DNA from: Rhodocytophaga rosea | GTDB lineage: Bacteria > Bacteroidota > Bacteroidia > Cytophagales > 172606-1 | Assembly (NCBI RefSeq): GCF_010119975.1 | Contig: NZ_CP048222.1 | Span: 6,114,501-6,178,500 of the forward strand | DNA length: 64,000 nt | Direction of reading: 5' to 3' | The notes under the pieces: generated by a model | Seen by the model: only the letters and a program-made list of their open reading frames with translations | Database searches by the model: none | Told to the model about the DNA's origin: nothing | Shown: piece after piece, positions 1 through 64,000 of the stretch | Position numbering within the stretch: position 1 is the first letter of the stretch | Layout of the letters: each line of letters starts with the position of its first letter | Made by a program: the position numbers and the translations under genes

Positions 1-1
1 G

Positions 2-316
2 GAAGATAGTCATGGCTGTGTAGGTATGGTAGGGTATACCTGGTCCACCTTGCAGAATGAGTGTATCCTGCCTTACAAAACCGCAACCCGCCTGAATGCC
101 GGAGGCGAGGCCGGTTCCAAAGAAAGTCCTGCGTTTGTACATTTCTCCACAGACAAAGCTCAGGCTGAACTTTTCCTGCCAGGTAAAGCACCGCTGCTGA
201 TGGAGCGTAAGGGAAAAGAAGGAAACCAATCCTGGGAAAACGGTACGCTCAAACTTATTCCTTATAAAGGTTATGTTTTGAAAGAAGGCGATAAAATACT
301 GTATGCAGGTTCCTGA
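2..316 (+). CDS. C-terminal part of an unrecognised protein, cut by the window start
   Basis: The frame is open to the left edge, so the true start lies outside the window; an internal ATG at 26 is probably not the start. About 104 residues are visible. They begin with a Gly-Cys-Val-Gly segment followed by Gly-Tyr-Thr-Trp-Ser and a second Cys, a pattern I associate with small bacterial envelope proteins and lipoproteins, and the rest looks like a compact beta-rich domain. I cannot name the family or a function. The stop is TGA at 314-316. Confidence 0.6.
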   Translation, partial: EDSHGCVGMVGYTWSTLQNECILPYKTATRLNAGGEAGSKESPAFVHFSTDKAQAELFLPGKAPLLMERKGKEGNQSWENGTLKLIPYKGYVLKEGDKILYAGS

Positions 317-617
317 AACGGTAAACAGATAAAAGTAAGCTTCTCCTTTTACAGAAATTAACTATATTCAGTGGCATCTGGTAGCAACCGAAGTGCCTTG
401 CTTATTGACTATAACTGCCTGTCAGAGAGATTAATAGGTTCGAGATTAATTTTCCGGCTGGGTATGGAGGAACTACTAAAATTCCATGTTTGGCTTCTGC
501 TTTTCAACCTGCTTTATTACGTCAACTTTCTGAACAAAAGTATACTTTCCGGGTTGATAAAGAATAGCTTCTTCTGAAAAGTAAACAACTTATCCTCATC
601 TTCAAACCACTGAATTC
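317..617. other. Intergenic stretch without a convincing gene
   Basis: Three hundred bases between the partial first gene and the lipase. A GTG-started frame (371-577) is open, but its composition is leucine- and asparagine-rich with no recognisable domain, so I do not call it. No strong terminator hairpin or TAnnTTTG promoter was seen. Confidence 0.4.
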
Positions 618-1712
618 ATGCGAATTAAATTACGTACAGCCTTTTTTGCCTGTATATTTCTTATTTCTGCCGGCAGCTATGGACAGGTTTTACAACCTGG
701 TTTTGATAAAGCAGAATTTGTTGAATTACTGAAAGTGTTTTCCAGATGGGGAGATTCAACCTTTTACAAGGGCATTCCCGAATCCCAGGAATACCGGAGG
801 GTATACAGCTCTCCTATTATGGGTTTAGAAAATAAATGGGAACTGCTCTCCAGTAAAACCCGAAATGTAGCCCTCATTAACCTCCGGGGCACCACCACCG
901 ACCCTGTAAGCTGGCTGGAGAATTTTTATGCAGCTATGGTTCCTGCTTCCGGTTCGATGATTTTAGCCAAAAACATGAAATTTGATTACCAACTGGCTAC
1001 TAATCCCAGGGCGGCTGTACATGTAGGATGGCTGATAGGCATAGGGTTTTTAGCGGCAGATATTTTACCCAAAATGGATTCATGCTATAAAGCAGGTACC
1101 AAAGATTTTATCATTCACGGCCATAGCCAGGGAGGCGCACTGGCTTACCTGCTTACCGCCCACCTCTATAGCCTGATCGATTCCGGAAAATTGCTTAAAG
1201 ACATACAACTGAAAACCTATTGTGCGGCAGGGCCAAAACCTGGCAACTTGTATTTTGCCTATGATTATGAAAAACGTACGATGGGCGGCTGGGCGTATAA
1301 TATCGTAAATTCTGCCGATTGGGTGCCGGAAGTGCCCATTTCCATTCAAACCGTAAATGATTTTAACCAGACCAATCCCTTTGTAAATGCCAGGAAAGGA
1401 TTTAAAAAAGAACCGCTTGCCAGGAGAGTTGCCTTGAATCATGTGTATTCCCAGCTTACTAAACATACCTTGCGGGCACAAAGGCGTTACCAGAAATACC
1501 TGGGTAAAACAACCTCCCGGTTTGTAAAATCGCATTTAAAGGATATAGAACTTCCAAAATATGTAGATTCCAACCATTATGTGCGAACAGGCAACTTTAT
1601 TGTGCTGGAAGCCGACGAAACCTACTATAAACAATTCCCGGATAGTGAAACAAAGGTGTTTACCCATCACCTGATTCAGCCTTATCTCTACCTGACCGAA
1701 AAACTCAAGTAA
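618..1712 (+). CDS. Secreted class 3-type lipase
   Basis: A 364-residue protein with a signal peptide (about residues 1-22, ending Ser-Tyr-Gly-Gln). The nucleophile elbow Gly-His-Ser-Gln-Gly is at 168-172, making Ser170 the likely catalytic serine. An Arg-Gly-Thr at 90-92 matches the oxyanion strand of class 3 (fungal-type) lipases. Asp234 and a His near 275-283 are candidates for the rest of the triad. It probably hydrolyses lipid esters in the periplasm or outside the cell. A phospholipase A relic follows immediately, so the pair may have formed a lipid-degrading unit. The substrate cannot be read from the sequence. Confidence 0.8.
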   Translation: MRIKLRTAFFACIFLISAGSYGQVLQPGFDKAEFVELLKVFSRWGDSTFYKGIPESQEYRRVYSSPIMGLENKWELLSSKTRNVALINLRGTTTDPVSWLENFYAAMVPASGSMILAKNMKFDYQLATNPRAAVHVGWLIGIGFLAADILPKMDSCYKAGTKDFIIHGHSQGGALAYLLTAHLYSLIDSGKLLKDIQLKTYCAAGPKPGNLYFAYDYEKRTMGGWAYNIVNSADWVPEVPISIQTVNDFNQTNPFVNARKGFKKEPLARRVALNHVYSQLTKHTLRAQRRYQKYLGKTTSRFVKSHLKDIELPKYVDSNHYVRTGNFIVLEADETYYKQFPDSETKVFTHHLIQPYLYLTEKLK

Positions 1713-2641
1713 GGCATAAAGCATCTTTATTTAATTGTTGCCAGAGTAATAGTCTGTCTGATAGCCTGCTTAATAGTTGGCCATGCCTATGTACAGGCAC
1801 AAGGACAGAATGAACCTTTGTTTGCTGATTCTATTTATATACACAGTCTGTCGCAGCGATGGGAACTGGATGCTGTCAGCAAAAGAGGAACCTTCCGGAT
1901 TACGCCCTACAAACCGGTGTATATTACAGCCGGCCGCTGGTCGGATAAGCCGAATGAACAGCCGGTGAGTGAAAATCCGAATTATTCTTTACCGTTCCCT
2001 ATAAATCTTGGAAACTATGAAGCAAAATACCAGCTTAGCTTTAAAGTGAAATTATTGCAGGAAATATTTGGTAAACATGGCGATCTGTGGATAGCTTATA
2101 CTCAAAAATCCCACTGGCAGATCTATAATACCAGTATCTCCAGACCCTTCCGGGAAACCAACTACGAACCGGAAATATTGCTGAACTTTGCCACGCCATT
2201 TTCCATTGGTAATGTCCGGGTGCGAATGTTGGGGATTGGGTTCAACCATCAGTCGAATGGCCAGATTTTGCCTCTCTCCCGCAGCTGGAATCGGATTATC
2301 GCCCATACTGCCCTGGAATATAACAGATGGACTTTATACGTTCGTCCCTGGTACCGTTTGCCGGATACAGAAGACGAAAATCCCTCCCCGACCATGTAGG
2401 CCGCTTTGATGCTACCTTAATGTACAATGCCGGTCGTAGTTTATTTGCACTCACCGGAAGTCATTCGCTGCGTATGGGAAACAAAAACCGCGGACAAATC
2501 CTTTTCGACTGGACCTTGCGCATTAAGGGCTACCTGAGAGGGCATATGCAACTGCTGCATGGCTACGGCGAAACATTAATCGATTACAACCACCGCCAAA
2601 GTACCATTGGCCTGGGAATTTCTCTGATAGAATGGCTGTAA
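1713..2641 (+). pseudogene. pldA: Outer membrane phospholipase A, frameshifted and without a normal start codon
   Basis: Two overlapping frames together encode an OMPLA-like beta barrel. The first (open from 1713, stop TAG at 2397-2399) contains a hydrophobic signal-peptide-like stretch at 1734-1800 and the catalytic region Asn-His-Gln-Ser-Asn-Gly, which supplies His and Ser of the OMPLA site, followed by Ser-Trp-Asn-Arg, which supplies the catalytic Asn. The second frame (about 2375-2641) continues with the C-terminal strands from Val-Gly-Arg-Phe-Asp onward. Adding one base in the CCCC run near 2380 joins them. No ATG, GTG or TTG precedes the signal peptide; the first TTG is at 1818, after it. 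It is either a decayed gene or one affected by a base-call error; the missing start argues for decay. Confidence 0.75.
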
Positions 2642-3088
2642 GGGTAAATGGATAATTGTACTAATCTGTTATCAGGTATTTGTTGTTTTTACAACATGTG
2701 AATAGAAGATTTCGAAAATTTCTTTTATAAATTCCGTAATTATTCACCAGAACATGTTAGCCATTAACCCTGGAAAATGTAGCCACAATGCCGGATTTAA
2801 TGACTGTAATCCCTTTTATAGGACATTTGCCAGGGTGGCCGTTACTTCATCTCCCAAATACCTGAATGAGCAGGTATACCTTAAACAACTATTGCGCGTT
2901 GTATCATTTTACAAACTGTTACAGGCCGCCTTAGACAAACACTTGTTTTTAATAGCAATATGCTATACTATTGACACAGATAAATAAAAGCAGTAAAAAC
3001 CTTTAAATTCAACCGTAGAATTGCTTACCTTTAAACGCATAACTCCCTCATTTTAACCATCAACCCTTAATTTCTAAACACTACACCT
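2642..3088. other. Intergenic stretch, weak promoter only
   Basis: A 447-base gap. An open frame at 2754-2987 has no recognisable features and is not called. Near the right end, TACCTTTA (3026-3033), with an upstream TTTAAA about 20 bases away, resembles the Bacteroidota promoter and probably serves the small gene at 3089. Confidence 0.4.
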
Positions 3089-3406
3089 ATGCAAGCTGTT
3101 ATCCAAACCATTGTAGAAAAAACCGGTATTACTCCTGAACAAGCCAAAACTGCTTTCGATGCTGCCTTTGCTGCCATCAAAACCAAACTTCCCGATTCTG
3201 TAAGCAACCAGATGGATGGCTTGCTCGAAGGCAAAGAGTTTGATTACAAAGCAGTAATGGCAGATAAAATACAAGACCTGAAAGAAGAGGCTGCCGAGAA
3301 ACTGGATAATATCCGGGAAGGGGCTGCCGAAACTCTTGAAGACCTGAAAGAAGAGGCCGCAGAGAAATTCGCCAGTTTGAAAGAAGGAATAAAGAAGATA
3401 TTTTAA
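3089..3406 (+). CDS. Small helical protein with an amphipathic repeat tail
   Basis: 105 residues. Residues 1-50 form a compact helical part (Ile-Thr-Pro-Glu-Gln-Ala-Lys, then Leu-Pro plus a Gly-rich turn), resembling small DUF2267-like or stress-linked helical domains. Residues 60-105 are highly charged and carry a repeated unit of about 11 residues (Asp-Leu-Lys-Glu-Glu-Ala-Ala-Glu-Lys, seen twice exactly with a degenerate copy between), as in apolipoprotein- or LEA-like amphipathic helices. There is no signal peptide, so it is probably cytoplasmic or membrane-surface associated. A strong terminator follows, so it is likely a single-gene transcript. No specific function is known to me. Confidence 0.7.
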   Translation: MQAVIQTIVEKTGITPEQAKTAFDAAFAAIKTKLPDSVSNQMDGLLEGKEFDYKAVMADKIQDLKEEAAEKLDNIREGAAETLEDLKEEAAEKFASLKEGIKKIF

Positions 3407-3440
3407 ATTCTTTCAGCCAGGTTAGCCTGCTGCATTATCA

Positions 3441-3478
3441 TTCCGGTTAGAAGGGCATCCTTCTGACCGGAATTTTTT
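3441..3478 (+). terminator. Rho-independent terminator after the small helical protein
   Basis: A 14-base stem (TTCCGGTTAGAAGG with CCTTCTGACCGGAA, one G-T type mismatch) around a GCAT loop, followed directly by six T residues. It lies 35 bases past the stop codon. Confidence 0.9.
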
Positions 3479-3510
3479 GTGTACTTGCTATCTTGTAGAA
3501 AGGTTAATAT

Positions 3511-3974
3511 ATGTCGAAAATGAGCAGATTACTATTCATCTATATCATACTATTTGGACTTACTACCTGCGCTCATCCAAAAGAGGAAAGTGTTTCAGAA
3601 AGCTCCATTCAGCCTGCTGTTGATTCAATAACAAGCAATTCTGCAAACAAAATAATGGATGCACAGACAGGATATTGGATTCAGGAGATGAGGGTAGAAA
3701 ATATAGATATGCAATTTTGCCTTGATAAACAGGGTGATACAGTGAAATTATGGACGATTGATCAGAGTTTTATAAGCCCAGAAGGCTTTAAGTTAGGAAT
3801 AACGTGGAAAGAGCTACCGGTTAATCTTCAAGAGCAACTCAGAGAGGAATCAGGATGGGGTATTATGTTAATCTGGATTCAGGCTGGATGCTCGGATTTT
3901 GTGAGGGAACTACATGTACAGATAACCCACCAGTAGACACATCTAAAGTAAAATGGATTGAAAAAAGATTATAA
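3511..3974 (+). pseudogene. Small lipoprotein with a probable one-base frame break near its end
   Basis: From ATG 3511 the protein starts with a lipoprotein signal (hydrophobic stretch ending Leu-Thr-Thr-Cys, Cys about residue 21) and reads to a stop at 3934-3936. The alternative frame downstream of a GGGG run near 3855-3860 gives a far more protein-like C-terminus (Tyr-Tyr-Val-Asn, Cys-Glu-Gly, Pro-Pro-Val-Asp, Trp-Ile-Glu-Lys-Arg-Leu) and stops at 3972-3974. One extra base in the G run would join the two. The family is unknown. Whether this is real decay or a base-call error cannot be told from the sequence; if it is an error, the true product is a lipoprotein of about 154 residues. Confidence 0.6.
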
Positions 3975-4048
3975 TTAAAAATCCTGCAATATTACCTCTA
4001 GAGTATTATACTTTTATAATCTCATAAGTATTCTGCTAACCCGTATCT

Positions 4049-5764
4049 ATGCCGTCACCATCAACCGTCAGAAATTCTCTGGTAATCCTCTTATTCCTGG
4101 GAATAGTGCTGAGCCAGTGCCAGAAAAAACAGGACCAGCCAGAACAGACTCCTGCTTCTTCCCAGACACAAACAACACCTATCCAACAAGAGCTTACGCT
4201 TGACACAGCAAAAGTAGCCCAGTATATTCAGCAACAGGTAGAAAATTTATTAATAGGCGAGAAAGTAATTTTGTCCGGCGATTCTGTTTTTTCCAGAAAA
4301 GTACTGCCGCAGCTATATCAAAACCGCAGCTTCCGTCCGGCCTGGCTCGATACTGCCTATGCAGCCACTTTGCTGAAAGCGATTGCTAGTGCCGACCAGG
4401 AAGGCCTGATGAAAGAAGAATACCACTATACAGCCCTCACTTCCCTTAAAAAGCAACTCGATCAGCAGGAGACCGATTCAGCCAGTATATTGGCCCAGTT
4501 TGACATTTTACTTACCGATGGTATACTCAAGTATGGCAATCACCTGTTGAATGGAAAAATTTTGCCTAAAGACTATATCTCCACCTGGAACTACAAAGAA
4601 CGCATGGTAGGCGATACCATTGTAGATGCCTTTCAGAAAGCCATGCATGCCAGAACCATAGTGAAAGAACTCGACAACCTGAAACCGGATATGCGCATCT
4701 ATACTTTTTTCAAGGAAAAATTAGTTCAGTTCCATACCCTTGCCCAAGGTGATACTTTACCCAACATACCTGAAGTAACGACTTCTATCCGCCCAAAAAC
4801 CAGCCAGCCGGCAATTGCCCTGATTAAAGACAGGCTCCGCTTCTGGGGATATCTTCCGGCCAGAACCGATACCGCCAGAGAATACTATGATGATAGCCTG
4901 CTGGTGGCTGTGAAGCAATTTCAGGCCATGCATGCCCTTGAAGCAGACGGCGTAATTGGCAAAACTACCATCCGGGAAATGAATACACCAGTGAAAGACC
5001 GCATCGACCAGATCCGGATTAATCTGGAACGCCTCCGCTGGGTAGCTTCCAGCCTCTCAGACCGGTATATGATTGTAAATATTGCCGCCTTTGAATTGTA
5101 TTTATTTGAACAACGGAAATTGCTCTGGAGTACCAACGTTATGACAGGCGCTGTAACTACTTCTACACCTATTTTTAAATCGCAGATCAGTTACCTGGTA
5201 TTTAACCCCACCTGGACGGTTCCCACTAGTATTGTCAATAGCTCTATTATTCCAGGCATCAAACGGGATGCTTCTTATTTGGCTAAAAACCATTATACGC
5301 TGGTTTCCTACAGTGGCAAAACGGTGTCTGCTGAAAGCATTAACCGGAGCACGATTTCTGCCAGGAACTTTCCCTATTCAGTTGTACAAACGCCAGGTTC
5401 ACACAATGCCCTGGGCAAAGTAAAATTTATGTTTCCTAACCAGTATGCCATTTACCTGCATGATACGCCCAGCAAACATTTGTTTACAAAAACAGACCGG
5501 GCTTTTAGTCATGGATGTATCCGGGTACAAGATCCTTTGAAATTAGCCCAAATCCTGCTTGCTGACACTCTGAACTGGAGTGCCGGAAAAATTCAGCAAG
5601 TGGTAGGTGAGGGGACCACCAAAACGGTTTTTCTGAAAAATAAACTCGATATTATGATCATGTACTGGACTACCGGAATGGATGCCAGTGGCTATATCAA
5701 GTTTTACAAAGACATTTACAAACGAGATCCCGAATTACTGAAAGCCTTAAATCAGTTCACGTAG
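4049..5764 (+). CDS. L,D-transpeptidase lipoprotein (YcbB-like)
   Basis: 571 residues. A lipoprotein signal ends at Cys24 (Leu-Ser-Gln-Cys). A middle helical region is followed by a peptidoglycan-binding domain (about 250-313, with Gly-Val-Ile-Gly-Lys-Thr-Thr) and a YkuD catalytic domain (about 335-500). The active-site motif Ser-His-Gly-Cys-Ile-Arg lies at 487-492, with Cys490 the nucleophile. Large enzymes of this layout make 3-3 cross-links in peptidoglycan. The length and the N-terminal scaffold before the binding domain match the YcbB/LdtD class. It is expected to act in the periplasm. Its neighbours are unrelated, so it is probably a single gene. Confidence 0.9.
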   Translation: MPSPSTVRNSLVILLFLGIVLSQCQKKQDQPEQTPASSQTQTTPIQQELTLDTAKVAQYIQQQVENLLIGEKVILSGDSVFSRKVLPQLYQNRSFRPAWLDTAYAATLLKAIASADQEGLMKEEYHYTALTSLKKQLDQQETDSASILAQFDILLTDGILKYGNHLLNGKILPKDYISTWNYKERMVGDTIVDAFQKAMHARTIVKELDNLKPDMRIYTFFKEKLVQFHTLAQGDTLPNIPEVTTSIRPKTSQPAIALIKDRLRFWGYLPARTDTAREYYDDSLLVAVKQFQAMHALEADGVIGKTTIREMNTPVKDRIDQIRINLERLRWVASSLSDRYMIVNIAAFELYLFEQRKLLWSTNVMTGAVTTSTPIFKSQISYLVFNPTWTVPTSIVNSSIIPGIKRDASYLAKNHYTLVSYSGKTVSAESINRSTISARNFPYSVVQTPGSHNALGKVKFMFPNQYAIYLHDTPSKHLFTKTDRAFSHGCIRVQDPLKLAQILLADTLNWSAGKIQQVVGEGTTKTVFLKNKLDIMIMYWTTGMDASGYIKFYKDIYKRDPELLKALNQFT

Positions 5765-5814
5765 TCCATGCCAAAGCCTGCTCATGTCTCCTTAATAAAA
5801 TAAATAATTTCATA

Positions 5815-5845
5815 TTTGGAATATTCGTTCCGGAATGTATATTTG
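5815..5845 (+). promoter_or_regulatory. Promoter of the SDR gene
   Basis: TATATTTG at 5838-5845 fits the Bacteroidota -7 consensus TAnnTTTG exactly, and TTTG at 5815-5818 lies 19 bases upstream as the -33 element. The predicted start of transcription is about 20 bases before the ATG at 5874. Both elements are overlapped by operator-like palindromes. Confidence 0.7.
5816..5833. promoter_or_regulatory. Operator copy 1 (TTGGAA-N6-TTCC)
   Basis: TTGGAA, six bases, TTCCGG. It matches two other copies near this gene pair and covers the -33 element of the SDR promoter. Probably bound by the TetR protein encoded at 6714. Confidence 0.6.
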
Positions 5846-5862
5846 TGGAACAAACATTCCAA
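5845..5862. promoter_or_regulatory. Operator copy 2 (GTGGAA-N6-TTCCAA)
   Basis: Imperfect palindrome starting at the last base of the -7 element, 29 bases from copy 1, so both would lie on nearly the same face of the helix. Binding here would block the SDR promoter. Confidence 0.65.
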
Positions 5863-5873
5863 ATATAAAATAT

Positions 5874-6635
5874 ATGACTAATTTAGCAAACAAGGTAGCC
5901 GTTGTAACCGGTGGTAACAGCGGAATTGGCCTGGCCACAGCCAGAGAATTTGTGGCACAAGGAGCCAGCGTGATCATTACCGGACGTAAACAAGCAGCTA
6001 TTGATACGGCAGTTTCAGAATTGGGTAGTACAGTAGCAGGCATTCTGTCTGATACCTCAGATCTGGATCAAATAGACAATCTGGTAGAATCAGTAAAAAC
6101 AAGATATGGCCTTGTAGATATTCTGTTTATCAACGCCGGTGTAGCCTCTTTTTCGCCCATATCCCAGGTAAATGAGCAGCATTTTGATGAAATTATGAAT
6201 GTGAATTTTAAAGGAGCCTTTTTTACGCTTAATAAATTTATTCCCTTGCTGAAAGAAGGCGCTTCTGTTATTTTCCTTTCTTCTATCAATGCCACTTCCG
6301 GCATGCCTAATACAGCTGTATATGCTGCCAGTAAAGCAGCCGTACACTCATTGGTAAAAGTAGCTTCAACAGAACTGGCGGCTAAAAAAATAAGAGTGAA
6401 TGCCGTAAGTCCCGGACCAATCAATACACCAATATTTGGAAAAACCGGCCTCGACCAGGCAAGTTTGCAGGGTTTTGCCACTGCCATGCAAGATAGAATT
6501 CCGCTGAAACGTTTCGGTGCTTCCGAAGAAGTAGCCAAACTGGTTTCGTTCCTGGCCAGCGATGATGCTACTTTCATTACAGGGTCTGAATATGTAATTG
6601 ACGGCGGAATTAATGTAAATCCGGTATTAAGCTAA
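5874..6635 (+). CDS. Short-chain dehydrogenase/reductase controlled by the adjacent TetR protein
   Basis: I chose ATG 5874 because it gives the usual SDR N-terminus and a normal length (253 residues); an earlier in-frame ATG at 5835 lies inside the promoter. The Rossmann motif Thr-Gly-Gly-Asn-Ser-Gly-Ile-Gly is at 12-19, Asn-Ala-Gly at 87-89, Ser137 and the Tyr150-x3-Lys154 pair form the catalytic set, and the C-terminal Asp-Gly-Gly is present. An Arg after the second strand (Thr-Gly-Arg-Lys) suggests NADP preference. The substrate is unknown. Divergence is absent: the regulator lies directly downstream in the same direction with its own operator. Confidence 0.9.
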   Translation: MTNLANKVAVVTGGNSGIGLATAREFVAQGASVIITGRKQAAIDTAVSELGSTVAGILSDTSDLDQIDNLVESVKTRYGLVDILFINAGVASFSPISQVNEQHFDEIMNVNFKGAFFTLNKFIPLLKEGASVIFLSSINATSGMPNTAVYAASKAAVHSLVKVASTELAAKKIRVNAVSPGPINTPIFGKTGLDQASLQGFATAMQDRIPLKRFGASEEVAKLVSFLASDDATFITGSEYVIDGGINVNPVLS

Positions 6636-6651
6636 ATTTTTTTATCCATTA

Positions 6652-6669
6652 TTGGAACAAATGTTCCAA
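6652..6669. promoter_or_regulatory. Operator copy 3, perfect palindrome before tetR
   Basis: TTGGAA-CAAATG-TTCCAA, with arms that extend one base further inward as a perfect 7-base match (TTGGAAC/GTTCCAA). It overlaps the -33 region of the regulator's own promoter, implying autoregulation. Confidence 0.75.
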
Positions 6670-6675
6670 ATTTAG

Positions 6676-6683
6676 TACCTTTG
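6676..6683 (+). promoter_or_regulatory. -7 element of the tetR promoter
   Basis: TACCTTTG fits TAnnTTTG exactly, and a TTG at 6652-6654 inside the operator lies about 21 bases upstream. The start codon of the regulator is 30 bases downstream. Confidence 0.65.
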
Positions 6684-6713
6684 CTGTGAAAATGGCAAAG
6701 GTTTTTATCGTTT

Positions 6714-7292
6714 ATGGCAAGAACAAAAGAGTTTGATACCAAAGAAGTGCTGGAAAAAGCAGTGGAGTTATTCTCGTGTAAAGGGTATAATGGCGCTTCT
6801 ATGCAGGATGTGGTGGATTGCCTGGGATTGAGCCGTTCGAGCTTATATGATACTTTTGGAGATAAACGCCAGTTATATCTGGAAGCCTTAAAAAGATACA
6901 AACAGCAAAATACGGCTGCTGTAGTTGACCTCATCCATCAATCGAAGGATATTAAAAGTACAATCCGGGAAATGTTATTAACTGCGGTACAAGAAAGCTT
7001 CCAGGACCAGCAGCGCAAGGGTTGTTTTATGGTTAATACGGCCGTAGAGATGGCTCCCCACGACCCGGAATTTGCTCGGCTGGTGCAGGCGAATATGCAG
7101 GAAGTAGAAAATGCTTTTTGTGAAGCCATTAAAAATAGCCAGTCTCTGGGGCAGATGTCAGCTGTGCACGAACCCAGGTCACTGGCCAGGTTTATTTTTA
7201 ATACCATATCAGGTTTACGGGTAGCTGCAAAATCTGGTGCCGACAAAAAGGTATTTGATGATATTATAAACGTAACCATGTCGGTATTGTAG
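6714..7292 (+). CDS. TetR family transcriptional repressor
   Basis: 192 residues. The N-terminal helix-turn-helix covers about residues 10-55 (Phe-Ser-Cys-Lys-Gly-Tyr-Asn-Gly-Ala-Ser, then Ser-Arg-Ser-Ser-Leu-Tyr-Asp-Thr-Phe-Gly-Asp-Lys), which is typical for TetR. The C-terminal ligand domain has no recognisable specificity. Three TTGGAA-N6-TTCCAA sites cover the promoters of this gene and of the preceding dehydrogenase, so I infer that it represses both until a ligand, perhaps a substrate of the dehydrogenase, releases it. Confidence 0.9.
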   Translation: MARTKEFDTKEVLEKAVELFSCKGYNGASMQDVVDCLGLSRSSLYDTFGDKRQLYLEALKRYKQQNTAAVVDLIHQSKDIKSTIREMLLTAVQESFQDQQRKGCFMVNTAVEMAPHDPEFARLVQANMQEVENAFCEAIKNSQSLGQMSAVHEPRSLARFIFNTISGLRVAAKSGADKKVFDDIINVTMSVL

Positions 7293-7308
7293 CCCACTTT
7301 ATGTGCAA

Positions 7309-7821
7309 TTACACTTTGGTAGAGCTAATTCCAGCTACATTTACGCCGTATTGGATAAGTGTTTCGGCTTTTTTAGGATTGTCGGTCAGCATGCGGATGG
7401 AGCTTACCCCTATTTGCTGAAGTATTTCCGCCACATTCCGGTAATCTCTTGCATCTTTTTTAAAGCCTACTGCCTCGTAAGCATCTGCCTGTGAAAATCC
7501 TTTCTGTTTATATTCTTTGCTTTTTAGCAGTGCAAAATGCCCATTTCCTTTGCCTTCCTGCTCCAGCCAGATAATGATTCCGAAACCTGCTTGCTGGATT
7601 AATTGCTGGGAAAGTTCCATTTGCTGCCTGCAATCGCATTCAACACTATTAAAATAATGGCCATATATACAGGAAGAATGTATCCGGCATAATACATCCT
7701 GTCTATCTTTTACATCGCCCATTACCATGGCAATGCACTCTTTTTGTCCATCATAAAACAACATTTCTGTATAGTCTCCAAAAGCAGTTCTAAGTTTTCC
7801 TTCTGCAAGTTTTACAATCAT
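7309..7821 (-). CDS. GTP cyclohydrolase II-like protein, stand-alone and divergent
   Basis: I place the start at 7821 (Met-Ile-Val-Lys-Leu), giving 171 residues; an upstream in-frame ATG would add an unlikely leader. The RibA zinc ligands are present as Cys-Ile-Tyr-Gly...Glu-Cys-Asp-Cys, and the nucleophilic Arg of the Ala-Arg-Asp-Tyr segment and the Asn-Pro-Lys-Lys motif near the end are kept. The usual Glu-Gly-Arg-Gly-Ile-Gly motif reads Glu-Gly-Lys-Gly-Asn-Gly. RibA opens GTP for riboflavin synthesis, but there is no ribB fusion and no rib gene nearby, so a pathway outside riboflavin is possible. It ends 16 bases from the convergent tetR. Confidence 0.75.
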   Translation of the reverse strand: MIVKLAEGKLRTAFGDYTEMLFYDGQKECIAMVMGDVKDRQDVLCRIHSSCIYGHYFNSVECDCRQQMELSQQLIQQAGFGIIIWLEQEGKGNGHFALLKSKEYKQKGFSQADAYEAVGFKKDARDYRNVAEILQQIGVSSIRMLTDNPKKAETLIQYGVNVAGISSTKV

Positions 7822-8512
7822 AGCCTGCGTTAAAAATATTAAATTAAAAACTGGTTTAATATAACGAATGTAGCTTCCTGACACAAAAAACCAATAAAAA
7901 CTTAAAGCCGCAACCTGCTTAGCCAAAACATTGACTGGTAAAGTGTGAACTGGTGTATAAATACCTTCAGTTTAATCGGGTTATTCCAGTATAATCTTTA
8001 AAATTCTGGCGATAAGTGAAGGGAACTCAAGCTTTACAGTGATATATTTTTATCTGCTATATTATCCGGATTCGACAAAAAAGTATAGACAGTCTAATCA
8101 AATAAAAAATTATTCAATACTGTTATGAATAATGCAATATTATAGCTACATTTTGATTATCAATTCATTAGCATTTCCAGCACCCCCATTAACTTTGTAA
8201 TTCTTTTAACAGAAATTTTTCTTTCATAAGAAAACATATACCCATTGTTTACTTGTGGACTGATAGTTTCTTTAAAAGTCCAACCCAGTGAATTATTAGC
8301 TTATTAAACTTAGCTGTAAAGTCAAATTACCTGCAAAACACACCTTGAGCCAGATTGAATTACAGTACCAATCACAACAGACAATTAAACGGTTCCTATC
8401 GCAGCCTACGCTGGGAAGGCCATGGAAAGAATGCCATCTGCGGGTAAAATATGTTAGAGCTGTATTGAATTATCTGTGAAGAATATTATAAAAACTAAAC
8501 CTATACTCCTGT
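7822..8512. other. Long intergenic stretch, AT-rich, with one weak open frame
   Basis: 691 bases. It should contain the promoter of the RibA-like gene (leftward) and of the flavoprotein gene at 8513. A TAACTTTG (8190-8197) fits the -7 consensus but has no clear -33 partner. A short frame without a start codon (8300-8479) is described separately. Otherwise I see only AT-rich sequence with minor palindromes around 8110-8130. Confidence 0.4.
8300..8479 (+). other. Possible C-terminal remnant of a basic protein
   Basis: An open frame of 59 codons, ending in TGA at 8477-8479, without ATG. Its composition is protein-like (many Gln, Lys and Arg, then Pro-Trp-Lys-Glu-Cys-His and Val-Arg-Ala-Val-Leu-Asn-Tyr-Leu). 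I do not recognise it, and it may be chance. Confidence 0.2.
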
Positions 8513-9178
8513 ATGAAATTGTTAAACATTATCGCTTCTCCCAGAGGCCCAAAGTCCCGCACGCTTAGTATTGCCAGGGAATTTCTTCACACCTTACAGG
8601 AAAAATATCCTGAGCTCATCATTGAGGATCTGGACCTTTTTAAAGAAAACCTCCCGGATGTATTCTGGGGAGAGGTAGCTGCCAAATATGTCCTGATGCA
8701 AGGAGGCGTACTGGATAAAAATTCCCAGATCTCCTGGAACCGGATTTTAAACTATTCTAAAGCTTTTTTGGAAGCAGATCTGTATCTGATCTCTACGCCA
8801 ATGTGGAATTTTTCTATTCCCTACAAACTCAAGCAATATATAGACATTATTGTACAGGCAGGAGTTCTGTTTAAGATCACCGAAAGAGGGGTAGAAGGTC
8901 TGGTTAAGAATAAGAAAATGGTTTGTATCACTACCAGGGGAAATGATTATGGCGAAGGAATGCCTATGCATGCCTGTGATTTTCAGGAACCGTATTTACG
9001 CTCTATTTTTGGCCTTGTCGGCATTACAGACATCACATTTGTTAATGCCCAGCCGCTTGATTTTCATCCCTCACTTACAACGGCCAGGCTTGATGTAGCG
9101 AAAGAAGAAGCCAGAGCCATAGCTGCTACTTATGAAATGCCACTGGTTGTTTCGGATAATGGTGTTCAACAGGTATGA
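8513..9178 (+). CDS. azoR: FMN-dependent NADH-azoreductase-like flavoprotein
   Basis: 221 residues with a flavodoxin-like fold. The FMN phosphate loop is Ala-Ser-Pro-Arg-Gly-Pro-Lys-Ser-Arg-Thr (8-17), and Thr-Pro-Met-Trp-Asn-Phe-Ser-Ile-Pro (about 94-102) is the flavin-binding segment typical of AzoR/AcpD proteins. These enzymes reduce quinones and azo compounds with NADH in the cytoplasm and protect against electrophiles. Length fits the family (about 200-215). It lies in a group of redox genes (two SDRs, an AhpD-like protein) with separate regulators, not in one operon. Confidence 0.85.
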   Translation: MKLLNIIASPRGPKSRTLSIAREFLHTLQEKYPELIIEDLDLFKENLPDVFWGEVAAKYVLMQGGVLDKNSQISWNRILNYSKAFLEADLYLISTPMWNFSIPYKLKQYIDIIVQAGVLFKITERGVEGLVKNKKMVCITTRGNDYGEGMPMHACDFQEPYLRSIFGLVGITDITFVNAQPLDFHPSLTTARLDVAKEEARAIAATYEMPLVVSDNGVQQV

Positions 9179-9308
9179 TAAAGAAAGTGGTGGATAGGTA
9201 AGATTGAATTTAAAAATACCTTCCTGCCACTCGATAAAGTTTAATGGGAAAAATTTACGTTTGGAACTTTCTGTTACTGACCTGTTATAACTGACTAATA
9301 ACTAAGAG

Positions 9309-10124
9309 TTATCCATTGTCCTGGAATCCTGGATAGAGCGTCATGCCGCCATCTACAATCAGGGTAATGCCATGTACATAATCCGATTCGTCAGATGCCA
9401 GCCAGACAGCAGCTGCCCCGATATCTGAAGTTTCGCCCACCCGGTTGTAAGGAATGAGTTTGAGTAGTTTTTTTTCTGCCTCTGGTGTTTCCCAGGCTTC
9501 GTTATTAATAGGCGTTTTAATGGCACCAGGAGCAATACTGTTAACGCGGATTTTATACTGCGCCAGTTCCTGGGCGATGGATTTCATCAACAGCATGACT
9601 CCCCCTTTGGAAGCGGCATAGTTGACATGTCCGGCCCAGGGAATAATTTCATGCACCGAACTCATGCAGATGATCTTGCCAGCTGCTTTGGATCTTTCTG
9701 GCACTACACCCCGGCGGATAAATTCTTTGGCAGCTTCCCTGGCGCATAAAAATTGTCCGGTAAGATTAATGCCCAATACCGTATTCCACTCATCAAGGGT
9801 CATGTCTACAAACTTTGCATCTTTCTGTAAACCGGCATTGTTTACCAGAATATCAATAGTACCAAAAGTGTCGTACATTTCTTTGAACATGCTTAATACC
9901 TCTGCTTCATTGCTCACATCGGCTTTGATGGCAATAGCTTCTCCGCCTGCGGCTTTTATTTCATCTACCGTATGCTGGGCACCTTTAAGGCTGCTGGCAT
10001 AGTTTACGACAACTTTGGCTCCTTCAGCAGCCAGGGCTTTGGCTACCCCAGCACCAATTCCTGAACTGGCTCCGGTGACCAGGGCTACCTGGCCTTTTAA
10101 TTTCTGAGTGGTTTTGTTTTCCAT
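9309..10124 (-). CDS. Glucose 1-dehydrogenase-like SDR
   Basis: 271 residues. Thr-Gly-Ala-Ser-Ser-Gly-Ile-Gly at 17-24 binds NAD(P); Asn-Asn-Ala-Gly at 96-99; the catalytic Ser near 157, Tyr170 and Lys174; and a C-terminal Asp-Gly-Gly-Met-Thr-Leu-Tyr-Pro-Gly-Phe that is close to bacterial glucose 1-dehydrogenases. It would oxidise a sugar or similar polyol to the lactone with NAD(P). The exact substrate is inference. It is transcribed away from the AhpD-like gene, with 304 bases between them. Confidence 0.85.
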   Translation of the reverse strand: MENKTTQKLKGQVALVTGASSGIGAGVAKALAAEGAKVVVNYASSLKGAQHTVDEIKAAGGEAIAIKADVSNEAEVLSMFKEMYDTFGTIDILVNNAGLQKDAKFVDMTLDEWNTVLGINLTGQFLCAREAAKEFIRRGVVPERSKAAGKIICMSSVHEIIPWAGHVNYAASKGGVMLLMKSIAQELAQYKIRVNSIAPGAIKTPINNEAWETPEAEKKLLKLIPYNRVGETSDIGAAAVWLASDESDYVHGITLIVDGGMTLYPGFQDNG

Positions 10125-10428
10125 GAATATGTGAATGTATAGCTGGGTTAAACATTATTTTAAGACCCGTTTTGTATAGAAAATGCAATCTGCGTAACGG
10201 TTCACAGCAGACATAATCTACTGATTTCGTAATGTTCACGCAATATCGTGAAAATGGTTAGCTTCCTTCCACCAGAAGGCTGAAGGAAAATTGTCCATCT
10301 ATCTGCGGCTTTTCTCCATTTTATACGGCCTGTGCTTGCTGCATCTTTGTATCAACATCAAGGCAAACAACTACCGGTAAAAGTTTGAAGAGATGGAAAA
10401 TATGTTTTTTACTTTAAAATATCAATCC
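10125..10428. other. Divergent promoter region
   Basis: About 300 bases between the leftward SDR and the rightward AhpD-like gene. It must hold both promoters. A CATCTTTG near 10340 is one base from the TAnnTTTG element and could serve the rightward gene. No clear operator or hairpin was seen. Confidence 0.4.
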
Positions 10429-10986
10429 ATGCAACGTATAACTGCTTTAAATCCCGATACTGCCACAGGCAAAACAAAAGATCTTTTCAATAAAGTACAA
10501 CAGAAACTAGGACTGGTGCCCAACATGATGCGGACTATGGGTACTTCACCGGCTGTACTGAATGCCTATTTATCGCTCAGCGGTGCGCTGGCAGAAGGTA
10601 AAATTGGTGCTGCGCTCGGAGAAAAAATTGCCCTGCTGGTAGCTGAACTCAATGAATGTGATTATTGTGCAGCTGCTCACCACTTTATCGGAGAAAAGCT
10701 GGTAAAAATAGACAAAGCCAGTATTGAATCCAGCCGGCAAGGTAAATCTGAGAATAGCCGAATTCAGGCCGCTTTAACTTTTGCCAAAACACTGGTAGAA
10801 AAACAAGGCCGTTTTACCAATGCTGATGTAGATAATGTGTATCTGGCAGGTTTTACAGAAGGAGAAATAGGTGAGATTGTCGGGCATGTCGCACTAAATA
10901 TTTTCACCAATTATTTCAACAATACAGCCAGAACGGTAGTGGATTTTCCTAAGGTAGAATTATTATCCGGCGTTTCACACACCTAA
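10429..10986 (+). CDS. AhpD-like carboxymuconolactone decarboxylase family protein
   Basis: I favour ATG 10429, which gives 185 residues starting directly before Arg-Ile-Thr-Ala-Leu-Asn; an in-frame ATG at 10393 adds 12 residues of poor quality. The active segment Glu-Cys-Asp-Tyr-Cys-Ala-Ala-Ala-His-His has the Cys-x2-Cys pair (77 and 80) and the following His of alkylhydroperoxidase-D-type proteins. Such proteins reduce peroxides or serve as disulfide relays. The gene precedes an AraC-type regulator in the same direction, with a gap of 170 bases that contains a good promoter, so the two are probably not one transcript. Confidence 0.85.
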   Translation: MQRITALNPDTATGKTKDLFNKVQQKLGLVPNMMRTMGTSPAVLNAYLSLSGALAEGKIGAALGEKIALLVAELNECDYCAAAHHFIGEKLVKIDKASIESSRQGKSENSRIQAALTFAKTLVEKQGRFTNADVDNVYLAGFTEGEIGEIVGHVALNIFTNYFNNTARTVVDFPKVELLSGVSHT

Positions 10987-11110
10987 TCAACAATTGCTTC
11001 CACAGCTTGCATCTCCCTATTCCCTTACAGAGGAAATGATCTTACTTAATTTTCCTTCCAAGGGGATGGGGATGTGTTTCATCCGTTTCTTTTCTTGTGC
11101 CACTCTTTTA

Positions 11111-11139
11111 TTGGCAAAATAATTAATCCTGTATTTTTG
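11111..11139 (+). promoter_or_regulatory. Promoter of the AraC-type gene
   Basis: TATTTTTG at 11132-11139 fits TAnnTTTG exactly, with TTGG at 11111 about 18 bases upstream. It lies just before the start codon, so the leader would be only a few bases long. Confidence 0.55.
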
Positions 11140-11153
11140 AAAAAATATTACTT

Positions 11154-12044
11154 ATGATGTCGCAAACTGACTATACCCTGGTGCATCCACAAAACGGAAA
11201 GCTGGCATTCAGCTTAAACTATTTTGAAGGAAACGAGCTTTTTCAGCAGGTTCAGCGGCATAATTATTATTCTGTGATCTGGGTGCAGGAAGGACAAGGC
11301 ATACTCAATTCAGATTTTTTTGAAAACTGTTTTTCTGCCAGTTCCATGATGTTTTTTTCACCTTATCAGCCTTTTAAGCTTACTGCTTCAACTACTATTA
11401 AGGGAATAACCATGCGTTTTCACCCGGACTTCTATTGCATTTATAAACACAACAAAGAGGTAAGCTGCAATGGAATCCTGTTCAATAATATCTACCAGCC
11501 ACCCTTTGTTCAGGTTCCGGAAAAAGACATTCCTATGTTTATGCATTTGATTTTGCAGATACAGGAAGGCATACAAAGTACACAAATGGGTCAATATGAA
11601 CTGCTGATTTCTTACCTGAAAATTGTACTGATCCAGGCGACGAGGCTAAAAATTAACCAGCATCCACAGGCAAAAGAAGACTTTGTAGCCGGAGAAGAGC
11701 CATTTATCCTGCAAACCCTGAAAGATAAAATCGAAGAAAACTTCAAAACCAAACATGCTCCGGGAGACTATGCAGACATGCTTCATATCACGCCCAAAGC
11801 CCTGGCAAAGCTTACCAAAACTCATTTCAATAAAACCCTTACTACCTTAATCGCCGAGCGCATCGTAATCGAGGCCAAACGCGAACTCTACCTGACCAGC
11901 AAACCGGTAAAAGAGATTGCCTATAATCTGGGTTTCAATGATGAGTATTATTTCAGCCGGTTCTTTAAAAATAATACCACCATTTCTCCGGTCACTTACC
12001 GGGAAACGGTTGGGTTTGGAAAAGGCGAAATCCTGTCTGCCTGA
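11154..12044 (+). CDS. AraC family transcriptional regulator
   Basis: 296 residues; ATG at 11154 or 11157. The N-terminal half is a cupin-like ligand domain and the C-terminal 100 residues form the double helix-turn-helix (Lys-Ala-Leu-Ala-Lys-Leu-Thr-Lys-Thr-His-Phe-Asn-Lys, then Val-Lys-Glu-Ile-Ala-Tyr-Asn-Leu-Gly-Phe-Asn-Asp-Glu-Tyr-Tyr-Phe-Ser-Arg-Phe-Phe-Lys). The second motif is the classic AraC signature. It probably activates a nearby gene, with the AhpD-like gene or the SDR across the divergent region as candidates. Confidence 0.9.
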   Translation: MMSQTDYTLVHPQNGKLAFSLNYFEGNELFQQVQRHNYYSVIWVQEGQGILNSDFFENCFSASSMMFFSPYQPFKLTASTTIKGITMRFHPDFYCIYKHNKEVSCNGILFNNIYQPPFVQVPEKDIPMFMHLILQIQEGIQSTQMGQYELLISYLKIVLIQATRLKINQHPQAKEDFVAGEEPFILQTLKDKIEENFKTKHAPGDYADMLHITPKALAKLTKTHFNKTLTTLIAERIVIEAKRELYLTSKPVKEIAYNLGFNDEYYFSRFFKNNTTISPVTYRETVGFGKGEILSA

Positions 12045-12164
12045 AGCAGGTGAAATTTGCCTGATTGGTTGCCGTTTTGGCTTTTAAGGGCAAGATTAAC
12101 TGCTGATCTATAAGCTTTTCTTCCTGCACTTTAGTATATTTAGAAAATATAGTATGGTGTGGTT

Positions 12165-14201
12165 ATGAGAAGGTTAGCAGCGATAATGTTTACTGACATG
12201 GTTGGGTACAGTGCCCTCACGCAACAAAATGAGGCACTGGCGCTGGCATTGCTGGAAGAACACCGGAAAATTGTACGTCCCATTGTGGATAGTCATGAAG
12301 GAAGAGAAATAGAAACTGCCGGCGATTCATTTTTTATTGAGTTTAACAGCGCGGTAGACGCAGCCAACTGTGCCATACAAATTCAATCTACCTTTCACGA
12401 ACGCAATAAGGCCGAACCCCAGGAACGCCATATCCGCCTGCGTATAGGACTGCATATTGGCGATGTGGTGTATATGGATAAACATGTGCATGGCGATGGG
12501 GTAAATATTGCCGCCAGAATGGAGCCGCTTGCTATGCCTGGGGGAATTTGTATCTCTGAAGATGTAGCCAGGCAGATCCGGAATAAAATATCTTTTCCGG
12601 TGCTGAAGCTAGGTGCTGAACGGCTGAAGAATATTTCTATGCCGATGGATATTTATTGTATTGTGCTTCCCTGGCTTAAATCGGATCAACGCACGAAAAG
12701 AACCTATGTCCCTAAAAGGGTACGTATGTATAGTTTAGCCTTGTTTCTGGGAATTTTACTGATTGCTGCCGGATGGTATTTTTTTATGCACAAGCTAACC
12801 TTTCAAGAGGCAGATGTTTCCCGTTTCCGGCTGGCAGTTCTGCCCTTGTCTAATATCAGCAGCGATACGCAGGATGAATATTTTGCCGATGGCATGACCG
12901 AAGAACTCATTTCTAACCTTTCAAAGATCGGGGGGCTGAATGTAATTGCCAGAACATCCATCATGAAATATAAAAATATGAACAAGGACATTGCTGAAAT
13001 CGGAGATGAACTGATGGTAGGAAGTATACTGGAGGGGAGTGTACGCAAGTTTGAAAACAAGGCCAGGATTACCGTTCAGTTGATTGATGTAGCTACCCAG
13101 GAAAACCTCTGGTCGATGGATTACGACCGGGAATTACGGGATATATTTATGATTCAGAGTGAAATAGCCCAAAGTGTAGCCGATGAATTAAAAGTAAGGC
13201 TGGTTTCTACAGAAAAGGAGCAGCTGGACAAAAGGTATACCCAGGATATGGTGGCTTTTCAGGAATACCTGGTGGGCAAGCATTACCTGAATAAAAAAAC
13301 GTCGGAGAGTATTCAAAACTCAATTATCCACCTTGAAAAGTCAGTGCAACTAGATCCAGCTTTTGCGCTGCCTTATGCCAGTCTGGCGTATGCGTATGCA
13401 CTTACAGCTGCGGCAGGCTATGGAAATATTCCCAGGAATGTGGCTGAATCAAAAGCCAGGGAGGCTGTAATGCGTTCGCTTGAGCTGGATAACACACTGG
13501 CAGAAGCACATGCGGCTCTTGGGTATATCAGGTTCCGGATCGACTGGAACTGGAAGGAGGCAGAAAAAGAATTTAAACAAGCCATTGCCCTCAAACCAGG
13601 GTATGCTACCGCCCATGAATGGTATGCTTTATTTCTGGCCATCCATTCCAGGTTAGACGAATCGCTGCAGGAAATACAAAAAGCCTATGCCCTCGATCCA
13701 CTCTCTCCCAGTGTAAATAATGGCTTAGCCAGAATATATCATTTCAGAAATGAGCCGGACAAAGCGATTGCCCAGAGTAAAAGAACCTTTGTGATCGATC
13801 CTACGTTTGCCGAGGCTTACTTTACGCTGGGCATGACATACTTAAAGAAAGAAGAATTTGAAAATGCAGAGCGGGAATTACAGAAGGCAATCAGTCTGGC
13901 TGGCCGCCGTCCGGTAATGCTGGCTATTTTGGGAGCTACCTATGTCCATACAGGAAAAATGGCAGAAGCAAAAGCCCTGCTAGCTGAGCTGCAAACTCCT
14001 CCCATGAATAATGATAAGCTCTATGCAAGCAGTTTTATTCTCAATAAACTGGGAAAAGTGGATGAGTCATTGTCTATTCTGGAAAAACTGATGGATGAGA
14101 AATATGGCATTCTGGTCTATATGAAAGTAGAAAACCGGTTTATAAATGACGATAATAATCCAAGATATCAACGGATGCTGCAAAAGATGGGACTAGAGTG
14201 A
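12165..14201 (+). CDS. Class III nucleotide cyclase with TolB-like and TPR domains
   Basis: I use ATG 12165; a GTG two codons earlier is possible. 678 residues. The cyclase domain (1-165) has both metal Asp residues (Asp11 in Phe-Thr-Asp-Met-Val-Gly; Asp54 in Ala-Gly-Asp) and Gly-Val-Asn-Ile-Ala-Ala-Arg. A membrane helix follows near 190-208, then a TolB-like/FlgO-type domain (about 225-350) and seven or more TPR units to the end. The two base-selecting positions are odd: Glu50 where adenylate cyclases have Lys, and His107 where they have Asp or Thr. The cyclase faces the cytoplasm and the TPR part the periplasm, if the single helix is real. The product nucleotide is uncertain. Confidence 0.85.
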   Translation: MRRLAAIMFTDMVGYSALTQQNEALALALLEEHRKIVRPIVDSHEGREIETAGDSFFIEFNSAVDAANCAIQIQSTFHERNKAEPQERHIRLRIGLHIGDVVYMDKHVHGDGVNIAARMEPLAMPGGICISEDVARQIRNKISFPVLKLGAERLKNISMPMDIYCIVLPWLKSDQRTKRTYVPKRVRMYSLALFLGILLIAAGWYFFMHKLTFQEADVSRFRLAVLPLSNISSDTQDEYFADGMTEELISNLSKIGGLNVIARTSIMKYKNMNKDIAEIGDELMVGSILEGSVRKFENKARITVQLIDVATQENLWSMDYDRELRDIFMIQSEIAQSVADELKVRLVSTEKEQLDKRYTQDMVAFQEYLVGKHYLNKKTSESIQNSIIHLEKSVQLDPAFALPYASLAYAYALTAAAGYGNIPRNVAESKAREAVMRSLELDNTLAEAHAALGYIRFRIDWNWKEAEKEFKQAIALKPGYATAHEWYALFLAIHSRLDESLQEIQKAYALDPLSPSVNNGLARIYHFRNEPDKAIAQSKRTFVIDPTFAEAYFTLGMTYLKKEEFENAERELQKAISLAGRRPVMLAILGATYVHTGKMAEAKALLAELQTPPMNNDKLYASSFILNKLGKVDESLSILEKLMDEKYGILVYMKVENRFINDDNNPRYQRMLQKMGLE

Positions 14202-14427
14202 TTAAGTGAGTAATTCTAATTGGTATATAACGGTTGATGTGAAAAGAGATGCTATACTCAATTGTTGTTGGTGTTTCGCTTCTAATCGTTAGCAACATAG
14301 TACTAAATCAACAGTTTGCAGAAAGCTTGGGTGGGATTGAAAATTAGCCTTTCAGTGTTAGTATAAAGAATATCTTCAGACAGGCATCTGTTTTGCCATA
14401 CCTATTCCTGAGAATAAACTCAAATGT

Positions 14428-15156
14428 ATGTGTACGCTCACTTATCTGCCTATTACAAATAAGGGATTTATTCTTACTTCCAGCCGGGATGAAAGAACCA
14501 GCCGCCGCACGGCACTTACTCCACAAACAAATCTGATAGGGGCGCAAATGATCATTTATCCGAAAGATGCACAGGGAGGAGGCACCTGGATTGCGGCTTC
14601 GGCGACGAGAACTGTATGTTTGCTCAATGGTGCTTTTAAGCCGCACCGTTCATTAGCTCCCTATAAACATAGCCGGGGTAAAGTAGTACTGGCCCTTTTT
14701 GAATATGATTCTATACACAGTTTCGTAACTCAGTACGATTTTAAAGGCATTGAGCCCTTTACTTTAATTGTAATAGAGAATGATGTTCTGTATGAGCTAC
14801 GCTGGAATGGTACCCGTTATTATTTTAAAACACTTGATGCAGCAATACCTCATATCTGGTCGTCGGTAACCTTATATAATCCACAGGTACGGAGCCGGAG
14901 AAAAAGCTGGTTTACAAAATGGCTGTTAAGTGCAGATGAGTACTCGGTGGATTCTATCCGCCTGTTCCATAAAACCGCTGGCGCTGAAGATCCGTTAAAT
15001 AGCTTTGTGATGAACCGCAACAATGATGTTCGTACGGTGAGCCTGACAAGTATTGTCCGTAAGGAGCAGGAGGTGGAAATGATCTACGAAGATTTGCTCC
15101 GCCAGCAAACTCACCGGGTTTTACTTCAGGAACGTATGCAGGTTTTGGAAAGATAG
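14428..15156 (+). CDS. NRDE (TANGO2-like) family protein
   Basis: 242 residues starting Met-Cys-Thr-Leu-Thr-Tyr, with Cys2 as the N-terminal nucleophile-like residue, and the family signature Ser-Arg-Asp-Glu at about 22-25. Eukaryotic TANGO2 is linked to haem or lipid handling; the bacterial role is unknown. Cytoplasmic, with no signal peptide. Spacing to both neighbours exceeds 220 bases, so it is likely a single transcript. Confidence 0.85.
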   Translation: MCTLTYLPITNKGFILTSSRDERTSRRTALTPQTNLIGAQMIIYPKDAQGGGTWIAASATRTVCLLNGAFKPHRSLAPYKHSRGKVVLALFEYDSIHSFVTQYDFKGIEPFTLIVIENDVLYELRWNGTRYYFKTLDAAIPHIWSSVTLYNPQVRSRRKSWFTKWLLSADEYSVDSIRLFHKTAGAEDPLNSFVMNRNNDVRTVSLTSIVRKEQEVEMIYEDLLRQQTHRVLLQERMQVLER

Positions 15157-15406
15157 TTCTAATCTCATATAAACATTTGATAAGCACGCCTCATTTTAGC
15201 GTAAATGGATGAAAACAGGATCTTCTTATGCTGTATCTGAAAAAAATAAAAGATTGTATGTAGAAATAGACACTCCTTTCATCAGGTAAAGCTGCTACTG
15301 TGTGAGCGACCTGTTGTAAAAACGAATCTAAGATAAGGTGTTAAAATACTAAGAATTTTAAAGCAGCGTTAGCAAGTACTTTAACCGCTAAACCTGAATT
15401 GTTTGT

Positions 15407-16018
15407 ATGAATATTATTGTATTAAACTTTCTGGCTGGTGCCATTGTCAGCTTTCTGGGTTCATTGCCTGTAGGTGTACTTAACGTTACCATCATACATA
15501 TTGCCTTACGGAGGGGATTGAGTGCCGCGTTTTACTTTGCTATTGCTTGTGCTATCATTGAATTGATATACAGTTATATAGCCGTTCTGCTTACCCAGGC
15601 AGCCTTTCACCTGGAAGCCTTCACATTGTGGTTTCATATCTTTTCCATCCTGGTATTTATGGGAGCAGGTATTTACTATTTACGCAAAAAACCTTCTTCT
15701 CCCAAAAGCCCGAATCATGCCCAGGCTTTCTACCAGGGAACCATCTTAAGCATTATGAACATAGTTGCCATTCCTTTCTGGCTTATTTATACTTCTCTGC
15801 TCTCCTCCCACCAGTGGATACAACTGGATTCCCAGGTGAGCATTACCTATTATATCAGTGGGATTGCATTAGGAACCTTACTCTCTCTGCTGAGTTTTGC
15901 GCTGTTCAGCCATAAAATCAATCAGCGGTTTGTGCTGGAAAGTGTAAAAGTAAACCGGATCATGGGTTTGCTGCTGATTGCGACTTCATTGGTAGAAGCG
16001 GTTTATATATTGCAGTAA
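15407..16018 (+). CDS. LysE family amino acid exporter-like membrane protein
   Basis: 203 residues with six predicted membrane helices. The first, with Gly-Ser-Leu-Pro-Val-Gly-Val-Leu-Asn, is the LysE/RhtB hallmark (Pro-Gly-Pro region), here in the form common in Bacteroidota. The family exports amino acids or related small molecules across the inner membrane. The substrate cannot be told from sequence. Confidence 0.85.
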   Translation: MNIIVLNFLAGAIVSFLGSLPVGVLNVTIIHIALRRGLSAAFYFAIACAIIELIYSYIAVLLTQAAFHLEAFTLWFHIFSILVFMGAGIYYLRKKPSSPKSPNHAQAFYQGTILSIMNIVAIPFWLIYTSLLSSHQWIQLDSQVSITYYISGIALGTLLSLLSFALFSHKINQRFVLESVKVNRIMGLLLIATSLVEAVYILQ

Positions 16019-16080
16019 GATAGGCGTTGGCCAGTAGTTATAGGGCTAATTGTTTGTCTTAATTTGTTATACAAAGAAAA

Positions 16081-16491
16081 ATGAGTTCAATCCAAGGTAT
16101 TATTATATTTAGATACACGAAGAATGCGGAGGAATTAAACCAATTATGGAATAAATGGCTATTTCTGGGATCTGATGAAAAATATCACAAGCTGAAAAGA
16201 GAAACTAATAAAGCCTCAAAAACGAATCTGTATATTCTGCCATTCGATTATGGTTATTTTGAGACAAATGAAGTCATTCCTATAAGTGAAATAGAGAAAG
16301 AAAAGCTAGAAGATATAGCATTTATCATTACACCAAAAAATGAGTTTCTATACTATTATGATTATGAAGCTGCTGATATGTCTGACTATTATAAATACCT
16401 GATATATCTGAAGCCTTCTTTTAATGAAATTATTGAACAAACAATTGAAAAGTATAAGGATTACTTTGTTTCCTATGCGAGATGCCAATGA
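16081..16491 (+). CDS. Protein of unknown function
   Basis: 136 residues, cytoplasmic by appearance, with many Tyr, Lys and Glu, and no signal peptide or membrane helix. A run of Tyr-Tyr-Tyr-Asp-Tyr-Glu sits near residue 103. It starts 62 bases after the LysE-like gene and could be cotranscribed with it. No family is recognised. Its lower G+C than the neighbours may point to recent acquisition. Confidence 0.65.
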   Translation: MSSIQGIIIFRYTKNAEELNQLWNKWLFLGSDEKYHKLKRETNKASKTNLYILPFDYGYFETNEVIPISEIEKEKLEDIAFIITPKNEFLYYYDYEAADMSDYYKYLIYLKPSFNEIIEQTIEKYKDYFVSYARCQ

Positions 16492-16692
16492 TAAAAAGCG
16501 CACAAGCTAAGCTACTGTTTACTTCCCTGCTTACTTTCAACTTCTTCGTATCAACCTGTTTGTAGCAGTCCGTTATAAAATTTAAGAAATAATATAAACC
16601 TTGATTACATACATTCATTTTTCCAACTTGCAATCGTTTTACTATACTTTGTCTAATATTTTGTGTAGTTATTTGCATAGAATCATCTGTAC

Positions 16693-17931
16693 ATGCTTTC
16701 AGGAAAAAAAATAATAGTAGGAGTCAGTGGAAGTATTGCTGCCTACAAATCTGCCTTGCTCGTTCGATTGCTGGTAAAAGAAGGAGCATATGTAAAAGTG
16801 GTGATGACAGAATCAGCAAAAGAATTTATTACGCCTCTCACACTTAGTACACTTTCCAAGCATCCGGTATATAGTAGCTTTGTAAAAAATGAAAGCGGAG
16901 AATGGAATAACCATGTTGACCTGGGCTTGTGGGCAGATGTACTGGTGATAGCACCAGCCAGTGCACATACGCTCGCCAAATGTGCCAATGGCTTATGCGA
17001 TAATTTGCTAACGGCCGTGTATTTATCTGCCAAATGCCCTGTGTATTTCGCTCCTGCCATGGACCTGGATATGTATAAACATCCCAGTACCCGCCATAAT
17101 ATCGAAAAGCTTTTTTCCTATGGCAATCACATTATTGGGGCAGAACATGGCGAATTAGCCAGCGGACTGGTAGGAGAGGGGAGAATGGCAGAACCAGAAT
17201 CCATTGTCCGCAGCTTGCAGGCACATTTTAGCCAGAACTTAAAATTATCCGGAAAAAAAGCCCTGATCACCGCCGGACCTACCTGCGAAGACATTGACCC
17301 GGTCAGGTATATCAGCAATCATTCTACCGGTAAAATGGGATATGCCCTGGCAGAAACTTTGGCCCAAAGTGGCGCTCACGTAACCCTCGTCAGTGGTCCT
17401 GCTTCCATTCCGTTACCCACTCATCCGCTAATTAGCCTTGTAAAAGTCCGGTCAGCACATGAGATGCACCAGGCATGCCTCAAATACTTTCCGGAATCTG
17501 ACATCGCCGTTTTTGCCGCAGCCGTCGCCGACTATACACCCAAAGTAAAAGCTGAGCAGAAGATCAAAAAGAAGGAAGATACCTTTGCCATTGAACTGGT
17601 AAAAACGGTAGACATTGCAGCCGCCCTGGGAAAAGAAAAACAAGCGCATCAACTGATGATTGGGTTTGCCCTGGAAACAGAAAATGAAATGCAGCATGCC
17701 CAGGGTAAACTGCAATCTAAAAACCTCGACATGATCGTGCTCAATTCGCTCAACGATGCCGGAGCCGCATTCGGCCATGACACCAATAAAATCACCATTA
17801 TTCACCGCTCCGGACAAACGCAAACTTTTCCGCTCAAATCCAAAACAGCCGTCGCCCAGGACATTGTAGAGGTTATCACTGAGCAGGTAGCTAAAACCTC
17901 TGGTATAAGCCAGTTTCCCACTCCCGCTTAA
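16693..17931 (+). CDS. coaBC: Bifunctional phosphopantothenoylcysteine decarboxylase / phosphopantothenate-cysteine ligase
   Basis: 412 residues. The CoaC flavoprotein half (1-180) has Gly-Val-Ser-Gly-Ser-Ile-Ala-Ala-Tyr-Lys for FMN binding, the catalytic His74 in Asn-His-Val-Asp-Leu, and a Pro-Ala-Met-type motif (Ala-Pro-Ala-Met-Asp). The CoaB half (about 185-400) has Ile-Thr-Ala-Gly-Pro-Thr and the Asn-His-Ser-Thr-Gly-Lys-Met-Gly signature. Together they convert 4'-phosphopantothenate and cysteine to 4'-phosphopantetheine for coenzyme A. This is a housekeeping gene, normal length for the family. Confidence 0.95.
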   Translation: MLSGKKIIVGVSGSIAAYKSALLVRLLVKEGAYVKVVMTESAKEFITPLTLSTLSKHPVYSSFVKNESGEWNNHVDLGLWADVLVIAPASAHTLAKCANGLCDNLLTAVYLSAKCPVYFAPAMDLDMYKHPSTRHNIEKLFSYGNHIIGAEHGELASGLVGEGRMAEPESIVRSLQAHFSQNLKLSGKKALITAGPTCEDIDPVRYISNHSTGKMGYALAETLAQSGAHVTLVSGPASIPLPTHPLISLVKVRSAHEMHQACLKYFPESDIAVFAAAVADYTPKVKAEQKIKKKEDTFAIELVKTVDIAAALGKEKQAHQLMIGFALETENEMQHAQGKLQSKNLDMIVLNSLNDAGAAFGHDTNKITIIHRSGQTQTFPLKSKTAVAQDIVEVITEQVAKTSGISQFPTPA

Positions 17932-18102
17932 TTGGGAATGTCCCGGAATATAGGGAAAAGCAAATATTGAAAAGGTAAGAAAAATAGTACGATTTGCAAT
18001 AAATAGTTGAACGTGAATAGTTTGAAAAATTGGCCTGCTGTGGCACCTGGTTTGAACGGAATAGCTGTATAGTATCATTTTCAAACCATTAAAACCGTTT
18101 TC

Positions 18103-18543
18103 ATGAAATCGATTATATGGATTGTTAGCTTTATTGTAAGCGTATCCTTCCAACTTTTTGCCCAGCAACCAGAAGTATTTACTACCTTCAAAGGCGCCAT
18201 TAATGGCTACGATGCCGTAGCGTATTTTACAGAAGGCAAACCAGTAGAAGGTAAAAAAGAATATTCCCATACCTGGAAAGGAGCGGAGTGGTATTTTTCT
18301 AATCAGCAGAACCTGAAAGTATTTGAGTCAAACCCGGAAAAATTTGCACCTCAATATGGCGGCTATTGCGCCTATGGCATGTCCAGGGGCTACAAAGCCA
18401 CTACTGAACCCGATGCCTGGACCATTGTTGACAATAAATTGTATCTGAATTATAATACTGAGGTGCGTTCGATGTGGAAACAGAAACAGGAGGAATACAT
18501 TAAAATTGCCAACAGCTACTGGCCCAAAGTATTAAAAGAATAA
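18103..18543 (+). CDS. Secreted YHS domain protein
   Basis: 146 residues with a signal peptide (about 1-20, ending Phe-Ala-Gln). The YHS-type domain covers about 30-100 (Gly-Tyr-Asp-Ala-Val-Ala-Tyr-Phe, Trp-Tyr-Phe-Ser-Asn, Tyr-Gly-Gly-Tyr-Cys-Ala-Tyr-Gly). Domains of this kind are found with metal-handling and oxygenase proteins; the Tyr-Gly-Gly-Tyr-Cys-Ala segment probably binds a metal. The specific role is unknown. A clear terminator follows. Confidence 0.85.
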   Translation: MKSIIWIVSFIVSVSFQLFAQQPEVFTTFKGAINGYDAVAYFTEGKPVEGKKEYSHTWKGAEWYFSNQQNLKVFESNPEKFAPQYGGYCAYGMSRGYKATTEPDAWTIVDNKLYLNYNTEVRSMWKQKQEEYIKIANSYWPKVLKE

Positions 18544-18621
18544 CTTGAGAAAATAACTGCCCATAGTATTGCTAATAGCTTTAAAAAGCACAGGTTAGTT
18601 TATAATATGAATTATGAAGGG

Positions 18622-18651
18622 AACACCCAGGGCAAATTCTGGGTGTTTTTT
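18622..18651 (+). terminator. Rho-independent terminator after the YHS gene
   Basis: AACACCCAG pairs perfectly with CTGGGTGTT around an 8-base loop, followed by a run of T residues. Confidence 0.9.
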
Positions 18652-18771
18652 ATAAAAGTTGGGCAAGGCAGCATTAATTCGTACCATCATTGGCAGTTCA
18701 TTACTTTTTCTATAATTTCCGGGCGCAGATCGAAAGATATTTTTAGTGCTTGGATCTGAATCACCCCAAAT

Positions 18772-21276
18772 ATGGCTCGTATGAAAATAAGTTTTAGTAT
18801 AATTTTTCTGGCGTTTTCTTTCACAACAGGTATGGCGCAAAGCAACCTGAAACTCTGGTATAATCAGCCTGCCCGGAACTGGAATGAAGCACTTCCGGTC
18901 GGAAATGGAAGGATAGGAGCCATGGTGTTTGGAAAACCAGATCAGGAATTAATCCAGTTGAATGAAGAAACCCTCTGGTCTGGCGGGCCGGTGAACACGA
19001 ATCCGAATCCGATGGCTGCACAATATCTGCCTCAGATCCGGGAGGCATTGAAGAAAGAAGATTATAAGGAAGCAGAAAAGTTAACTGAAAAAATGCAGGG
19101 CTTGTTTACAGAATCCTATGAACCATTGGGCGATTTAACGCTTACTCAAAACTATTCAGGCCAGCCTACTGCCTACCGCCGGGAACTCGATATTTCAAAC
19201 GCTATTTCCACCACCAGTTTTAAAGTGGGGGATACAGAATACAGCCGGGAGATATTTATTTCCGCTCCAGATCAGATTATGGTAATCCGGCTGAAAACAA
19301 GCAAAAAAGGCGCTTTACAGGTAACAGCCGCTACCACAAGTCCTTTGTTTTATACCAATGCCGTAATTAGTTCTGCTGAACTCGCCATGAAAGGACAAGC
19401 ACCAGCTCATACCGATCCGAGTTATATGAATACGATGGAGCAAGCAGTGGTTTATAATGATCCAACCAGATGCCGGGGGATGCGGTTTGAATTGCGCATG
19501 AAAGCCACAAGTACAGATGGAACCATTACCTCAGATGAAAAGGGATTGCATATTTCAGGCGCTACAGAAGCCATTTTACTGATTTCGGCTGCTACCAGTT
19601 TTAATGGGTTCGATAAATGTCCCGATAAAGAAGGAAAAGATGAAAGTAAACTCGCCCAGCAATACCTGAATAATGCCGCATCTAAAACTATAGATAACCT
19701 CAAAAAAGACCATATTACCGATTACCAGAAATATTTCAACCGGGTAAATCTGGTGCTCAATGGAAATCCTGTGGTAAACCAGCCCACCGATGAACGCCTG
19801 AAACGCTATGCAGAAGGTGCCAAAGATACGCAGCTGGAGGCTTTGTATTATCAGTTTGGCCGGTATCTGCTCATTTCCAGTTCCAGGCCAGGCGGTATTG
19901 CAGCAAATTTGCAAGGCATCTGGAACCACCATGTTCGTCCGCCCTGGAGCAGCAATTATACCATCAACATCAATACCCAGATGAATTACTGGATGGTGGA
20001 AAGTGCCAATCTATCGGAATTACATGCGCCCTTATTTGACCTGATTAAAAATTTATCGGTGACGGGAAAAGAAACAGCCAAAAACTTCTACAAAGCCCGT
20101 GGCTGGACAGCCCATCACAACGCTGATATCTGGGCGACTTCTAATCCGGTGAGTGGCAGTCCGTCATGGGCCAACTGGCCTATGGGGGGTGCCTGGCTCT
20201 GTCAGCATTTATGGGAACATTACCAATTCACTGGAGATACTGATTTTCTGAAAAATACAGCTTATCCGATCATGAAAGAAGCCGCTCTCTTCTGCGAAGA
20301 CTGGCTGGTTGAAGATGCCAATGGCAAACTCGTTACTTCTCCGGCTACTTCACCGGAAAATGTATTTCTGACAGAAAAAGGGATAAAAGGAACAGTTTCG
20401 GTGGCTACGACCATGGATATGTCGATCATCTGGGATGTATTTACCAATGTGATACAAGCTTCGGAACGCTTGAATGTGGATGCAGACCTGCGGAAAACGC
20501 TGCTTGAAAAGCGGAGCAGGCTCTTTCCTTTACAGATCGGCAAAAAAGGCAATTTGCAGGAATGGTATAAAGACTGGGAAGACCCTGAACCTGAACACCG
20601 CCATATCTCACATTTGTATGGGTTGTTTCCCGGCCGGCAGATTTCACCTTTTACCTCAGCAAACTATACCCAGGCCGTACGGAAAAGTATGGAATTGCGG
20701 GGAGATGGAGGAACTGGCTGGAGCAAAGGCTGGAAAATTAATGTATGGGCCCGTTTGCATGATGGAAATCACGCCTATAAACTAATCCGTGAACAGCTCA
20801 AACTAACCGGGGTGGAAGGAACCAATTATGCCAATGGCGGAGGAACCTATCCAAACCTGCTCGATGCCCATCCGCCTTTTCAGATTGATGGAAACTTTGG
20901 AGGTACTTCTGGCATTACCGAAATGCTGCTGCAAAGCCATGATGGGGTACTCTATGTTTTGCCTGCCTTAGCCGATGCATGGCCCAATGGAGAGGTAAAA
21001 GGTTTGAAGGCAAGAGGTGGTTTTGAAGTAGATATTACCTGGAAGAACAACAAGCTCGATCAACTGGTGATTAAGTCGGCGCTGGGCGGAAATTGCCGCT
21101 TACTGGCTCGCAGCCCCTTGAAAGCTTCCGGCAAAGCAACTTTGGTAAAAGCCCAGGGACAAAATGCCAGTCCGTATTTCCAGTTACCTGAATCTGCTTC
21201 GCCGGACTATATTAATCTAAATGTATATGATCTGGCCACCGAACCTGGGAAAGAATATGTGATAAAGGGGCAGTAA
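18772..21276 (+). CDS. Glycoside hydrolase family 95 (alpha-L-fucosidase type), secreted
   Basis: 834 residues; ATG 18772 or, better placed before the signal peptide, ATG 18781. The signal peptide ends near Gly-Met-Ala-Gln. The N-terminal beta domain begins Trp-Tyr-Asn-Gln-Pro-Ala...[11 protein letters not shown], and the (alpha/alpha)6 barrel has His-His-Asn-Ala-Asp-Ile-Trp, Gly-Gly-Thr-Gly-Trp-Ser and Ile-Asp-Gly-Asn-Phe-Gly-Gly. These are GH95 hallmarks. The family releases 1,2-linked fucose or related galactose residues from plant and animal glycans, acting in the periplasm or at the surface. No SusC/SusD pair is next to it, so it is not part of a visible utilisation locus. Confidence 0.9.
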
Positions 21277-21281
21277 GAAAA

Positions 21282-21905
21282 TCAAATAGTATGTTTTAGG
21301 AGAGATTTATTCTTTAATTTGTTTATCAATTTTAATAGGCCCTCTCTATTCTTGGCAGATTTGATGAAGGCAGGTAACTTCTCAACCATTGTCATGTATC
21401 GTGGGTTATTTCTTTCTCTGAGTTTGGCAACTACGTATTGTTCCAGATAATGCAAATGCTCATTATTATATGCCCAGAATAACTCATCCTTAAATTGTGC
21501 TTGATACCACAACTCGAGCCCTAAAAATGGATCAGTAGCTGTATTGTATCTGATATAACCAATATATTCAGTATAAGTAGGGTGGTAAGAATGTGTATCT
21601 CCACATTCAGGACACTTAACTTTTATAGCTTGTTTCTTTGTTTTTACTTCAGGAATCGTCATATTGATTCTATTAGCACAAGTGTTACAATATACCTTGA
21701 TTGATAAGTCAAAAAGCTTGTTCTCTAACTTAATTTGATGATGGCAATGGTAACAATTAAAACTGCTGTGATAGGTTTTAAGATCAGTGGTTATTTCTCC
21801 TGAATGCTGACAATTAGGACAGTTAACGATAATTCTGTTGTAAAAACTATATAGAGTTAAGTTCTTATCCTGAAATCTAGTTGTATTTAATCTGGTATCC
21901 GCCAT
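21282..21905 (-). CDS. Zinc-ribbon protein of unknown function
   Basis: 207 residues. The first 110 carry four Cys-x2-Cys (or Cys-x2-His) knuckles (Cys-Pro-Asn-Cys, Cys-Tyr-His-Cys, Cys-Asn-Thr-Cys, Cys-Pro-Glu-Cys), enough for two zinc ribbons. The C-terminal half is helical, with a basic Lys-rich end. No membrane segment. It could bind nucleic acid or serve as a scaffold; I do not recognise the family. It is convergent with the GH95 gene, only 5 bases apart. Confidence 0.7.
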   Translation of the reverse strand: MADTRLNTTRFQDKNLTLYSFYNRIIVNCPNCQHSGEITTDLKTYHSSFNCYHCHHQIKLENKLFDLSIKVYCNTCANRINMTIPEVKTKKQAIKVKCPECGDTHSYHPTYTEYIGYIRYNTATDPFLGLELWYQAQFKDELFWAYNNEHLHYLEQYVVAKLRERNNPRYMTMVEKLPAFIKSAKNREGLLKLINKLKNKSLLKHTI

Positions 21906-21961
21906 TTTTATTCTTTAATTATCAAACAACCAACTTTACAGATTTACTTATTGGCTAATCA

Positions 21962-24277
21962 TTACCGTAACTCATCTTTACCCTTGAATAACAGTTCTCT
22001 TCCGGTATAATAGAGTAAAACGCATAATACAGTGAATGGCACCAAGGACAGCCAGTCGGATTGAGCGCCTGCATAGAAGGGATTATTAGCTTCAGACCAT
22101 TTGGTAAAAGTTTGCATAATCTGTCCCAGAAACTCAGTGGCCAGGGCTACCATAATTCCGGCTAAGGCTCCGCCGGCAATATATCCTGAGGCTAGCAGCA
22201 CCCCCGGGCTTTTATCAGTTTCAGCAGTAAGCTCTTCTTCGGTTAAGTTGCGGCCTTGTAGTTTTCTAATTAAATCTTTATCGACCATCCAGCGTACCAT
22301 ACCCCCAACAAATATGGGTGCCGAAACGGCTACCGGTAAATACAAGCCTACCGCAAAAGCAAGCGAAGGAATACCAGATATTTCCAGCACAATGGCAATC
22401 ATTACACCCAGCAGTACGAGGCCCCAGGGAAGTTCCTGGCTTAAAATACCCTTAATGATATAGCTTATCAGGGTGGCTTTTGGCGCGTTATATTTGGTAA
22501 CAGTCGTACCATCCGTCCGCTCCCGGATGGCTCCGTTGATACCAGGGTCTACCAGATATACAGGCTTGCCTTGTTCGTTTACCAGGTAACGTCCTGTTTC
22601 CCCCTGATTTACATCCGTATTATGCCATATATAATAAGCGGTATTGTCGTTCAGCGCTTTGTCAGTTACTTGTTCTGTTTTGAGCTGGCCATCTTCCTGC
22701 AAAAGCTGACCGCTGGGTATACGAAATTCTGTTGCAAAAGCGGTAGGTGCGACCGGTACATATACGGTGGCTGCATTATTAAGCCCGATAAGAATAGGAC
22801 CTAATACCAGGGCAGAAGCCAAGGCTCCGGTCAGGATGGCAATTTGTTGTTTCCAGGGAGTAGCACCTACAATAAAGCCTGTTTTCAGATCTTGTGAAGT
22901 AGTACCCCCATTAGAAGCAGCAATACAAACAATACCGCCAATCGTGAGCGCCGTTACAAAATAAGGGTCTGGCTGCGTCCATCCGATCAGCAGAAAAACC
23001 AGGCAGGTCAGCAGCAAGGTGGCTACCGTCATACCTGAGATAGGATTAGAAGAGGAACCTATTTCGCCGGTTAACCTGGAAGATACCGTTACAAACAGAA
23101 AGCCAAATAGAATGATAAGAATAGCTCCCAGAATATTCATTTTGAGCGTGGGCACCAGGGCAATAATGAGGATTAGCGTTAGAATTCCTCCTATAACCCA
23201 TTTCATGGAAAGATCCCGGTCAGTTCTGGGCAATACTTCCTCAACCGTCTGCTTATTTGAACCCCTGAAATCGGCAATACCTGACCGTATCCCCTTAATT
23301 ATAACCGGCAGGGAACGGAATAAACTGATCATTCCTCCGGCCGCTACGGCTCCTGCGCCAATGTATAAAATATAAGTTGTCTGGATACTATCCTTGCCTT
23401 CCAGGGCCATTTTGCCTATTGTTAAAAGAGTAGCCGGGGGGAGAGGTTCGGTTAAGCCGCCGCCAAAATATTTGATCATGGGGATGAGCACCAGGTAAGC
23501 TAATACGCCACCTCCAAACATAATACCGGCGATTCTCGGCCCAATAATATAGCCTACTCCCAGCAAGGCCGGGTTATTTTCCAGGGAAATAGAACCTCCC
23601 TCAAAGGATTTGCCGAATTCTTTGGCGGGTACTTCTTTCCAGCTTTTAAAAACCTGCATCAGTGTATTGAACAGAAACCCAAGCCCAAAGCCAATGACAA
23701 TGATCTTGCCCCCACTTGTGATTCCGGCATCTGCTCTGGTAGTGGCCGCTTCTATAGAAGCATTCCGGGATTCCTGGTTAGCACCGGCTTTCAGTACTTC
23801 TGCACAGGCTGTTCCTTCCGGATATTTCAGGTAACCATGCTGATCTCTGATTAATGCCCGCCGGAGGGGGATCATCATGAGTATGCCAAGCAGGCCGCCG
23901 AGTACAGCCACCAGTGTTACCCGCCATATTTCCAGATCGAAACCCAGAATCATGATAGCCGGCATAGTTACACCTACCCCAAAAGCAATAGATTCCCCGG
24001 CACTACCGGCCGTTTGTACAATATTGTGTTCCAGAACGGTAGCATCCCGCATACCCAGCTTCGACAATACACGGAAAAGTGTAATAGAGATAACTGCTAC
24101 CGGGATAGAAGCTGACACCGTAATTCCTACTTTTAATACCAGATACATCGAAGAAGCACCAAAAACAATCCCAAGCAGAGTGCCCACTATAAGCGGTACA
24201 ATGGTAAGTTCGCGCAGGTTTTTTACGCTATCGGCAATATATGGGCGGAAATTAGCAAGGAAAGGATTTGTGGTCAT
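21962..24277 (-). CDS. OPT family oligopeptide transporter
   Basis: 771 residues with about 14-16 membrane helices. It begins Met-Thr-Thr-Asn-Pro-Phe and contains the Gly-Leu-Val-Leu-type OPT core and a large non-membrane loop around 500-600. The layout fits the bacterial OPT group (TIGR00733 type), which imports short peptides or metal-chelator complexes driven by protons. The substrate is unknown. It starts 56 bases beyond the zinc-ribbon gene's start region and both run leftward, so cotranscription is possible. Confidence 0.9.
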   Translation of the reverse strand: MTTNPFLANFRPYIADSVKNLRELTIVPLIVGTLLGIVFGASSMYLVLKVGITVSASIPVAVISITLFRVLSKLGMRDATVLEHNIVQTAGSAGESIAFGVGVTMPAIMILGFDLEIWRVTLVAVLGGLLGILMMIPLRRALIRDQHGYLKYPEGTACAEVLKAGANQESRNASIEAATTRADAGITSGGKIIVIGFGLGFLFNTLMQVFKSWKEVPAKEFGKSFEGGSISLENNPALLGVGYIIGPRIAGIMFGGGVLAYLVLIPMIKYFGGGLTEPLPPATLLTIGKMALEGKDSIQTTYILYIGAGAVAAGGMISLFRSLPVIIKGIRSGIADFRGSNKQTVEEVLPRTDRDLSMKWVIGGILTLILIIALVPTLKMNILGAILIILFGFLFVTVSSRLTGEIGSSSNPISGMTVATLLLTCLVFLLIGWTQPDPYFVTALTIGGIVCIAASNGGTTSQDLKTGFIVGATPWKQQIAILTGALASALVLGPILIGLNNAATVYVPVAPTAFATEFRIPSGQLLQEDGQLKTEQVTDKALNDNTAYYIWHNTDVNQGETGRYLVNEQGKPVYLVDPGINGAIRERTDGTTVTKYNAPKATLISYIIKGILSQELPWGLVLLGVMIAIVLEISGIPSLAFAVGLYLPVAVSAPIFVGGMVRWMVDKDLIRKLQGRNLTEEELTAETDKSPGVLLASGYIAGGALAGIMVALATEFLGQIMQTFTKWSEANNPFYAGAQSDWLSLVPFTVLCVLLYYTGRELLFKGKDELR

Positions 24278-24705
24278 ACATTAAGTAAGCGCTGACAGGG
24301 ATATTTTATCTCAAATTCAGGGCTATTGACCTGAAATGGACAAATGAACTGTAGCGATAAGCAGGTAATATACCTACCTTTTACCTGATTGGCAAATGGA
24401 AGAGTACTGGTGTATTTGCTCGGAGTACACAAGCAGGCAAAGCCAAAGCATAGCTATTATGTATGCTAGACTGCTTATCTGGAAAGCTATACAATCTGTT
24501 TATAGGCTTTTATCCTCCAGCACAGGAGAGGCTGTAATCCAATTACCAACAACTAATTATGAATTATTAATGAGAAAATATCTATCCACGATTCGTAATT
24601 GGTAATTATTCATTCGTAATTAAATATCTGTGGCTTCTGTAAAAGCTATGACCGGAAAATACCCATTTTAAAGTCGGATGATGTAAACTTTAGCTAATTC
24701 ATTAG
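24278..24705. other. AT-rich intergenic stretch with a repeated TTCGTAATT motif
   Basis: 428 bases upstream of the OPT gene and downstream of the lipoprotein gene. Positions 24541-24549 (AATTACCAA) and 24599-24607 (TTGGTAATT) form an inverted pair, and TTCGTAATT occurs twice within 25 bases (around 24592 and 24613). An open frame at 24396-24605 looks like chance. Confidence 0.4.
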
Positions 24706-25092
24706 TCAATTTTTCTGAACAAGAATAGAATGTACACCTTCACCTATTTTTTTTATTCTATAGTAAGAAGCCTTTGAATTTTCTTTCTTGTCCAGGGTGA
24801 TCTTCAGCTTTCCGGGTGATGAGTTAATGTGGAAAGTAGTTTTATCATCCAGCATGGTTGTGATATTTAGCTTATCAGTGACAGAACCAAAAACACTGTT
24901 AGGCCTAAGCTCCCGGTTAATATACGATTGAATAGCACTTGTTTTGCTCTCGTCAAAATAAGCGGCTAACTCGTAGCTATCTTCAGACTCGCTTACGGTG
25001 ACTTCAAGGTCATTATTGTGCATTAGATGGCAAGCCGGTAACAGGCTTATCAAACACATACAAGCTATATATAGGAAATAAGAGATTTTCAT
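24706..25092 (-). CDS. Small lipoprotein in the permease operon
   Basis: 128 residues with a lipoprotein signal ending Leu-Leu-Pro-Ala-Cys (Cys about 21). The mature part is hydrophilic with no recognised domain. It lies 40 bases after the FtsX-type permease and in the same direction, so it probably belongs to its transcript. Function unknown. Confidence 0.7.
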   Translation of the reverse strand: MKISYFLYIACMCLISLLPACHLMHNNDLEVTVSESEDSYELAAYFDESKTSAIQSYINRELRPNSVFGSVTDKLNITTMLDDKTTFHINSSPGKLKITLDKKENSKASYYRIKKIGEGVHSILVQKN

Positions 25093-25131
25093 AGAAATGG
25101 AGATATAGGTTAATGAAAGAATGCAATAGAT

Positions 25132-27816
25132 TTATTCTGATCGTAAGGATTTTACCGGATTCATGAAGGCTGCCTTCATGCTTTGAAAACCAATAGTTAG
25201 AAAGGTAATCAGGAGAGCGGCAAGGGCAACAGCTACAAAAATCCATAGACTGATTTCAATGCGGTACGGGTATTCATTGAGCCATTGTTTCATCATAAAC
25301 CAGGCGAGTGGCAAAGCCATACATAAAGCAATCAGCACCAGCTTAATAAAATCTTTAGAAAGCAATAAAATGAGCGAAGGAACACCAGCTCCTAGCACTT
25401 TGCGTATCCCGATCTCTTTCGTGCGCTGTTCAGTGACCAGCAGAGCCATAGCAAACAAGCCAACGCAGGATAACAGAATCGCTACTCCGGATGCCAGACT
25501 AAATATCTGCGAAAGCATTTCTTCTTCCCGGTACCATTCATTTACATTTTCATCCAGAAAAGTGCCGATAAATTCAGATTGGGGAGCCACTTCTTTCCAT
25601 GCATGTTGAAGCTTGTCCAGAGATTGTTTTAGGTTCTGGGAAGCAACCCTGACAAAAATATAATGAATCGATTCTGTATTAGAAAGATGCATGGTGATGG
25701 GAATCACACCATTGGATAGGTTATATAAGTGAAAATCAGGTACTACTCCGATAATCTGGTATTTGGTGCCTGCCGAATCGGCTTCATTCCGCAAATAGGA
25801 GCCTACCAGTTCTTGTCCTCCCATGGCTTTGGCCATACTTGCAGAGATAATAATTCTATCCAGGGAATCGGAAGGGTAAGCCGGATCAAACTCACGGCCT
25901 TCCTGTAATGGAATTTGCAGGGTTTTTAAATAATCGTAATCTACCAGAAGCCAGTCTGTTTGAATTTGCTGACCTTTGTGGGTAAAGGCGATAACTGCTC
26001 TGGACGTTACCCGGTCTTTTCCCCTGCCCAGATTTATGCCGCTTCCGGTAACAGCAAGCACGGTGGGATCTGTAGCTAATTTAGCCCGCATGCGTTTTAA
26101 CACCTGGCGGCCGTTCTCCTGGTTTCCTACCGGAATACTGATCACTTGTTCTTTTACAAAACCCAGTGGCCTGGTACGTAAATAATCCAGTTGCTGCAAG
26201 GCAATAAGGGTACAGCTTGCCAGCAGGCTCGACATCACAAATTGCATAACGATGAGTGAATTACGTAAAAACCCGGGACGTTTCAGAGAGATCTTGCCCT
26301 TTAACACTTCTACCGGATTAAACTTAGCCATCAGTAAGGCCGGATATCCGCCTGCAAGCAGCGTAACCATAAAAAATACCCCCACAATCAGACCAATAAA
26401 ACCAGGTTCCCAGATATGGGCCAGTTTAATTTGTGCATTAAACATCGTATTAAATTCTGGCAGCAACTGATAGGCAAGCAATACGCCTACCAGGAATCCA
26501 ATAAAACAGAGCAAAGTTGATTCTGACCAGATTTGTACAAAAAGCTGGCTTTTGAGGGCGCCCAGGGTTTTGCGGACACCTACTTCTCTGGCACGGGTAA
26601 ATGAACGGGCTACACTCAGGTTGATAAAATTGATGCAGGCAATAAGCAGGATAAAAAAGGCGATGCCCATCAATGCATAGACAATGGCAATGGGTGGGCC
26701 ATTAGAGATTTCAGTATCAAAATGGACTTTGGTAAGTGGCTGTAAACGCAAGGCAAAAATGTCGCCCAGCTTATCTGGTTTAGCCCCTTTTTTTTGCAGG
26801 ACTTCTATATTAGATGAAAAATACTTCTGAGAAAAAAGCTTCAGTTTATTTTCAAGGGTAGCTTGTTTTGCCTGAGGCGCTATTTTAATAAATACCTTGT
26901 GTGAATTGGAACCCCAGTTAGCCTGATCATGGGTGAAATTAGGATGATTATCTATCCGGATGAAAGCATCGTAGCGGATGGATGAATTATAGGGCGCATC
27001 TGCCAGTACACCGCTTACGATATAGCCTTTTTGTTTCCCTTCATTTCCTATCTGTACGACTTTTCCCAGGGGCTCATCGTTGCCAAAAAGCGTTTGTGCT
27101 AAACTCTCACTGATGAGTATACTGCTTAGGTCAGAAAAAGCCGTTTCCTTATTGCCTTTAAGCAAGGGAAAAGAGAACATATTGAGAAAGTCCGGATCAG
27201 TCATGTAGACTTCTTTATCCATACGCTTATCCTGGTAGGCTACTGAACTCTTCCGTAAGGTCATCACTCTGGCCGCAGCTTCTACCTCCTCAAATTCTGC
27301 TTTTAGTGTGGGTGCCAGCGGCATGGGCATTCCGCCACTCCGGCTTGCCCTTTCCGGATCATTGGAGAAAAAATAGGCCTGATAGATGCGGTCTTTCTCC
27401 TCGTGGAAAGAATCAAAAGTGAGTTGCAGATAGGCTGTCAGGAACAGAAATATGCTGATACAGAAAGCTACAGAAAGCCCTACAGAGTTAATGGCAGCAT
27501 AGCCTTTGTTTCGCCACAGGGTTCGTAAAGCGATGGTGAGATAATTTTTGAACATATCCAGTTGTAAGGGTAGGGTAGAGGGTAAAGTTGGGGGTGTGGT
27601 TTTTCGTTTGATAGCGAATGGGCGGATAAAGCCGATTACTTCCCTGAAATAATGCCAATTGGCACGTTTTTTACCCATCCGCTCGAGTTGATAATAATAT
27701 TCCTCATGCAAATCACCTTGGAGTTCTTCCAGCAAATGAGGGGCACAGAACCATTTGAGTAGCTTATCTGCCAGATAGGGCGGTTGCGGTTGTTCAGGTT
27801 TAGAATGCTTGCTCAT
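25132..27816 (-). CDS. FtsX/MacB-type ABC transporter permease with prefix domain
   Basis: 894 residues. An N-terminal cytoplasmic prefix (1-90; Trp-Phe-Cys-Ala-Pro-His-Leu-Leu-Glu-Glu-Leu-Gln-Gly-Asp-Leu) is followed by two MacB periplasmic core plus FtsX units: first helix at about 110-130, FtsX blocks at about 375-500 and 765-890. Proteins of this kind act with an ATPase encoded elsewhere, often moving lipids, peptides or signals across the envelope. No ATPase gene is near. The start overlaps the PadR gene's end by 4 bases (ATGA), a sign of translational coupling. Confidence 0.9.
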   Translation of the reverse strand: MSKHSKPEQPQPPYLADKLLKWFCAPHLLEELQGDLHEEYYYQLERMGKKRANWHYFREVIGFIRPFAIKRKTTPPTLPSTLPLQLDMFKNYLTIALRTLWRNKGYAAINSVGLSVAFCISIFLFLTAYLQLTFDSFHEEKDRIYQAYFFSNDPERASRSGGMPMPLAPTLKAEFEEVEAAARVMTLRKSSVAYQDKRMDKEVYMTDPDFLNMFSFPLLKGNKETAFSDLSSILISESLAQTLFGNDEPLGKVVQIGNEGKQKGYIVSGVLADAPYNSSIRYDAFIRIDNHPNFTHDQANWGSNSHKVFIKIAPQAKQATLENKLKLFSQKYFSSNIEVLQKKGAKPDKLGDIFALRLQPLTKVHFDTEISNGPPIAIVYALMGIAFFILLIACINFINLSVARSFTRAREVGVRKTLGALKSQLFVQIWSESTLLCFIGFLVGVLLAYQLLPEFNTMFNAQIKLAHIWEPGFIGLIVGVFFMVTLLAGGYPALLMAKFNPVEVLKGKISLKRPGFLRNSLIVMQFVMSSLLASCTLIALQQLDYLRTRPLGFVKEQVISIPVGNQENGRQVLKRMRAKLATDPTVLAVTGSGINLGRGKDRVTSRAVIAFTHKGQQIQTDWLLVDYDYLKTLQIPLQEGREFDPAYPSDSLDRIIISASMAKAMGGQELVGSYLRNEADSAGTKYQIIGVVPDFHLYNLSNGVIPITMHLSNTESIHYIFVRVASQNLKQSLDKLQHAWKEVAPQSEFIGTFLDENVNEWYREEEMLSQIFSLASGVAILLSCVGLFAMALLVTEQRTKEIGIRKVLGAGVPSLILLLSKDFIKLVLIALCMALPLAWFMMKQWLNEYPYRIEISLWIFVAVALAALLITFLTIGFQSMKAAFMNPVKSLRSE

Positions 27817-28151
27817 ATGCTTAAACTTGGTTTAAGTGGACGAGGCAGTAGGCTCAGTAATTGGGTGCGTACCGATTGGATCTCCAGTAAAGTTTGCTCG
27901 CCATAGGCTGTGATAGTAAATAAGCGTTTTCGCCGTCCGCCCCGTTCTGCGGTGGCTTCGCCCATTCTGGAGTGTACCATTCCTTTTTCTTCCAGCCGTT
28001 GCAGTGCCGCATGTACCTGGTTGAGCCTGACCGAACGCCCGGTTTGCTCAATAATTTCATGGGTAATGGCTACACCATAGGCGCTGGTTTCTAATACTAC
28101 TACAGTTAACAGTACAATTTCTTCGAATTCCCCTAAATAGGTTCTCTTCAT
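27813..28151 (-). CDS. PadR family transcriptional regulator
   Basis: 112 residues. The winged helix is clear: Leu-Gly-Glu-Phe-Glu-Glu at the start, then Val-His-Ala-Ala-Leu-Gln-Arg-Leu-Glu-Glu-Lys-Gly-Met-Val and Arg-Arg-Lys-Arg-Leu-Phe-Thr-Ile-Thr at the wing. It is first in the operon with the permease and probably regulates it. This gene pairing is common in Bacteroidota. Confidence 0.92.
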   Translation of the reverse strand: MKRTYLGEFEEIVLLTVVVLETSAYGVAITHEIIEQTGRSVRLNQVHAALQRLEEKGMVHSRMGEATAERGGRRKRLFTITAYGEQTLLEIQSVRTQLLSLLPRPLKPSLSI

Positions 28152-28668
28152 GGTTTTGTATTAAATCTATTTTTGCTGATCAAATGCTTTGCCAGGAGTA
28201 AAAATGTGCGTTTCCTGTATAATAAAGCCATTTTCTATTATATAAGCCTAGAGCAGATGTCCGGAAACGGACAGTAGATCGTCCGGTTTTGAAGGACAGA
28301 CAGATGAAAAGACAATATAAATCAAAGCGCTGCCAGAGAATTCGGTAGTCATTTACTTTACCTGCAAGCATGCATTCACAACCTGCTTTTAATCCGCATT
28401 GCTGTCATAAATATTTGTCGCAATTACCCTTTAAAATGACGTATCTACACCCTAACTTTTTTAATTGTATATCGTACATTTGTTTGAATAAGTAAATATT
28501 TAATACAAAAAATAATGTATAAAATACTTGCTTAAAAGATTAAAAAGAATAATTTTGAAATGTTGTTTATGCAAGTTCTCTAATATGTATTCTTAAAAAT
28601 TTGTATATAATAATTTAATATTTTTCTCTATCTAAACCCTTTTCCAAACCCTCAAAACAACAAAAACT
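28152..28668. other. Intergenic promoter region between the PadR and VOC genes
   Basis: 517 bases, AT-rich. TACATTTG at 28475-28482 fits the TAnnTTTG element for a rightward promoter, although it lies 190 bases before the VOC start and has no clean -33 partner. The leftward promoter for padR must lie near 28160-28200. No gene seen. Confidence 0.45.
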
Positions 28669-29097
28669 ATGGCAACCATTAATCCTTATCTGAACTTCCC
28701 CGGAAACACAGAGGAAGCTTTCAATTTTTACAAATCCGTTTTTGGCGGAGAATTTATCTTCTTGCAGCGATTTAAAGATACCCCGGAAGCTGATAAGCTG
28801 TCTCCGGCTGAACAGGAGAAAATTATGCATGTGGCCTTACCCATCGGACAAGGAAATATACTGATGGCCACCGATGCCCTGGAATCGATGGGGCAACAGC
28901 TGGTGAACGGAACGAACATGTCAATTGCCATCGGTGCCGACAGTGAGCAGGAAGCAGAAAAGTTATTTAATGGCCTGTTGAATGGCGGAAAAGCAGAAAT
29001 GCCATTGCAGAAAACCTTCTGGAATGCCTATTTTGGCATGCTCACTGACAAATATGGCGTGCAGTGGATGATTAATTACGACTATCCTCAGAATTAA
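28669..29097 (+). CDS. VOC family (PhnB-like) protein
   Basis: 142 residues. It opens Met-Ala-Thr-Ile-Asn-Pro-Tyr-Leu-Asn-Phe-Pro-Gly-Asn-Thr-Glu-Glu-Ala-Phe-Asn-Phe, the PhnB-like start, and has the paired beta-alpha-beta3 modules (second module around 75-140, ending Asp-Lys-Tyr-Gly-Val-Gln-Trp-Met-Ile-Asn-Tyr). The family binds a metal and includes glyoxalase, dioxygenase and resistance folds. The reaction is unknown. A strong terminator follows, so the gene stands alone. Confidence 0.88.
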   Translation: MATINPYLNFPGNTEEAFNFYKSVFGGEFIFLQRFKDTPEADKLSPAEQEKIMHVALPIGQGNILMATDALESMGQQLVNGTNMSIAIGADSEQEAEKLFNGLLNGGKAEMPLQKTFWNAYFGMLTDKYGVQWMINYDYPQN

Positions 29098-29121
29098 GCT
29101 TATAAAACTGAAGGTCATTGT

Positions 29122-29156
29122 GTAGCGATAGATGTTCACTCTATCGCTACTTTTCT
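29122..29156 (+). terminator. Rho-independent terminator after the VOC gene
   Basis: GTAGCGATAGA (29122-29132) pairs perfectly with TCTATCGCTAC (29140-29150) around a 7-base loop, followed by TTTT. Confidence 0.9.
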
Positions 29157-29210
29157 CACCCTTTCTGAATACTCCCAGCTCAAACAAACCTACCTCAAAC
29201 CTATACCCTC

Positions 29211-30308
29211 ATGAACCGGATCACACAATTAAAGCTAAGTCAGCTCGGCATTATTACCTTTGGATGGATGATTATTGCCATTCTGATGTCAGTATATGAT
29301 CATCTGGTATTGCATACGGCCAATTCTTTGGGGACATCCGCTACCTATTCGTTTTCCCTGGCCTTGGCGTATAATATGGGTTCTGCTTTGATGGGTGCCT
29401 TACTGGGAGGAAGTTATATGGTGTTTTATGTGAATGTAAAGTACCAGAACAGATCGTATGTGTACACTATTGTTTCGGTGAGTTTATCTTTCATGTTCAT
29501 TATATCCCTGATTATGGCTTTGCTGGGCCTGATTTCAACAACCTTGCGCACTGGCCAGCTTATCTGGGAGCCTGAAGCGCTGGAGGCATTGAAAGATTTT
29601 TTAACAGATAGTGCCAGAATCAAAAATGTAATGGTATGGTCGCTGGTGGTGGCAGTAACACAGTTATTACTTCAGATCAACAGTAAATTCGGATACAGAA
29701 CGCTGGGAAGTATTCTATGTGGAAAATACAATACCCCCAAAGAGGAAAAGCGCATTTTTATGTTTCTGGACTTAAACTCATCTACTGCTATTGCGGAACA
29801 GTTAGGCGACGAAAAATACCATGAATTGCTCAAAGATTTCTTTGCCGATATTACCCATCCCATCCTCAATAATAAAGGTGAAATCTACCAGTATGTGGGC
29901 GATGAAGTAGTGATTGCCTGGAAACAGGAAGAGGGTGCTGAAAACAGCCAGTGTATCCGTTGTTTCTATGATATTAAACATTGTATTGAAGCCAACCAGA
30001 ATAAATACATGCGCCAGTATGGACTCATTCCTACCTTCAAAGCAGGGATTCATTGCGGAAAAGTAGTAGCCGGAGAAGTAGGCTTACTCAAACGGGATGT
30101 TACCTACTCTGGCAATGTGCTCAATACCACTTCCAGAATCTTAGGCATGTGCCATACCTTCAATACTGATCTGATCGCTTCTCTGGATCTGGTAGCTGAA
30201 CTGGGTTTATCTAATCAATATGCTGCCCAGTCTCTGGGAGCCGTTAAATTAAAAGGTAAAGAGAAAGAACTAGTACTGAGTACGTTAACGCCTCTGGCTG
30301 TGGCATAA
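29211..30308 (+). CDS. Membrane-anchored class III nucleotide cyclase-like protein
   Basis: 365 residues. Four membrane helices lie in the first 165 residues and a class III cyclase domain follows (180-345). Metal Asp residues are Asp187 (Phe-Leu-Asp-Leu-Asn-Ser-Ser-Thr) and Asp231 (Val-Gly-Asp-Glu). The base-selecting pair is Gln227, where adenylate cyclases have Lys, and Thr298. The transition-state Asn and Arg (Asn-Thr-Thr-Ser-Arg) are kept. It is probably an active cyclase whose input comes through the membrane part, but the Gln makes ATP preference uncertain. Confidence 0.82.
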   Translation: MNRITQLKLSQLGIITFGWMIIAILMSVYDHLVLHTANSLGTSATYSFSLALAYNMGSALMGALLGGSYMVFYVNVKYQNRSYVYTIVSVSLSFMFIISLIMALLGLISTTLRTGQLIWEPEALEALKDFLTDSARIKNVMVWSLVVAVTQLLLQINSKFGYRTLGSILCGKYNTPKEEKRIFMFLDLNSSTAIAEQLGDEKYHELLKDFFADITHPILNNKGEIYQYVGDEVVIAWKQEEGAENSQCIRCFYDIKHCIEANQNKYMRQYGLIPTFKAGIHCGKVVAGEVGLLKRDVTYSGNVLNTTSRILGMCHTFNTDLIASLDLVAELGLSNQYAAQSLGAVKLKGKEKELVLSTLTPLAVA

Positions 30309-30437
30309 CCTGTTGATTATATTGAAAAAGACTTACTCCAATTTTGTTATATTCAATCTCATTTCACAAGTCGGAAAACCGTCATAATATATTGCTAAAA
30401 GTTTTGACTTTTTTTACATTGGAGAAAAATAATCTTT

Positions 30438-30602
30438 ATGCATACTCCTAAAAACAACTATATATCTGAACTTGCTACTAAAGAAGACCTCTCTCTTTCT
30501 ATCAATATTTTCAAAAACGATATGAAAAAAGCGATTATATTAGCTACAATTATGCAGACGATCATATTGGCTATATTGATTTATATGCTCTTCTTTATCT
30601 AG
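30438..30602 (+). CDS. Small single-helix membrane protein
   Basis: 54 residues. The first 33 are hydrophilic (Tyr-Ile-Ser-Glu-Leu-Ala-Thr-Lys-Glu-Asp-Leu), then Lys-Lys and a hydrophobic helix of about 19 residues to the end. A GGAG lies 13 bases before the ATG. The shape resembles the short DUF1640/CCDC90-type membrane proteins. It sits between a cyclase and a resolvase remnant. Function unknown. Confidence 0.5.
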   Translation: MHTPKNNYISELATKEDLSLSINIFKNDMKKAIILATIMQTIILAILIYMLFFI

Positions 30603-30619
30603 TCCCTGACTTTCTGCCT

Positions 30620-30893
30620 AGTGGCTAAAAAACTATTACTTATTTTTAGAGCTGGCAGAATCAGAAAATGAAGAGCGAGGGCAAACTCTATGCGTGGCCA
30701 GCAGCAGGCCAAAGCACAAGGCAAACATTTTGGTAGGCCAAAAGGTACAGCTAAACCTGTTCAGGAATTGCTTAAAGAATATCCAGGGATTTTGAAAGAT
30801 CTGAAGTCCGGCTTATCTATCCGTAAAACGGCTGCCTTTCGAAATGTTTCGGTAGATACAGTACAGCGGGTTAAGAAAGCCTTAGCCAGCTAA
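30620..30893 (+). pseudogene. C-terminal remnant of a serine resolvase/invertase
   Basis: From 30690, 67 residues match the end of a serine recombinase: Lys-Ala-Gln-Gly-Lys-His-Phe-Gly-Arg-Pro-Lys-Gly, then a helix-turn-helix with Ile-Arg-Lys-Thr-Ala. Just upstream, another frame (30649-30690) gives Glu-Leu-Ala-Glu-Ser-Glu-Asn-Glu-Glu-Arg-Gly-Gln-Thr-Leu, which looks like the helix before it. One missing base near 30689 separates them, and the catalytic Ser domain is absent. It is a dead fragment, about 0.9 kb from the nested insertion. Confidence 0.65.
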
Positions 30894-30977
30894 GGCTAAA
30901 TAATTTGATTATACAAACTCAGTAAAAATATCAATCTGACATAAACTGGCAAGTCTTTTTCTTTATCGTTCATATAA

Positions 30978-31877
30978 TTATTGTTCTAATCTTTTAATTT
31001 TTGATTCTATTAATGGCAATTCTTGCTGTTTAGGAAATAAATTTTGAATACTTTCTGGAGCACTTAAGGCAGGATGTACTTCTGCTCCTTTCTGTATCAA
31101 CTCTTGCATTAATTGTATAGAATGTTTTAATCTTCCCAATTGCTCAGGATCTTTTGCTCTGTAGTTTTCAAGGTATAAATGATTAGCCTCAAAGTCCAAT
31201 GTCATTTCAATGAATTGTTTTTGAGCTTCCATTAGATCCCTCATACTTTCATTTTTAATCTTTAGTCCTTCAGAGTATTGTTTAATAATTTTCCCTTCAT
31301 TAATTTTTTTGTTAATAACTGCGGCTGCCCAGACAATTCCCCCAATGAGTGGAACAGCAAGTGCTGATCCCACATATATTTCTATCCAAACAGAGCCTTG
31401 ATATATATTTACTACTTTAATCTGCCCTCCAATATCTTCATGTAAAATTGTCAAGGACAATATTTTTTCAAATTCATTCAAGTATTTTGAAATCTCTTTC
31501 AAATCCTCTGTATCAGGCAATTTGATTCTTATTGTATCATGCTCAGATTTATTTAAAATTTTATTTAGTAATAATAGAACCCCCTGCACCCCTAACTTGA
31601 TGATATCAAAATTTAACTTAATATTATTAAATTCTTTTCCACCTATAACTTCCTCATCGTAGGGAGTCCTGTAAAGCGATGTTTTTTTTAATTCTTCTAT
31701 ATTATCCTGAAAAAGGCCCGTTTCATTTAATAGATTAAGCAAGTATCTAACTTGCCTGATATTTTCAATTTTATAGGTTGAATTTTCGGGTGTATTACTT
31801 AAGGTTGTTGCAGTAGAACTGAGGTATAATCCATCTTTAATTTTTGAAAGTAGACTATAAATTTCTGGTAATGTCAT
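30978..31877 (-). CDS. Unknown protein whose start lies at an IS insertion point
   Basis: 299 residues from ATG 31877; an upstream in-frame ATG at 31922 would read out of insertion-sequence DNA. Helical N-terminal half, then a short beta segment (Ile-Lys-Val-Val-Asn-Ile-Tyr-Gln-Gly-Ser-Val-Trp-Ile-Glu-Ile) running into one hydrophobic segment (about 182-203) and a long charged helix. The beta-Gly-Ser-beta-then-membrane pattern occurs in small signalling or effector-associated proteins, but I cannot name it. The insertion removed its native upstream region, so expression now depends on the element. Confidence 0.6.
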   Translation of the reverse strand: MTLPEIYSLLSKIKDGLYLSSTATTLSNTPENSTYKIENIRQVRYLLNLLNETGLFQDNIEELKKTSLYRTPYDEEVIGGKEFNNIKLNFDIIKLGVQGVLLLLNKILNKSEHDTIRIKLPDTEDLKEISKYLNEFEKILSLTILHEDIGGQIKVVNIYQGSVWIEIYVGSALAVPLIGGIVWAAAVINKKINEGKIIKQYSEGLKIKNESMRDLMEAQKQFIEMTLDFEANHLYLENYRAKDPEQLGRLKHSIQLMQELIQKGAEVHPALSAPESIQNLFPKQQELPLIESKIKRLEQ

Positions 31878-31885
31878 AAATACTA
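31877..31885. repeat. Target duplication of the outer insertion sequence, left copy
   Basis: TAAATACTA, repeated exactly at 34495-34503 on the other side of the element. Confidence 0.75.
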
Positions 31886-31900
31886 ATAGTGTGAATAGTG

Positions 31901-32851
31901 TTAAGCTGCAATTTTGCCCCAATTTTCCAGCAAAGGATAGTTAGGGTGATTTTTCAACAACTCAGGCTGTAAATCTAACTTTGTAAATATAGTTTCTAGA
32001 TAACTCCTGTTAAAGTACTCACTCTTGAGATCAGCTATAGAAATACTGCTTTTGCCATTTTGTAGGATCTCCCACTTAGCTAAGTTGAGCACCACAAAAA
32101 CAAAGTTGAAATGGAAAGCAAGTTTATCCTCTTCTCTTGCCTGGCAATGCTGTAAGCCCAGGTGAGATTTGGCATTCCTGAACAAAAACTCGATAGCAAA
32201 ACGTAGGCTGTAGTAGTGATAAATTTCTTCAGGGGCTTGCTTGATGTTGGTAGAAAACAGCAGGGCATAGCCCATCTTTCCTTTACTGTTGTAAGTTTGC
32301 AGAACTACTACCCGTACTTGTCTTTTCAAGCACATGCTATAGACATTCTTACTGTAGAGCCTGATGCCATTGTCAAGCCTTGTGACTAAAGTAAATTTCT
32401 CAAAGCAGTCTTTCCAGATGATCTTACCCTCATACTTCTTCTTAGCACCTTTGCGCTTTTCATGCTCGCCTGTATATAAGTATTTCATGTCTGCATCACT
32501 ACGCAGTTTGCTGATAAAACCGAAACCTAAGCCTGTCATTTTATCCACTACTTTCTTTTTGGCATAAAAACCGTCTGCCACAAAATATTCTACTTTTTTT
32601 TGTACATAGTCTTTGACTGCTTCTAGCTGCTCGAGGTAATAATCTATGCGGTTTTGTTCTTGCCCTAAACCTGCTTTTGTCTGCCTGACATGCAAGCTGA
32701 AAGCTTCTCTGCTCTCTGGGTCTGCTAAAGCAATCAGGGAGAGTTCTAAACCCTTGACTGCTTTCTTTACTGTGGAAGAAAAAAATTTATCTAATCCGAA
32801 GGTAGCTTTACCGGCCTTAGTCACAAAACTGCAATGGACTTGCAACAAAAT
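31901..32851 (-). pseudogene. IS4-type transposase, C-terminal part
   Basis: About 315 residues of a DDE transposase. The expected first catalytic Asp (usual context Val-Asp-Cys-Ser-Phe) reads Val-His-Cys-Ser-Phe, a likely loss. The second Asp (Phe-Val-Ala-Asp-Gly-Phe-Tyr-Ala-Lys) and the Glu (Ile-Glu-Phe-Leu-Phe-Arg) are present. It is cut from its N-terminus by the inner element, and the two parts are in different frames even after removing the insert. Confidence 0.75.
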
Positions 32852-32864
32852 TGTGGACAATAAA

Positions 32865-33725
32865 TTAAGCAACTAACACATATTGATTTAAAAGTTGCTC
32901 CATCTGGGCTGGTGTTCTATATCCCAGAGAGGAATGCAGTCTTTTCCTGTTGTACCAGATTTCTATATATTCAAAAACAGTGGTAGCCGCTTGCTGCTGA
33001 TGGGCAAACTTATAATCATATACACATTCCACTTTCAGGGTCTTAAAGAAGCTTTCTGCGACAGCATTATCCCAACAATTCCCTTTTCGACTCATGCTTG
33101 GCTTAATAAGAGGATATGTACCTAATTCTTGCCTAAATTCATCACAGGCATACTGTATACCCCTGTCTGAATGAAATATTAGAGGTTGGATCACGGGCCT
33201 GTTTTTTATAGCCATTTTTAATGCTGCTATTGTCGTCTCTTTGGCCTTCATGGTTTTACTCAAGGCGAGAGCCAATAATCTTTCTGTCTGCCAAATCCAG
33301 TACCACCGTAAGATATAGCCAACCTGTAATGGTTCTGATATAAGTGGACCCGATGCTGACATCGTCTGCAGGTCCATGTCTGATACCCAGGCCTGACCTG
33401 TTGCATTAGCTGTAAAATTTCGATCCAGTAGATTTTCACTCACCGGATAGCTATGCTTTGAATCCGTAGTGACCTTATACCTTTTAATTCTTTTTGCCCT
33501 AAGCTCAGCCTGCTTCATTAAGCGGGCAACCCTGGGTCTGGAAACTGAAATGTTATTCGCTTTCAAGGCTTTACTGATTCTTGGGCTACCATAGGTCTGG
33601 CCACTCTCCTTATGGATCACTCTGATCTGTTGAAGAATTTCCCGGTTCTCTGTAGCTCGTTTAGATGGCTCACTGTTTATCCATCCATAATATCCACTTT
33701 TACTTACTTGAAAGGCTTTGCACAT
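32865..33725 (-). CDS. IS3 transposase OrfB, with a scrambled middle
   Basis: 286 residues with an N-terminal HTH_21-like region and an integrase core. The DDE set is visible: Trp-Val-Ser-Asp, His-Ser-Asp-Arg-Gly, and Glu in Ala-Val-Ala-Glu-Ser-Phe-Phe-Lys. Between the first two, about 35 codons (33270-33375) read as nonsense, while the neighbouring frame gives the expected Ser-Thr-Tyr-Ile-Arg-Thr...Leu-Tyr-Leu-Thr-Val-Val-Leu-Asp-Leu. Two compensating indels therefore bound this part. The product is probably inactive. Confidence 0.8.
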   Translation of the reverse strand: MCKAFQVSKSGYYGWINSEPSKRATENREILQQIRVIHKESGQTYGSPRISKALKANNISVSRPRVARLMKQAELRAKRIKRYKVTTDSKHSYPVSENLLDRNFTANATGQAWVSDMDLQTMSASGPLISEPLQVGYILRWYWIWQTERLLALALSKTMKAKETTIAALKMAIKNRPVIQPLIFHSDRGIQYACDEFRQELGTYPLIKPSMSRKGNCWDNAVAESFFKTLKVECVYDYKFAHQQQAATTVFEYIEIWYNRKRLHSSLGYRTPAQMEQLLNQYVLVA

Positions 33726-33820
33726 CTTCTCAATGGGGTATACAGTGTGATTATCCTTTATGAATTGGAATATCTCCCATCGTTCCTGGAAAAGATGCTG
33801 ACCGCCTTTTTTGGACCTGC

Positions 33821-34102
33821 CTACGTTGTGAGCATCGGCTCCATATCCCTTTCCATTTCTGCATCCTTTAATGCCTTCTTTAGACGGGCTATTTCTGCTT
33901 CTTCAGGGGTTTGTTTTGGTTTTCCATGGCCAGGAAAACTTCCCTCCCTCTTGTCTAAAAACTCACGGCGCCAGCGATAAATCAATCCAATTTTGATATC
34001 CAATTCTTTAGCCAGATCTACTAAATTTTTTCTGCTCTTACTAAGTTCAACAGTCATTAGTTTGAACTCCTTGTCGAATTTTCTTCTTTGTCCCATTTTC
34101 AT
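33821..34102 (-). CDS. IS3 OrfA helix-turn-helix protein
   Basis: 93 residues. HTH of the IS3 group (Arg-Arg-Lys-Phe-Asp-Lys-Glu-Phe-Lys, then Ile-Gly-Leu-Ile-Tyr-Arg-Trp-Arg-Arg-Glu-Phe) followed by a leucine-zipper-like helix. OrfA normally joins OrfB by a -1 frameshift in the A-rich overlap; here the ORFs are separated by 95 bases and OrfA's last residues look unusual, so the fusion may not form. Confidence 0.8.
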   Translation of the reverse strand: MKMGQRRKFDKEFKLMTVELSKSRKNLVDLAKELDIKIGLIYRWRREFLDKREGSFPGHGKPKQTPEEAEIARLKKALKDAEMERDMEPMLTT

Positions 34103-34138
34103 TAAGTTAAGTATTTTCTCTTAACTTAATGTCCACCC

Positions 34139-34417
34139 AAATGTAGCAAGATCACTAGCCACCACTGCGATCAGCTTCCTGCCTTGAAGAAAGGAATCAA
34201 TGAACTGTTGCTGGAAAAGGTAGAAATCAAATGCTTTAGCGAAGTTACGGCTGATTGTATGCTCACAAAAAGAAGCCCATCTGCTTAGATTGCGAAAGCA
34301 ATAACGGCCTTTCAGAGAAAGGAACACTATCAGCAGTTCATTCAAAAAGCTCTCTAGGGGTTTGCTTACCTTGTTCATTTTTGCTAGTATTGTTTGGAAG
34401 GCACTTGTGGCTTTCAT
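34139..34417 (-). pseudogene. IS4-type transposase, N-terminal part
   Basis: About 93 residues from ATG 34417 up to the inner element, with Arg-Tyr-Cys-Phe-Arg-Asn-Leu-Ser-Arg-Trp typical of the start of this transposase group. The frame stops at 34121 inside the IS3 element. Confidence 0.7.
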
Positions 34418-34494
34418 AGGAGTAGAGTGTTTTGTGTCGCAACTACAAAACTATTTTCTACTCCTTCTTTGTTTGTTTTCTGTTCACACTATTG

Positions 34495-34503
34495 TAAATA
34501 CTA
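34495..34503. repeat. Target duplication of the outer insertion sequence, right copy
   Basis: TAAATACTA, identical to 31877-31885. Confidence 0.75.
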
Positions 34504-34638
34504 GAATTCAGGGAAATTATTAATAAAATTATCGTTCTTGAAAAGCCCCAAATGTTTCAAATATTGATCTGTTTGAGCAGCCGTTGCTTGCCTGCATTGC
34601 TTTTGAATATCTTTTCAAAAACATAAGCTAAAACGCCC

Positions 34639-34667
34639 TGAAAGTGATATGAATAGCATCACTTTCA
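34639..34667 (-). terminator. Perfect hairpin downstream of the transporter-like gene
   Basis: TGAAAGTGAT pairs perfectly with ATCACTTTCA around a 9-base loop, 94 bases past the stop of the leftward gene. There is no T run, so it may stabilise or process the transcript end and need not terminate it. Confidence 0.4.
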
Positions 34668-34760
34668 ACAGACTTACTGTTATACTTCTTAACTTTTCCG
34701 ACTGTGTAACCTGCATGGAGATACCCAGTCAATTTTCAATTATCACGTCCGACGATTTAT

Positions 34761-37700
34761 CTAGTTTGCTTTCAATACCGGGTTTGTTATTCTCTCTTTC
34801 ATTTCTGCCACTATTTTATTCTGATGGCGCAATCTCCGGCAAAGTATTTTCATAATCTCACGGGTTACCTCAATACGGTCTGCCATAATTTCGTAGAAGG
34901 CATGCTGATCTAAGCGTAACAGAAAGGTATCTACAAGCGCTGTTACCGAAGCAGACCTGGGTTCAGTATCCAGCAATGAGAGTTCACCAAAAAAATCCCT
35001 GGTTTTAAGTTCTGCCAGGGTATGTTCTCCGTCATGCACCCGTACCGAACCTGAGTAAATGATGAACATACACGTACCCATGTCATCTTTTTTAACAATG
35101 CTTTCTCCAGCCTGCACTGGTACTTCTTTTAAAATAGAGGCCACATCTACCAGAATATCTTCTGAGGTTTCTCTAAAAATAGTAGTAGTTTTCAAGGCCA
35201 TTACTTTTTCAATGTCTAATAGTTGGGAATTCATAACTTGTTTGTTTTTCTCGTGGGTAGTTTCCTGCAATAAATGAATATCTTCAAAAGCCAGACTGGA
35301 CAAATAATTAGTATAGGTATCTGGATAAAAATCTTTTAATACCCATAAAGCAGTTTCTGCCACCAGTTTATTCGGGTGTGATACGGCCAGAATTGCCTCA
35401 TTGCTCATTTCATGAATACTCAGTTGCCTTACCACATATAAGGAAATCGCCTGTGTCCAGATATTCACCACTGGCACTTCCTGGCGGCTGATCAGTTTTT
35501 GTAAGTATACATGTAAACTCAATCTCTTTTGTGGGAAACGGGTATTGAAAATTTTCACCTGCTGGCTAATAGGGAAATCTTCCAGCAAGGGCAGAATAAT
35601 CGAACTCAGGTCTTTGGCGATTAACACATCGAGCACTTCAAAGGCATTGGCTTTTTTTTCCTTATTCGATAGGTGCATACTTTCCCACACTTGTAATACA
35701 TCATTGGAATTATAGATATAGGAGAGCAGTAAAACCAGGCGCTTTTTCAGATGAAGGAGTTCTATATGAAGGGCACTAATAAGCAGAGAGTAATGAGGCA
35801 ATTCAGCAGGAGTAGCAGAAAGGGTAATCACTTCTATACAGTTGAGAAACCAGCCGGCATCGGTTAGTTCCGCCTGAATACTGGTAAGTACTTTGTCTTT
35901 TTCTGAGGGACTAGGCTGATACCGGCATAGGGTAAGCGAATGCAGAATCTGGTTCCTTACTTCAATATTTTTAAAATAAAGCTTGTCTTTTAAAAGGGCA
36001 ATAGATTTGTTTCCACCCACTTTACCGCATACATAAATCAGCCGCCGCAGCCATACCGGGTTATAATCGGGTTTATTAAACTCAGTTTCGAAGAGCCCGG
36101 TTACTTCCTCACCAGTACTGATCAGGGCATTCATAGCCACCTCAAAAACCTGTGGAGAGGAAACGGCCCGTAACATAGAACCATACAACCTCGGATGCTT
36201 AATTTTGCCTGCTGCTTTCAGTGCTGCTTTGCGTACCACAACATCTTCATCTTCCATAAGTTTAAGTAAGGGATGATAAAAATGCTGGATACCTACTTCG
36301 CCAATCACACCTGCCGCAAAAGCCCGTTTTTCAGGGTCTTCAGAGAATACATACTCATTTAGATGCTGCCCGGCTAGAATAACGCCGCTAATCCCTCCGA
36401 AGCAAATCAAGCCCACCAAAGCGCCAGTCTGAATCAGTTTTTCTTTACTGTCGAGATAGGGACTTATTTCTTCTACCACTGTTTCCTCACCTAAAAAGCA
36501 ATATAACCGGATCGCATGTTTTTTAATAATAAGGTCCGGCTCTGACTCAATACGTTCTTTTACATGGCCTTGCAGAGACACCAGTTTTAAGCTTTCAATT
36601 TTTTTCAACACTTCCATACGTACCTCCGCAGAAGGATGTGCCATCAATTGCAGGAGTAATTCCGGGGCTTTACCGCTTTTACTTTTACACAGAATATCCA
36701 GGGCATACAAGACCTCACCCGGAAAAGGGCTATTAAGTTTAGCTTGTATCATAGCCAGCACATCCGGACTTTCCAGTTTCAGTGAACTTCCTTCCAGAAT
36801 GCGTTTCTTGAGCGCTACCTCCAGGGTATGGATATACGATTTATTGAGGTAAGAAATAGAGGCCACCCAGCCCACCAGAACCATTAGAAGTAGCACACTA
36901 AAGTGTACTAGTGTTAAGGAACTCAGCCAACCGAAACCTACTAATGCTACACCTGCTACACTAACGGCTATGGCTTCTATCACACCCAGGGTATCCAGCC
37001 CAAACATTTTGAGTTTTGTCTGCAAAGGCTGCAACAAGGAAATAAAAGTATTGCTGTATAAAGCTGCTTTGATGGTATCATTTACCAGCATAATTACTAC
37101 CCAAAACCAAGCTAACAAAAATGTATTACCGGAAAAACTGCTGCTGATGAGGCTAAAAATAGTAATGATACCCAAGGCGAAAGGAAGTGCAAAGAGGGCC
37201 ACTTGAATGCCGTATCGCCTTTGTATATAGCCATATAAAGAGATTTTAATAAAAAAGGCAATTAACTGCCCGGTACCCATAATAATACTAATAAAATAGG
37301 CTATTTCGGCCTGGCTGCTGAATTGCTCGTTTACCTGGCTCAAAAAGGCAAATTCAATAAAAATAAAAGTGAGGACGGCAAAGGAACAGGTAACGGAAAG
37401 GGCATAAATAAAATTAGTTTTGAAAAACCGCTGAACAATCCCCTTAGGTTTGATACTTAGTGTTTTTTGTGTTTCTGGTTCTTCAAGGTCAAAGGCTTTT
37501 TTGTTGGCGATAATGGAAATGAGAAATACCATAGCCAGCAGCAAGGCAACAGCCGAAAGCCATAATAGATTGATGGTTCCAATAACAGGAATCATTACTG
37601 AAGCCAGTAAATAGCCCAATACATTGCCTGGTACTTCCATAGAACTCACCAGTCCCAGGAGTCGTTTGCTTTGCCGTACATTAAACAGAATCAGATTTAA

Positions 37701-38099
37701 GCGGATAAATCCTGTACCAATATATGCCGACATGATGCGGTGCCAGACGATTAAACAGAAAACCAGCCATCCCACCTGTGCATAGGCAAGTCCAAACCTG
37801 AATAAGAGGACACATAGAAAAAAGACAATTATCTCTGCCAGAATTAATCGCTGGGCAGGATATACATTCGCCAGCCTGGAATACACTTCATTGATAAAAA
37901 GGAAAAGCAATCCACCAGTGATATATACATAGGGTAAGGTGGTGATCGGGTATTGGGTAAGAAATACGGCGCTGGCAGTAGTAAAAAATAAGGCAAGGGC
38001 TACTGTCTGGAAGAAGGAGTATAACATGAGCCTAAGCACAGTAGGTCCTTCTCCTTTCTGTAGATTTAACAGATCCTTAATTTTTTCTGAGTACTTCAT
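34761..38099 (-). CDS. NTT-like transporter fused to HEAT repeats and a cyclic-nucleotide-binding domain
   Basis: 1112 residues. About 12 membrane helices (1-420) resemble the ATP/ADP translocase (Npt/NTT) fold. Residues 440-960 form HEAT-type helical repeats (for example Leu-Met-Glu-Asp-Glu-Asp-Val-Val-Val-Arg-Lys-Ala-Ala-Leu). The end (about 980-1095) is a cNMP-binding domain; its phosphate cassette Phe-Gly-Glu-Leu-Ser-Leu-Leu-Asp-Thr-Glu-Pro-Arg-Ser-Ala keeps the Glu and Arg that hold the cyclic nucleotide. I infer that transport or a scaffold role is gated by a cyclic nucleotide. It is transcribed with the HD gene (28 bases upstream) and divergently from a cyclase. Confidence 0.85.
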   Translation of the reverse strand: MKYSEKIKDLLNLQKGEGPTVLRLMLYSFFQTVALALFFTTASAVFLTQYPITTLPYVYITGGLLFLFINEVYSRLANVYPAQRLILAEIIVFFLCVLLFRFGLAYAQVGWLVFCLIVWHRIMSAYIGTGFIRLNLILFNVRQSKRLLGLVSSMEVPGNVLGYLLASVMIPVIGTINLLWLSAVALLLAMVFLISIIANKKAFDLEEPETQKTLSIKPKGIVQRFFKTNFIYALSVTCSFAVLTFIFIEFAFLSQVNEQFSSQAEIAYFISIIMGTGQLIAFFIKISLYGYIQRRYGIQVALFALPFALGIITIFSLISSSFSGNTFLLAWFWVVIMLVNDTIKAALYSNTFISLLQPLQTKLKMFGLDTLGVIEAIAVSVAGVALVGFGWLSSLTLVHFSVLLLMVLVGWVASISYLNKSYIHTLEVALKKRILEGSSLKLESPDVLAMIQAKLNSPFPGEVLYALDILCKSKSGKAPELLLQLMAHPSAEVRMEVLKKIESLKLVSLQGHVKERIESEPDLIIKKHAIRLYCFLGEETVVEEISPYLDSKEKLIQTGALVGLICFGGISGVILAGQHLNEYVFSEDPEKRAFAAGVIGEVGIQHFYHPLLKLMEDEDVVVRKAALKAAGKIKHPRLYGSMLRAVSSPQVFEVAMNALISTGEEVTGLFETEFNKPDYNPVWLRRLIYVCGKVGGNKSIALLKDKLYFKNIEVRNQILHSLTLCRYQPSPSEKDKVLTSIQAELTDAGWFLNCIEVITLSATPAELPHYSLLISALHIELLHLKKRLVLLLSYIYNSNDVLQVWESMHLSNKEKKANAFEVLDVLIAKDLSSIILPLLEDFPISQQVKIFNTRFPQKRLSLHVYLQKLISRQEVPVVNIWTQAISLYVVRQLSIHEMSNEAILAVSHPNKLVAETALWVLKDFYPDTYTNYLSSLAFEDIHLLQETTHEKNKQVMNSQLLDIEKVMALKTTTIFRETSEDILVDVASILKEVPVQAGESIVKKDDMGTCMFIIYSGSVRVHDGEHTLAELKTRDFFGELSLLDTEPRSASVTALVDTFLLRLDQHAFYEIMADRIEVTREIMKILCRRLRHQNKIVAEMKERITNPVLKAN

Positions 38100-38127
38100 G
38101 TGCAGGCAGATGGTTTATCACAGGAAA

Positions 38128-38703
38128 TCAAAGCAGTTTCTGAAGCTCCAACAGGTGCTTATGCTTCCGGGCTTCCCGTTTCTCTTGGGCAGTTTTGGTA
38201 AAATAATGGTGTTGCTGAAAAAAATATACCTGTTTCTGGTTCCATTCTTCATCCGAAGAAATAATCCCAAATTCCATCCACTCCTGTTTAAGGGTTTGGG
38301 TAATGTCAAAAAAATCACTCCGGCCTAAATAATCCAGGTCAGCATCACACATAATCTGCTCCAGATGTGTCTGAGGATTTTGTGGGACTCTGGTTGCTAA
38401 AATGATGTGGCAGATAATTTTAATGTCATTAGTTAGATAATTGAAGCCAGGCAAAGTTTCCGAAGCGATCTGACAGGCAACTTCTTCATTGTTGTGATAC
38501 TGTACTATAAAACCAATATCATGATAAACAGCAGCCGTACGAAGCAGCACCAGGTCTTTTTCTTTCACATGCTCGCCTGAAGCCAGTTCCTCAACTGCCT
38601 GACACACATCCAGGGTATGGTGAATTCCATGATAATACAGGTTTTTGGGCAACTCATTTTCCAAGCGCTTCAGCACATACTCTCTGGCTTTCTGATAATG
38701 CAT
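38128..38703 (-). CDS. HD domain phosphohydrolase
   Basis: 191 residues. The HD metal set is visible: His in Tyr-His-Gly-Ile-His-His, the His-Asp pair in Val-Tyr-His-Asp-Ile-Gly, and a downstream Asp in Cys-Asp-Ala-Asp-Leu-Asp. Small HD proteins hydrolyse nucleotides or phosphomonoesters. Upstream of the NTT/cNMP fusion by 28 bases and divergent from a cyclase, it could act on a nucleotide signal, but nothing in the sequence proves the substrate. Confidence 0.8.
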   Translation of the reverse strand: MHYQKAREYVLKRLENELPKNLYYHGIHHTLDVCQAVEELASGEHVKEKDLVLLRTAAVYHDIGFIVQYHNNEEVACQIASETLPGFNYLTNDIKIICHIILATRVPQNPQTHLEQIMCDADLDYLGRSDFFDITQTLKQEWMEFGIISSDEEWNQKQVYFFQQHHYFTKTAQEKREARKHKHLLELQKLL

Positions 38704-38870
38704 AATCGGGGCATAATTCTACAATTAAACCTTTTTTAAGATAAAATGCAAAAGTTTGAAAACCGGGAATACTGATACTAATTATTTGCAATAAATAAGC
38801 ATAGCAGGCGGATTGAAAGTATCATTTTTTTTTATACATTCAGCAAAACAAACATACCTAAGGCAGACTA

Positions 38871-39917
38871 ATGGCAGCAAAAATACTTGTGGTTGATGAT
38901 GAGGCAGATTTGGAATCATTAATCAAACAGAAGTTCCGCAAGCAAATCCGGGAAAACCTCTATGAATTTGTATTTGCAGGCAATGGACACGAAGCCTTAG
39001 AGCAAATCAGAAGGCACCCGGATATTGATGTGGTGCTCTCAGATATCAACATGCCTGGTATGGATGGCCTCACCTTACTGGTAAAAATTCACGAATCGAG
39101 TCCACTAGTGAAGACGGTAATTGTTTCGGCCTATGGAGATATGGAAAACATCCGGACCGCTATGAACCGGGGTGCTTTCGATTTTGTATGCAAACCAGTC
39201 AATTTCGCTGACTTAGAAGTGACCATGCAAAAAACCATCGGTTATGTAAACCAGCTCCGGGAAACCATACGTGCCATTAAGGAGAACAATATCCTGCGCA
39301 TGTATGTAGACGAATCAGTACTTAAATTTATGACCCAGCAGCAAATGGAAACCTCCCTGTTTGCCAACGAAACCATCGAAGCCAGTGTTGCTTTTTTAGA
39401 TATCTGCGGATTTACAGCCATTACCGAAAATGCGCCAGCCAATACAGTGGTCTCACTCATCAACAAATATTTTGACCTGATGGTGAAGGAGATCATCGCA
39501 CAAGGAGGGTATGTAGATAAATTTATTGGCGATGCCGTAATGGCCGTTTTTCGGGGACAATATCATTTAGACCGGGCCATTGAAGCATCTCTAGCCGTTC
39601 GTAACCGCATTAATACGATTTCAGAACGGATACTGGATTCTCCGGAATATATACCCAAGGTTTCTATCGGAATTAATGCTGGTGAAATGGTATCAGGCAA
39701 TATTGGTTCTGCTTCTCTCAAAAGGTTGGATTATACGGTGATTGGCGATACCGTAAACCTGGCCCAACGCCTGCAAACAGTGGCTCAACCAGGACAAGTA
39801 GTAATATCTGAATCATCGTACCACAAAGTTAAAGAATCGTTCCGATGTGAGCTGGTAGGAGAGGTGAAACTAAAAAATAAAGCCAACGCAGTAGTGATCT
39901 ATGAGGTGCTGGAATAA
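38871..39917 (+). CDS. Response regulator fused to an adenylate cyclase
   Basis: 348 residues. The receiver domain (1-125) has the acidic pair at 10-11, phospho-acceptor Asp58 in Leu-Ser-Asp-Ile-Asn-Met-Pro-Gly and Lys107. A helical linker leads to a class III cyclase (about 168-345) with Phe-Leu-Asp-Ile-Cys-Gly-Phe, the adenine-selecting Lys217 in Asp-Lys-Phe-Ile-Gly-Asp and a Thr at the second selecting position, as in class IIIb adenylate cyclases. Unlike the two other cyclases here it looks fully canonical. The adjacent tandem kinases have no receiver of their own and are the likely phosphate donors. Confidence 0.92.
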   Translation: MAAKILVVDDEADLESLIKQKFRKQIRENLYEFVFAGNGHEALEQIRRHPDIDVVLSDINMPGMDGLTLLVKIHESSPLVKTVIVSAYGDMENIRTAMNRGAFDFVCKPVNFADLEVTMQKTIGYVNQLRETIRAIKENNILRMYVDESVLKFMTQQQMETSLFANETIEASVAFLDICGFTAITENAPANTVVSLINKYFDLMVKEIIAQGGYVDKFIGDAVMAVFRGQYHLDRAIEASLAVRNRINTISERILDSPEYIPKVSIGINAGEMVSGNIGSASLKRLDYTVIGDTVNLAQRLQTVAQPGQVVISESSYHKVKESFRCELVGEVKLKNKANAVVIYEVLE

Positions 39918-39964
39918 GCTTTGTAAACAGCGCTATTAAATAGATTCATGTTAAAAAACAGCCT

Positions 39965-40302
39965 GATTACATCCTGCTTTATTTGTTTCTGATAATGCCT
40001 TTTATGCCACCCAACAGAAGAAAACACAGCTCAACGGGCAATATCAGCCACAAGTAATTGTTTCGACAAAAGCCCTTAGTGAAAAAGTATGAATCCGGGT
40101 GAAAGACAATGGCACAGTCATTCCCGAAAGTATTAAAAGCAAAATATTCCAGCTTTTCTTTACCACCAAATCCACTGGAGAAGGCACCGGACTCGGCTTA
40201 TCTTTGAGCTATGATATTATTACCAAAGGCCATGGAGGTGAGTTGAAAATGGAAAGTATGGAAGGAGAGCACAGTGAATTTGTGATTCTGTTGCCGGTAT
40301 AA
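39965..40302 (+). pseudogene. Dead C-terminal fragment of a histidine kinase
   Basis: About 110 codons of an ATPase domain nearly identical in motif order to the following kinases: Asn-Ala-Phe-Tyr-Ala, Lys-Asp-Asn-Gly-Thr, Phe-Phe-Thr-Thr-Lys, Gly-Thr-Gly-Leu-Gly-Leu-Ser. The N-box region is cut off at its left and an in-frame TGA sits at 40090-40092, where the intact copies have the Val-Glu-Ile segment. It is the remains of a further member of the tandem array. Confidence 0.85.
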
Positions 40303-40343
40303 TGATTTTTGATTATAATTTACAAGCTACCACCTGTTCTGAC

Positions 40344-42563
40344 ATGAAACACCTTTTTCGCTTTTTGTTTCTTATTTGCCTGCCATTTTCTATGTATGGA
40401 CAAAATCCTGCTATTGACAGCCTGGACCGGCTGATTGTGAAAGCTACTACGGATACAGCCAGAATTAACCTGCGTATAAAGAAGCTGAATTACCTGAATG
40501 AGATCAACCTGGATTCAGCGATTCTAGAGGGGAAAAGAAACATTACTGATGCACAAAAGATAAATTACTCTCAGGGTGTAGCCAATACGCTGATACGGTT
40601 AGTTACCAGTTACTGTTACAAAGGAGAGTATGCTGCTGCTGCCCAGAGCCTGGAAATGGCAGAAAAAATATACCGCTCCCTACAAGACTCTACTGGCTTT
40701 GGTAACTTGTATTCCAGCTATGGAATGATGTATGGCATGCAAAGTAAGTACGACAGTTCTATTTATTATTATGAACGTGCCATTCAGGTTGCCAGCAATA
40801 TTAAAAACGAGTTTATGCTGAACCGTGCTTACCAGAATATAGCTATCCCCTATCAGATGCAATCTAATTTTTCTCCAGCTCTATCCTATCTGCAAAAAGC
40901 CCAGGATTATTACGAAAAGAAAAAAGATATAGGTTCGCAGACATATATTGCCATGAATATAGGTTTGATTTATAATAATTTAGGAGATATTAAACGGGCA
41001 GAGGAATCATTGATGAAAGCCGTTAGTCTTTCAAAAGCGGCAGGTACCCGGAATGTAGAACTTTATGCTTACTCCAACCTGGCCTCACTGTATGAAAAAC
41101 AGGAAAACCACCAGCGTTCCCATGAATTTGCCATGAAGGCCGCCCGGCTAGGGAAAGAAATGGGCGATACGGGTATTGAGGCCGCCAGCCTTGCCAAATC
41201 GGCCATTTCTCTAGCTCATCTGAATCAGTTAACAGAAGCAGAGAAAACAGCGAAACAATCCATTCTGACAGCCGATGTTTCCCATCAGCCCTATATTATC
41301 TATCAGGCTTATAATGCCCTTGGATTCATTCTGAAAACACAGGAAAAATATAGGGACGCCATCACACAATATGAAAAAGCATTTGATGCGATTAAGGAGG
41401 CCAAGGTATATGATGAGTACGTAGGTCAATCGTATAAAAATTTATCTGAGTCATATAGCGGCGCAGGCGATTATCCGAAAGCACTCGCAGCCTATAAAAA
41501 ATTTGCAGAAATAGCCGATTCGGTCCGGAGCCGGGAGAACATCCGCAAGGCGACCGAACTTAATATGAATTATGAATTTGACAAAAAACAACAACTTGCT
41601 ACCGCTGAACAGGAAAAAACAAATATAGAATCCCGGAACCGTCAGATCATGCTGGGCGTAGGATTGCTGTTAATGCTGATCATTGCTGTAATTGCCTTTT
41701 ATGCCTATTATACCAAACAAAAAGCAGCAACGCTGTTGAAGCGCCAGAAGGAAGAAGTAGAAGCAGCAATGACCGAGTTAAGAACTACCCAGGAACAACT
41801 GGTGCAGCGGGAGAAAATGGCCTCTTTAGGAGAACTTACGGCTGGCATTGCTCATGAAATTCAAAATCCCCTGAATTTTGTCAATAATTTTTCTGATGTA
41901 TCAGTGGAGTTAATAGAAGAACTGAAGGAGGAACTGGATTCTGGTAATATTACAGAAGTCAGGGCACTCTCAAATGATATCATGAAAAACCTGGAGAAGA
42001 TCTATCACCATGGTAAACGGGCAGATGCCATCGTAAAAAGTATGCTGCAGCATTCCAGAGTTTCGTCCGGAGGAAAACAACCTACTGATCTCAATGAGTT
42101 GGCTGATGAATACCTCCGGCTGGCGTATCATGGCTTGAGGGCCAAAGAAAAAGACTTCAATGCTGAATTTAAACTCGAAGCAGACCCGGCCGTAGGCTCA
42201 GTGAATGTGGTGCCCCAGGAAATCGGCAGAGTGCTTCTGAATCTGTTCAGCAATGCCTTTTATGCCGTCAATCAGAAAAAGCATCAGCTCAATGGGCAGT
42301 ATCAGCCACAGGTAATAGTTACTACAAAGAAACTGGCAGACAAGGTAGAAATCTGGGTGAAGGACAATGGCACAGGTATTCCGGAAGCAGTGAAAGACAA
42401 AATATTTCAGCCCTTTTTTACTACCAAGCCGACAGGAGAAGGCACCGGACTGGGTTTGTCACTTAGCTATGATATTATTACCAAAGGACATAGCGGAACA
42501 TTAAAAGTTGATTCGCAGGAAGGAGAATACTCAGAATTTACAATACTATTGCCAGCAAAATAA
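40344..42563 (+). CDS. TPR sensor histidine kinase, copy 1
   Basis: 739 residues from ATG 40344, chosen because a signal peptide follows directly (ends Met-Tyr-Gly-Gln); a frame start at 40302 precedes it. Seven or so TPR units lie in the periplasm (40-410), one membrane helix at about 433-456, a coiled coil, then HisKA with phospho-acceptor His504 in Ala-His-Glu-Ile-Gln-Asn-Pro-Leu, and HATPase_c (about 615-735: Asn-Ala-Phe-Tyr, Asp-Asn-Gly-Thr-Gly, Gly-Thr-Gly-Leu-Gly-Leu-Ser). There is no receiver or DNA-binding domain. The kinase half is shared with the three kinases downstream. Confidence 0.9.
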   Translation: MKHLFRFLFLICLPFSMYGQNPAIDSLDRLIVKATTDTARINLRIKKLNYLNEINLDSAILEGKRNITDAQKINYSQGVANTLIRLVTSYCYKGEYAAAAQSLEMAEKIYRSLQDSTGFGNLYSSYGMMYGMQSKYDSSIYYYERAIQVASNIKNEFMLNRAYQNIAIPYQMQSNFSPALSYLQKAQDYYEKKKDIGSQTYIAMNIGLIYNNLGDIKRAEESLMKAVSLSKAAGTRNVELYAYSNLASLYEKQENHQRSHEFAMKAARLGKEMGDTGIEAASLAKSAISLAHLNQLTEAEKTAKQSILTADVSHQPYIIYQAYNALGFILKTQEKYRDAITQYEKAFDAIKEAKVYDEYVGQSYKNLSESYSGAGDYPKALAAYKKFAEIADSVRSRENIRKATELNMNYEFDKKQQLATAEQEKTNIESRNRQIMLGVGLLLMLIIAVIAFYAYYTKQKAATLLKRQKEEVEAAMTELRTTQEQLVQREKMASLGELTAGIAHEIQNPLNFVNNFSDVSVELIEELKEELDSGNITEVRALSNDIMKNLEKIYHHGKRADAIVKSMLQHSRVSSGGKQPTDLNELADEYLRLAYHGLRAKEKDFNAEFKLEADPAVGSVNVVPQEIGRVLLNLFSNAFYAVNQKKHQLNGQYQPQVIVTTKKLADKVEIWVKDNGTGIPEAVKDKIFQPFFTTKPTGEGTGLGLSLSYDIITKGHSGTLKVDSQEGEYSEFTILLPAK

Positions 42564-42615
42564 GCACAGCCAGCGCTATTTCAAATTGAATTCACAATGC
42601 TACACCTTTATCCCC

Positions 42616-44838
42616 ATGAAATACCTGGCTTTCTTATTTTCTCTTGTAATTTGTGTATATGGGTCAACATTTGGGCAAACCCCTGCCATTGATAGCCTGG
42701 ACCGGCTGATTCTGAAAGTCACTACTGATACAGCGAGGATCAAACTTCTATTAAAGAAAGCAGATTTCCTGGTTGAAGTTAATCTGGACTCAGCCATCAA
42801 TGTGAGTAAAAGGACCATTCAGGCGGCAGAAAAAATAAATTATAAAAAAGGCGAAGCCAATGCCAGGCTTGGTTTAGCTACCGGTTATAATTTTAAAGGG
42901 GAGTATAAGGCGGCTTCCCTGAATTTGAAAATAGCTGAAGAGATATTCCTCTCCTTACAGGATTCTACAGGCCTGGGAACTTTGTATGGCAACTATGGCA
43001 TGATGTACGGCATGCAAAGCAAGTATGATAGTTCCATTTATTATTATGAGCGTGCTATTCAGGTTGCTGAGGGTTTACATGATGATAGATTATTAAATAA
43101 TGCCTATAAGAACATTGCCATTTCCTATTACATGCAATCGAATTTTACTCCGGCCATGTTGTATATGCAAAAATCCCTGGTCTATTATGAAAAACAAAAA
43201 AATATTCGTTCACAAGCCAATACTTTGATGAATATGGGCCTGATCTATGATGAAATGGGAGATAAGGTACGGGCCGAAGAGTCGTTGATGAAATCAATTA
43301 CACTTTCAAAAGCAGCAGGTGTGCGCAATGTAGAACTCTATGCCTATTCTAACCTGGCTTCCCTGTATGAAAGCAAAAAAAATTACCAGCTCTCTTATGA
43401 ATATGCCATGAAAGCAGCCGTATTAGGCCGGGAAATGGGTGATAACGGCATCGAAGCCGCCAGCTTGTCTAAAGCTGTCATTTCCCTGGCCAAACTCAAT
43501 AAGTTAGGGGAAGCCGAAAAACTCGCCAGGCAGGCTATCCTTACAGCTGATCTAGCCAAACAACCGATGAATAGCTACCAGGCATATGCTGCCATGGGGC
43601 TTGTACTCAAGTTACAGAATAAATTTGACAGATCCATTGAAGCCTATAGCAAAGCATTTGAGGTGATGCAGGAATCGGATATATATGATGAATCCATTGG
43701 CGAAACATATTTTAATTTATCAGAGTCTTACAGCAAGGTAGGCGATTATCAAAAAGCGCTTACAGCGTATCAGAAGTATGCCGAAATAGCCGATTCGGTC
43801 AGAAGCCAGGAGAACATACGCAAGGCTACTGAAATCAATATGAACTATGAATTTGAGAAGAAACAACAACTCGCTGCTGCCGAACAGGAACGTAAAAATG
43901 TAGAAACCAGAAACAGGCAACTGGTATTATCAGTCGGACTGGGATTAACCATCCTCGTGGCACTCATTGCCTTCTATGCTTTCCGTACCAAACTAAAAGC
44001 AAATACCTTACTGCAGCGCCAGAAAGAAGAAATTGAAACCGCTATGACTGAATTAAGAACTACCCAGGCTCAACTGATCCAGAAAGAAAAAATGGCTTCT
44101 TTAGGAGAACTCACAGCCGGTATTGCCCATGAAATCCAAAATCCACTCAACTTTGTCAATAACTTTGCAGAAGTGAGCAATGAACTCCTGGAAGAATTAC
44201 AACAGGAACTAATGACTACCCAAAACGACGAAACACTTGTCCTTACTTCCAGCATTAAAACTAATCTGTCAAAAATTGTACACCACGGTAAACGGGCGGA
44301 TGCCATCGTTAAAAGTATGTTGCAGCATTCCAGCATGAGCAGCGGAGAAAAGCAATTATTAGATATGAATGTTTTAATAGATGAATATTTAAGACTTGCT
44401 TACCATGGACTTAAAGCAAAAGAAAAAGACTTCAATGCGGATTTAATTACTGACTTGGATGTAAGCATAGACAGAATCAAGGTAGTACCACAGGAGATAG
44501 GCAGAGTTTTATTGAATCTGTTCAACAATGCTTTTTATGCCACCCAACAGAAAAAACAGCAACTCAACGGACAATATCAACCTCAAGTGACAGTTACAAC
44601 AAAAGCTGTCAGGAATAAGGTAGAAATCCGGGTGAAAGACAATGGTACAGGCATTCCGGAAGCAGTGAAAGACAAAATATTTCAGCCCTTTTTTACGACC
44701 AAGCCGACAGGGGAAGGCACCGGACTGGGTTTATCACTCAGTTATGACATCATTACCAAAGGTCATGGAGGAGAGTTGAAAGTAGAGAGCAAGGAAGATG
44801 AGTTTACAGAAATGATTATATGCTTGCCTGCAGTTTGA
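42616..44838 (+). CDS. TPR sensor histidine kinase, copy 2
   Basis: 741 residues from ATG 42616, where the signal peptide begins (it ends Thr-Phe-Gly-Gln). It has the same layout as copy 1: periplasmic TPRs, one membrane helix (about 435-455), phospho-acceptor His505 and HATPase_c. It begins 52 bases after copy 1, so they are probably cotranscribed. Identity with copy 1 is high throughout, including the start (Pro-Ala-Ile-Asp-Ser-Leu-Asp-Arg-Leu), showing a tandem duplication. Confidence 0.9.
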   Translation: MKYLAFLFSLVICVYGSTFGQTPAIDSLDRLILKVTTDTARIKLLLKKADFLVEVNLDSAINVSKRTIQAAEKINYKKGEANARLGLATGYNFKGEYKAASLNLKIAEEIFLSLQDSTGLGTLYGNYGMMYGMQSKYDSSIYYYERAIQVAEGLHDDRLLNNAYKNIAISYYMQSNFTPAMLYMQKSLVYYEKQKNIRSQANTLMNMGLIYDEMGDKVRAEESLMKSITLSKAAGVRNVELYAYSNLASLYESKKNYQLSYEYAMKAAVLGREMGDNGIEAASLSKAVISLAKLNKLGEAEKLARQAILTADLAKQPMNSYQAYAAMGLVLKLQNKFDRSIEAYSKAFEVMQESDIYDESIGETYFNLSESYSKVGDYQKALTAYQKYAEIADSVRSQENIRKATEINMNYEFEKKQQLAAAEQERKNVETRNRQLVLSVGLGLTILVALIAFYAFRTKLKANTLLQRQKEEIETAMTELRTTQAQLIQKEKMASLGELTAGIAHEIQNPLNFVNNFAEVSNELLEELQQELMTTQNDETLVLTSSIKTNLSKIVHHGKRADAIVKSMLQHSSMSSGEKQLLDMNVLIDEYLRLAYHGLKAKEKDFNADLITDLDVSIDRIKVVPQEIGRVLLNLFNNAFYATQQKKQQLNGQYQPQVTVTTKAVRNKVEIRVKDNGTGIPEAVKDKIFQPFFTTKPTGEGTGLGLSLSYDIITKGHGGELKVESKEDEFTEMIICLPAV

Positions 44839-44914
44839 TTTCTTTTTTGTAACTTTTACAAAGCCGGCTATTCAGATAATTATTAAATTTTCCACCTTCT
44901 CTCCAACCAGGTGC

Positions 44915-47900
44915 ATGAAGTATTTATTTTATCTAGTTCATCTTAGCTTTTTTTTATGGGTAAGCTATAGACTACCTGCTACTGCTCAAAACCAGAGAGT
45001 GAATTTTGAGCATCTCACTATTGAAGATGGGCTTTCACATAACTTTGTAATGTATGTAATGCAGGACCGCAAAGGGTTTTTGTGGTTTGGTACAGGCAGC
45101 GGTATGGATAAATACGATGGCTACCGCTTTACCAATTATAAGTTTGATCCTCAGGACTCAACCACTGTGCCCAAAAATCAGGTGTTTAAGATGTGGGAAG
45201 ATAGTGAGGGAATGATTTGGATAGGTTCTTCTGAAGTTACCAGCAGATTTGATCCTCGCACAGAGACATTTACTCGCTTAGAAAAAAGTGCAGACAATCC
45301 CTATGCCTTTAAATTCGCCCAATCTTTTAATGAGGATGCAGAAGGAAATATATGGGTAACAGGGAGTTTTGAAGGAGAAATCAGGCAAATAGACCGGAAA
45401 ACAGGCAGGTTTTCTGCCACTAATTATGCAGAAATGTTAGCCTCTGTGTCTGGCAACGATTATAAGCGGCAGGCAGTCTTACATTTTATATATAAAGATA
45501 GAAAAGGTGTGTTGTGGTTTGGTAGCCCAAATGGCTTACATCGTCTCACGCTAACACCTCAGGGTAAAAATAAACCCTCTACAGTAAGCTTTACCCATTT
45601 TCGTCTGGCTCCTGAGGACTCTGCTACTTCAGGTCAAAAAAATAACCCGACTGTAAATGAAGTGGGTAATAATATCACTGGGATATATGAAGATAGCAAA
45701 GGAGTTTTTTGGGTACTTTCACGAAATGGTAAATTATATACCTTCCAGCCTAAAACCGGAAAATTTACCCAATTTCAGACAGATAATTTTACACCTATAA
45801 AAACCTATAGTTTATTGCCAAATTGCTTTGCAGAAGACCTGGAGGGTAATTTATGGATCAGTTCATATAATGGACTTTATAAATTGAATAGCGACCTTTC
45901 ACAAATTACTTCTTTTTTGAATGATTCAATTGATCCAGGAAGTTTAACCCATAATAATGTTCCTGCGCTGATTGTAGATAATTCTGGTATACTTTGGATT
46001 GCTACTCAAAATGGAGTAAATAAACTTGACCCTCATATAAAACGTTTTGAAGTATACGCTCACAATCCCCAAGACCCTCATTCCTTAAGCAATAATAATA
46101 TATCCGCTATCTGCGAAGATAAACAAGGCTTGGTATGGGTAGGCACTTTGAAAGCAGGGTTAAATGTACTCAATAAAAGTACCGGTCAGTTTACCCACTA
46201 TCAGAACAATTCTGCAGATGATAAAAGCTTGCGCAGTGATGAAGTTGGTGCTATCCTGGAGGATAGAAATGGCAATCTATGGGTAGGAAATTATACCACA
46301 CTATCGCTGTTTAACCGGGCCACCAACGATTTTACTCATTTTACATTAAATCATCTTTTTTTAGAAGATAATGATGGAACTTCTATTTTCTCTATGTATG
46401 AAGCGCGTGATGGTTTGCTATGGTTAGGTACAAACAATGGAATGCTCAGCTTTGATCCTAAAACTGGCAAAACAGTAAGCTATCCATATGATCCTGATCG
46501 CCCGGAACGCATGACAGATTGGTGGGCTTTAACTATTTTAGAAGATAGCAGGGGAAACTTATGGATAGGAGCCGGCAGCCAGGCGCTCAACCGGCTGGAT
46601 AGAAAAACCGGTGCATTCACTCATTATTCTTATGACTATCATAAGCGTGGTAGCATTAGTTCAAACACGGTGCAGAGTATATACGAGGACACAAAAGGAA
46701 ACCTGTGGTTTGGCACTGGGGAAGGCGGTTTGTGCCTATTTGATTATGTTACAGAAACATTTACTGCATATACGGAAAAACATGGTTTGTCAGGCAACTC
46801 CGTATTTTCAATTCTAGATGACAGTGAAGGAAATTTATGGCTGGGTACCAATAATGGTCTCTCCAAATTTTCTACAATTACCAAAATATTTACTAACTAC
46901 GATGCATCTGATGGGTTAAAAAGTAAAATGTTTAATACCTTGTATACAGAGGCCGCAGCTTTTAAAGGAAAAGATGGTATCTTATACTTTGGTGGAAATA
47001 ATGGCCTCACTGTCTTTAATCCTGTAACTATTGACGCCAATACCTTTGTGCCTCCTGTAGTAATTACTCAATTCAGTCTGTTTGATAAACCTCTGGCCGG
47101 AAAACACCAAGCAAAAGAAATTGAATTGGCGTACGATGAAAACTTCTTTTCAGTAGAATTTGCTGCCTTAAATTTTACTAATACCAACAAAAATCAATAT
47201 GCCTATCAGCTAGAAGGAGTGGATAAAGATTGGGTATATACCGGGTCCAGACGATTTGCCAGCTATACAGATATTGGTCCAGGCAACTATACATTTCGGG
47301 TAAGAGGCTCCAATAATGATGGGATATGGAATGAACAGGCAACTACATTAACAATTATTATTCATCCACCCTGGTGGCGTACTACATGGGCTTATGGATT
47401 TTATTTTCTGTGTTTTCTGGCTGTCGTATTTGCAGTGGATCGCTATCAGCGACACAGACTAATTGCCAAAGAAAGAGAAAAAGCACAGGAGAAGGAACTG
47501 GCGCAAGCCAAAGAAATTGAAAAAGCATATTATGAACTCAAACGTACCCAAACCCAGCTAATTCAATCAGAAAAAATGGCTTCGTTGGGTGAACTCACCG
47601 CTGGCATCGCTCATGAAATCCAAAACCCACTTAACTTTGTTAATAATTTTTCAGAAGTATCTACTGAGTTAATTCAAGAATTGAAAGAAGAAATTAGCCA
47701 TGACCACAAACAGGATGCCCTGGCTTTAGCGGATGATCTGACACAAAACCTTTCTAAGATTCAACACCACGGTAAACGGGCTGATTCAATTGTAAAAGGT
47801 ATGCTGCAACATTCTAGGGTAACATCCAGAGAAAAGCAGTTAATAGATTTGAATGCTTTGGTAGATGAATACCTGCGCTTAGCCTATCATGGCTTGCGAG

Positions 47901-48322
47901 CCAAGGAGAAAGATTTCAACGCAGAGTTTAGATTCGATGCTGATCCTGCTGTTGGCTCAGTAAGTGTGGTGCCCCAGGAAATCGGCAGAGTGCTTCTGAA
48001 TCTGTTCAATAATGCCTTTTATGCCGTCAATCAGAAAAAGCAACAGCCCAATGAGCCGTACCAGCCACAGGTAATAGTCACTACAAAGAAACTAGGAGAT
48101 AAGGTAGAAATAAGGGTGAAAGATAATGGCACAGGCATTCCGGTAGGGATCAGGCAAAAGATTTTTCAACCCTTTTTCACCACCAAGCCAACTGGCGAAG
48201 GTACAGGATTAGGCTTATCACTCAGCTATGACATTATTACCAAAGGTCATGGGGGAAAACTCAACGTGGAAAGTGTAGAAGGAGAGTTTACAGAAATGAT
48301 TATTGAATTGCCAAAAGATTAA
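44915..48322 (+). CDS. Propeller sensor histidine kinase, copy 1
   Basis: 1135 residues. Signal peptide (ends Ala-Thr-Ala-Gln), a long set of two-component propeller repeats (about 30-720; recurring Gly-Leu-Trp-Phe-Gly and Asn-Leu-Trp-Ile-Gly), a Y_Y_Y domain (735-810), a membrane helix (825-845), HisKA with His900, and HATPase_c. This sensor type is typical of hybrid systems for glycan sensing, but here the receiver and AraC output domains are absent. Phosphate must go to a separate receiver, such as those at 38871 or 51812. Confidence 0.92.
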   Translation: MKYLFYLVHLSFFLWVSYRLPATAQNQRVNFEHLTIEDGLSHNFVMYVMQDRKGFLWFGTGSGMDKYDGYRFTNYKFDPQDSTTVPKNQVFKMWEDSEGMIWIGSSEVTSRFDPRTETFTRLEKSADNPYAFKFAQSFNEDAEGNIWVTGSFEGEIRQIDRKTGRFSATNYAEMLASVSGNDYKRQAVLHFIYKDRKGVLWFGSPNGLHRLTLTPQGKNKPSTVSFTHFRLAPEDSATSGQKNNPTVNEVGNNITGIYEDSKGVFWVLSRNGKLYTFQPKTGKFTQFQTDNFTPIKTYSLLPNCFAEDLEGNLWISSYNGLYKLNSDLSQITSFLNDSIDPGSLTHNNVPALIVDNSGILWIATQNGVNKLDPHIKRFEVYAHNPQDPHSLSNNNISAICEDKQGLVWVGTLKAGLNVLNKSTGQFTHYQNNSADDKSLRSDEVGAILEDRNGNLWVGNYTTLSLFNRATNDFTHFTLNHLFLEDNDGTSIFSMYEARDGLLWLGTNNGMLSFDPKTGKTVSYPYDPDRPERMTDWWALTILEDSRGNLWIGAGSQALNRLDRKTGAFTHYSYDYHKRGSISSNTVQSIYEDTKGNLWFGTGEGGLCLFDYVTETFTAYTEKHGLSGNSVFSILDDSEGNLWLGTNNGLSKFSTITKIFTNYDASDGLKSKMFNTLYTEAAAFKGKDGILYFGGNNGLTVFNPVTIDANTFVPPVVITQFSLFDKPLAGKHQAKEIELAYDENFFSVEFAALNFTNTNKNQYAYQLEGVDKDWVYTGSRRFASYTDIGPGNYTFRVRGSNNDGIWNEQATTLTIIIHPPWWRTTWAYGFYFLCFLAVVFAVDRYQRHRLIAKEREKAQEKELAQAKEIEKAYYELKRTQTQLIQSEKMASLGELTAGIAHEIQNPLNFVNNFSEVSTELIQELKEEISHDHKQDALALADDLTQNLSKIQHHGKRADSIVKGMLQHSRVTSREKQLIDLNALVDEYLRLAYHGLRAKEKDFNAEFRFDADPAVGSVSVVPQEIGRVLLNLFNNAFYAVNQKKQQPNEPYQPQVIVTTKKLGDKVEIRVKDNGTGIPVGIRQKIFQPFFTTKPTGEGTGLGLSLSYDIITKGHGGKLNVESVEGEFTEMIIELPKD

Positions 48323-48398
48323 TTTCTTTTTGTGATTTTTAAGAGCGGCAAATTATATACTATTTTAAGCTTTTCCCATCGGCTCAATTCCTAAGTGC

Positions 48399-51300
48399 AT
48401 GAATTGTTTTTTTCGAATAACCATACTTAGCTTTTTCCTCTGCTTATGCTACAACCTGCCTGGCATCTCCCAAGGCCAGAAAGTGAATTTTGAGCACCTC
48501 AACATAGAACAAGGGCTTTCGCATAATTATGTCACATCCGTGATTCAGGATCGGAAGGGTTTTCTGTGGTTTGGTACCACCAACGGTTTGAACAAATACG
48601 ATGGGTACCAGTTCACGCATTATACATTTGATCCTAACGATACCACCTCACTTTCCAAAAATATAGTTTTGACCCTATGGGAAGACAGCGAAGGGATAAT
48701 ATGGATAGGAACCAATGAAGATATTTGTAAGTTTGACCCCCGTACTGAAAAATTTACCCGTTTAGAAAAGAGTGACTCTAATCCTTATGCTTTTAGATTC
48801 GCTCAATCGTTTGCAGAAGATACAGAAGGCAATATATGGATAGCAGGAAGTTTTGATGGGCAATTACGGCGGGTAAATAGGAAGACAGGCAAGTTCTCGG
48901 CTATTAATTATGCCTCAGCCCTAGGACATAAATTGGGACATGAATCTGGGAATACATCTTTGTTTAGCCTGATCACTATTTGCAAGGATAAAGCAGGAAC
49001 GCTTTGGATGGGCAGTTCATCTGGCTTGCACCGGCTTACACTCACTTCTCAGGGGACAGGTAAAGCTTCCAAGGTAAATTTTACCCATTATCGCCATAAC
49101 CCGGCTGATCCATTCAGTATAAGCCCGGGAGGCGTAGCTGGGATCTTTGAAGATCACAAAGGTGTTTTATGGCTAATAACTCAAGAGGGTTTTATAAATG
49201 CTTTTGATCATACATCCGGCAGATTTACCCACTACTTGCCAGATCCACACAAACCAGCTGTTATCGGTAGAATTTTAGAAACTGGTATTACTGAAGATTT
49301 AGCCGGTAACTTATGGATAGGCACTTTGAGTGGACTATATTCACTTGATAAGGAACGTAAAAAAATTACGAATTATATGCATGACCCGTTTAATCCGTCA
49401 AGCCTGAGCAATAACTTTGTTACTTCCGTTTTAGCAGATCAATCTGGCATTTTATGGATTGCTACACTAGATGGAATAAATAAATCAGATCCCCATCTGA
49501 AGCCTTTCAGTTTGTACTGCCATGATCCGCTCAACCCTAATTCTTTAAGTCACAACAAGGTAAAAGCTATTTGTGAAGACAAAGAAGGAATAGTTTGGGT
49601 AGGCACCCTGGGAGGAGGCTTGAATGCTTTAAACAAAACAACAGGTGAATTTACCCATTACCGGCACAACCAAAAAGACACAGGCAGTTTGGGTAATGAT
49701 TTAGTTACGGCTATTCTGGAAGACAGGGAGGGTAACCTATGGATTGGAAATGGGGAAGTACTCTCCCGTTTCGACTATAAGAAGAAAAAATTTATTCATT
49801 ACCTCTTACAGCATCCATTCCAGAAGGGCTCTGCAAACCTGCCAATTTTTACTATGTACGAGGATCGGCAGGGAATTTTTTGGCTGGGAACAAACAATGG
49901 GTTGATAAAATTTGACCCGAAATCGGGCAAAACAATAAGTTACCCATATGACCCTAACCATCCGGAGAAAATTAGCGATTGGGTAGTATTATGCATACAG
50001 GAGGATAAAGAAGGTTATTTATGGCTGGGCCACGGGAGCATGGGGCTCGATAGGTTTAATCCAAAAACCGGTAAGGTTATTAAATATGTACAAGATGGCC
50101 AGAAACAGGGTAGTATCAGCACAAATACAGTAGTTAGTTTTTATGAAGATTTCAAAGGAAACTTATGGATTGGAACCGATGAGGGAGGGCTATGCCAATT
50201 TAATTATTCTACAGAAACATTCACTACATTTACCGTTGAGCAGGGACTGGCAGGAAATTCAGTTTACTCCATTTTGGAAGACAACGAAGCGAACCTTTGG
50301 TTAGGTACCAATAACGGTCTTTCTAAGTTCTCTCCGGCAAGTAAAATATTTACCAATTACGATGCCGCCGACGGATTACAAAGCAACCTGTTTACTCCTT
50401 TGATGTATGAGGCTGTTGCCTTTAAAGAAAAAGACGGCACTTTGTATTTTGGTGGGAACAACGGCTTTAGTGCCTTCAACCCGGCAGCGGTTCATGCCAA
50501 TACCTATGTGCCCCCTGTGGTTATCACGCAGTTCAGCCTATTTGACAAACCGCTAGCCGGAAAACAGGAAGCCAAAGAAATCGAACTGGCTTATGATGAA
50601 AACTTTTTTTCTGTTGAGTTTGCCGCCTTAAACTATACCAACAGCGAAAAAAACCAATATGCCTATCAGTTGCAAGGAATAGACAAAGACTGGGTAAATA
50701 CCGGATCGAGGCGACTCGCTAGTTATACAGATATTGGCCCTGGACACTATACCTTCCGGGTAAAAGGCTCCAATAATGATGGGGTCTGGAATCAGAAAGC
50801 CACCACTCTAACAATTATTATTCATCCTCCCTGGTGGCGTACTCCCTGGGCCTATGGTTTTTATTTTCTGTGTTTGCTAACTGCCATATTTGCATCGGAT
50901 CGCTATCAGCGCAAGCGGTTAATTGCCAAAGAAAGAGAGAAAGCCAGGGAAAAAGAACTAATGCAAGCCAAGGAAATTGAGAAAGCTTATCATGAACTCA
51001 AACGAACCCAAACCCAGCTGATTCAATCCGAGAAAATGGCCTCTTTAGGGGAGTTAACGGCTGGTATTGCCCATGAAATCCAGAATCCCCTGAATTTTGT
51101 CAATAATTTTTCGGAGGTATCTGAAGAGCTTTGTAGTGAATTGGAGCAAGAAGCTAAAAATGGCCATACTGAGGGAGTTATCGCTATAAGTGCCGATCTG
51201 AAGCAAAACCTATCTAAAATTCATCACCACGGCAAACGGGCAGATTCTATTGTTAAAGGAATGCTGCAGCACTCCAGGTCTTCCTCCGGAGAAAAACAAC

Positions 51301-51794
51301 CTACTGATATCAATGCTTTGGTAGATGAATACATTCGTTTAGCCTATCATGGCCTGAGAGCCAAAGAAAAAGACTTCAACGCTGATTTCAAACTGGAAGC
51401 CGATCCTGCGGTAGGCAAAGTAAATATAGTGCCACAGGAGATAGGCAGGGTATTGCTAAACCTGTTCAACAATGCCTTTTATGCGACTCAGCAGAAAAAG
51501 CACCAGCTCAATGGATTTTATCAACCACAGGTGCTTGTTTCGACGAAAGCTTTCGCAGATAAAGTGGAAATCCGAATCAGAGACAATGGTACTGGTATTT
51601 CGGAAAATGTAAAAAGTAAGATTTTTCAGCCTTTTTTTACTACTAAGCCTACCGGAGAAGGCACCGGATTAGGATTATCCCTTAGTTATGATATTATTAC
51701 TAAAGGACATGGCGGTGAACTAACGGTTCAATCTCAGGAAGGGGAATTTACAGAGTTTATTATTCATCTTACTAAGTCAGCGAAAGCAATGTAA
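48399..51794 (+). CDS. Propeller sensor histidine kinase, copy 2
   Basis: 1131 residues, same layout as copy 1: signal peptide (ends Gly-Ile-Ser-Gln), propeller repeats, Y_Y_Y, membrane helix, His892 and HATPase_c. It begins 76 bases after copy 1, and both are preceded by GTGC just before the ATG. The propellers have diverged more than the kinase halves, suggesting different ligands feeding one output. It ends 17 bases from the convergent receiver gene. Confidence 0.92.
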   Translation: MNCFFRITILSFFLCLCYNLPGISQGQKVNFEHLNIEQGLSHNYVTSVIQDRKGFLWFGTTNGLNKYDGYQFTHYTFDPNDTTSLSKNIVLTLWEDSEGIIWIGTNEDICKFDPRTEKFTRLEKSDSNPYAFRFAQSFAEDTEGNIWIAGSFDGQLRRVNRKTGKFSAINYASALGHKLGHESGNTSLFSLITICKDKAGTLWMGSSSGLHRLTLTSQGTGKASKVNFTHYRHNPADPFSISPGGVAGIFEDHKGVLWLITQEGFINAFDHTSGRFTHYLPDPHKPAVIGRILETGITEDLAGNLWIGTLSGLYSLDKERKKITNYMHDPFNPSSLSNNFVTSVLADQSGILWIATLDGINKSDPHLKPFSLYCHDPLNPNSLSHNKVKAICEDKEGIVWVGTLGGGLNALNKTTGEFTHYRHNQKDTGSLGNDLVTAILEDREGNLWIGNGEVLSRFDYKKKKFIHYLLQHPFQKGSANLPIFTMYEDRQGIFWLGTNNGLIKFDPKSGKTISYPYDPNHPEKISDWVVLCIQEDKEGYLWLGHGSMGLDRFNPKTGKVIKYVQDGQKQGSISTNTVVSFYEDFKGNLWIGTDEGGLCQFNYSTETFTTFTVEQGLAGNSVYSILEDNEANLWLGTNNGLSKFSPASKIFTNYDAADGLQSNLFTPLMYEAVAFKEKDGTLYFGGNNGFSAFNPAAVHANTYVPPVVITQFSLFDKPLAGKQEAKEIELAYDENFFSVEFAALNYTNSEKNQYAYQLQGIDKDWVNTGSRRLASYTDIGPGHYTFRVKGSNNDGVWNQKATTLTIIIHPPWWRTPWAYGFYFLCLLTAIFASDRYQRKRLIAKEREKAREKELMQAKEIEKAYHELKRTQTQLIQSEKMASLGELTAGIAHEIQNPLNFVNNFSEVSEELCSELEQEAKNGHTEGVIAISADLKQNLSKIHHHGKRADSIVKGMLQHSRSSSGEKQPTDINALVDEYIRLAYHGLRAKEKDFNADFKLEADPAVGKVNIVPQEIGRVLLNLFNNAFYATQQKKHQLNGFYQPQVLVSTKAFADKVEIRIRDNGTGISENVKSKIFQPFFTTKPTGEGTGLGLSLSYDIITKGHGGELTVQSQEGEFTEFIIHLTKSAKAM

Positions 51795-51811
51795 CCCAGC
51801 AATACCTAAGA

Positions 51812-52204
51812 TTACCCAGCGTTTTTCTGAACTTCTAATTGTTTGAGCTTTTCTTTGAGGTCGTTAAAATTCAAAGGCTTGGCCAGAAAGTCGTTAGCAC
51901 CATAACTGATAGATTGCCGATAGCTCTGCTCATCTCCATAGGCTGTGATCATCATAATTACCGGAGGTGGGGAGGCAAAACTGATACGTATTCGCTTTAA
52001 TAATTCCAGGCCGCTCATGCCAGGCATGTTGATATCAGATAAGATCAACACTACCTCTGAGGCATGTTTTTCCAGATAGGACAAAGCCTGTTCACCAGAA
52101 TGGGCAAATGCAAATGTTAATTCACCGGAGCGGATTTCTTTGCGGAACCGTTGCTCAAAAAGAGGTTGAATATCCGGTTCATCGTCTACAACTAGTATCT
52201 GCAT
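51812..52204 (-). CDS. Single-domain response regulator
   Basis: 130 residues, receiver only: acidic pair at 7-8, phospho-acceptor Asp57 in Leu-Ser-Asp-Ile-Asn-Met-Pro-Gly and a Lys near 109 in Leu-Ala-Lys-Pro-Leu-Asn-Phe. It has no output domain and could pass phosphate on, or compete with the cyclase-linked receiver, which has a similar N-terminus (Phe-Arg-Lys, Glu-or-Gln, Ile-Arg after the acidic pair). Convergent with the propeller kinase. Confidence 0.9.
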   Translation of the reverse strand: MQILVVDDEPDIQPLFEQRFRKEIRSGELTFAFAHSGEQALSYLEKHASEVVLILSDINMPGMSGLELLKRIRISFASPPPVIMMITAYGDEQSYRQSISYGANDFLAKPLNFNDLKEKLKQLEVQKNAG

Positions 52205-52384
52205 GTATGAAAAAAATAGGAAGTGAGTGTAAGGTAAAAATAATCAATGATTTTGTGCTAAATCAATATAGGTAAATTTTTAACGTTCTGCAATTGATAG
52301 TATATTATCTCCCAATGGATTAAAAGCAGTCATGAAATTTTATACATCTAACTCAAAATATGGAAGTTGTGATGTAAATTATAT

Positions 52385-52632
52385 GCCCGTACGGTCAATT
52401 TGCCAACCGTGTACCCTTTTTCGAGCAGATCATTCAATTAAGCCATCTTCTACAAGGCAGTCTTACCTTTGGCCGAAATTGTATTAAACTTATCCATGCC
52501 AGTGTACTGCTTGCGTACAAAAGCCTGCTTATCTGTATCCCATATCTTAAAATCTATACACCATCGTTTAGACATATCCCCACCTAGATCGACAAGCTAG
52601 GGTTCATATTCTGAATCAAATTTGGGAGGCAT
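52385..52632 (-). pseudogene. Decayed N-terminus of a tyrosine integrase
   Basis: The leftward frame from ATG 52632 reads Met-Pro-Pro-Lys-Phe, then Leu-Gly-Gly-Asp-Met-Ser-Lys-Arg-Trp-Cys-Ile-Asp-Phe and Phe-Val-Arg-Lys-Gln-Tyr-Thr-Gly-Met, and further on Leu-Leu-Glu-Lys-Gly-Tyr-Thr-Val-Gly-Lys. This is the SAM-like start of Bacteroidota phage-type integrases. There are three internal stops, and the catalytic domain is absent. It lies 112 bases from tRNA-Pro, a usual integration site. Confidence 0.75.
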
Positions 52633-52701
52633 TGTGAGAAAAAGATATTAATAAAATTAAGACATTTGTGATGATTGTGTGACAAAAAGAGGAGAAAAAA
52701 T

Positions 52702-52739
52702 AAAAAAACCGCCTAAATTTTGAATTTAGACGGTTTTTG
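52702..52739 (-). terminator. Terminator of the tRNA operon
   Basis: Leftward, a stem of about 12 bases (ACCGTCTAAATT with AATTTAGGCGGT, one mismatch) is followed by seven T residues, five bases past tRNA-Pro. Confidence 0.9.
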
Positions 52740-52743
52740 TTAG

Positions 52744-52818
52744 TCGGGGTGGCAGGATTCGAACCTGCGACCTCCTGGTCCCAAACCAGGCGCGATGACC
52801 GGACTACGCTACACCCCG
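52744..52818 (-). tRNA. tRNA-Pro (anticodon TGG)
   Basis: 75 bases. Acceptor arm CGGGGTG/CACCCCG with A as discriminator, T-arm GCAGGTTCGAATCCTGC, and anticodon arm CCTGG-TTTGGGA-CCAGG giving anticodon TGG. CCA is not encoded. Confidence 0.95.
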
Positions 52819-52832
52819 TATACTTATTGAGG

Positions 52833-52921
52833 CGGAGAGAGAGGGATTCGAACCCTCGGTACCTATTACTAAGTACGACGGTTTAGCAAACCGTTCCTTT
52901 CGGCCTCTCAGGCATCTCTCC
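52833..52921 (-). tRNA. tRNA-Ser (anticodon GCT)
   Basis: 89 bases with a long variable arm, as expected for serine. Acceptor arm GGAGAGA/TCTCTCC, discriminator G, anticodon arm ACGGT-TTGCTAA-ACCGT giving GCT. It is 14 bases before tRNA-Pro and shares its promoter. Confidence 0.95.
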
Positions 52922-52938
52922 TTTTCAAAAAAGTGTTG

Positions 52939-52971
52939 CAAATATATAAAAAACAAATCCACTTGCCCAAA
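52939..52971 (-). promoter_or_regulatory. Promoter of the tRNA-Ser/tRNA-Pro operon
   Basis: Read leftward, TATATTTG (52946-52939) fits TAnnTTTG exactly, and TTTG (52971-52968) lies 21 bases upstream. The predicted start is about 10 bases before tRNA-Ser. Confidence 0.75.
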
Positions 52972-53238
52972 CAATACACCAAAAAAGGAAAAAAATAATA
53001 GATCGTCCAATATCTTATATTTCTTGTCACCCATAATGTCCTTTCGTTTCTCAATAGTCTATCTCGGTAAGAAATAAGCCAGATTCAGCTATGGTTTACA
53101 AAGTAGCAAAATACTTTATGAGAATAGGTAAGTTCGAATAAACGTATCGCATATAGTCTTGTTTTCCCGACTATGATACCCCATCTTTGGAATATGACAG
53201 GTTCGCATAAAATATAATACCCAAATTCTATTGCACGT

Positions 53239-54207
53239 ATGAATTGGTACTACACTCCCGGATGGTGGGAATATATTTGCATAGGTCTGTTTACAGGCTT
53301 ATATCTACTATACGTATTCAGGGTGGTATACCTGGCTAGAATGTTGCAAAGCTCTATTCAACCCTTAATTGCCAAATTTATACTGCGTTCATTCTATTTT
53401 GGCTTATTGGTTATTGCCTTGTTAGGGCCTTCCTTCGGGGGACTTAAAAAAGAAGTAAAAGCCATGGGAAAAGATATATATATTCTGGTTGATTTGTCGC
53501 AATCGATGAATGCCAACGATATGGCGCCCACCAGGCTGGAAAGGGTAAAGTTTGAGATAGAAAAATTCGTTCATACACTGCATACTGATCGTATCGGACT
53601 TATTATTTTTGCTGAAGAAGCGTTTGTACAATGCCCGCTTACCTTTGATAAGAATACACTGCTACTATTTATTGAAACTTTGAAAACCGGTTTGATGCCA
53701 ACTGGTAGTACCAACTTTGAAGCAGCTTTACAATTAGCATTTGAAAAGCATACCGATACCACCAATACTTCATTAAGTAACCAGGCAAAAATAATCCTGT
53801 TGTTCAGCGATGGCGAAGATTTCGGTGACAGACATGTCACTTTACTCAGGCAGATATCAAATGCCGGCATCCGCCTGTTTACCGTTGGAGTAGGTACAAC
53901 AACAGGTGGAAAAATCCCTTCCGGAAAATCATTTAAAAAAGACAATGATGGAAAGGAAGTTATAACAATTTTGCAGCGGGAGCATCTCCTGCGTATGACG
54001 GAAAGAAATGGAGGGAATTATTATGAAATTAATAATACGGAAGATAATATGGCTGAACTTGCGCAGGCTATTCAGAATATAGAAGGTCAGCTTTTGGACA
54101 CAAAAGATATAGAAGCAACCGCCAATAAGTATTATTATTTTCTGCTGGTTGCGCTCTTGTGTATGATCGTTGACATTGTGATTGTTTCCAGAACAATTCA
54201 TTTATAA
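53239..54207 (+). CDS. BatA-like von Willebrand A domain membrane protein
   Basis: 322 residues. Two helices near the start (about 12-32 and 50-65), a VWA domain (80-285) with the metal site Asp-Leu-Ser-Gln-Ser at 85-89, and a C-terminal membrane helix (about 297-315). The family is the aerotolerance (Bat) set, thought to work with a MoxR ATPase in the envelope; no MoxR gene is in the window. The following TPR gene, 140 bases on, is the usual BatC partner. Confidence 0.85.
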   Translation: MNWYYTPGWWEYICIGLFTGLYLLYVFRVVYLARMLQSSIQPLIAKFILRSFYFGLLVIALLGPSFGGLKKEVKAMGKDIYILVDLSQSMNANDMAPTRLERVKFEIEKFVHTLHTDRIGLIIFAEEAFVQCPLTFDKNTLLLFIETLKTGLMPTGSTNFEAALQLAFEKHTDTTNTSLSNQAKIILLFSDGEDFGDRHVTLLRQISNAGIRLFTVGVGTTTGGKIPSGKSFKKDNDGKEVITILQREHLLRMTERNGGNYYEINNTEDNMAELAQAIQNIEGQLLDTKDIEATANKYYYFLLVALLCMIVDIVIVSRTIHL

Positions 54208-54347
54208 TATTTTCGTTCGATTAACGTAATACATTGGCTGAAGAAATGTTTGTAAGCAAGCCTGTTTTTTGAAGTCTATTAATTAAATACTGCTATTACT
54301 TCTATAACAGCTTTTGTATTCGGCTGTTACCATGTAACCATACTGGA

Positions 54348-55076
54348 ATGCCTTATTTTTTTACGCTTTATTTCTGGTTACTTATGCTGTCGAAAACGCC
54401 ATTTGGCAATATTGACCGTTCTAACCGGCTGTTAAAAGAGGCAGAAAGTGCGTATGTGCAGAAAAACTATATAGTGGCACTTGTAAAATACCGGTATTTG
54501 TACCATGCCTTACACTTAAAGGAAAAACATATTCAGCTCAACCTGGCCCATTGTTATTTTGCAAACAAAGATACAGCCCAGGCAAAAAAACATTATTTGC
54601 CTTTCGCAGAAGATAAGAGTACTCCCATCCGGGCTATTGCCTGCCAGCAGCTGGGTCTGCTCGCATTCAGGCAACATCAATACGAATCAGCATTGTCTTA
54701 TTTTAAACAGGCTTTACAGGCAGCACCTTCCAATGATACCATCCGCTACAATTACGAATTAGCCAAAAGGCTGGAAAGGGTTGCTAAAAAAACGGAGCCC
54801 GGGAAAACCAAAGAAACTGAGAAAACTCCGGAAGATATGCCTCCGCCTCCGCTGCAAACACCTGAAGAACTTGCCCAGGATTCCGAAAAAGAAAATAAAG
54901 CCCAGGAGAAAGACCAGGAAGCTAAAGCTATTCAGGAACGGCTGAAACGTATCAACCTGAGTCAGCAAAAAGCGGAGATGATTTTAGAAGCCTTGAAAAA
55001 TAACGAAATACAGTATATTCAGCAGCGGAAACATACTTCCCAATCTAACCAGGAAAAAATGTATCCAGACTGGTAA
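54348..55076 (+). CDS. BatC-like TPR protein
   Basis: 242 residues with a short N-terminal hydrophobic segment, TPR units at about 25-140 (Ala-Cys-Gln-Gln-Leu-Gly-Leu-Leu-Ala-Phe-Arg-Gln and Ala-Leu-Ser-Tyr-Phe-Lys-Gln-Ala-Leu-Gln-Ala-Ala-Pro), and a Pro-Glu-Lys-rich tail ending in a helix of Gln/Lys. This is the BatC form that accompanies BatA/BatB. Probably periplasmic, anchored by the N-terminus. Confidence 0.75.
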   Translation: MPYFFTLYFWLLMLSKTPFGNIDRSNRLLKEAESAYVQKNYIVALVKYRYLYHALHLKEKHIQLNLAHCYFANKDTAQAKKHYLPFAEDKSTPIRAIACQQLGLLAFRQHQYESALSYFKQALQAAPSNDTIRYNYELAKRLERVAKKTEPGKTKETEKTPEDMPPPPLQTPEELAQDSEKENKAQEKDQEAKAIQERLKRINLSQQKAEMILEALKNNEIQYIQQRKHTSQSNQEKMYPDW

Positions 55077-55167
55077 CCTGCGTATGGAATTATCAGCACA
55101 CCTATTTTTGTTCTCCTCTTAGCAATCTTTGCCAGATTATGTCTATTTTTCCATTTTATAATCCTAT

Positions 55168-56343
55168 ATGAAAGAAGTATATATAGTATCTGCCGTCAGA
55201 ACGCCTATTGGTAGTTTTGGAGGTATCTTTTCCGGTATTTCAGCTACCCAGCTGGGGACTATCGCTATCAAAGCCGCATTAGCAAAAGTAGGTCTGGCAC
55301 CCAAAGAAGTACAGGAAGTATTTATGGGAAATGTGGTTTCGGCTAATCTTGGCCAGGCGCCTGCCAGGCAAGCGGCTGTATTTGCCGGACTTCCTCATGA
55401 AGTAGTTTGTACAACCGTGAATAAAGTTTGTGCATCCGGTACAAAAGCGATCATGTTTGGCGCACAGAGTATTATGCTTGGCATCAACGATGTAGTAGTT
55501 GCCGGTGGGATGGAAAGTATGTCAAACATTCCATATTATATTGAAAAAGCACGTTTTGGCTACAAGTATGGTGACGGAAAACTAATAGATGGTTTGCAAA
55601 AGGATGGCTTATGGGAAGTGTACCACAATTATGCGATGGGCAATGCAGCCGACAATACCGCCAAAGAACTCCATATTGCCCGGGAAGCACAGGATGCGTA
55701 TGCCATAGAATCCTATAAACGGGCTGCCCAGGCAACCACTACTGGCTTGTTTAAAGATGAAATTGTACCGGTAGAAGTGCAGCGGGGTAAAGAAGTAATA
55801 CAGGTGCTTGAGGATGAAGAGTATAAGAATGTAAATTTTGATAAAATTCCCACCTTAAAACCGGTATTTTCCAAGGAAGGAACGGTAACGGCTGCCAATG
55901 CCTCTACCATTAATGATGGGGCTGCTGCGGTATTACTGATGAGCAAAGAAAAAGCACATGCCCTGGGAATTAAACCGCTGGCGAAAATCAGGGGCTTTGC
56001 TGATGCCGAACAATCACCTGAATGGTTTACGACGACACCTGCCCTGGCCATTCCGAAAGCGATCAAACAAGCCGGTATTTCAGCAAAAGATGTTGATTTT
56101 TATGAGATCAATGAAGCTTTTTCGGTAGTTGCCCTGGCTAATATGGAAAAACTCAACCTGAACCCGGCACAGGTGAATATTAATGGAGGAGCTGTTGCCT
56201 TAGGTCATCCACTGGGTTGTTCTGGTGCCCGTATTGTTACTACCCTTGCACATATTTTGCAACACAAAGATGCCCAGTTTGGTGTGGCTGGCATTTGCAA
56301 TGGTGGAGGTGGGGCTTCTGCTATGGTGCTGGAAAGAGTATAG
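55168..56343 (+). CDS. Acetyl-CoA C-acetyltransferase (thiolase)
   Basis: 391 residues. Nucleophile Cys88 in Lys-Val-Cys-Ala-Ser-Gly, His in Gly-Gly-Ala-Val-Ala-Leu-Gly-His-Pro-Leu-Gly-Cys-Ser-Gly-Ala-Arg and a second Cys in Cys-Asn-Gly-Gly-Gly-Gly-Ala. It condenses two acetyl-CoA or cleaves acetoacetyl-CoA. The length and motif spacing match the biosynthetic/degradative type II group. It has no other fatty acid gene beside it. Confidence 0.93.
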   Translation: MKEVYIVSAVRTPIGSFGGIFSGISATQLGTIAIKAALAKVGLAPKEVQEVFMGNVVSANLGQAPARQAAVFAGLPHEVVCTTVNKVCASGTKAIMFGAQSIMLGINDVVVAGGMESMSNIPYYIEKARFGYKYGDGKLIDGLQKDGLWEVYHNYAMGNAADNTAKELHIAREAQDAYAIESYKRAAQATTTGLFKDEIVPVEVQRGKEVIQVLEDEEYKNVNFDKIPTLKPVFSKEGTVTAANASTINDGAAAVLLMSKEKAHALGIKPLAKIRGFADAEQSPEWFTTTPALAIPKAIKQAGISAKDVDFYEINEAFSVVALANMEKLNLNPAQVNINGGAVALGHPLGCSGARIVTTLAHILQHKDAQFGVAGICNGGGGASAMVLERV

Positions 56344-56357
56344 TTAATCTCCACAAT

Positions 56358-56476
56358 CTACGGTCAACAGGGAATTATGGCAACCTGAATGAGCAGACTA
56401 TCTGGCAATTAGTATTGGCCCAATTATCCAGATTTTATTTTTAGCTTCTGTTCTTTCTATGGTCTGTTGACCGTAG
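56358..56476. repeat. Long-range inverted repeat between the thiolase and purC
   Basis: CTACGGTCAACAG (56358-56370) and CTGTTGACCGTAG (56464-56476) are perfect inverted copies, 93 bases apart. The right copy continues into TCGGTAGATT, resembling the left flank AATCTAC inverted. In RNA this could hold the whole gap as one hairpin before purC. Similar GGTC-GACC repeats are known in intergenic Bacteroidota DNA. Confidence 0.6.
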
Positions 56477-56574
56477 TCGGTAGATTAATAAAAAATTGTA
56501 TCCCGGCATTCGTAATTGCCCTTGAAAAGATGTATTTTTACCCTCCAGTAAACAATTCTACCTACCTTTTACGT

Positions 56575-57528
56575 ATGAATGCTTTAAAAGAAACGCACTT
56601 TAATTTTAAAAATCAGACCGGATTTTACAGGGGAAAAGTAAGAGATGTTTACTTTTTTAAAGACAAAATGGTGATGGTGGCTTCCGACCGGATTTCAGCT
56701 TTCGACGTAATACTGCCGAAACCTATCCCATATAAAGGGCAGGTGTTAAACCAGATTGCAGCAAAATTCCTGCAAGCCACAGCCGATATTGTTCCTAACT
56801 GGCTACTCTCGGTTCCTGATCCGAATGTGAGTATTGGTATCAAATGCGAAGCTTTTCCGGTAGAAATGGTGGTCAGAGGCTATCTTTCCGGCCATGCCTG
56901 GCGGCAATACAAAATTGGTTTCAGAACCCTGTGTGGAGAAAAATTACCGGATGGTTTGCAGGAAAATGATAAACTGCCGAATCCCATTATAACCCCTACA
57001 ACCAAAGCCAAAAAAGGGCATGATGAAGACATTGCAAAGCAGGAAATTGTTGCCAGAAACTTAATTTCGGCAAAAGATTACGCCCAGATTGAGCAATATA
57101 GCTTGGCTTTGTTTGCCAGAGGCTCAGCTATGGCGCTTGAACAAGGCTTGATTCTGGTAGATACTAAATATGAATTCGGAAAAATCGGCGATCAAATATA
57201 CCTCATTGATGAAATACATACCCCTGATTCTTCTCGCTATTTTTATGCAGAGGGATACCAGGAAAGGCAGGCAAACAAAGAGTCCCAGAAACAATTGTCA
57301 AAAGAATTTGTGCGGGAATGGCTGATTGCCAATGGTTTTCAGGGGAAAGACGGTCAAAAAATTCCGCAGATGACGGATGTCATGATTAAAACCATTTCTG
57401 ACCGGTATATTGAACTCTACGAAAAAGTGACCGGAGAAACTTTTGACAGAACCGATAACCGAGATATTGAAGACCGGATTGAAGCCAATATTCTGCAAGG
57501 CCTGGAAGCGATTCAGATTTTAAATTGA
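56575..57528 (+). CDS. purC: Phosphoribosylaminoimidazole-succinocarboxamide synthase
   Basis: 317 residues from ATG 56575, where the family N-terminus starts; in-frame ATGs at 56467 and 56530 would add a meaningless leader. Motifs: Tyr-Arg-Gly-Lys-Val-Arg-Asp-Val-Tyr (about 19-27), Ala-Ser-Asp-Arg-Ile-Ser-Ala-Phe-Asp and Arg-Gly-Tyr-Leu-Ser-Gly-His-Ala-Trp. It joins aspartate to CAIR using ATP in purine synthesis. Standard longer form seen in Bacteroidota. Confidence 0.95.
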
Positions 57529-57564
57529 TTTTTAACCCACTTACACTTCATACCATCTACTCCT

Positions 57565-57945
57565 ATGAAATACACAATTGATAAACAAGATAAGTATATG
57601 CTTATTCAGCTAAACGAAAGTAAGCTGGATTCTACGGTCTCTCCCCAATTAAAATCTGAATTTGTAACCCTGCATGCCGAAGGTCAAAAAAATATTATTC
57701 TGGATCTGTCGCAGGTGAAATATATAGATTCTTCAGGCCTGAGCGCTATACTGGTAGCCAACCGCTTATCACAGGATGCCGGTGGTATTTTTGTACTGGC
57801 TGGCGTAACTGACCATGTAATGAAGCTGATTAAAATTTCCCAGCTGGACAGCGTACTGGATATTATGCCTACTGTTCAGGAAGCCGTTGACGCTGTTTTT
57901 ATCAATGAACTGGAAAATGATCTTGGTAAAGAAGGCAACGATTAA
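57565..57945 (+). CDS. STAS domain anti-sigma factor antagonist-like protein
   Basis: 126 residues, STAS fold. The phosphorylatable Ser (56 or 57) is in Tyr-Ile-Asp-Ser-Ser-Gly-Leu-Ser, as in SpoIIAA/RsbV. No anti-sigma factor is in the window. It lies 36 bases after purC and 168 before rnz; this order next to rnz is a common Bacteroidota arrangement. The C-terminal tail (Glu-Asn-Asp-Leu-Gly-Lys-Glu-Gly) is longer than minimal. Confidence 0.88.
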   Translation: MKYTIDKQDKYMLIQLNESKLDSTVSPQLKSEFVTLHAEGQKNIILDLSQVKYIDSSGLSAILVANRLSQDAGGIFVLAGVTDHVMKLIKISQLDSVLDIMPTVQEAVDAVFINELENDLGKEGND

Positions 57946-57980
57946 AGTTTATTTCTTTATTGAATATTATCATTTTAGCA

Positions 57981-58025
57981 GCAGAAGAAATCTATTTAAC
58001 CGAACATGCAAACGATTTCTTCTGC
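57981..58025. repeat. Perfect 11-base hairpin between the STAS gene and rnz
   Basis: GCAGAAGAAAT (57981-57991) and ATTTCTTCTGC (58015-58025) pair perfectly around a 23-base loop. There is no T run, so it is not a typical terminator; an RNA regulatory or processing site between the genes is possible. Confidence 0.55.
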
Positions 58026-58113
58026 TATTGAATAATAGCTTCAGAATGAGTCTTTGATTTTTTGCCAGCTATCTTAAACCTGCATATACTTCCTATCTGT
58101 TAATATTTTTCAG

Positions 58114-59070
58114 TTGACTTTTGTCCTTAAAATACTAGGTTCTAATTCAGCAGCCCCGGCGTTTAACCGTAATCCTACTTCACAACTGCTTCATGTAGAG
58201 CAGAATTATTTTTTGATTGACTGTGGCGAAGGTACCCAGATGCAGCTTAATAAATATAAGGTCAGATTTAACCGGATTGATCATATATTCATCAGTCATT
58301 TACATGGCGACCATTACCTGGGCCTGACTGGCTTACTTTCAACGATGCATCTTAACAAGCGTACCGAAGATTTATATCTGTTTGGCCCTCCTGGAATCGG
58401 TGAAATTTTAACCTTACAATTTAAGTATTCTGATACAAGGCTGCACTATAAAATCCATTTCCGGGAGCTTACCCAAATCCGGGAGCTTATTTTTGAAAAT
58501 GAAAACCTTACGGTAGAAACCATACCGCTTAATCATCGCATTCAGTGTACTGGTTTTTTGTTCCGCGAAAAACCTAAAAAGCGGCGGTTAAATAAAGCTG
58601 TACTGCCACAAAATTTATCTTTATCCCAGATTGCCAGGCTCAAAAAAGGCGAGGATCTAGTAAATGGACAGGGAGAAATTATCTACAGGAATGAAGAATT
58701 AACCCTTCCTCCTAAAAAAAGCCGGAGTTATGCTTATTGTTCAGATACGAGCTATTATGAGCCTATCATTGAGCAGATTACAGGGGTGGATTTGTTATAT
58801 CACGAATCTACTTTCCTGGAAGTGGAAACACAACGTGCCTCAGAAACTTTTCATTCTACAGCCAGGCAAGCCGCAAAGATTGCACAGCTTGCGAAGGTAA
58901 AAAAACTCATACTTGGGCATTATTCTTCCCGGTACAAAGACCTGTCTTTATTTCTGGAAGAAGCCAGAAGTATTTTCCCCAATACTGTTTTGTCAATAGA
59001 AGGGGAGGAAACAGAATTAAAGGATATCATTATTGAACATACTTTTCCCATAAGCAAAAAGCCGGTATAA
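58114..59070 (+). CDS. rnz: Ribonuclease Z
   Basis: 318 residues; TTG 58114 is the best start because it places Leu-Lys-Ile-Leu-Gly-Ser-Asn-Ser at the family's usual position and no ATG fits. Metallo-beta-lactamase fold with His62, His64, Asp66 and His67 in His-Leu-His-Gly-Asp-His, and a C-terminal Gly-His-Tyr-Ser-Ser-Arg-Tyr. It trims the 3' end of tRNA precursors. Both tRNAs in this window lack an encoded CCA, which fits the need for this enzyme. A good terminator follows. Confidence 0.93.
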   Translation: MTFVLKILGSNSAAPAFNRNPTSQLLHVEQNYFLIDCGEGTQMQLNKYKVRFNRIDHIFISHLHGDHYLGLTGLLSTMHLNKRTEDLYLFGPPGIGEILTLQFKYSDTRLHYKIHFRELTQIRELIFENENLTVETIPLNHRIQCTGFLFREKPKKRRLNKAVLPQNLSLSQIARLKKGEDLVNGQGEIIYRNEELTLPPKKSRSYAYCSDTSYYEPIIEQITGVDLLYHESTFLEVETQRASETFHSTARQAAKIAQLAKVKKLILGHYSSRYKDLSLFLEEARSIFPNTVLSIEGEETELKDIIIEHTFPISKKPV

Positions 59071-59084
59071 TTTACCGGCTTTTG
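59057..59084. terminator. Bidirectional terminator between rnz and a DUF3857 gene
   Basis: AAAAGCCGGTA pairs perfectly with TACCGGCTTTT around a 5-base loop. The A and T tracts let it end transcripts from both sides. Confidence 0.9.
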
Positions 59085-59122
59085 TTAAATTGGATAATAA
59101 TTGAGGAGGAAGCGCTGGTGTG

Positions 59123-61051
59123 TCAGCTTTTATTAACAAATACCAGCTGCATTTTATCGGCCTTTGCCACTTTCTTGTAAAACTCCATAAATTCCTGGTA
59201 CGCTTCTGCCGGATATTTCCCTTTGTGAATCTGCATGCGCCGGATATAAATAATCATACCTTCGCTTACTTGTACAGATGCAGTATACTCCCCGAATTTT
59301 GATTTAAAACTCATGTTCTCCGGTTGGTATTCCGGATGATAGCCGGCAGGTAAATGGTAACGGATGGTATCTACATCGGTATACGACATATTCCGGATGA
59401 TTTCTGTCTTACGCTTTTCTGTAGCAGGCAAAGTAACACTACTGGTTGTAAGCAAATTGGGAGTCAGGAAAATACGGTTCCCACTTTTAGACACGCATTT
59501 ACGTACAGTTAAGGACAGATTTTCGGTAACAGCCGGAATACGGGTTTTCTGCTGGCTAAATCCAAACTTATTAATTTCAAAGCTAGGCAGGGAAATGTGT
59601 TCATATAAATACTTCTTTTGCTCCTCCGGACTCAACTGATGCATCAATGCACTCGGTAAATCCTGTTTTAAGCCTGCATACATTGTATTTAGTTCAGCCG
59701 TAGCATCACCCTGAGGATTAATATGAATATCTGCTTTCCGGATTTGCAGATTATCTTTGGCTGTATAGGCAGGTGTTTGAACCAGTTTTCCACCATCAGG
59801 AGTGAATAGAAGCGCATGTCTATTGTAGGTAGACCTTCCCAGATAACCAAATGGGGTAGTCTGGCTGGTACATTCAAGCCAGATGGTATCTTTAGCCATC
59901 GGTACACACAGAATCACATGGTTAAACTGATTACTTGGGAAATCAGCTCTGAAATCATTATCGTCGTCATCAGCATAGATAGAAGCGACAAATGATGGGA
60001 TACCGGCTACTTTTAATAAAGCTTTCGTATAATTTGTCAGTGCTTTACAATCGCCATACCCTTTTTCTGCAACAGATTTGGCCTCAAATGTTTGCCAGCC
60101 GCCAATACCTAGCTGAATACTCACATAGCGGGTGTTTTTTTGCAGGTATTCGTAAATTTTTCTGGCTTTGGCTACCGGATCTTTTTCATTAGCCACCATT
60201 TGAATTACCTGCTGACGAATATTTTCAGGCAATTCATCCCGGTTGGCATTCAAATCATACAGCCATTTTCCTAATGATTTCCAGCTTTCCATATTTCCCT
60301 GATAACCATCTATTTCAAAAGAAGAGGGCGCAGTAATTACAGCTGGAATTAAAGAGTGTAAAGCAGGTCCCATCGGTTCGGCTGCAATGACCGGTAAATT
60401 TTCGATCTGCCAGGTATAGACTTTATTGGTTCCTTCTGTTTTTACACTCGCTTTAGTTGGTAAATTAATTTCTTTGTACCGGAGCGTTTGCGTATGCGGA
60501 ATAATAATTGAGAAAACCGATTTTTCGACGGTATAATGCTCATCACTAGCCTGGGGTGTCCAGGAAGGGTAAAACAACATATTTTGCCTTACGGTTTCAT
60601 ATTCAAACTCAACCGTACATGGATACTGGCCACAATTGAAGGAAGCACGTTTTACCCGGTTGTCTTCAAAAAGCGAATTATCAGATACAGCACTAATATC
60701 TTGTATATCTGATTTTTTTAGTCTGTCTATTAATTTACCATTGGCATCATATAAAGAACCCTGAAGGTAGTTAAACTTGTTCAGTTTATCATATCCAACA
60801 TGCACAGCCGCATATTTTTTGCCCTTCTCATTGAGAATGGTAATGGCATACCTGGTTTTGAGGATGCCTTCTCCGGGCGACTTAACGGTGAAAGTTATTT
60901 CTTCCATCCGTTGAACTGCATTGGCATTATCTTTTAGAGAAGGTGGAATAGTATAAACCGAGTATTGTATGTCTCCGGTTGTATCACCAGCCTGTAAAAA
61001 GCCATGGAAATAAGAAAGCAAAAGAAAAGTAACTATAAATGTTTTTTTCAT
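59123..61051 (-). CDS. DUF3857/transglutaminase-like secreted protein with intact Cys
   Basis: 642 residues from ATG 61051, chosen because the signal peptide begins there (ends Phe-Leu-Gln-Ala); a frame start at 61084 precedes it. DUF3857 covers about 45-220, then a transglutaminase-like core (about 260-390) with Lys-Gly-Tyr-Gly-Asp-Cys-Lys-Ala-Leu holding the catalytic Cys and Asn-Gln-Phe-Asn-His-Val for the His. Such proteins sit in the periplasm. The true substrate is unknown. It lies 63 bases after the related gene at 61115-63157. Confidence 0.85.
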   Translation of the reverse strand: MKKTFIVTFLLLSYFHGFLQAGDTTGDIQYSVYTIPPSLKDNANAVQRMEEITFTVKSPGEGILKTRYAITILNEKGKKYAAVHVGYDKLNKFNYLQGSLYDANGKLIDRLKKSDIQDISAVSDNSLFEDNRVKRASFNCGQYPCTVEFEYETVRQNMLFYPSWTPQASDEHYTVEKSVFSIIIPHTQTLRYKEINLPTKASVKTEGTNKVYTWQIENLPVIAAEPMGPALHSLIPAVITAPSSFEIDGYQGNMESWKSLGKWLYDLNANRDELPENIRQQVIQMVANEKDPVAKARKIYEYLQKNTRYVSIQLGIGGWQTFEAKSVAEKGYGDCKALTNYTKALLKVAGIPSFVASIYADDDDNDFRADFPSNQFNHVILCVPMAKDTIWLECTSQTTPFGYLGRSTYNRHALLFTPDGGKLVQTPAYTAKDNLQIRKADIHINPQGDATAELNTMYAGLKQDLPSALMHQLSPEEQKKYLYEHISLPSFEINKFGFSQQKTRIPAVTENLSLTVRKCVSKSGNRIFLTPNLLTTSSVTLPATEKRKTEIIRNMSYTDVDTIRYHLPAGYHPEYQPENMSFKSKFGEYTASVQVSEGMIIYIRRMQIHKGKYPAEAYQEFMEFYKKVAKADKMQLVFVNKS

Positions 61052-61114
61052 ATCAAGTATTGTAAAACGAAGTGTACCAGGCACTGAATGAGCTACAATG
61101 CCTGGCTATTTGAA

Positions 61115-63157
61115 TTATAATTTTTTGAGTACTACCTGCTCGGCATGCTTGGTAATTACCTGGTTGAAAAATTCTTTTAAGTAGGAATATTCTTCGGCAT
61201 AATAGACTGGCTTTTTCAATGAGATACGGCTGGTTACCTGCACTACATTCCCGTTTACAGCCGTCATAAATGTAAACCTGCCTGATTTCTCCGGAAGTTC
61301 TACAATAGCGCCTTTAGGTAATTCTTCCACCTTGTAGCCTGCCGGGATAGTAATAAAGCAGGAGAAAGTTTCATCCATAGGTACAGCAAAATCTACCGGG
61401 AATTTCCGGTTTTCGAGCTTAAAGGGATTTTCATCGGTAGCGTGTGTGAGCAGGGGTTTGATATACATCATATTACCAGCCACCTGTACCTGCTCAGAAA
61501 GCGTTACTTCGTATTTGGCATTTATTGCTTTGTTTAACTCTTCTACATCTGTAAAATCATGTTTGGATATTTGCCAGCTGGGATATTTCTTTTTAAACTC
61601 TTCTATGTATTTATCTTTCCCATCTGAAAGTATAGCTTTACGCATGGATAAACCACTATATCCGCCTTTGGAGATATCTACTGTACCTTTTAGTTCTCCA
61701 TTGGCATCCAGGTCGAATTTTCCTGTAAAAACTTCCACCATCCGTTCAGGTGTTTGCAACTGCACCCATCCAGGATTCCGGCTGCTTACCATCCATCCCA
61801 GCCCATTCAGGCATCGGGTAGGAAGCATCGTATACCCAATAACAGGATCGGTAGCATCCAGCAACAGGTATTTATCGCCAATGGCTACATGGGCAATTAC
61901 ATAATTAAATTTGCTCAATAAAGCATAACTTTCCATGATCCGGCCATGGTCTCTGGTACTCAGAATCACAGGATTAGCTTCAAGCCCGGCTTCTTTTAAT
62001 ATAGCTACCAGTAACAGATTAATATCTGCCGAATTTCCGGTACGGGCTTCATAGGCTTTCTTTGTGGTGGTTTCTGTATACTTGTTTTTAATGCCGTTCC
62101 ACTTCATGTATTTTCTTACATATTCATAAATCGCAATGGCTTTCTGAGAAGGCTCAGTAATTTTAGCAGAAATGGCAGCCAGTTCATTTTTTACAAATCC
62201 GGTTCTGGCAAGCTGGTCACCAAAATATTCACTTTTTAGTAAGGTTTCAGTAAGGGCTTCCCAGGTATTTGTATAGGTTTTAATCATCTGGCCTGGAAAC
62301 TTTGTGCTTGCCAGTTCAAATTCTATTTTACTTACAAAATCATCAATGGTAGTCATATAGGGCTCTTCCTTCATGGCAGGCACATCTTTGGCCGTCCAGC
62401 GGTAAGAACTTGCTTTGGCCTGTACATTTTCCATTCTGGCTGGTGTCCTTTCACCATAAGTTGAATAGTCTGCATCGATCCGGATAGAAAAGCTCATATC
62501 TGTCATCTTTTCTTCCGTGTTAATCGGCTCATATCCCTGGGCAAGCTGCTTATAGTTAAAATATTCGGGAATAACTGCCCTGTATTCGCTCCAGATCACC
62601 GGAATTGATTCCTGAAACTGCCACTCTCGGAAATTGTACAGAAAATCTGACTTAATGGTATAACTGAACTCTATAACAGAACCTTCCTTCACGTTAGGCA
62701 TAGAGAATTTTTTCATATACCAGTTGTCAGATAACTTTTCTTCAAACACCGATTCCTTTGTCAGTTTATCCTTTACAATCTCATTGCCATTGAGGTTATA
62801 AGTAAATCCTTTCAAATTGGATATTTCTTCTTCGCTGCTGTTGCTTACCCGGTAGAAAGGAATTTTACCATCAGCCCAGTCATAGCCTGATTTTTTCAGA
62901 ATCTTAATTCTGGTTATCCGTTCAAAATATACCTGGAAACCTTCTTCATTGCTGTATCTGAAATAAGAATTGCCAAAATCACAAAGCACTACTGCGGCTG
63001 CTCCGGTATCTTTTGCATAGTGCTTCATTTGCAGGTCTTTTAACTCTACTTTGCCAAACTTCACCGGATCAGGCTGACCTATACTCCAGGTTGAAATAAG
63101 CAGAAAACTGATGGTACAAATAAGGCAGAACACTGTTTTTTGAAAATGTTTACACAT
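61115..63157 (-). CDS. DUF3857/transglutaminase-like protein lacking the catalytic Cys
   Basis: 680 residues from ATG 63157, the start of a clear signal peptide (ends Trp-Ser-Ile-Gly-Gln). DUF3857 is at about 60-220 and the transglutaminase-like core at about 295-420. The position of the usual Gly-Asn/Asp-Cys reads Gly-Asn-Ser-Ala-Asp-Ile-Asn, so the catalytic Cys is replaced by Ser. It may be a binding partner for its neighbour rather than an enzyme. The two genes run in the same direction. Confidence 0.85.
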   Translation of the reverse strand: MCKHFQKTVFCLICTISFLLISTWSIGQPDPVKFGKVELKDLQMKHYAKDTGAAAVVLCDFGNSYFRYSNEEGFQVYFERITRIKILKKSGYDWADGKIPFYRVSNSSEEEISNLKGFTYNLNGNEIVKDKLTKESVFEEKLSDNWYMKKFSMPNVKEGSVIEFSYTIKSDFLYNFREWQFQESIPVIWSEYRAVIPEYFNYKQLAQGYEPINTEEKMTDMSFSIRIDADYSTYGERTPARMENVQAKASSYRWTAKDVPAMKEEPYMTTIDDFVSKIEFELASTKFPGQMIKTYTNTWEALTETLLKSEYFGDQLARTGFVKNELAAISAKITEPSQKAIAIYEYVRKYMKWNGIKNKYTETTTKKAYEARTGNSADINLLLVAILKEAGLEANPVILSTRDHGRIMESYALLSKFNYVIAHVAIGDKYLLLDATDPVIGYTMLPTRCLNGLGWMVSSRNPGWVQLQTPERMVEVFTGKFDLDANGELKGTVDISKGGYSGLSMRKAILSDGKDKYIEEFKKKYPSWQISKHDFTDVEELNKAINAKYEVTLSEQVQVAGNMMYIKPLLTHATDENPFKLENRKFPVDFAVPMDETFSCFITIPAGYKVEELPKGAIVELPEKSGRFTFMTAVNGNVVQVTSRISLKKPVYYAEEYSYLKEFFNQVITKHAEQVVLKKL

Positions 63158-63401
63158 AAAATTTGGATTAATTACTGAAAGATAAATAGTCAGACTGGGA
63201 TGGATTATGTAAAATGAATGGATATGGTACGTTACGATGCCTGAGTTTTTAAAAATAATATCTCCTTGTTGCTGAACCCTACTCAGCCTGATTGCACCAT
63301 ACATATGTATTTTTTAAGAACAATTATGCTTTTTTTTATAAATGACATACTCTATATTTATTATACAGCTCTGTAAAATTTCTATTATTAAATACACCTC
63401 T

Positions 63402-64000
63402 ATGGAAAATGGTATACTCCGACGTAATTATTTATTTTCTGATCCCTATCTGCACCAGTTATGCAATGAAAAAATTGTAATTGCCGGCAGAGACTTTCAC
63501 AAACTGTTTTTTCAAAATGCCGCACCTGTATCCCTTACGGCATTGAGCGCCCGCAACATAGCTTTTAAAGATCTCCCTTCAGAATACGAGCTCACCTGTA
63601 AACTCGAGGAAGCCAGCGAAACAAAGTCATATCTGGCGGCTCAGTTACGAACAGGCATACGTAATATTTTACATCGATTGAGCTTTCAACCGGATGCAGT
63701 ACCAGCTTCTGTACAAAAACTGGAAAAACCTTGCCTCGAACAACTGACGGATATAGACCTGCTGTCTTATGGAAAATCATTGGTGCAAACCCTGTCTCCC
63801 AGTTTATCTGACATAAGAGATACCGGTTTGACACCAGCCATGATGAGTACGCTGTTACAGATTTGTTATGAATTTGATCTGGCGATAGACAAATTGCGGA
63901 AAACTGTATGCGATTGTGATTTAATTAACGCCCAACGTATAAAAATAGGAAACCAGATTTACGAAGAACTCCTGAGTTTATGTAACAAAGGCAAACAAAC
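63402..64000 (+). CDS. Unknown protein, cut by the window end
   Basis: About 199 residues from ATG 63402 without a stop. No signal peptide or long hydrophobic stretch. Mostly helical, with several Cys (Thr-Val-Cys-Asp-Cys-Asp near 172), and contains Ala-Ala-Gln-Leu-Arg-Thr-Gly-Ile-Arg-Asn-Ile-Leu-His-Arg-Leu, which suggests a helical bundle. No family is recognised. It is transcribed away from the DUF3857 pair. Confidence 0.65.
   Translation, partial: MENGILRRNYLFSDPYLHQLCNEKIVIAGRDFHKLFFQNAAPVSLTALSARNIAFKDLPSEYELTCKLEEASETKSYLAAQLRTGIRNILHRLSFQPDAVPASVQKLEKPCLEQLTDIDLLSYGKSLVQTLSPSLSDIRDTGLTPAMMSTLLQICYEFDLAIDKLRKTVCDCDLINAQRIKIGNQIYEELLSLCNKGKQ

Follow-up and report, generated by a model that had tools for sequence, protein, structure and literature searches.

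A cluster of genes in Rhodocytophaga rosea brings together sensor kinases, a receiver-cyclase, a putative off-switch and a transporter that carries a cyclic-nucleotide-binding (cNMP) domain. This assembly is real and conserved among relatives, and it most likely represents a kinase-controlled cAMP circuit in which the transporter is the main reader. The window that we analysed is a stretch of 64,000 nt from the 8.98-Mb genome (assembly GCF_010119975.1, contig NZ_CP048222.1, positions 6,114,501–6,178,500).

Gene content of the locus

Pfam scans and inspection of open reading frames identified eight intact genes and the remnant of one kinase gene between positions 34761 and 52204 of the window, and every part named in a first-pass annotation of this DNA was found there:

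34761..38099, minus strand: fusion of NTT-type transporter, HEAT repeats and cNMP-binding domain, 1112 aa
34878..35120, minus strand: cNMP-binding domain of the fusion, with phosphate cassette GELSLLDTEPRSA
38128..38703, minus strand: HD phosphohydrolase with a class I phosphodiesterase-like fold
38871..39917, plus strand: receiver plus class III nucleotidyl cyclase, 348 aa (Pfam 3.4e-24 for each domain)
39991..40299, plus strand: remnant of a fifth kinase, end of the catalytic domain with an in-frame stop
40302..42563, plus strand: histidine kinase, TPR sensor 1
42613..44838, plus strand: histidine kinase, TPR sensor 2 (frame open from 42508; start judged by eye from a signal-peptide-like Met)
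44915..48322, plus strand: histidine kinase, Reg_prop/Y_Y_Y propeller sensor 1
48399..51794, plus strand: histidine kinase, Reg_prop/Y_Y_Y propeller sensor 2
51812..52204, minus strand: single-domain receiver (Pfam 1.2e-24)

The HD and NTT genes are separated by 28 bp on the minus strand and are divergent from the receiver-cyclase gene.

Conservation of the gene neighbourhood

Among 98 genomes searched, including that of R. rosea, the NTT fusion has a match at E 1e-30 or better in 38 and the receiver-cyclase at E 1e-25 or better in 37. In a set of 390 genomes of the order (again with its own genome included), NTT matches at E 1e-20 or better occur in 175 and receiver-cyclase matches at E 1e-60 or better in 152. 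We compared 115 loci from the same order that encode an orthologous receiver-cyclase, some of them from one genome and the window not counted. These loci comprise 15 plus the 100 best-ranked among the matches listed, with 36 lower-ranked loci left out.

A lone receiver is encoded within 250 bp directly upstream of the cyclase at 110 of the 115 loci, and a kinase of the window's class lies upstream on the same strand at 98 (within 700 bp at 90). The NTT gene is near the cyclase at 78 loci (within 700 bp at 57), a rate that probably overstates the order-wide one, given that the sample consists of the best-ranked among the matches listed; the stretches compared at the other 37 loci yielded no NTT gene. 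HD genes occur near the cyclase at 55 loci, directly behind it at 25. Both genes are present at 45 loci, one or the other at 88 and neither at 27. By simple arithmetic, 1–4 NTT copies in a genome of ~6 Mb would fall within 9.4 kb of the cyclase by chance at ~0.3–1.3% of loci. The first-pass annotation had staked its reading on co-occurrence in related genomes, and co-occurrence is what these same-order loci display, so that on this point the reading was not refuted.

The position of the NTT gene varies: it is downstream on the opposite strand at 59 loci, upstream on the same strand at 13, downstream on the same strand at 4 and upstream on the opposite strand at 2. These four arrangements indicate that retention of the linkage is not just the inheritance of a single gene order. 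At one locus (L103), the HD, NTT and kinase genes and a non-orthologous receiver-cyclase (32% identity) stand in a row on the same strand, spaced by 2, 12 and ~260 bp.

We also examined 36 named orthologs from Spirosoma, Hymenobacter, Mucilaginibacter, Flavobacterium, Algoriphagus and others, at least four of which repeat loci of the 115. Of these, 33 have the receiver, 35 the kinase, 14 the HD gene and ten the NTT gene, and all ten NTT-linked loci belong to Spirosoma or Hymenobacter. Since the NTT gene is absent from 26 of the 36 named orthologs and from 37 of the 115 loci, the cyclase would be read by other proteins at those loci; a cNMP-patatin gene is present at three loci of family f19. 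The order kinase-receiver-cyclase is also found in other Bacteroidota. At seven alphaproteobacterial loci (38–41% identity), the kinase is upstream in every case and the lone receiver lies between in five.

A receiver-cyclase ortholog is absent at E 1e-60 from seven other genomes of the family to which R. rosea belongs (G001–G007; two of them 72–75% complete), and a transposase gene lies at 31901–32872, near the NTT gene. On these two grounds, this copy may have been acquired horizontally.

Kinases, receivers and cyclase

The four intact kinases combine HisKA and HATPase domains, keep the H, N, G1 and G2 boxes and carry no receiver. Their transmitters are 70–76% identical, even across the TPR and propeller sensor types, and the closest relative of each is its same-sensor neighbour. 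The remnant at 39991–40299 aligns with the C-terminal ~100 residues of the kinases beside it (73–78% identity), is devoid of HisKA and has one in-frame stop, in agreement with the earlier description of one dead and four intact kinases without receivers. For any kinase elsewhere in the 8.98-Mb genome, identity across most of the transmitter is at most 42%, while one 61-residue piece of another kinase reaches 56%; the 42% kinase adjoins a second, paralogous receiver-cyclase (33% identity) at 3.26 Mb. Across multi-kinase loci, the nearest neighbour of 25 of 134 kinases lies in the same locus, against a mean of 1.4 and a maximum of 6 after shuffling, so local duplication accounts for the kinase expansion only in part.

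Pfam scans of the eight genes detected neither an HPt domain nor a kinase-borne receiver. The term phosphorelay, applied to the locus in the first-pass annotation, therefore does not fit in its strict sense. Two-component features are nevertheless present, in the form of HisKA-HATPase kinases with intact boxes and receivers with an acidic pair, phospho-Asp and Lys. In the adenylate cyclase CyaC the kinase lies within the same protein, whereas R. rosea has several separate kinases, a lone receiver and a soluble receiver-cyclase.

The receiver residues D9, D10, D58 and K108 are invariant in 16 cyclase receivers, and by eye the lone receiver has the matching acidic pair, phospho-Asp and Lys. The lone receiver is 45% identical to the window's cyclase receiver and 74% identical to the receiver encoded directly upstream of the cyclase at locus L086; in R. 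rosea it lies ~12 kb from the cyclase on the opposite strand. The first helix of a receiver decides its choice of kinase. A first-helix motif, Q-[K/R/Q]-aromatic-[R/K]-x-x-[I/F/L/V]-[R/K], occurs in 116/116 cyclase receivers and 107/112 lone receivers, and in none of seven other script-readable receivers of the same genome, drawn from the best of 85 matches. One further receiver of this genome (L010) could not be placed by script and by eye does not have the motif.

The cyclase has the characteristic residues of class III adenylate cyclases (two metal-binding Asp, base-site Lys and Thr, Asn and Arg), including the base-site pair predicted at first pass, and D177, K217, D221, T289, N296 and R300 are invariant in 16 orthologs. 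The Lys motif is present in all 153 cyclase rows (144 distinct) and the Thr in 151, with two in which it was not placed. A Lys/Thr base site fits ATP, and we take that of the window cyclase to be of the class IIIb type. The product is predicted to be cAMP rather than another cyclic nucleotide.

The transporter fusion and the HD protein

Ten hydrophobic segments lie within the first 420 residues of the fusion, followed by HEAT repeats and the cNMP domain. Pfam TLC (PF03219) gave no match in the R. rosea genome even at E 10, nor in seven transporter parts, and MFS_1 scored below its cut-off on the fusion; TLC was therefore abandoned as a criterion for NTT proteins in favour of profile and fold comparison. 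A profile of 19 transporter parts matches AtNTT1 (4.2e-14) and Chlamydia NTT1 (3.9e-13), with no further PDB sequence below E 1, and structure comparison identifies an NTT fold. The NTT label given at first pass is thus upheld by the match to solved NTTs and by fold, not by Pfam. A Lys-Glu pair of the solved NTTs is not kept in the stretch aligned by profile, which makes the transported substrate uncertain. The whole fusion also diverges much faster than the cyclase, with 25% versus 72% identity to locus L220. The sperm exchanger SLC9C1, from an unrelated transporter family, likewise has a C-terminal cNMP domain and is a working analogue of a cAMP-controlled transporter fusion; Foldseek TM-scores of ~0.1 indicate that it shares no overall fold with the R. 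rosea protein and is not a relative.

The canonical phosphate cassette of cNMP domains reads Gly-Glu ... Arg-Ser-Ala, and the Glu and Arg that had been reported for the window domain are both in place. Among fusions linked to the cyclase, the GE..RSA cassette is present in 82/82 rows, which represent 78 distinct fusions with a detectable cNMP domain, that of the window included. Three further linked loci (L202, L218 and L230) encode the cNMP domain as a separate open reading frame beside the NTT gene, with GE and RSA kept. By comparison, 22 distinct unlinked fusions, from 33 other rows, include three that are fully canonical, five with Asp for Glu and the Arg kept, and 14 without the Arg. Two of these 14 are paralogs from the R. 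rosea genome itself, and in one (L300) an Arg is found one position further on. These counts exclude a canonical fusion at the end of a contig (L056, the same as L088), four rows that show a protein a second time, and proteins in which no cNMP domain was detected (L102 and L047, and the three loci with a separate domain); the unlinked set also excludes six rows that are linked. The linked fusions keep the canonical cassette and the unlinked ones have mostly lost it, a sequence pattern suggesting that retention is tied to linkage.

In the R. rosea genome, 30 of 31 PF00027 matches were examined, and of these the linked fusion alone passes the cassette pattern; the same holds for 1/21 matches in genome G074 and 1/5 in G222, although a text pattern of this kind would miss unusual binding sites. 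One domain in G074 (L336) comes near the canonical cassette, with the Glu kept but Asp following Arg-Ser, and was scored as non-canonical.

A tree of 53 chosen NTT sequences (FastTree, midpoint root) places the linked fusions in two well-supported groups. In one, the window fusion clusters with those of L086 and L103 (support 1.0), and this clade is in turn joined to 15 unlinked fusions that have no canonical cassette (support 0.999). The other comprises the linked fusions of Spirosoma and Hymenobacter type. The tree is compatible with two separate links and, on an unrooted view, also with a single old link that was later lost in places. NTT and cyclase distances correlate across 75 linked pairs (r 0.82), which could be explained by shared descent alone.

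The fold of the HD protein matches class I phosphodiesterases (PDE10A, PDE7A) over 186/191 residues at 17% identity, although the protein is much shorter, and it is equally close to a generic bacterial HD hydrolase. H25, H29, H61, D62 and D122 are invariant in 13 HD homologs, and one His of the class I phosphodiesterase motif is absent. Sequence likeness to phosphodiesterases is weak (PDE9A, E ~0.03; PDEase_I in 1/13 members, E 0.061). The damping role assigned to this protein at first pass is consistent with the fold, and the protein may be an off-switch, but that fold support is common to a generic HD hydrolase.

Relation to described systems

Fusions of this kind (NTT-HEAT-cNBD) were described by Major, Embley and Williams (2017; PMC5381601). 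In the part of their text that covers them, the fusions range from cyanobacteria to oomycetes with functions called unknown, fusion and fission of the cNMP domain is noted, and cAMP from adenylate cyclase is suggested to adjust NTT-mediated ATP uptake. The domain order given there is that of the R. rosea fusion. That part of the text describes no cyclase, kinase or HD partner, whereas the R. rosea fusion is linked to a two-component cyclase, and in the present analysis linked copies have an intact cassette that most unlinked ones have lost. Our search of open-licence papers found no description of the assembly and none naming a cyclase partner of NTT-HEAT-cNBD proteins. The first-pass remark that this assembly is not known as a described system agrees with that search, but the fusion and a suggested role for cAMP are in print (PMC5381601). 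Activation of an adenylate cyclase by autophosphorylation and phosphotransfer has been described for CyaC (Kasahara and Ohmori 1999, in the references of PMC1183210). The known parts, as far as these sources go, are the NTT-HEAT-cNBD fusions (PMC5381601) and CyaC-type receiver-controlled cyclases; what appears to be new is their assembly, with its unusual proposed output.

Proposed circuit and alternatives

We propose that several membrane kinases with differing sensors pass phosphate to two targets: the receiver of a single soluble class III cyclase, and the single-domain receiver, whose gene in relatives lies immediately before that of the cyclase. The activated cyclase would form cAMP, which may bind the C-terminal domain of the membrane NTT-HEAT protein and thereby raise or lower the transport of a putative nucleotide substrate. 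The HD protein could hydrolyse the messenger and so reset the system, and the lone receiver could act as a phosphate sink or competitor. On the whole, we consider it probable that the locus encodes a self-contained cAMP circuit under two-component control, with a nucleotide transporter as its main reader. The route from kinases through the receiver-cyclase and a cyclic nucleotide to the fusion, as proposed at first pass, draws support from the comparison, namely linkage, the helix motif, cassette retention and a sole canonical reader in three genomes.

An alternative that we regard as unlikely is that the NTT part no longer transports and that the fusion serves instead as a membrane-bound receptor for cAMP, with the HEAT arm recruiting partners. 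Such a scaffolding output would suit the far faster divergence of the fusion than of the cyclase, the changed Lys-Glu pair in the profile alignment and the quite different cNMP proteins at other loci. Less probable still is that kinase, receivers and cyclase form the functional unit, with NTT and HD as frequent but independent neighbours and cAMP acting elsewhere. The 37 loci without an NTT gene and the kinase-receiver-cyclase order in other Bacteroidota and at 5/7 alphaproteobacterial loci would be expected if this were so, but it sits poorly with a cassette kept in 78/78 distinct linked fusions, with three genomes in which no other domain passes the cassette pattern, and with two linked NTT groups and a variable gene order.

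Finally, a Pycsar-like defence seems highly improbable; on that reading, infection would lead the cyclase to produce a cyclic pyrimidine, and the cNMP protein would serve as effector at the membrane. PADLOC profiles do score here, PycC against the cyclase (80.7 bits at best) and PycTIR against the cNMP domain (65.3 bits), but such scores are expected from shared cyclase and cNMP folds. Similarly, locus L130 encodes a PycTM domain joined to a relative of the HD protein, but the HD part there has lost the HD dyad. A base site that fits ATP and a sensor kinase upstream at 98/115 loci also argue against defence.

The presence together of sensors, a cyclase, a possible cAMP-degrading enzyme and a cAMP-reading transporter suggests that cAMP acts on the transporter rather than mainly on genes. 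More tentatively, and with slightly less confidence than doubt, cAMP in these Bacteroidota may be not mainly a gene-regulation signal but a kinase-controlled switch on an ATP/ADP-type transporter that is the cell's only canonical cAMP receptor, with its own cyclase and phosphodiesterase adjoining; kinase-receiver-cyclase would then be a general module whose cNMP reader (transporter, patatin lipase or others) is exchanged between lineages.

The locus points to a likely source of the signal for NTT-HEAT-cNBD fusions, and to its likely off-switch and sensors, which makes cAMP tuning of nucleotide transport directly testable. If the proposed circuit is correct, it would be a Bacteroidota cAMP pathway with a transporter, not a CRP-type regulator, at its end, and would parallel in bacteria the cAMP-controlled exchangers of animals.

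HD domains near the receiver-cyclase, and further receivers and cyclases

Several HD-domain variants occur in the neighbourhood of a receiver-cyclase in related loci, including:

L115:11434-12894, fusion of an HD domain with a YitT/DUF2179 membrane protein, immediately following the receiver-cyclase gene
L122:11403-12890, the same fusion type in the same position
L130:2-1258 (Flavihumibacter soli), HD-like domain fused to a PycTM Pycsar effector domain

HD ORFs of 488-497 aa likewise lie directly behind the receiver-cyclase in L276, L279 and L283. The L130 gene is about 9 kb from a receiver-cyclase, and its HD-like part is missing the HD dyad.

Receivers 56-62% identical to that of the cyclase are found in ORFs of 425-452 aa (L105:9499-10848 and L072-L078), none of which gave a full cyclase match; in the L105 ORF, the output is SpoIIE. 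The window itself encodes further class III cyclases, and a transposase near the fusion gene:

12159-14201, class III cyclase domain with TPR repeats C-terminal to it
29211-30308, second cyclase of this class, containing three hydrophobic segments
31901-32872, DDE transposase

The second cyclase has two other matches in the R. rosea genome (377-379 aa). By eye, the ORFs at 32865-33725 and 33821-34102 look like a putative insertion-sequence pair.

Other proteins with cNMP-like domains

Domains 41-49% identical to the cNMP domain of the NTT/HEAT/cNMP fusion occur in ORFs of 409-467 aa in G014, G036, G051, G064 and G077, among the genomes searched. R. rosea carries a tandem ORF pair (477 and 469 aa; L302:2382-5472, about 6.92 Mb). 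Both ORFs have an N-terminal cNMP-like domain and a kinase-type C-terminus, and both failed the phosphate-cassette pattern (GE..RSA) in the scan of this genome.

Genes for cNMP-patatin (NTE-like) proteins lie near the receiver-cyclase in three loci:

L099:4547-6325
L295:550-2328
L297:4020-5792

The NTT gene is absent from these loci, where the cNMP-patatin protein is a possible alternative reader.
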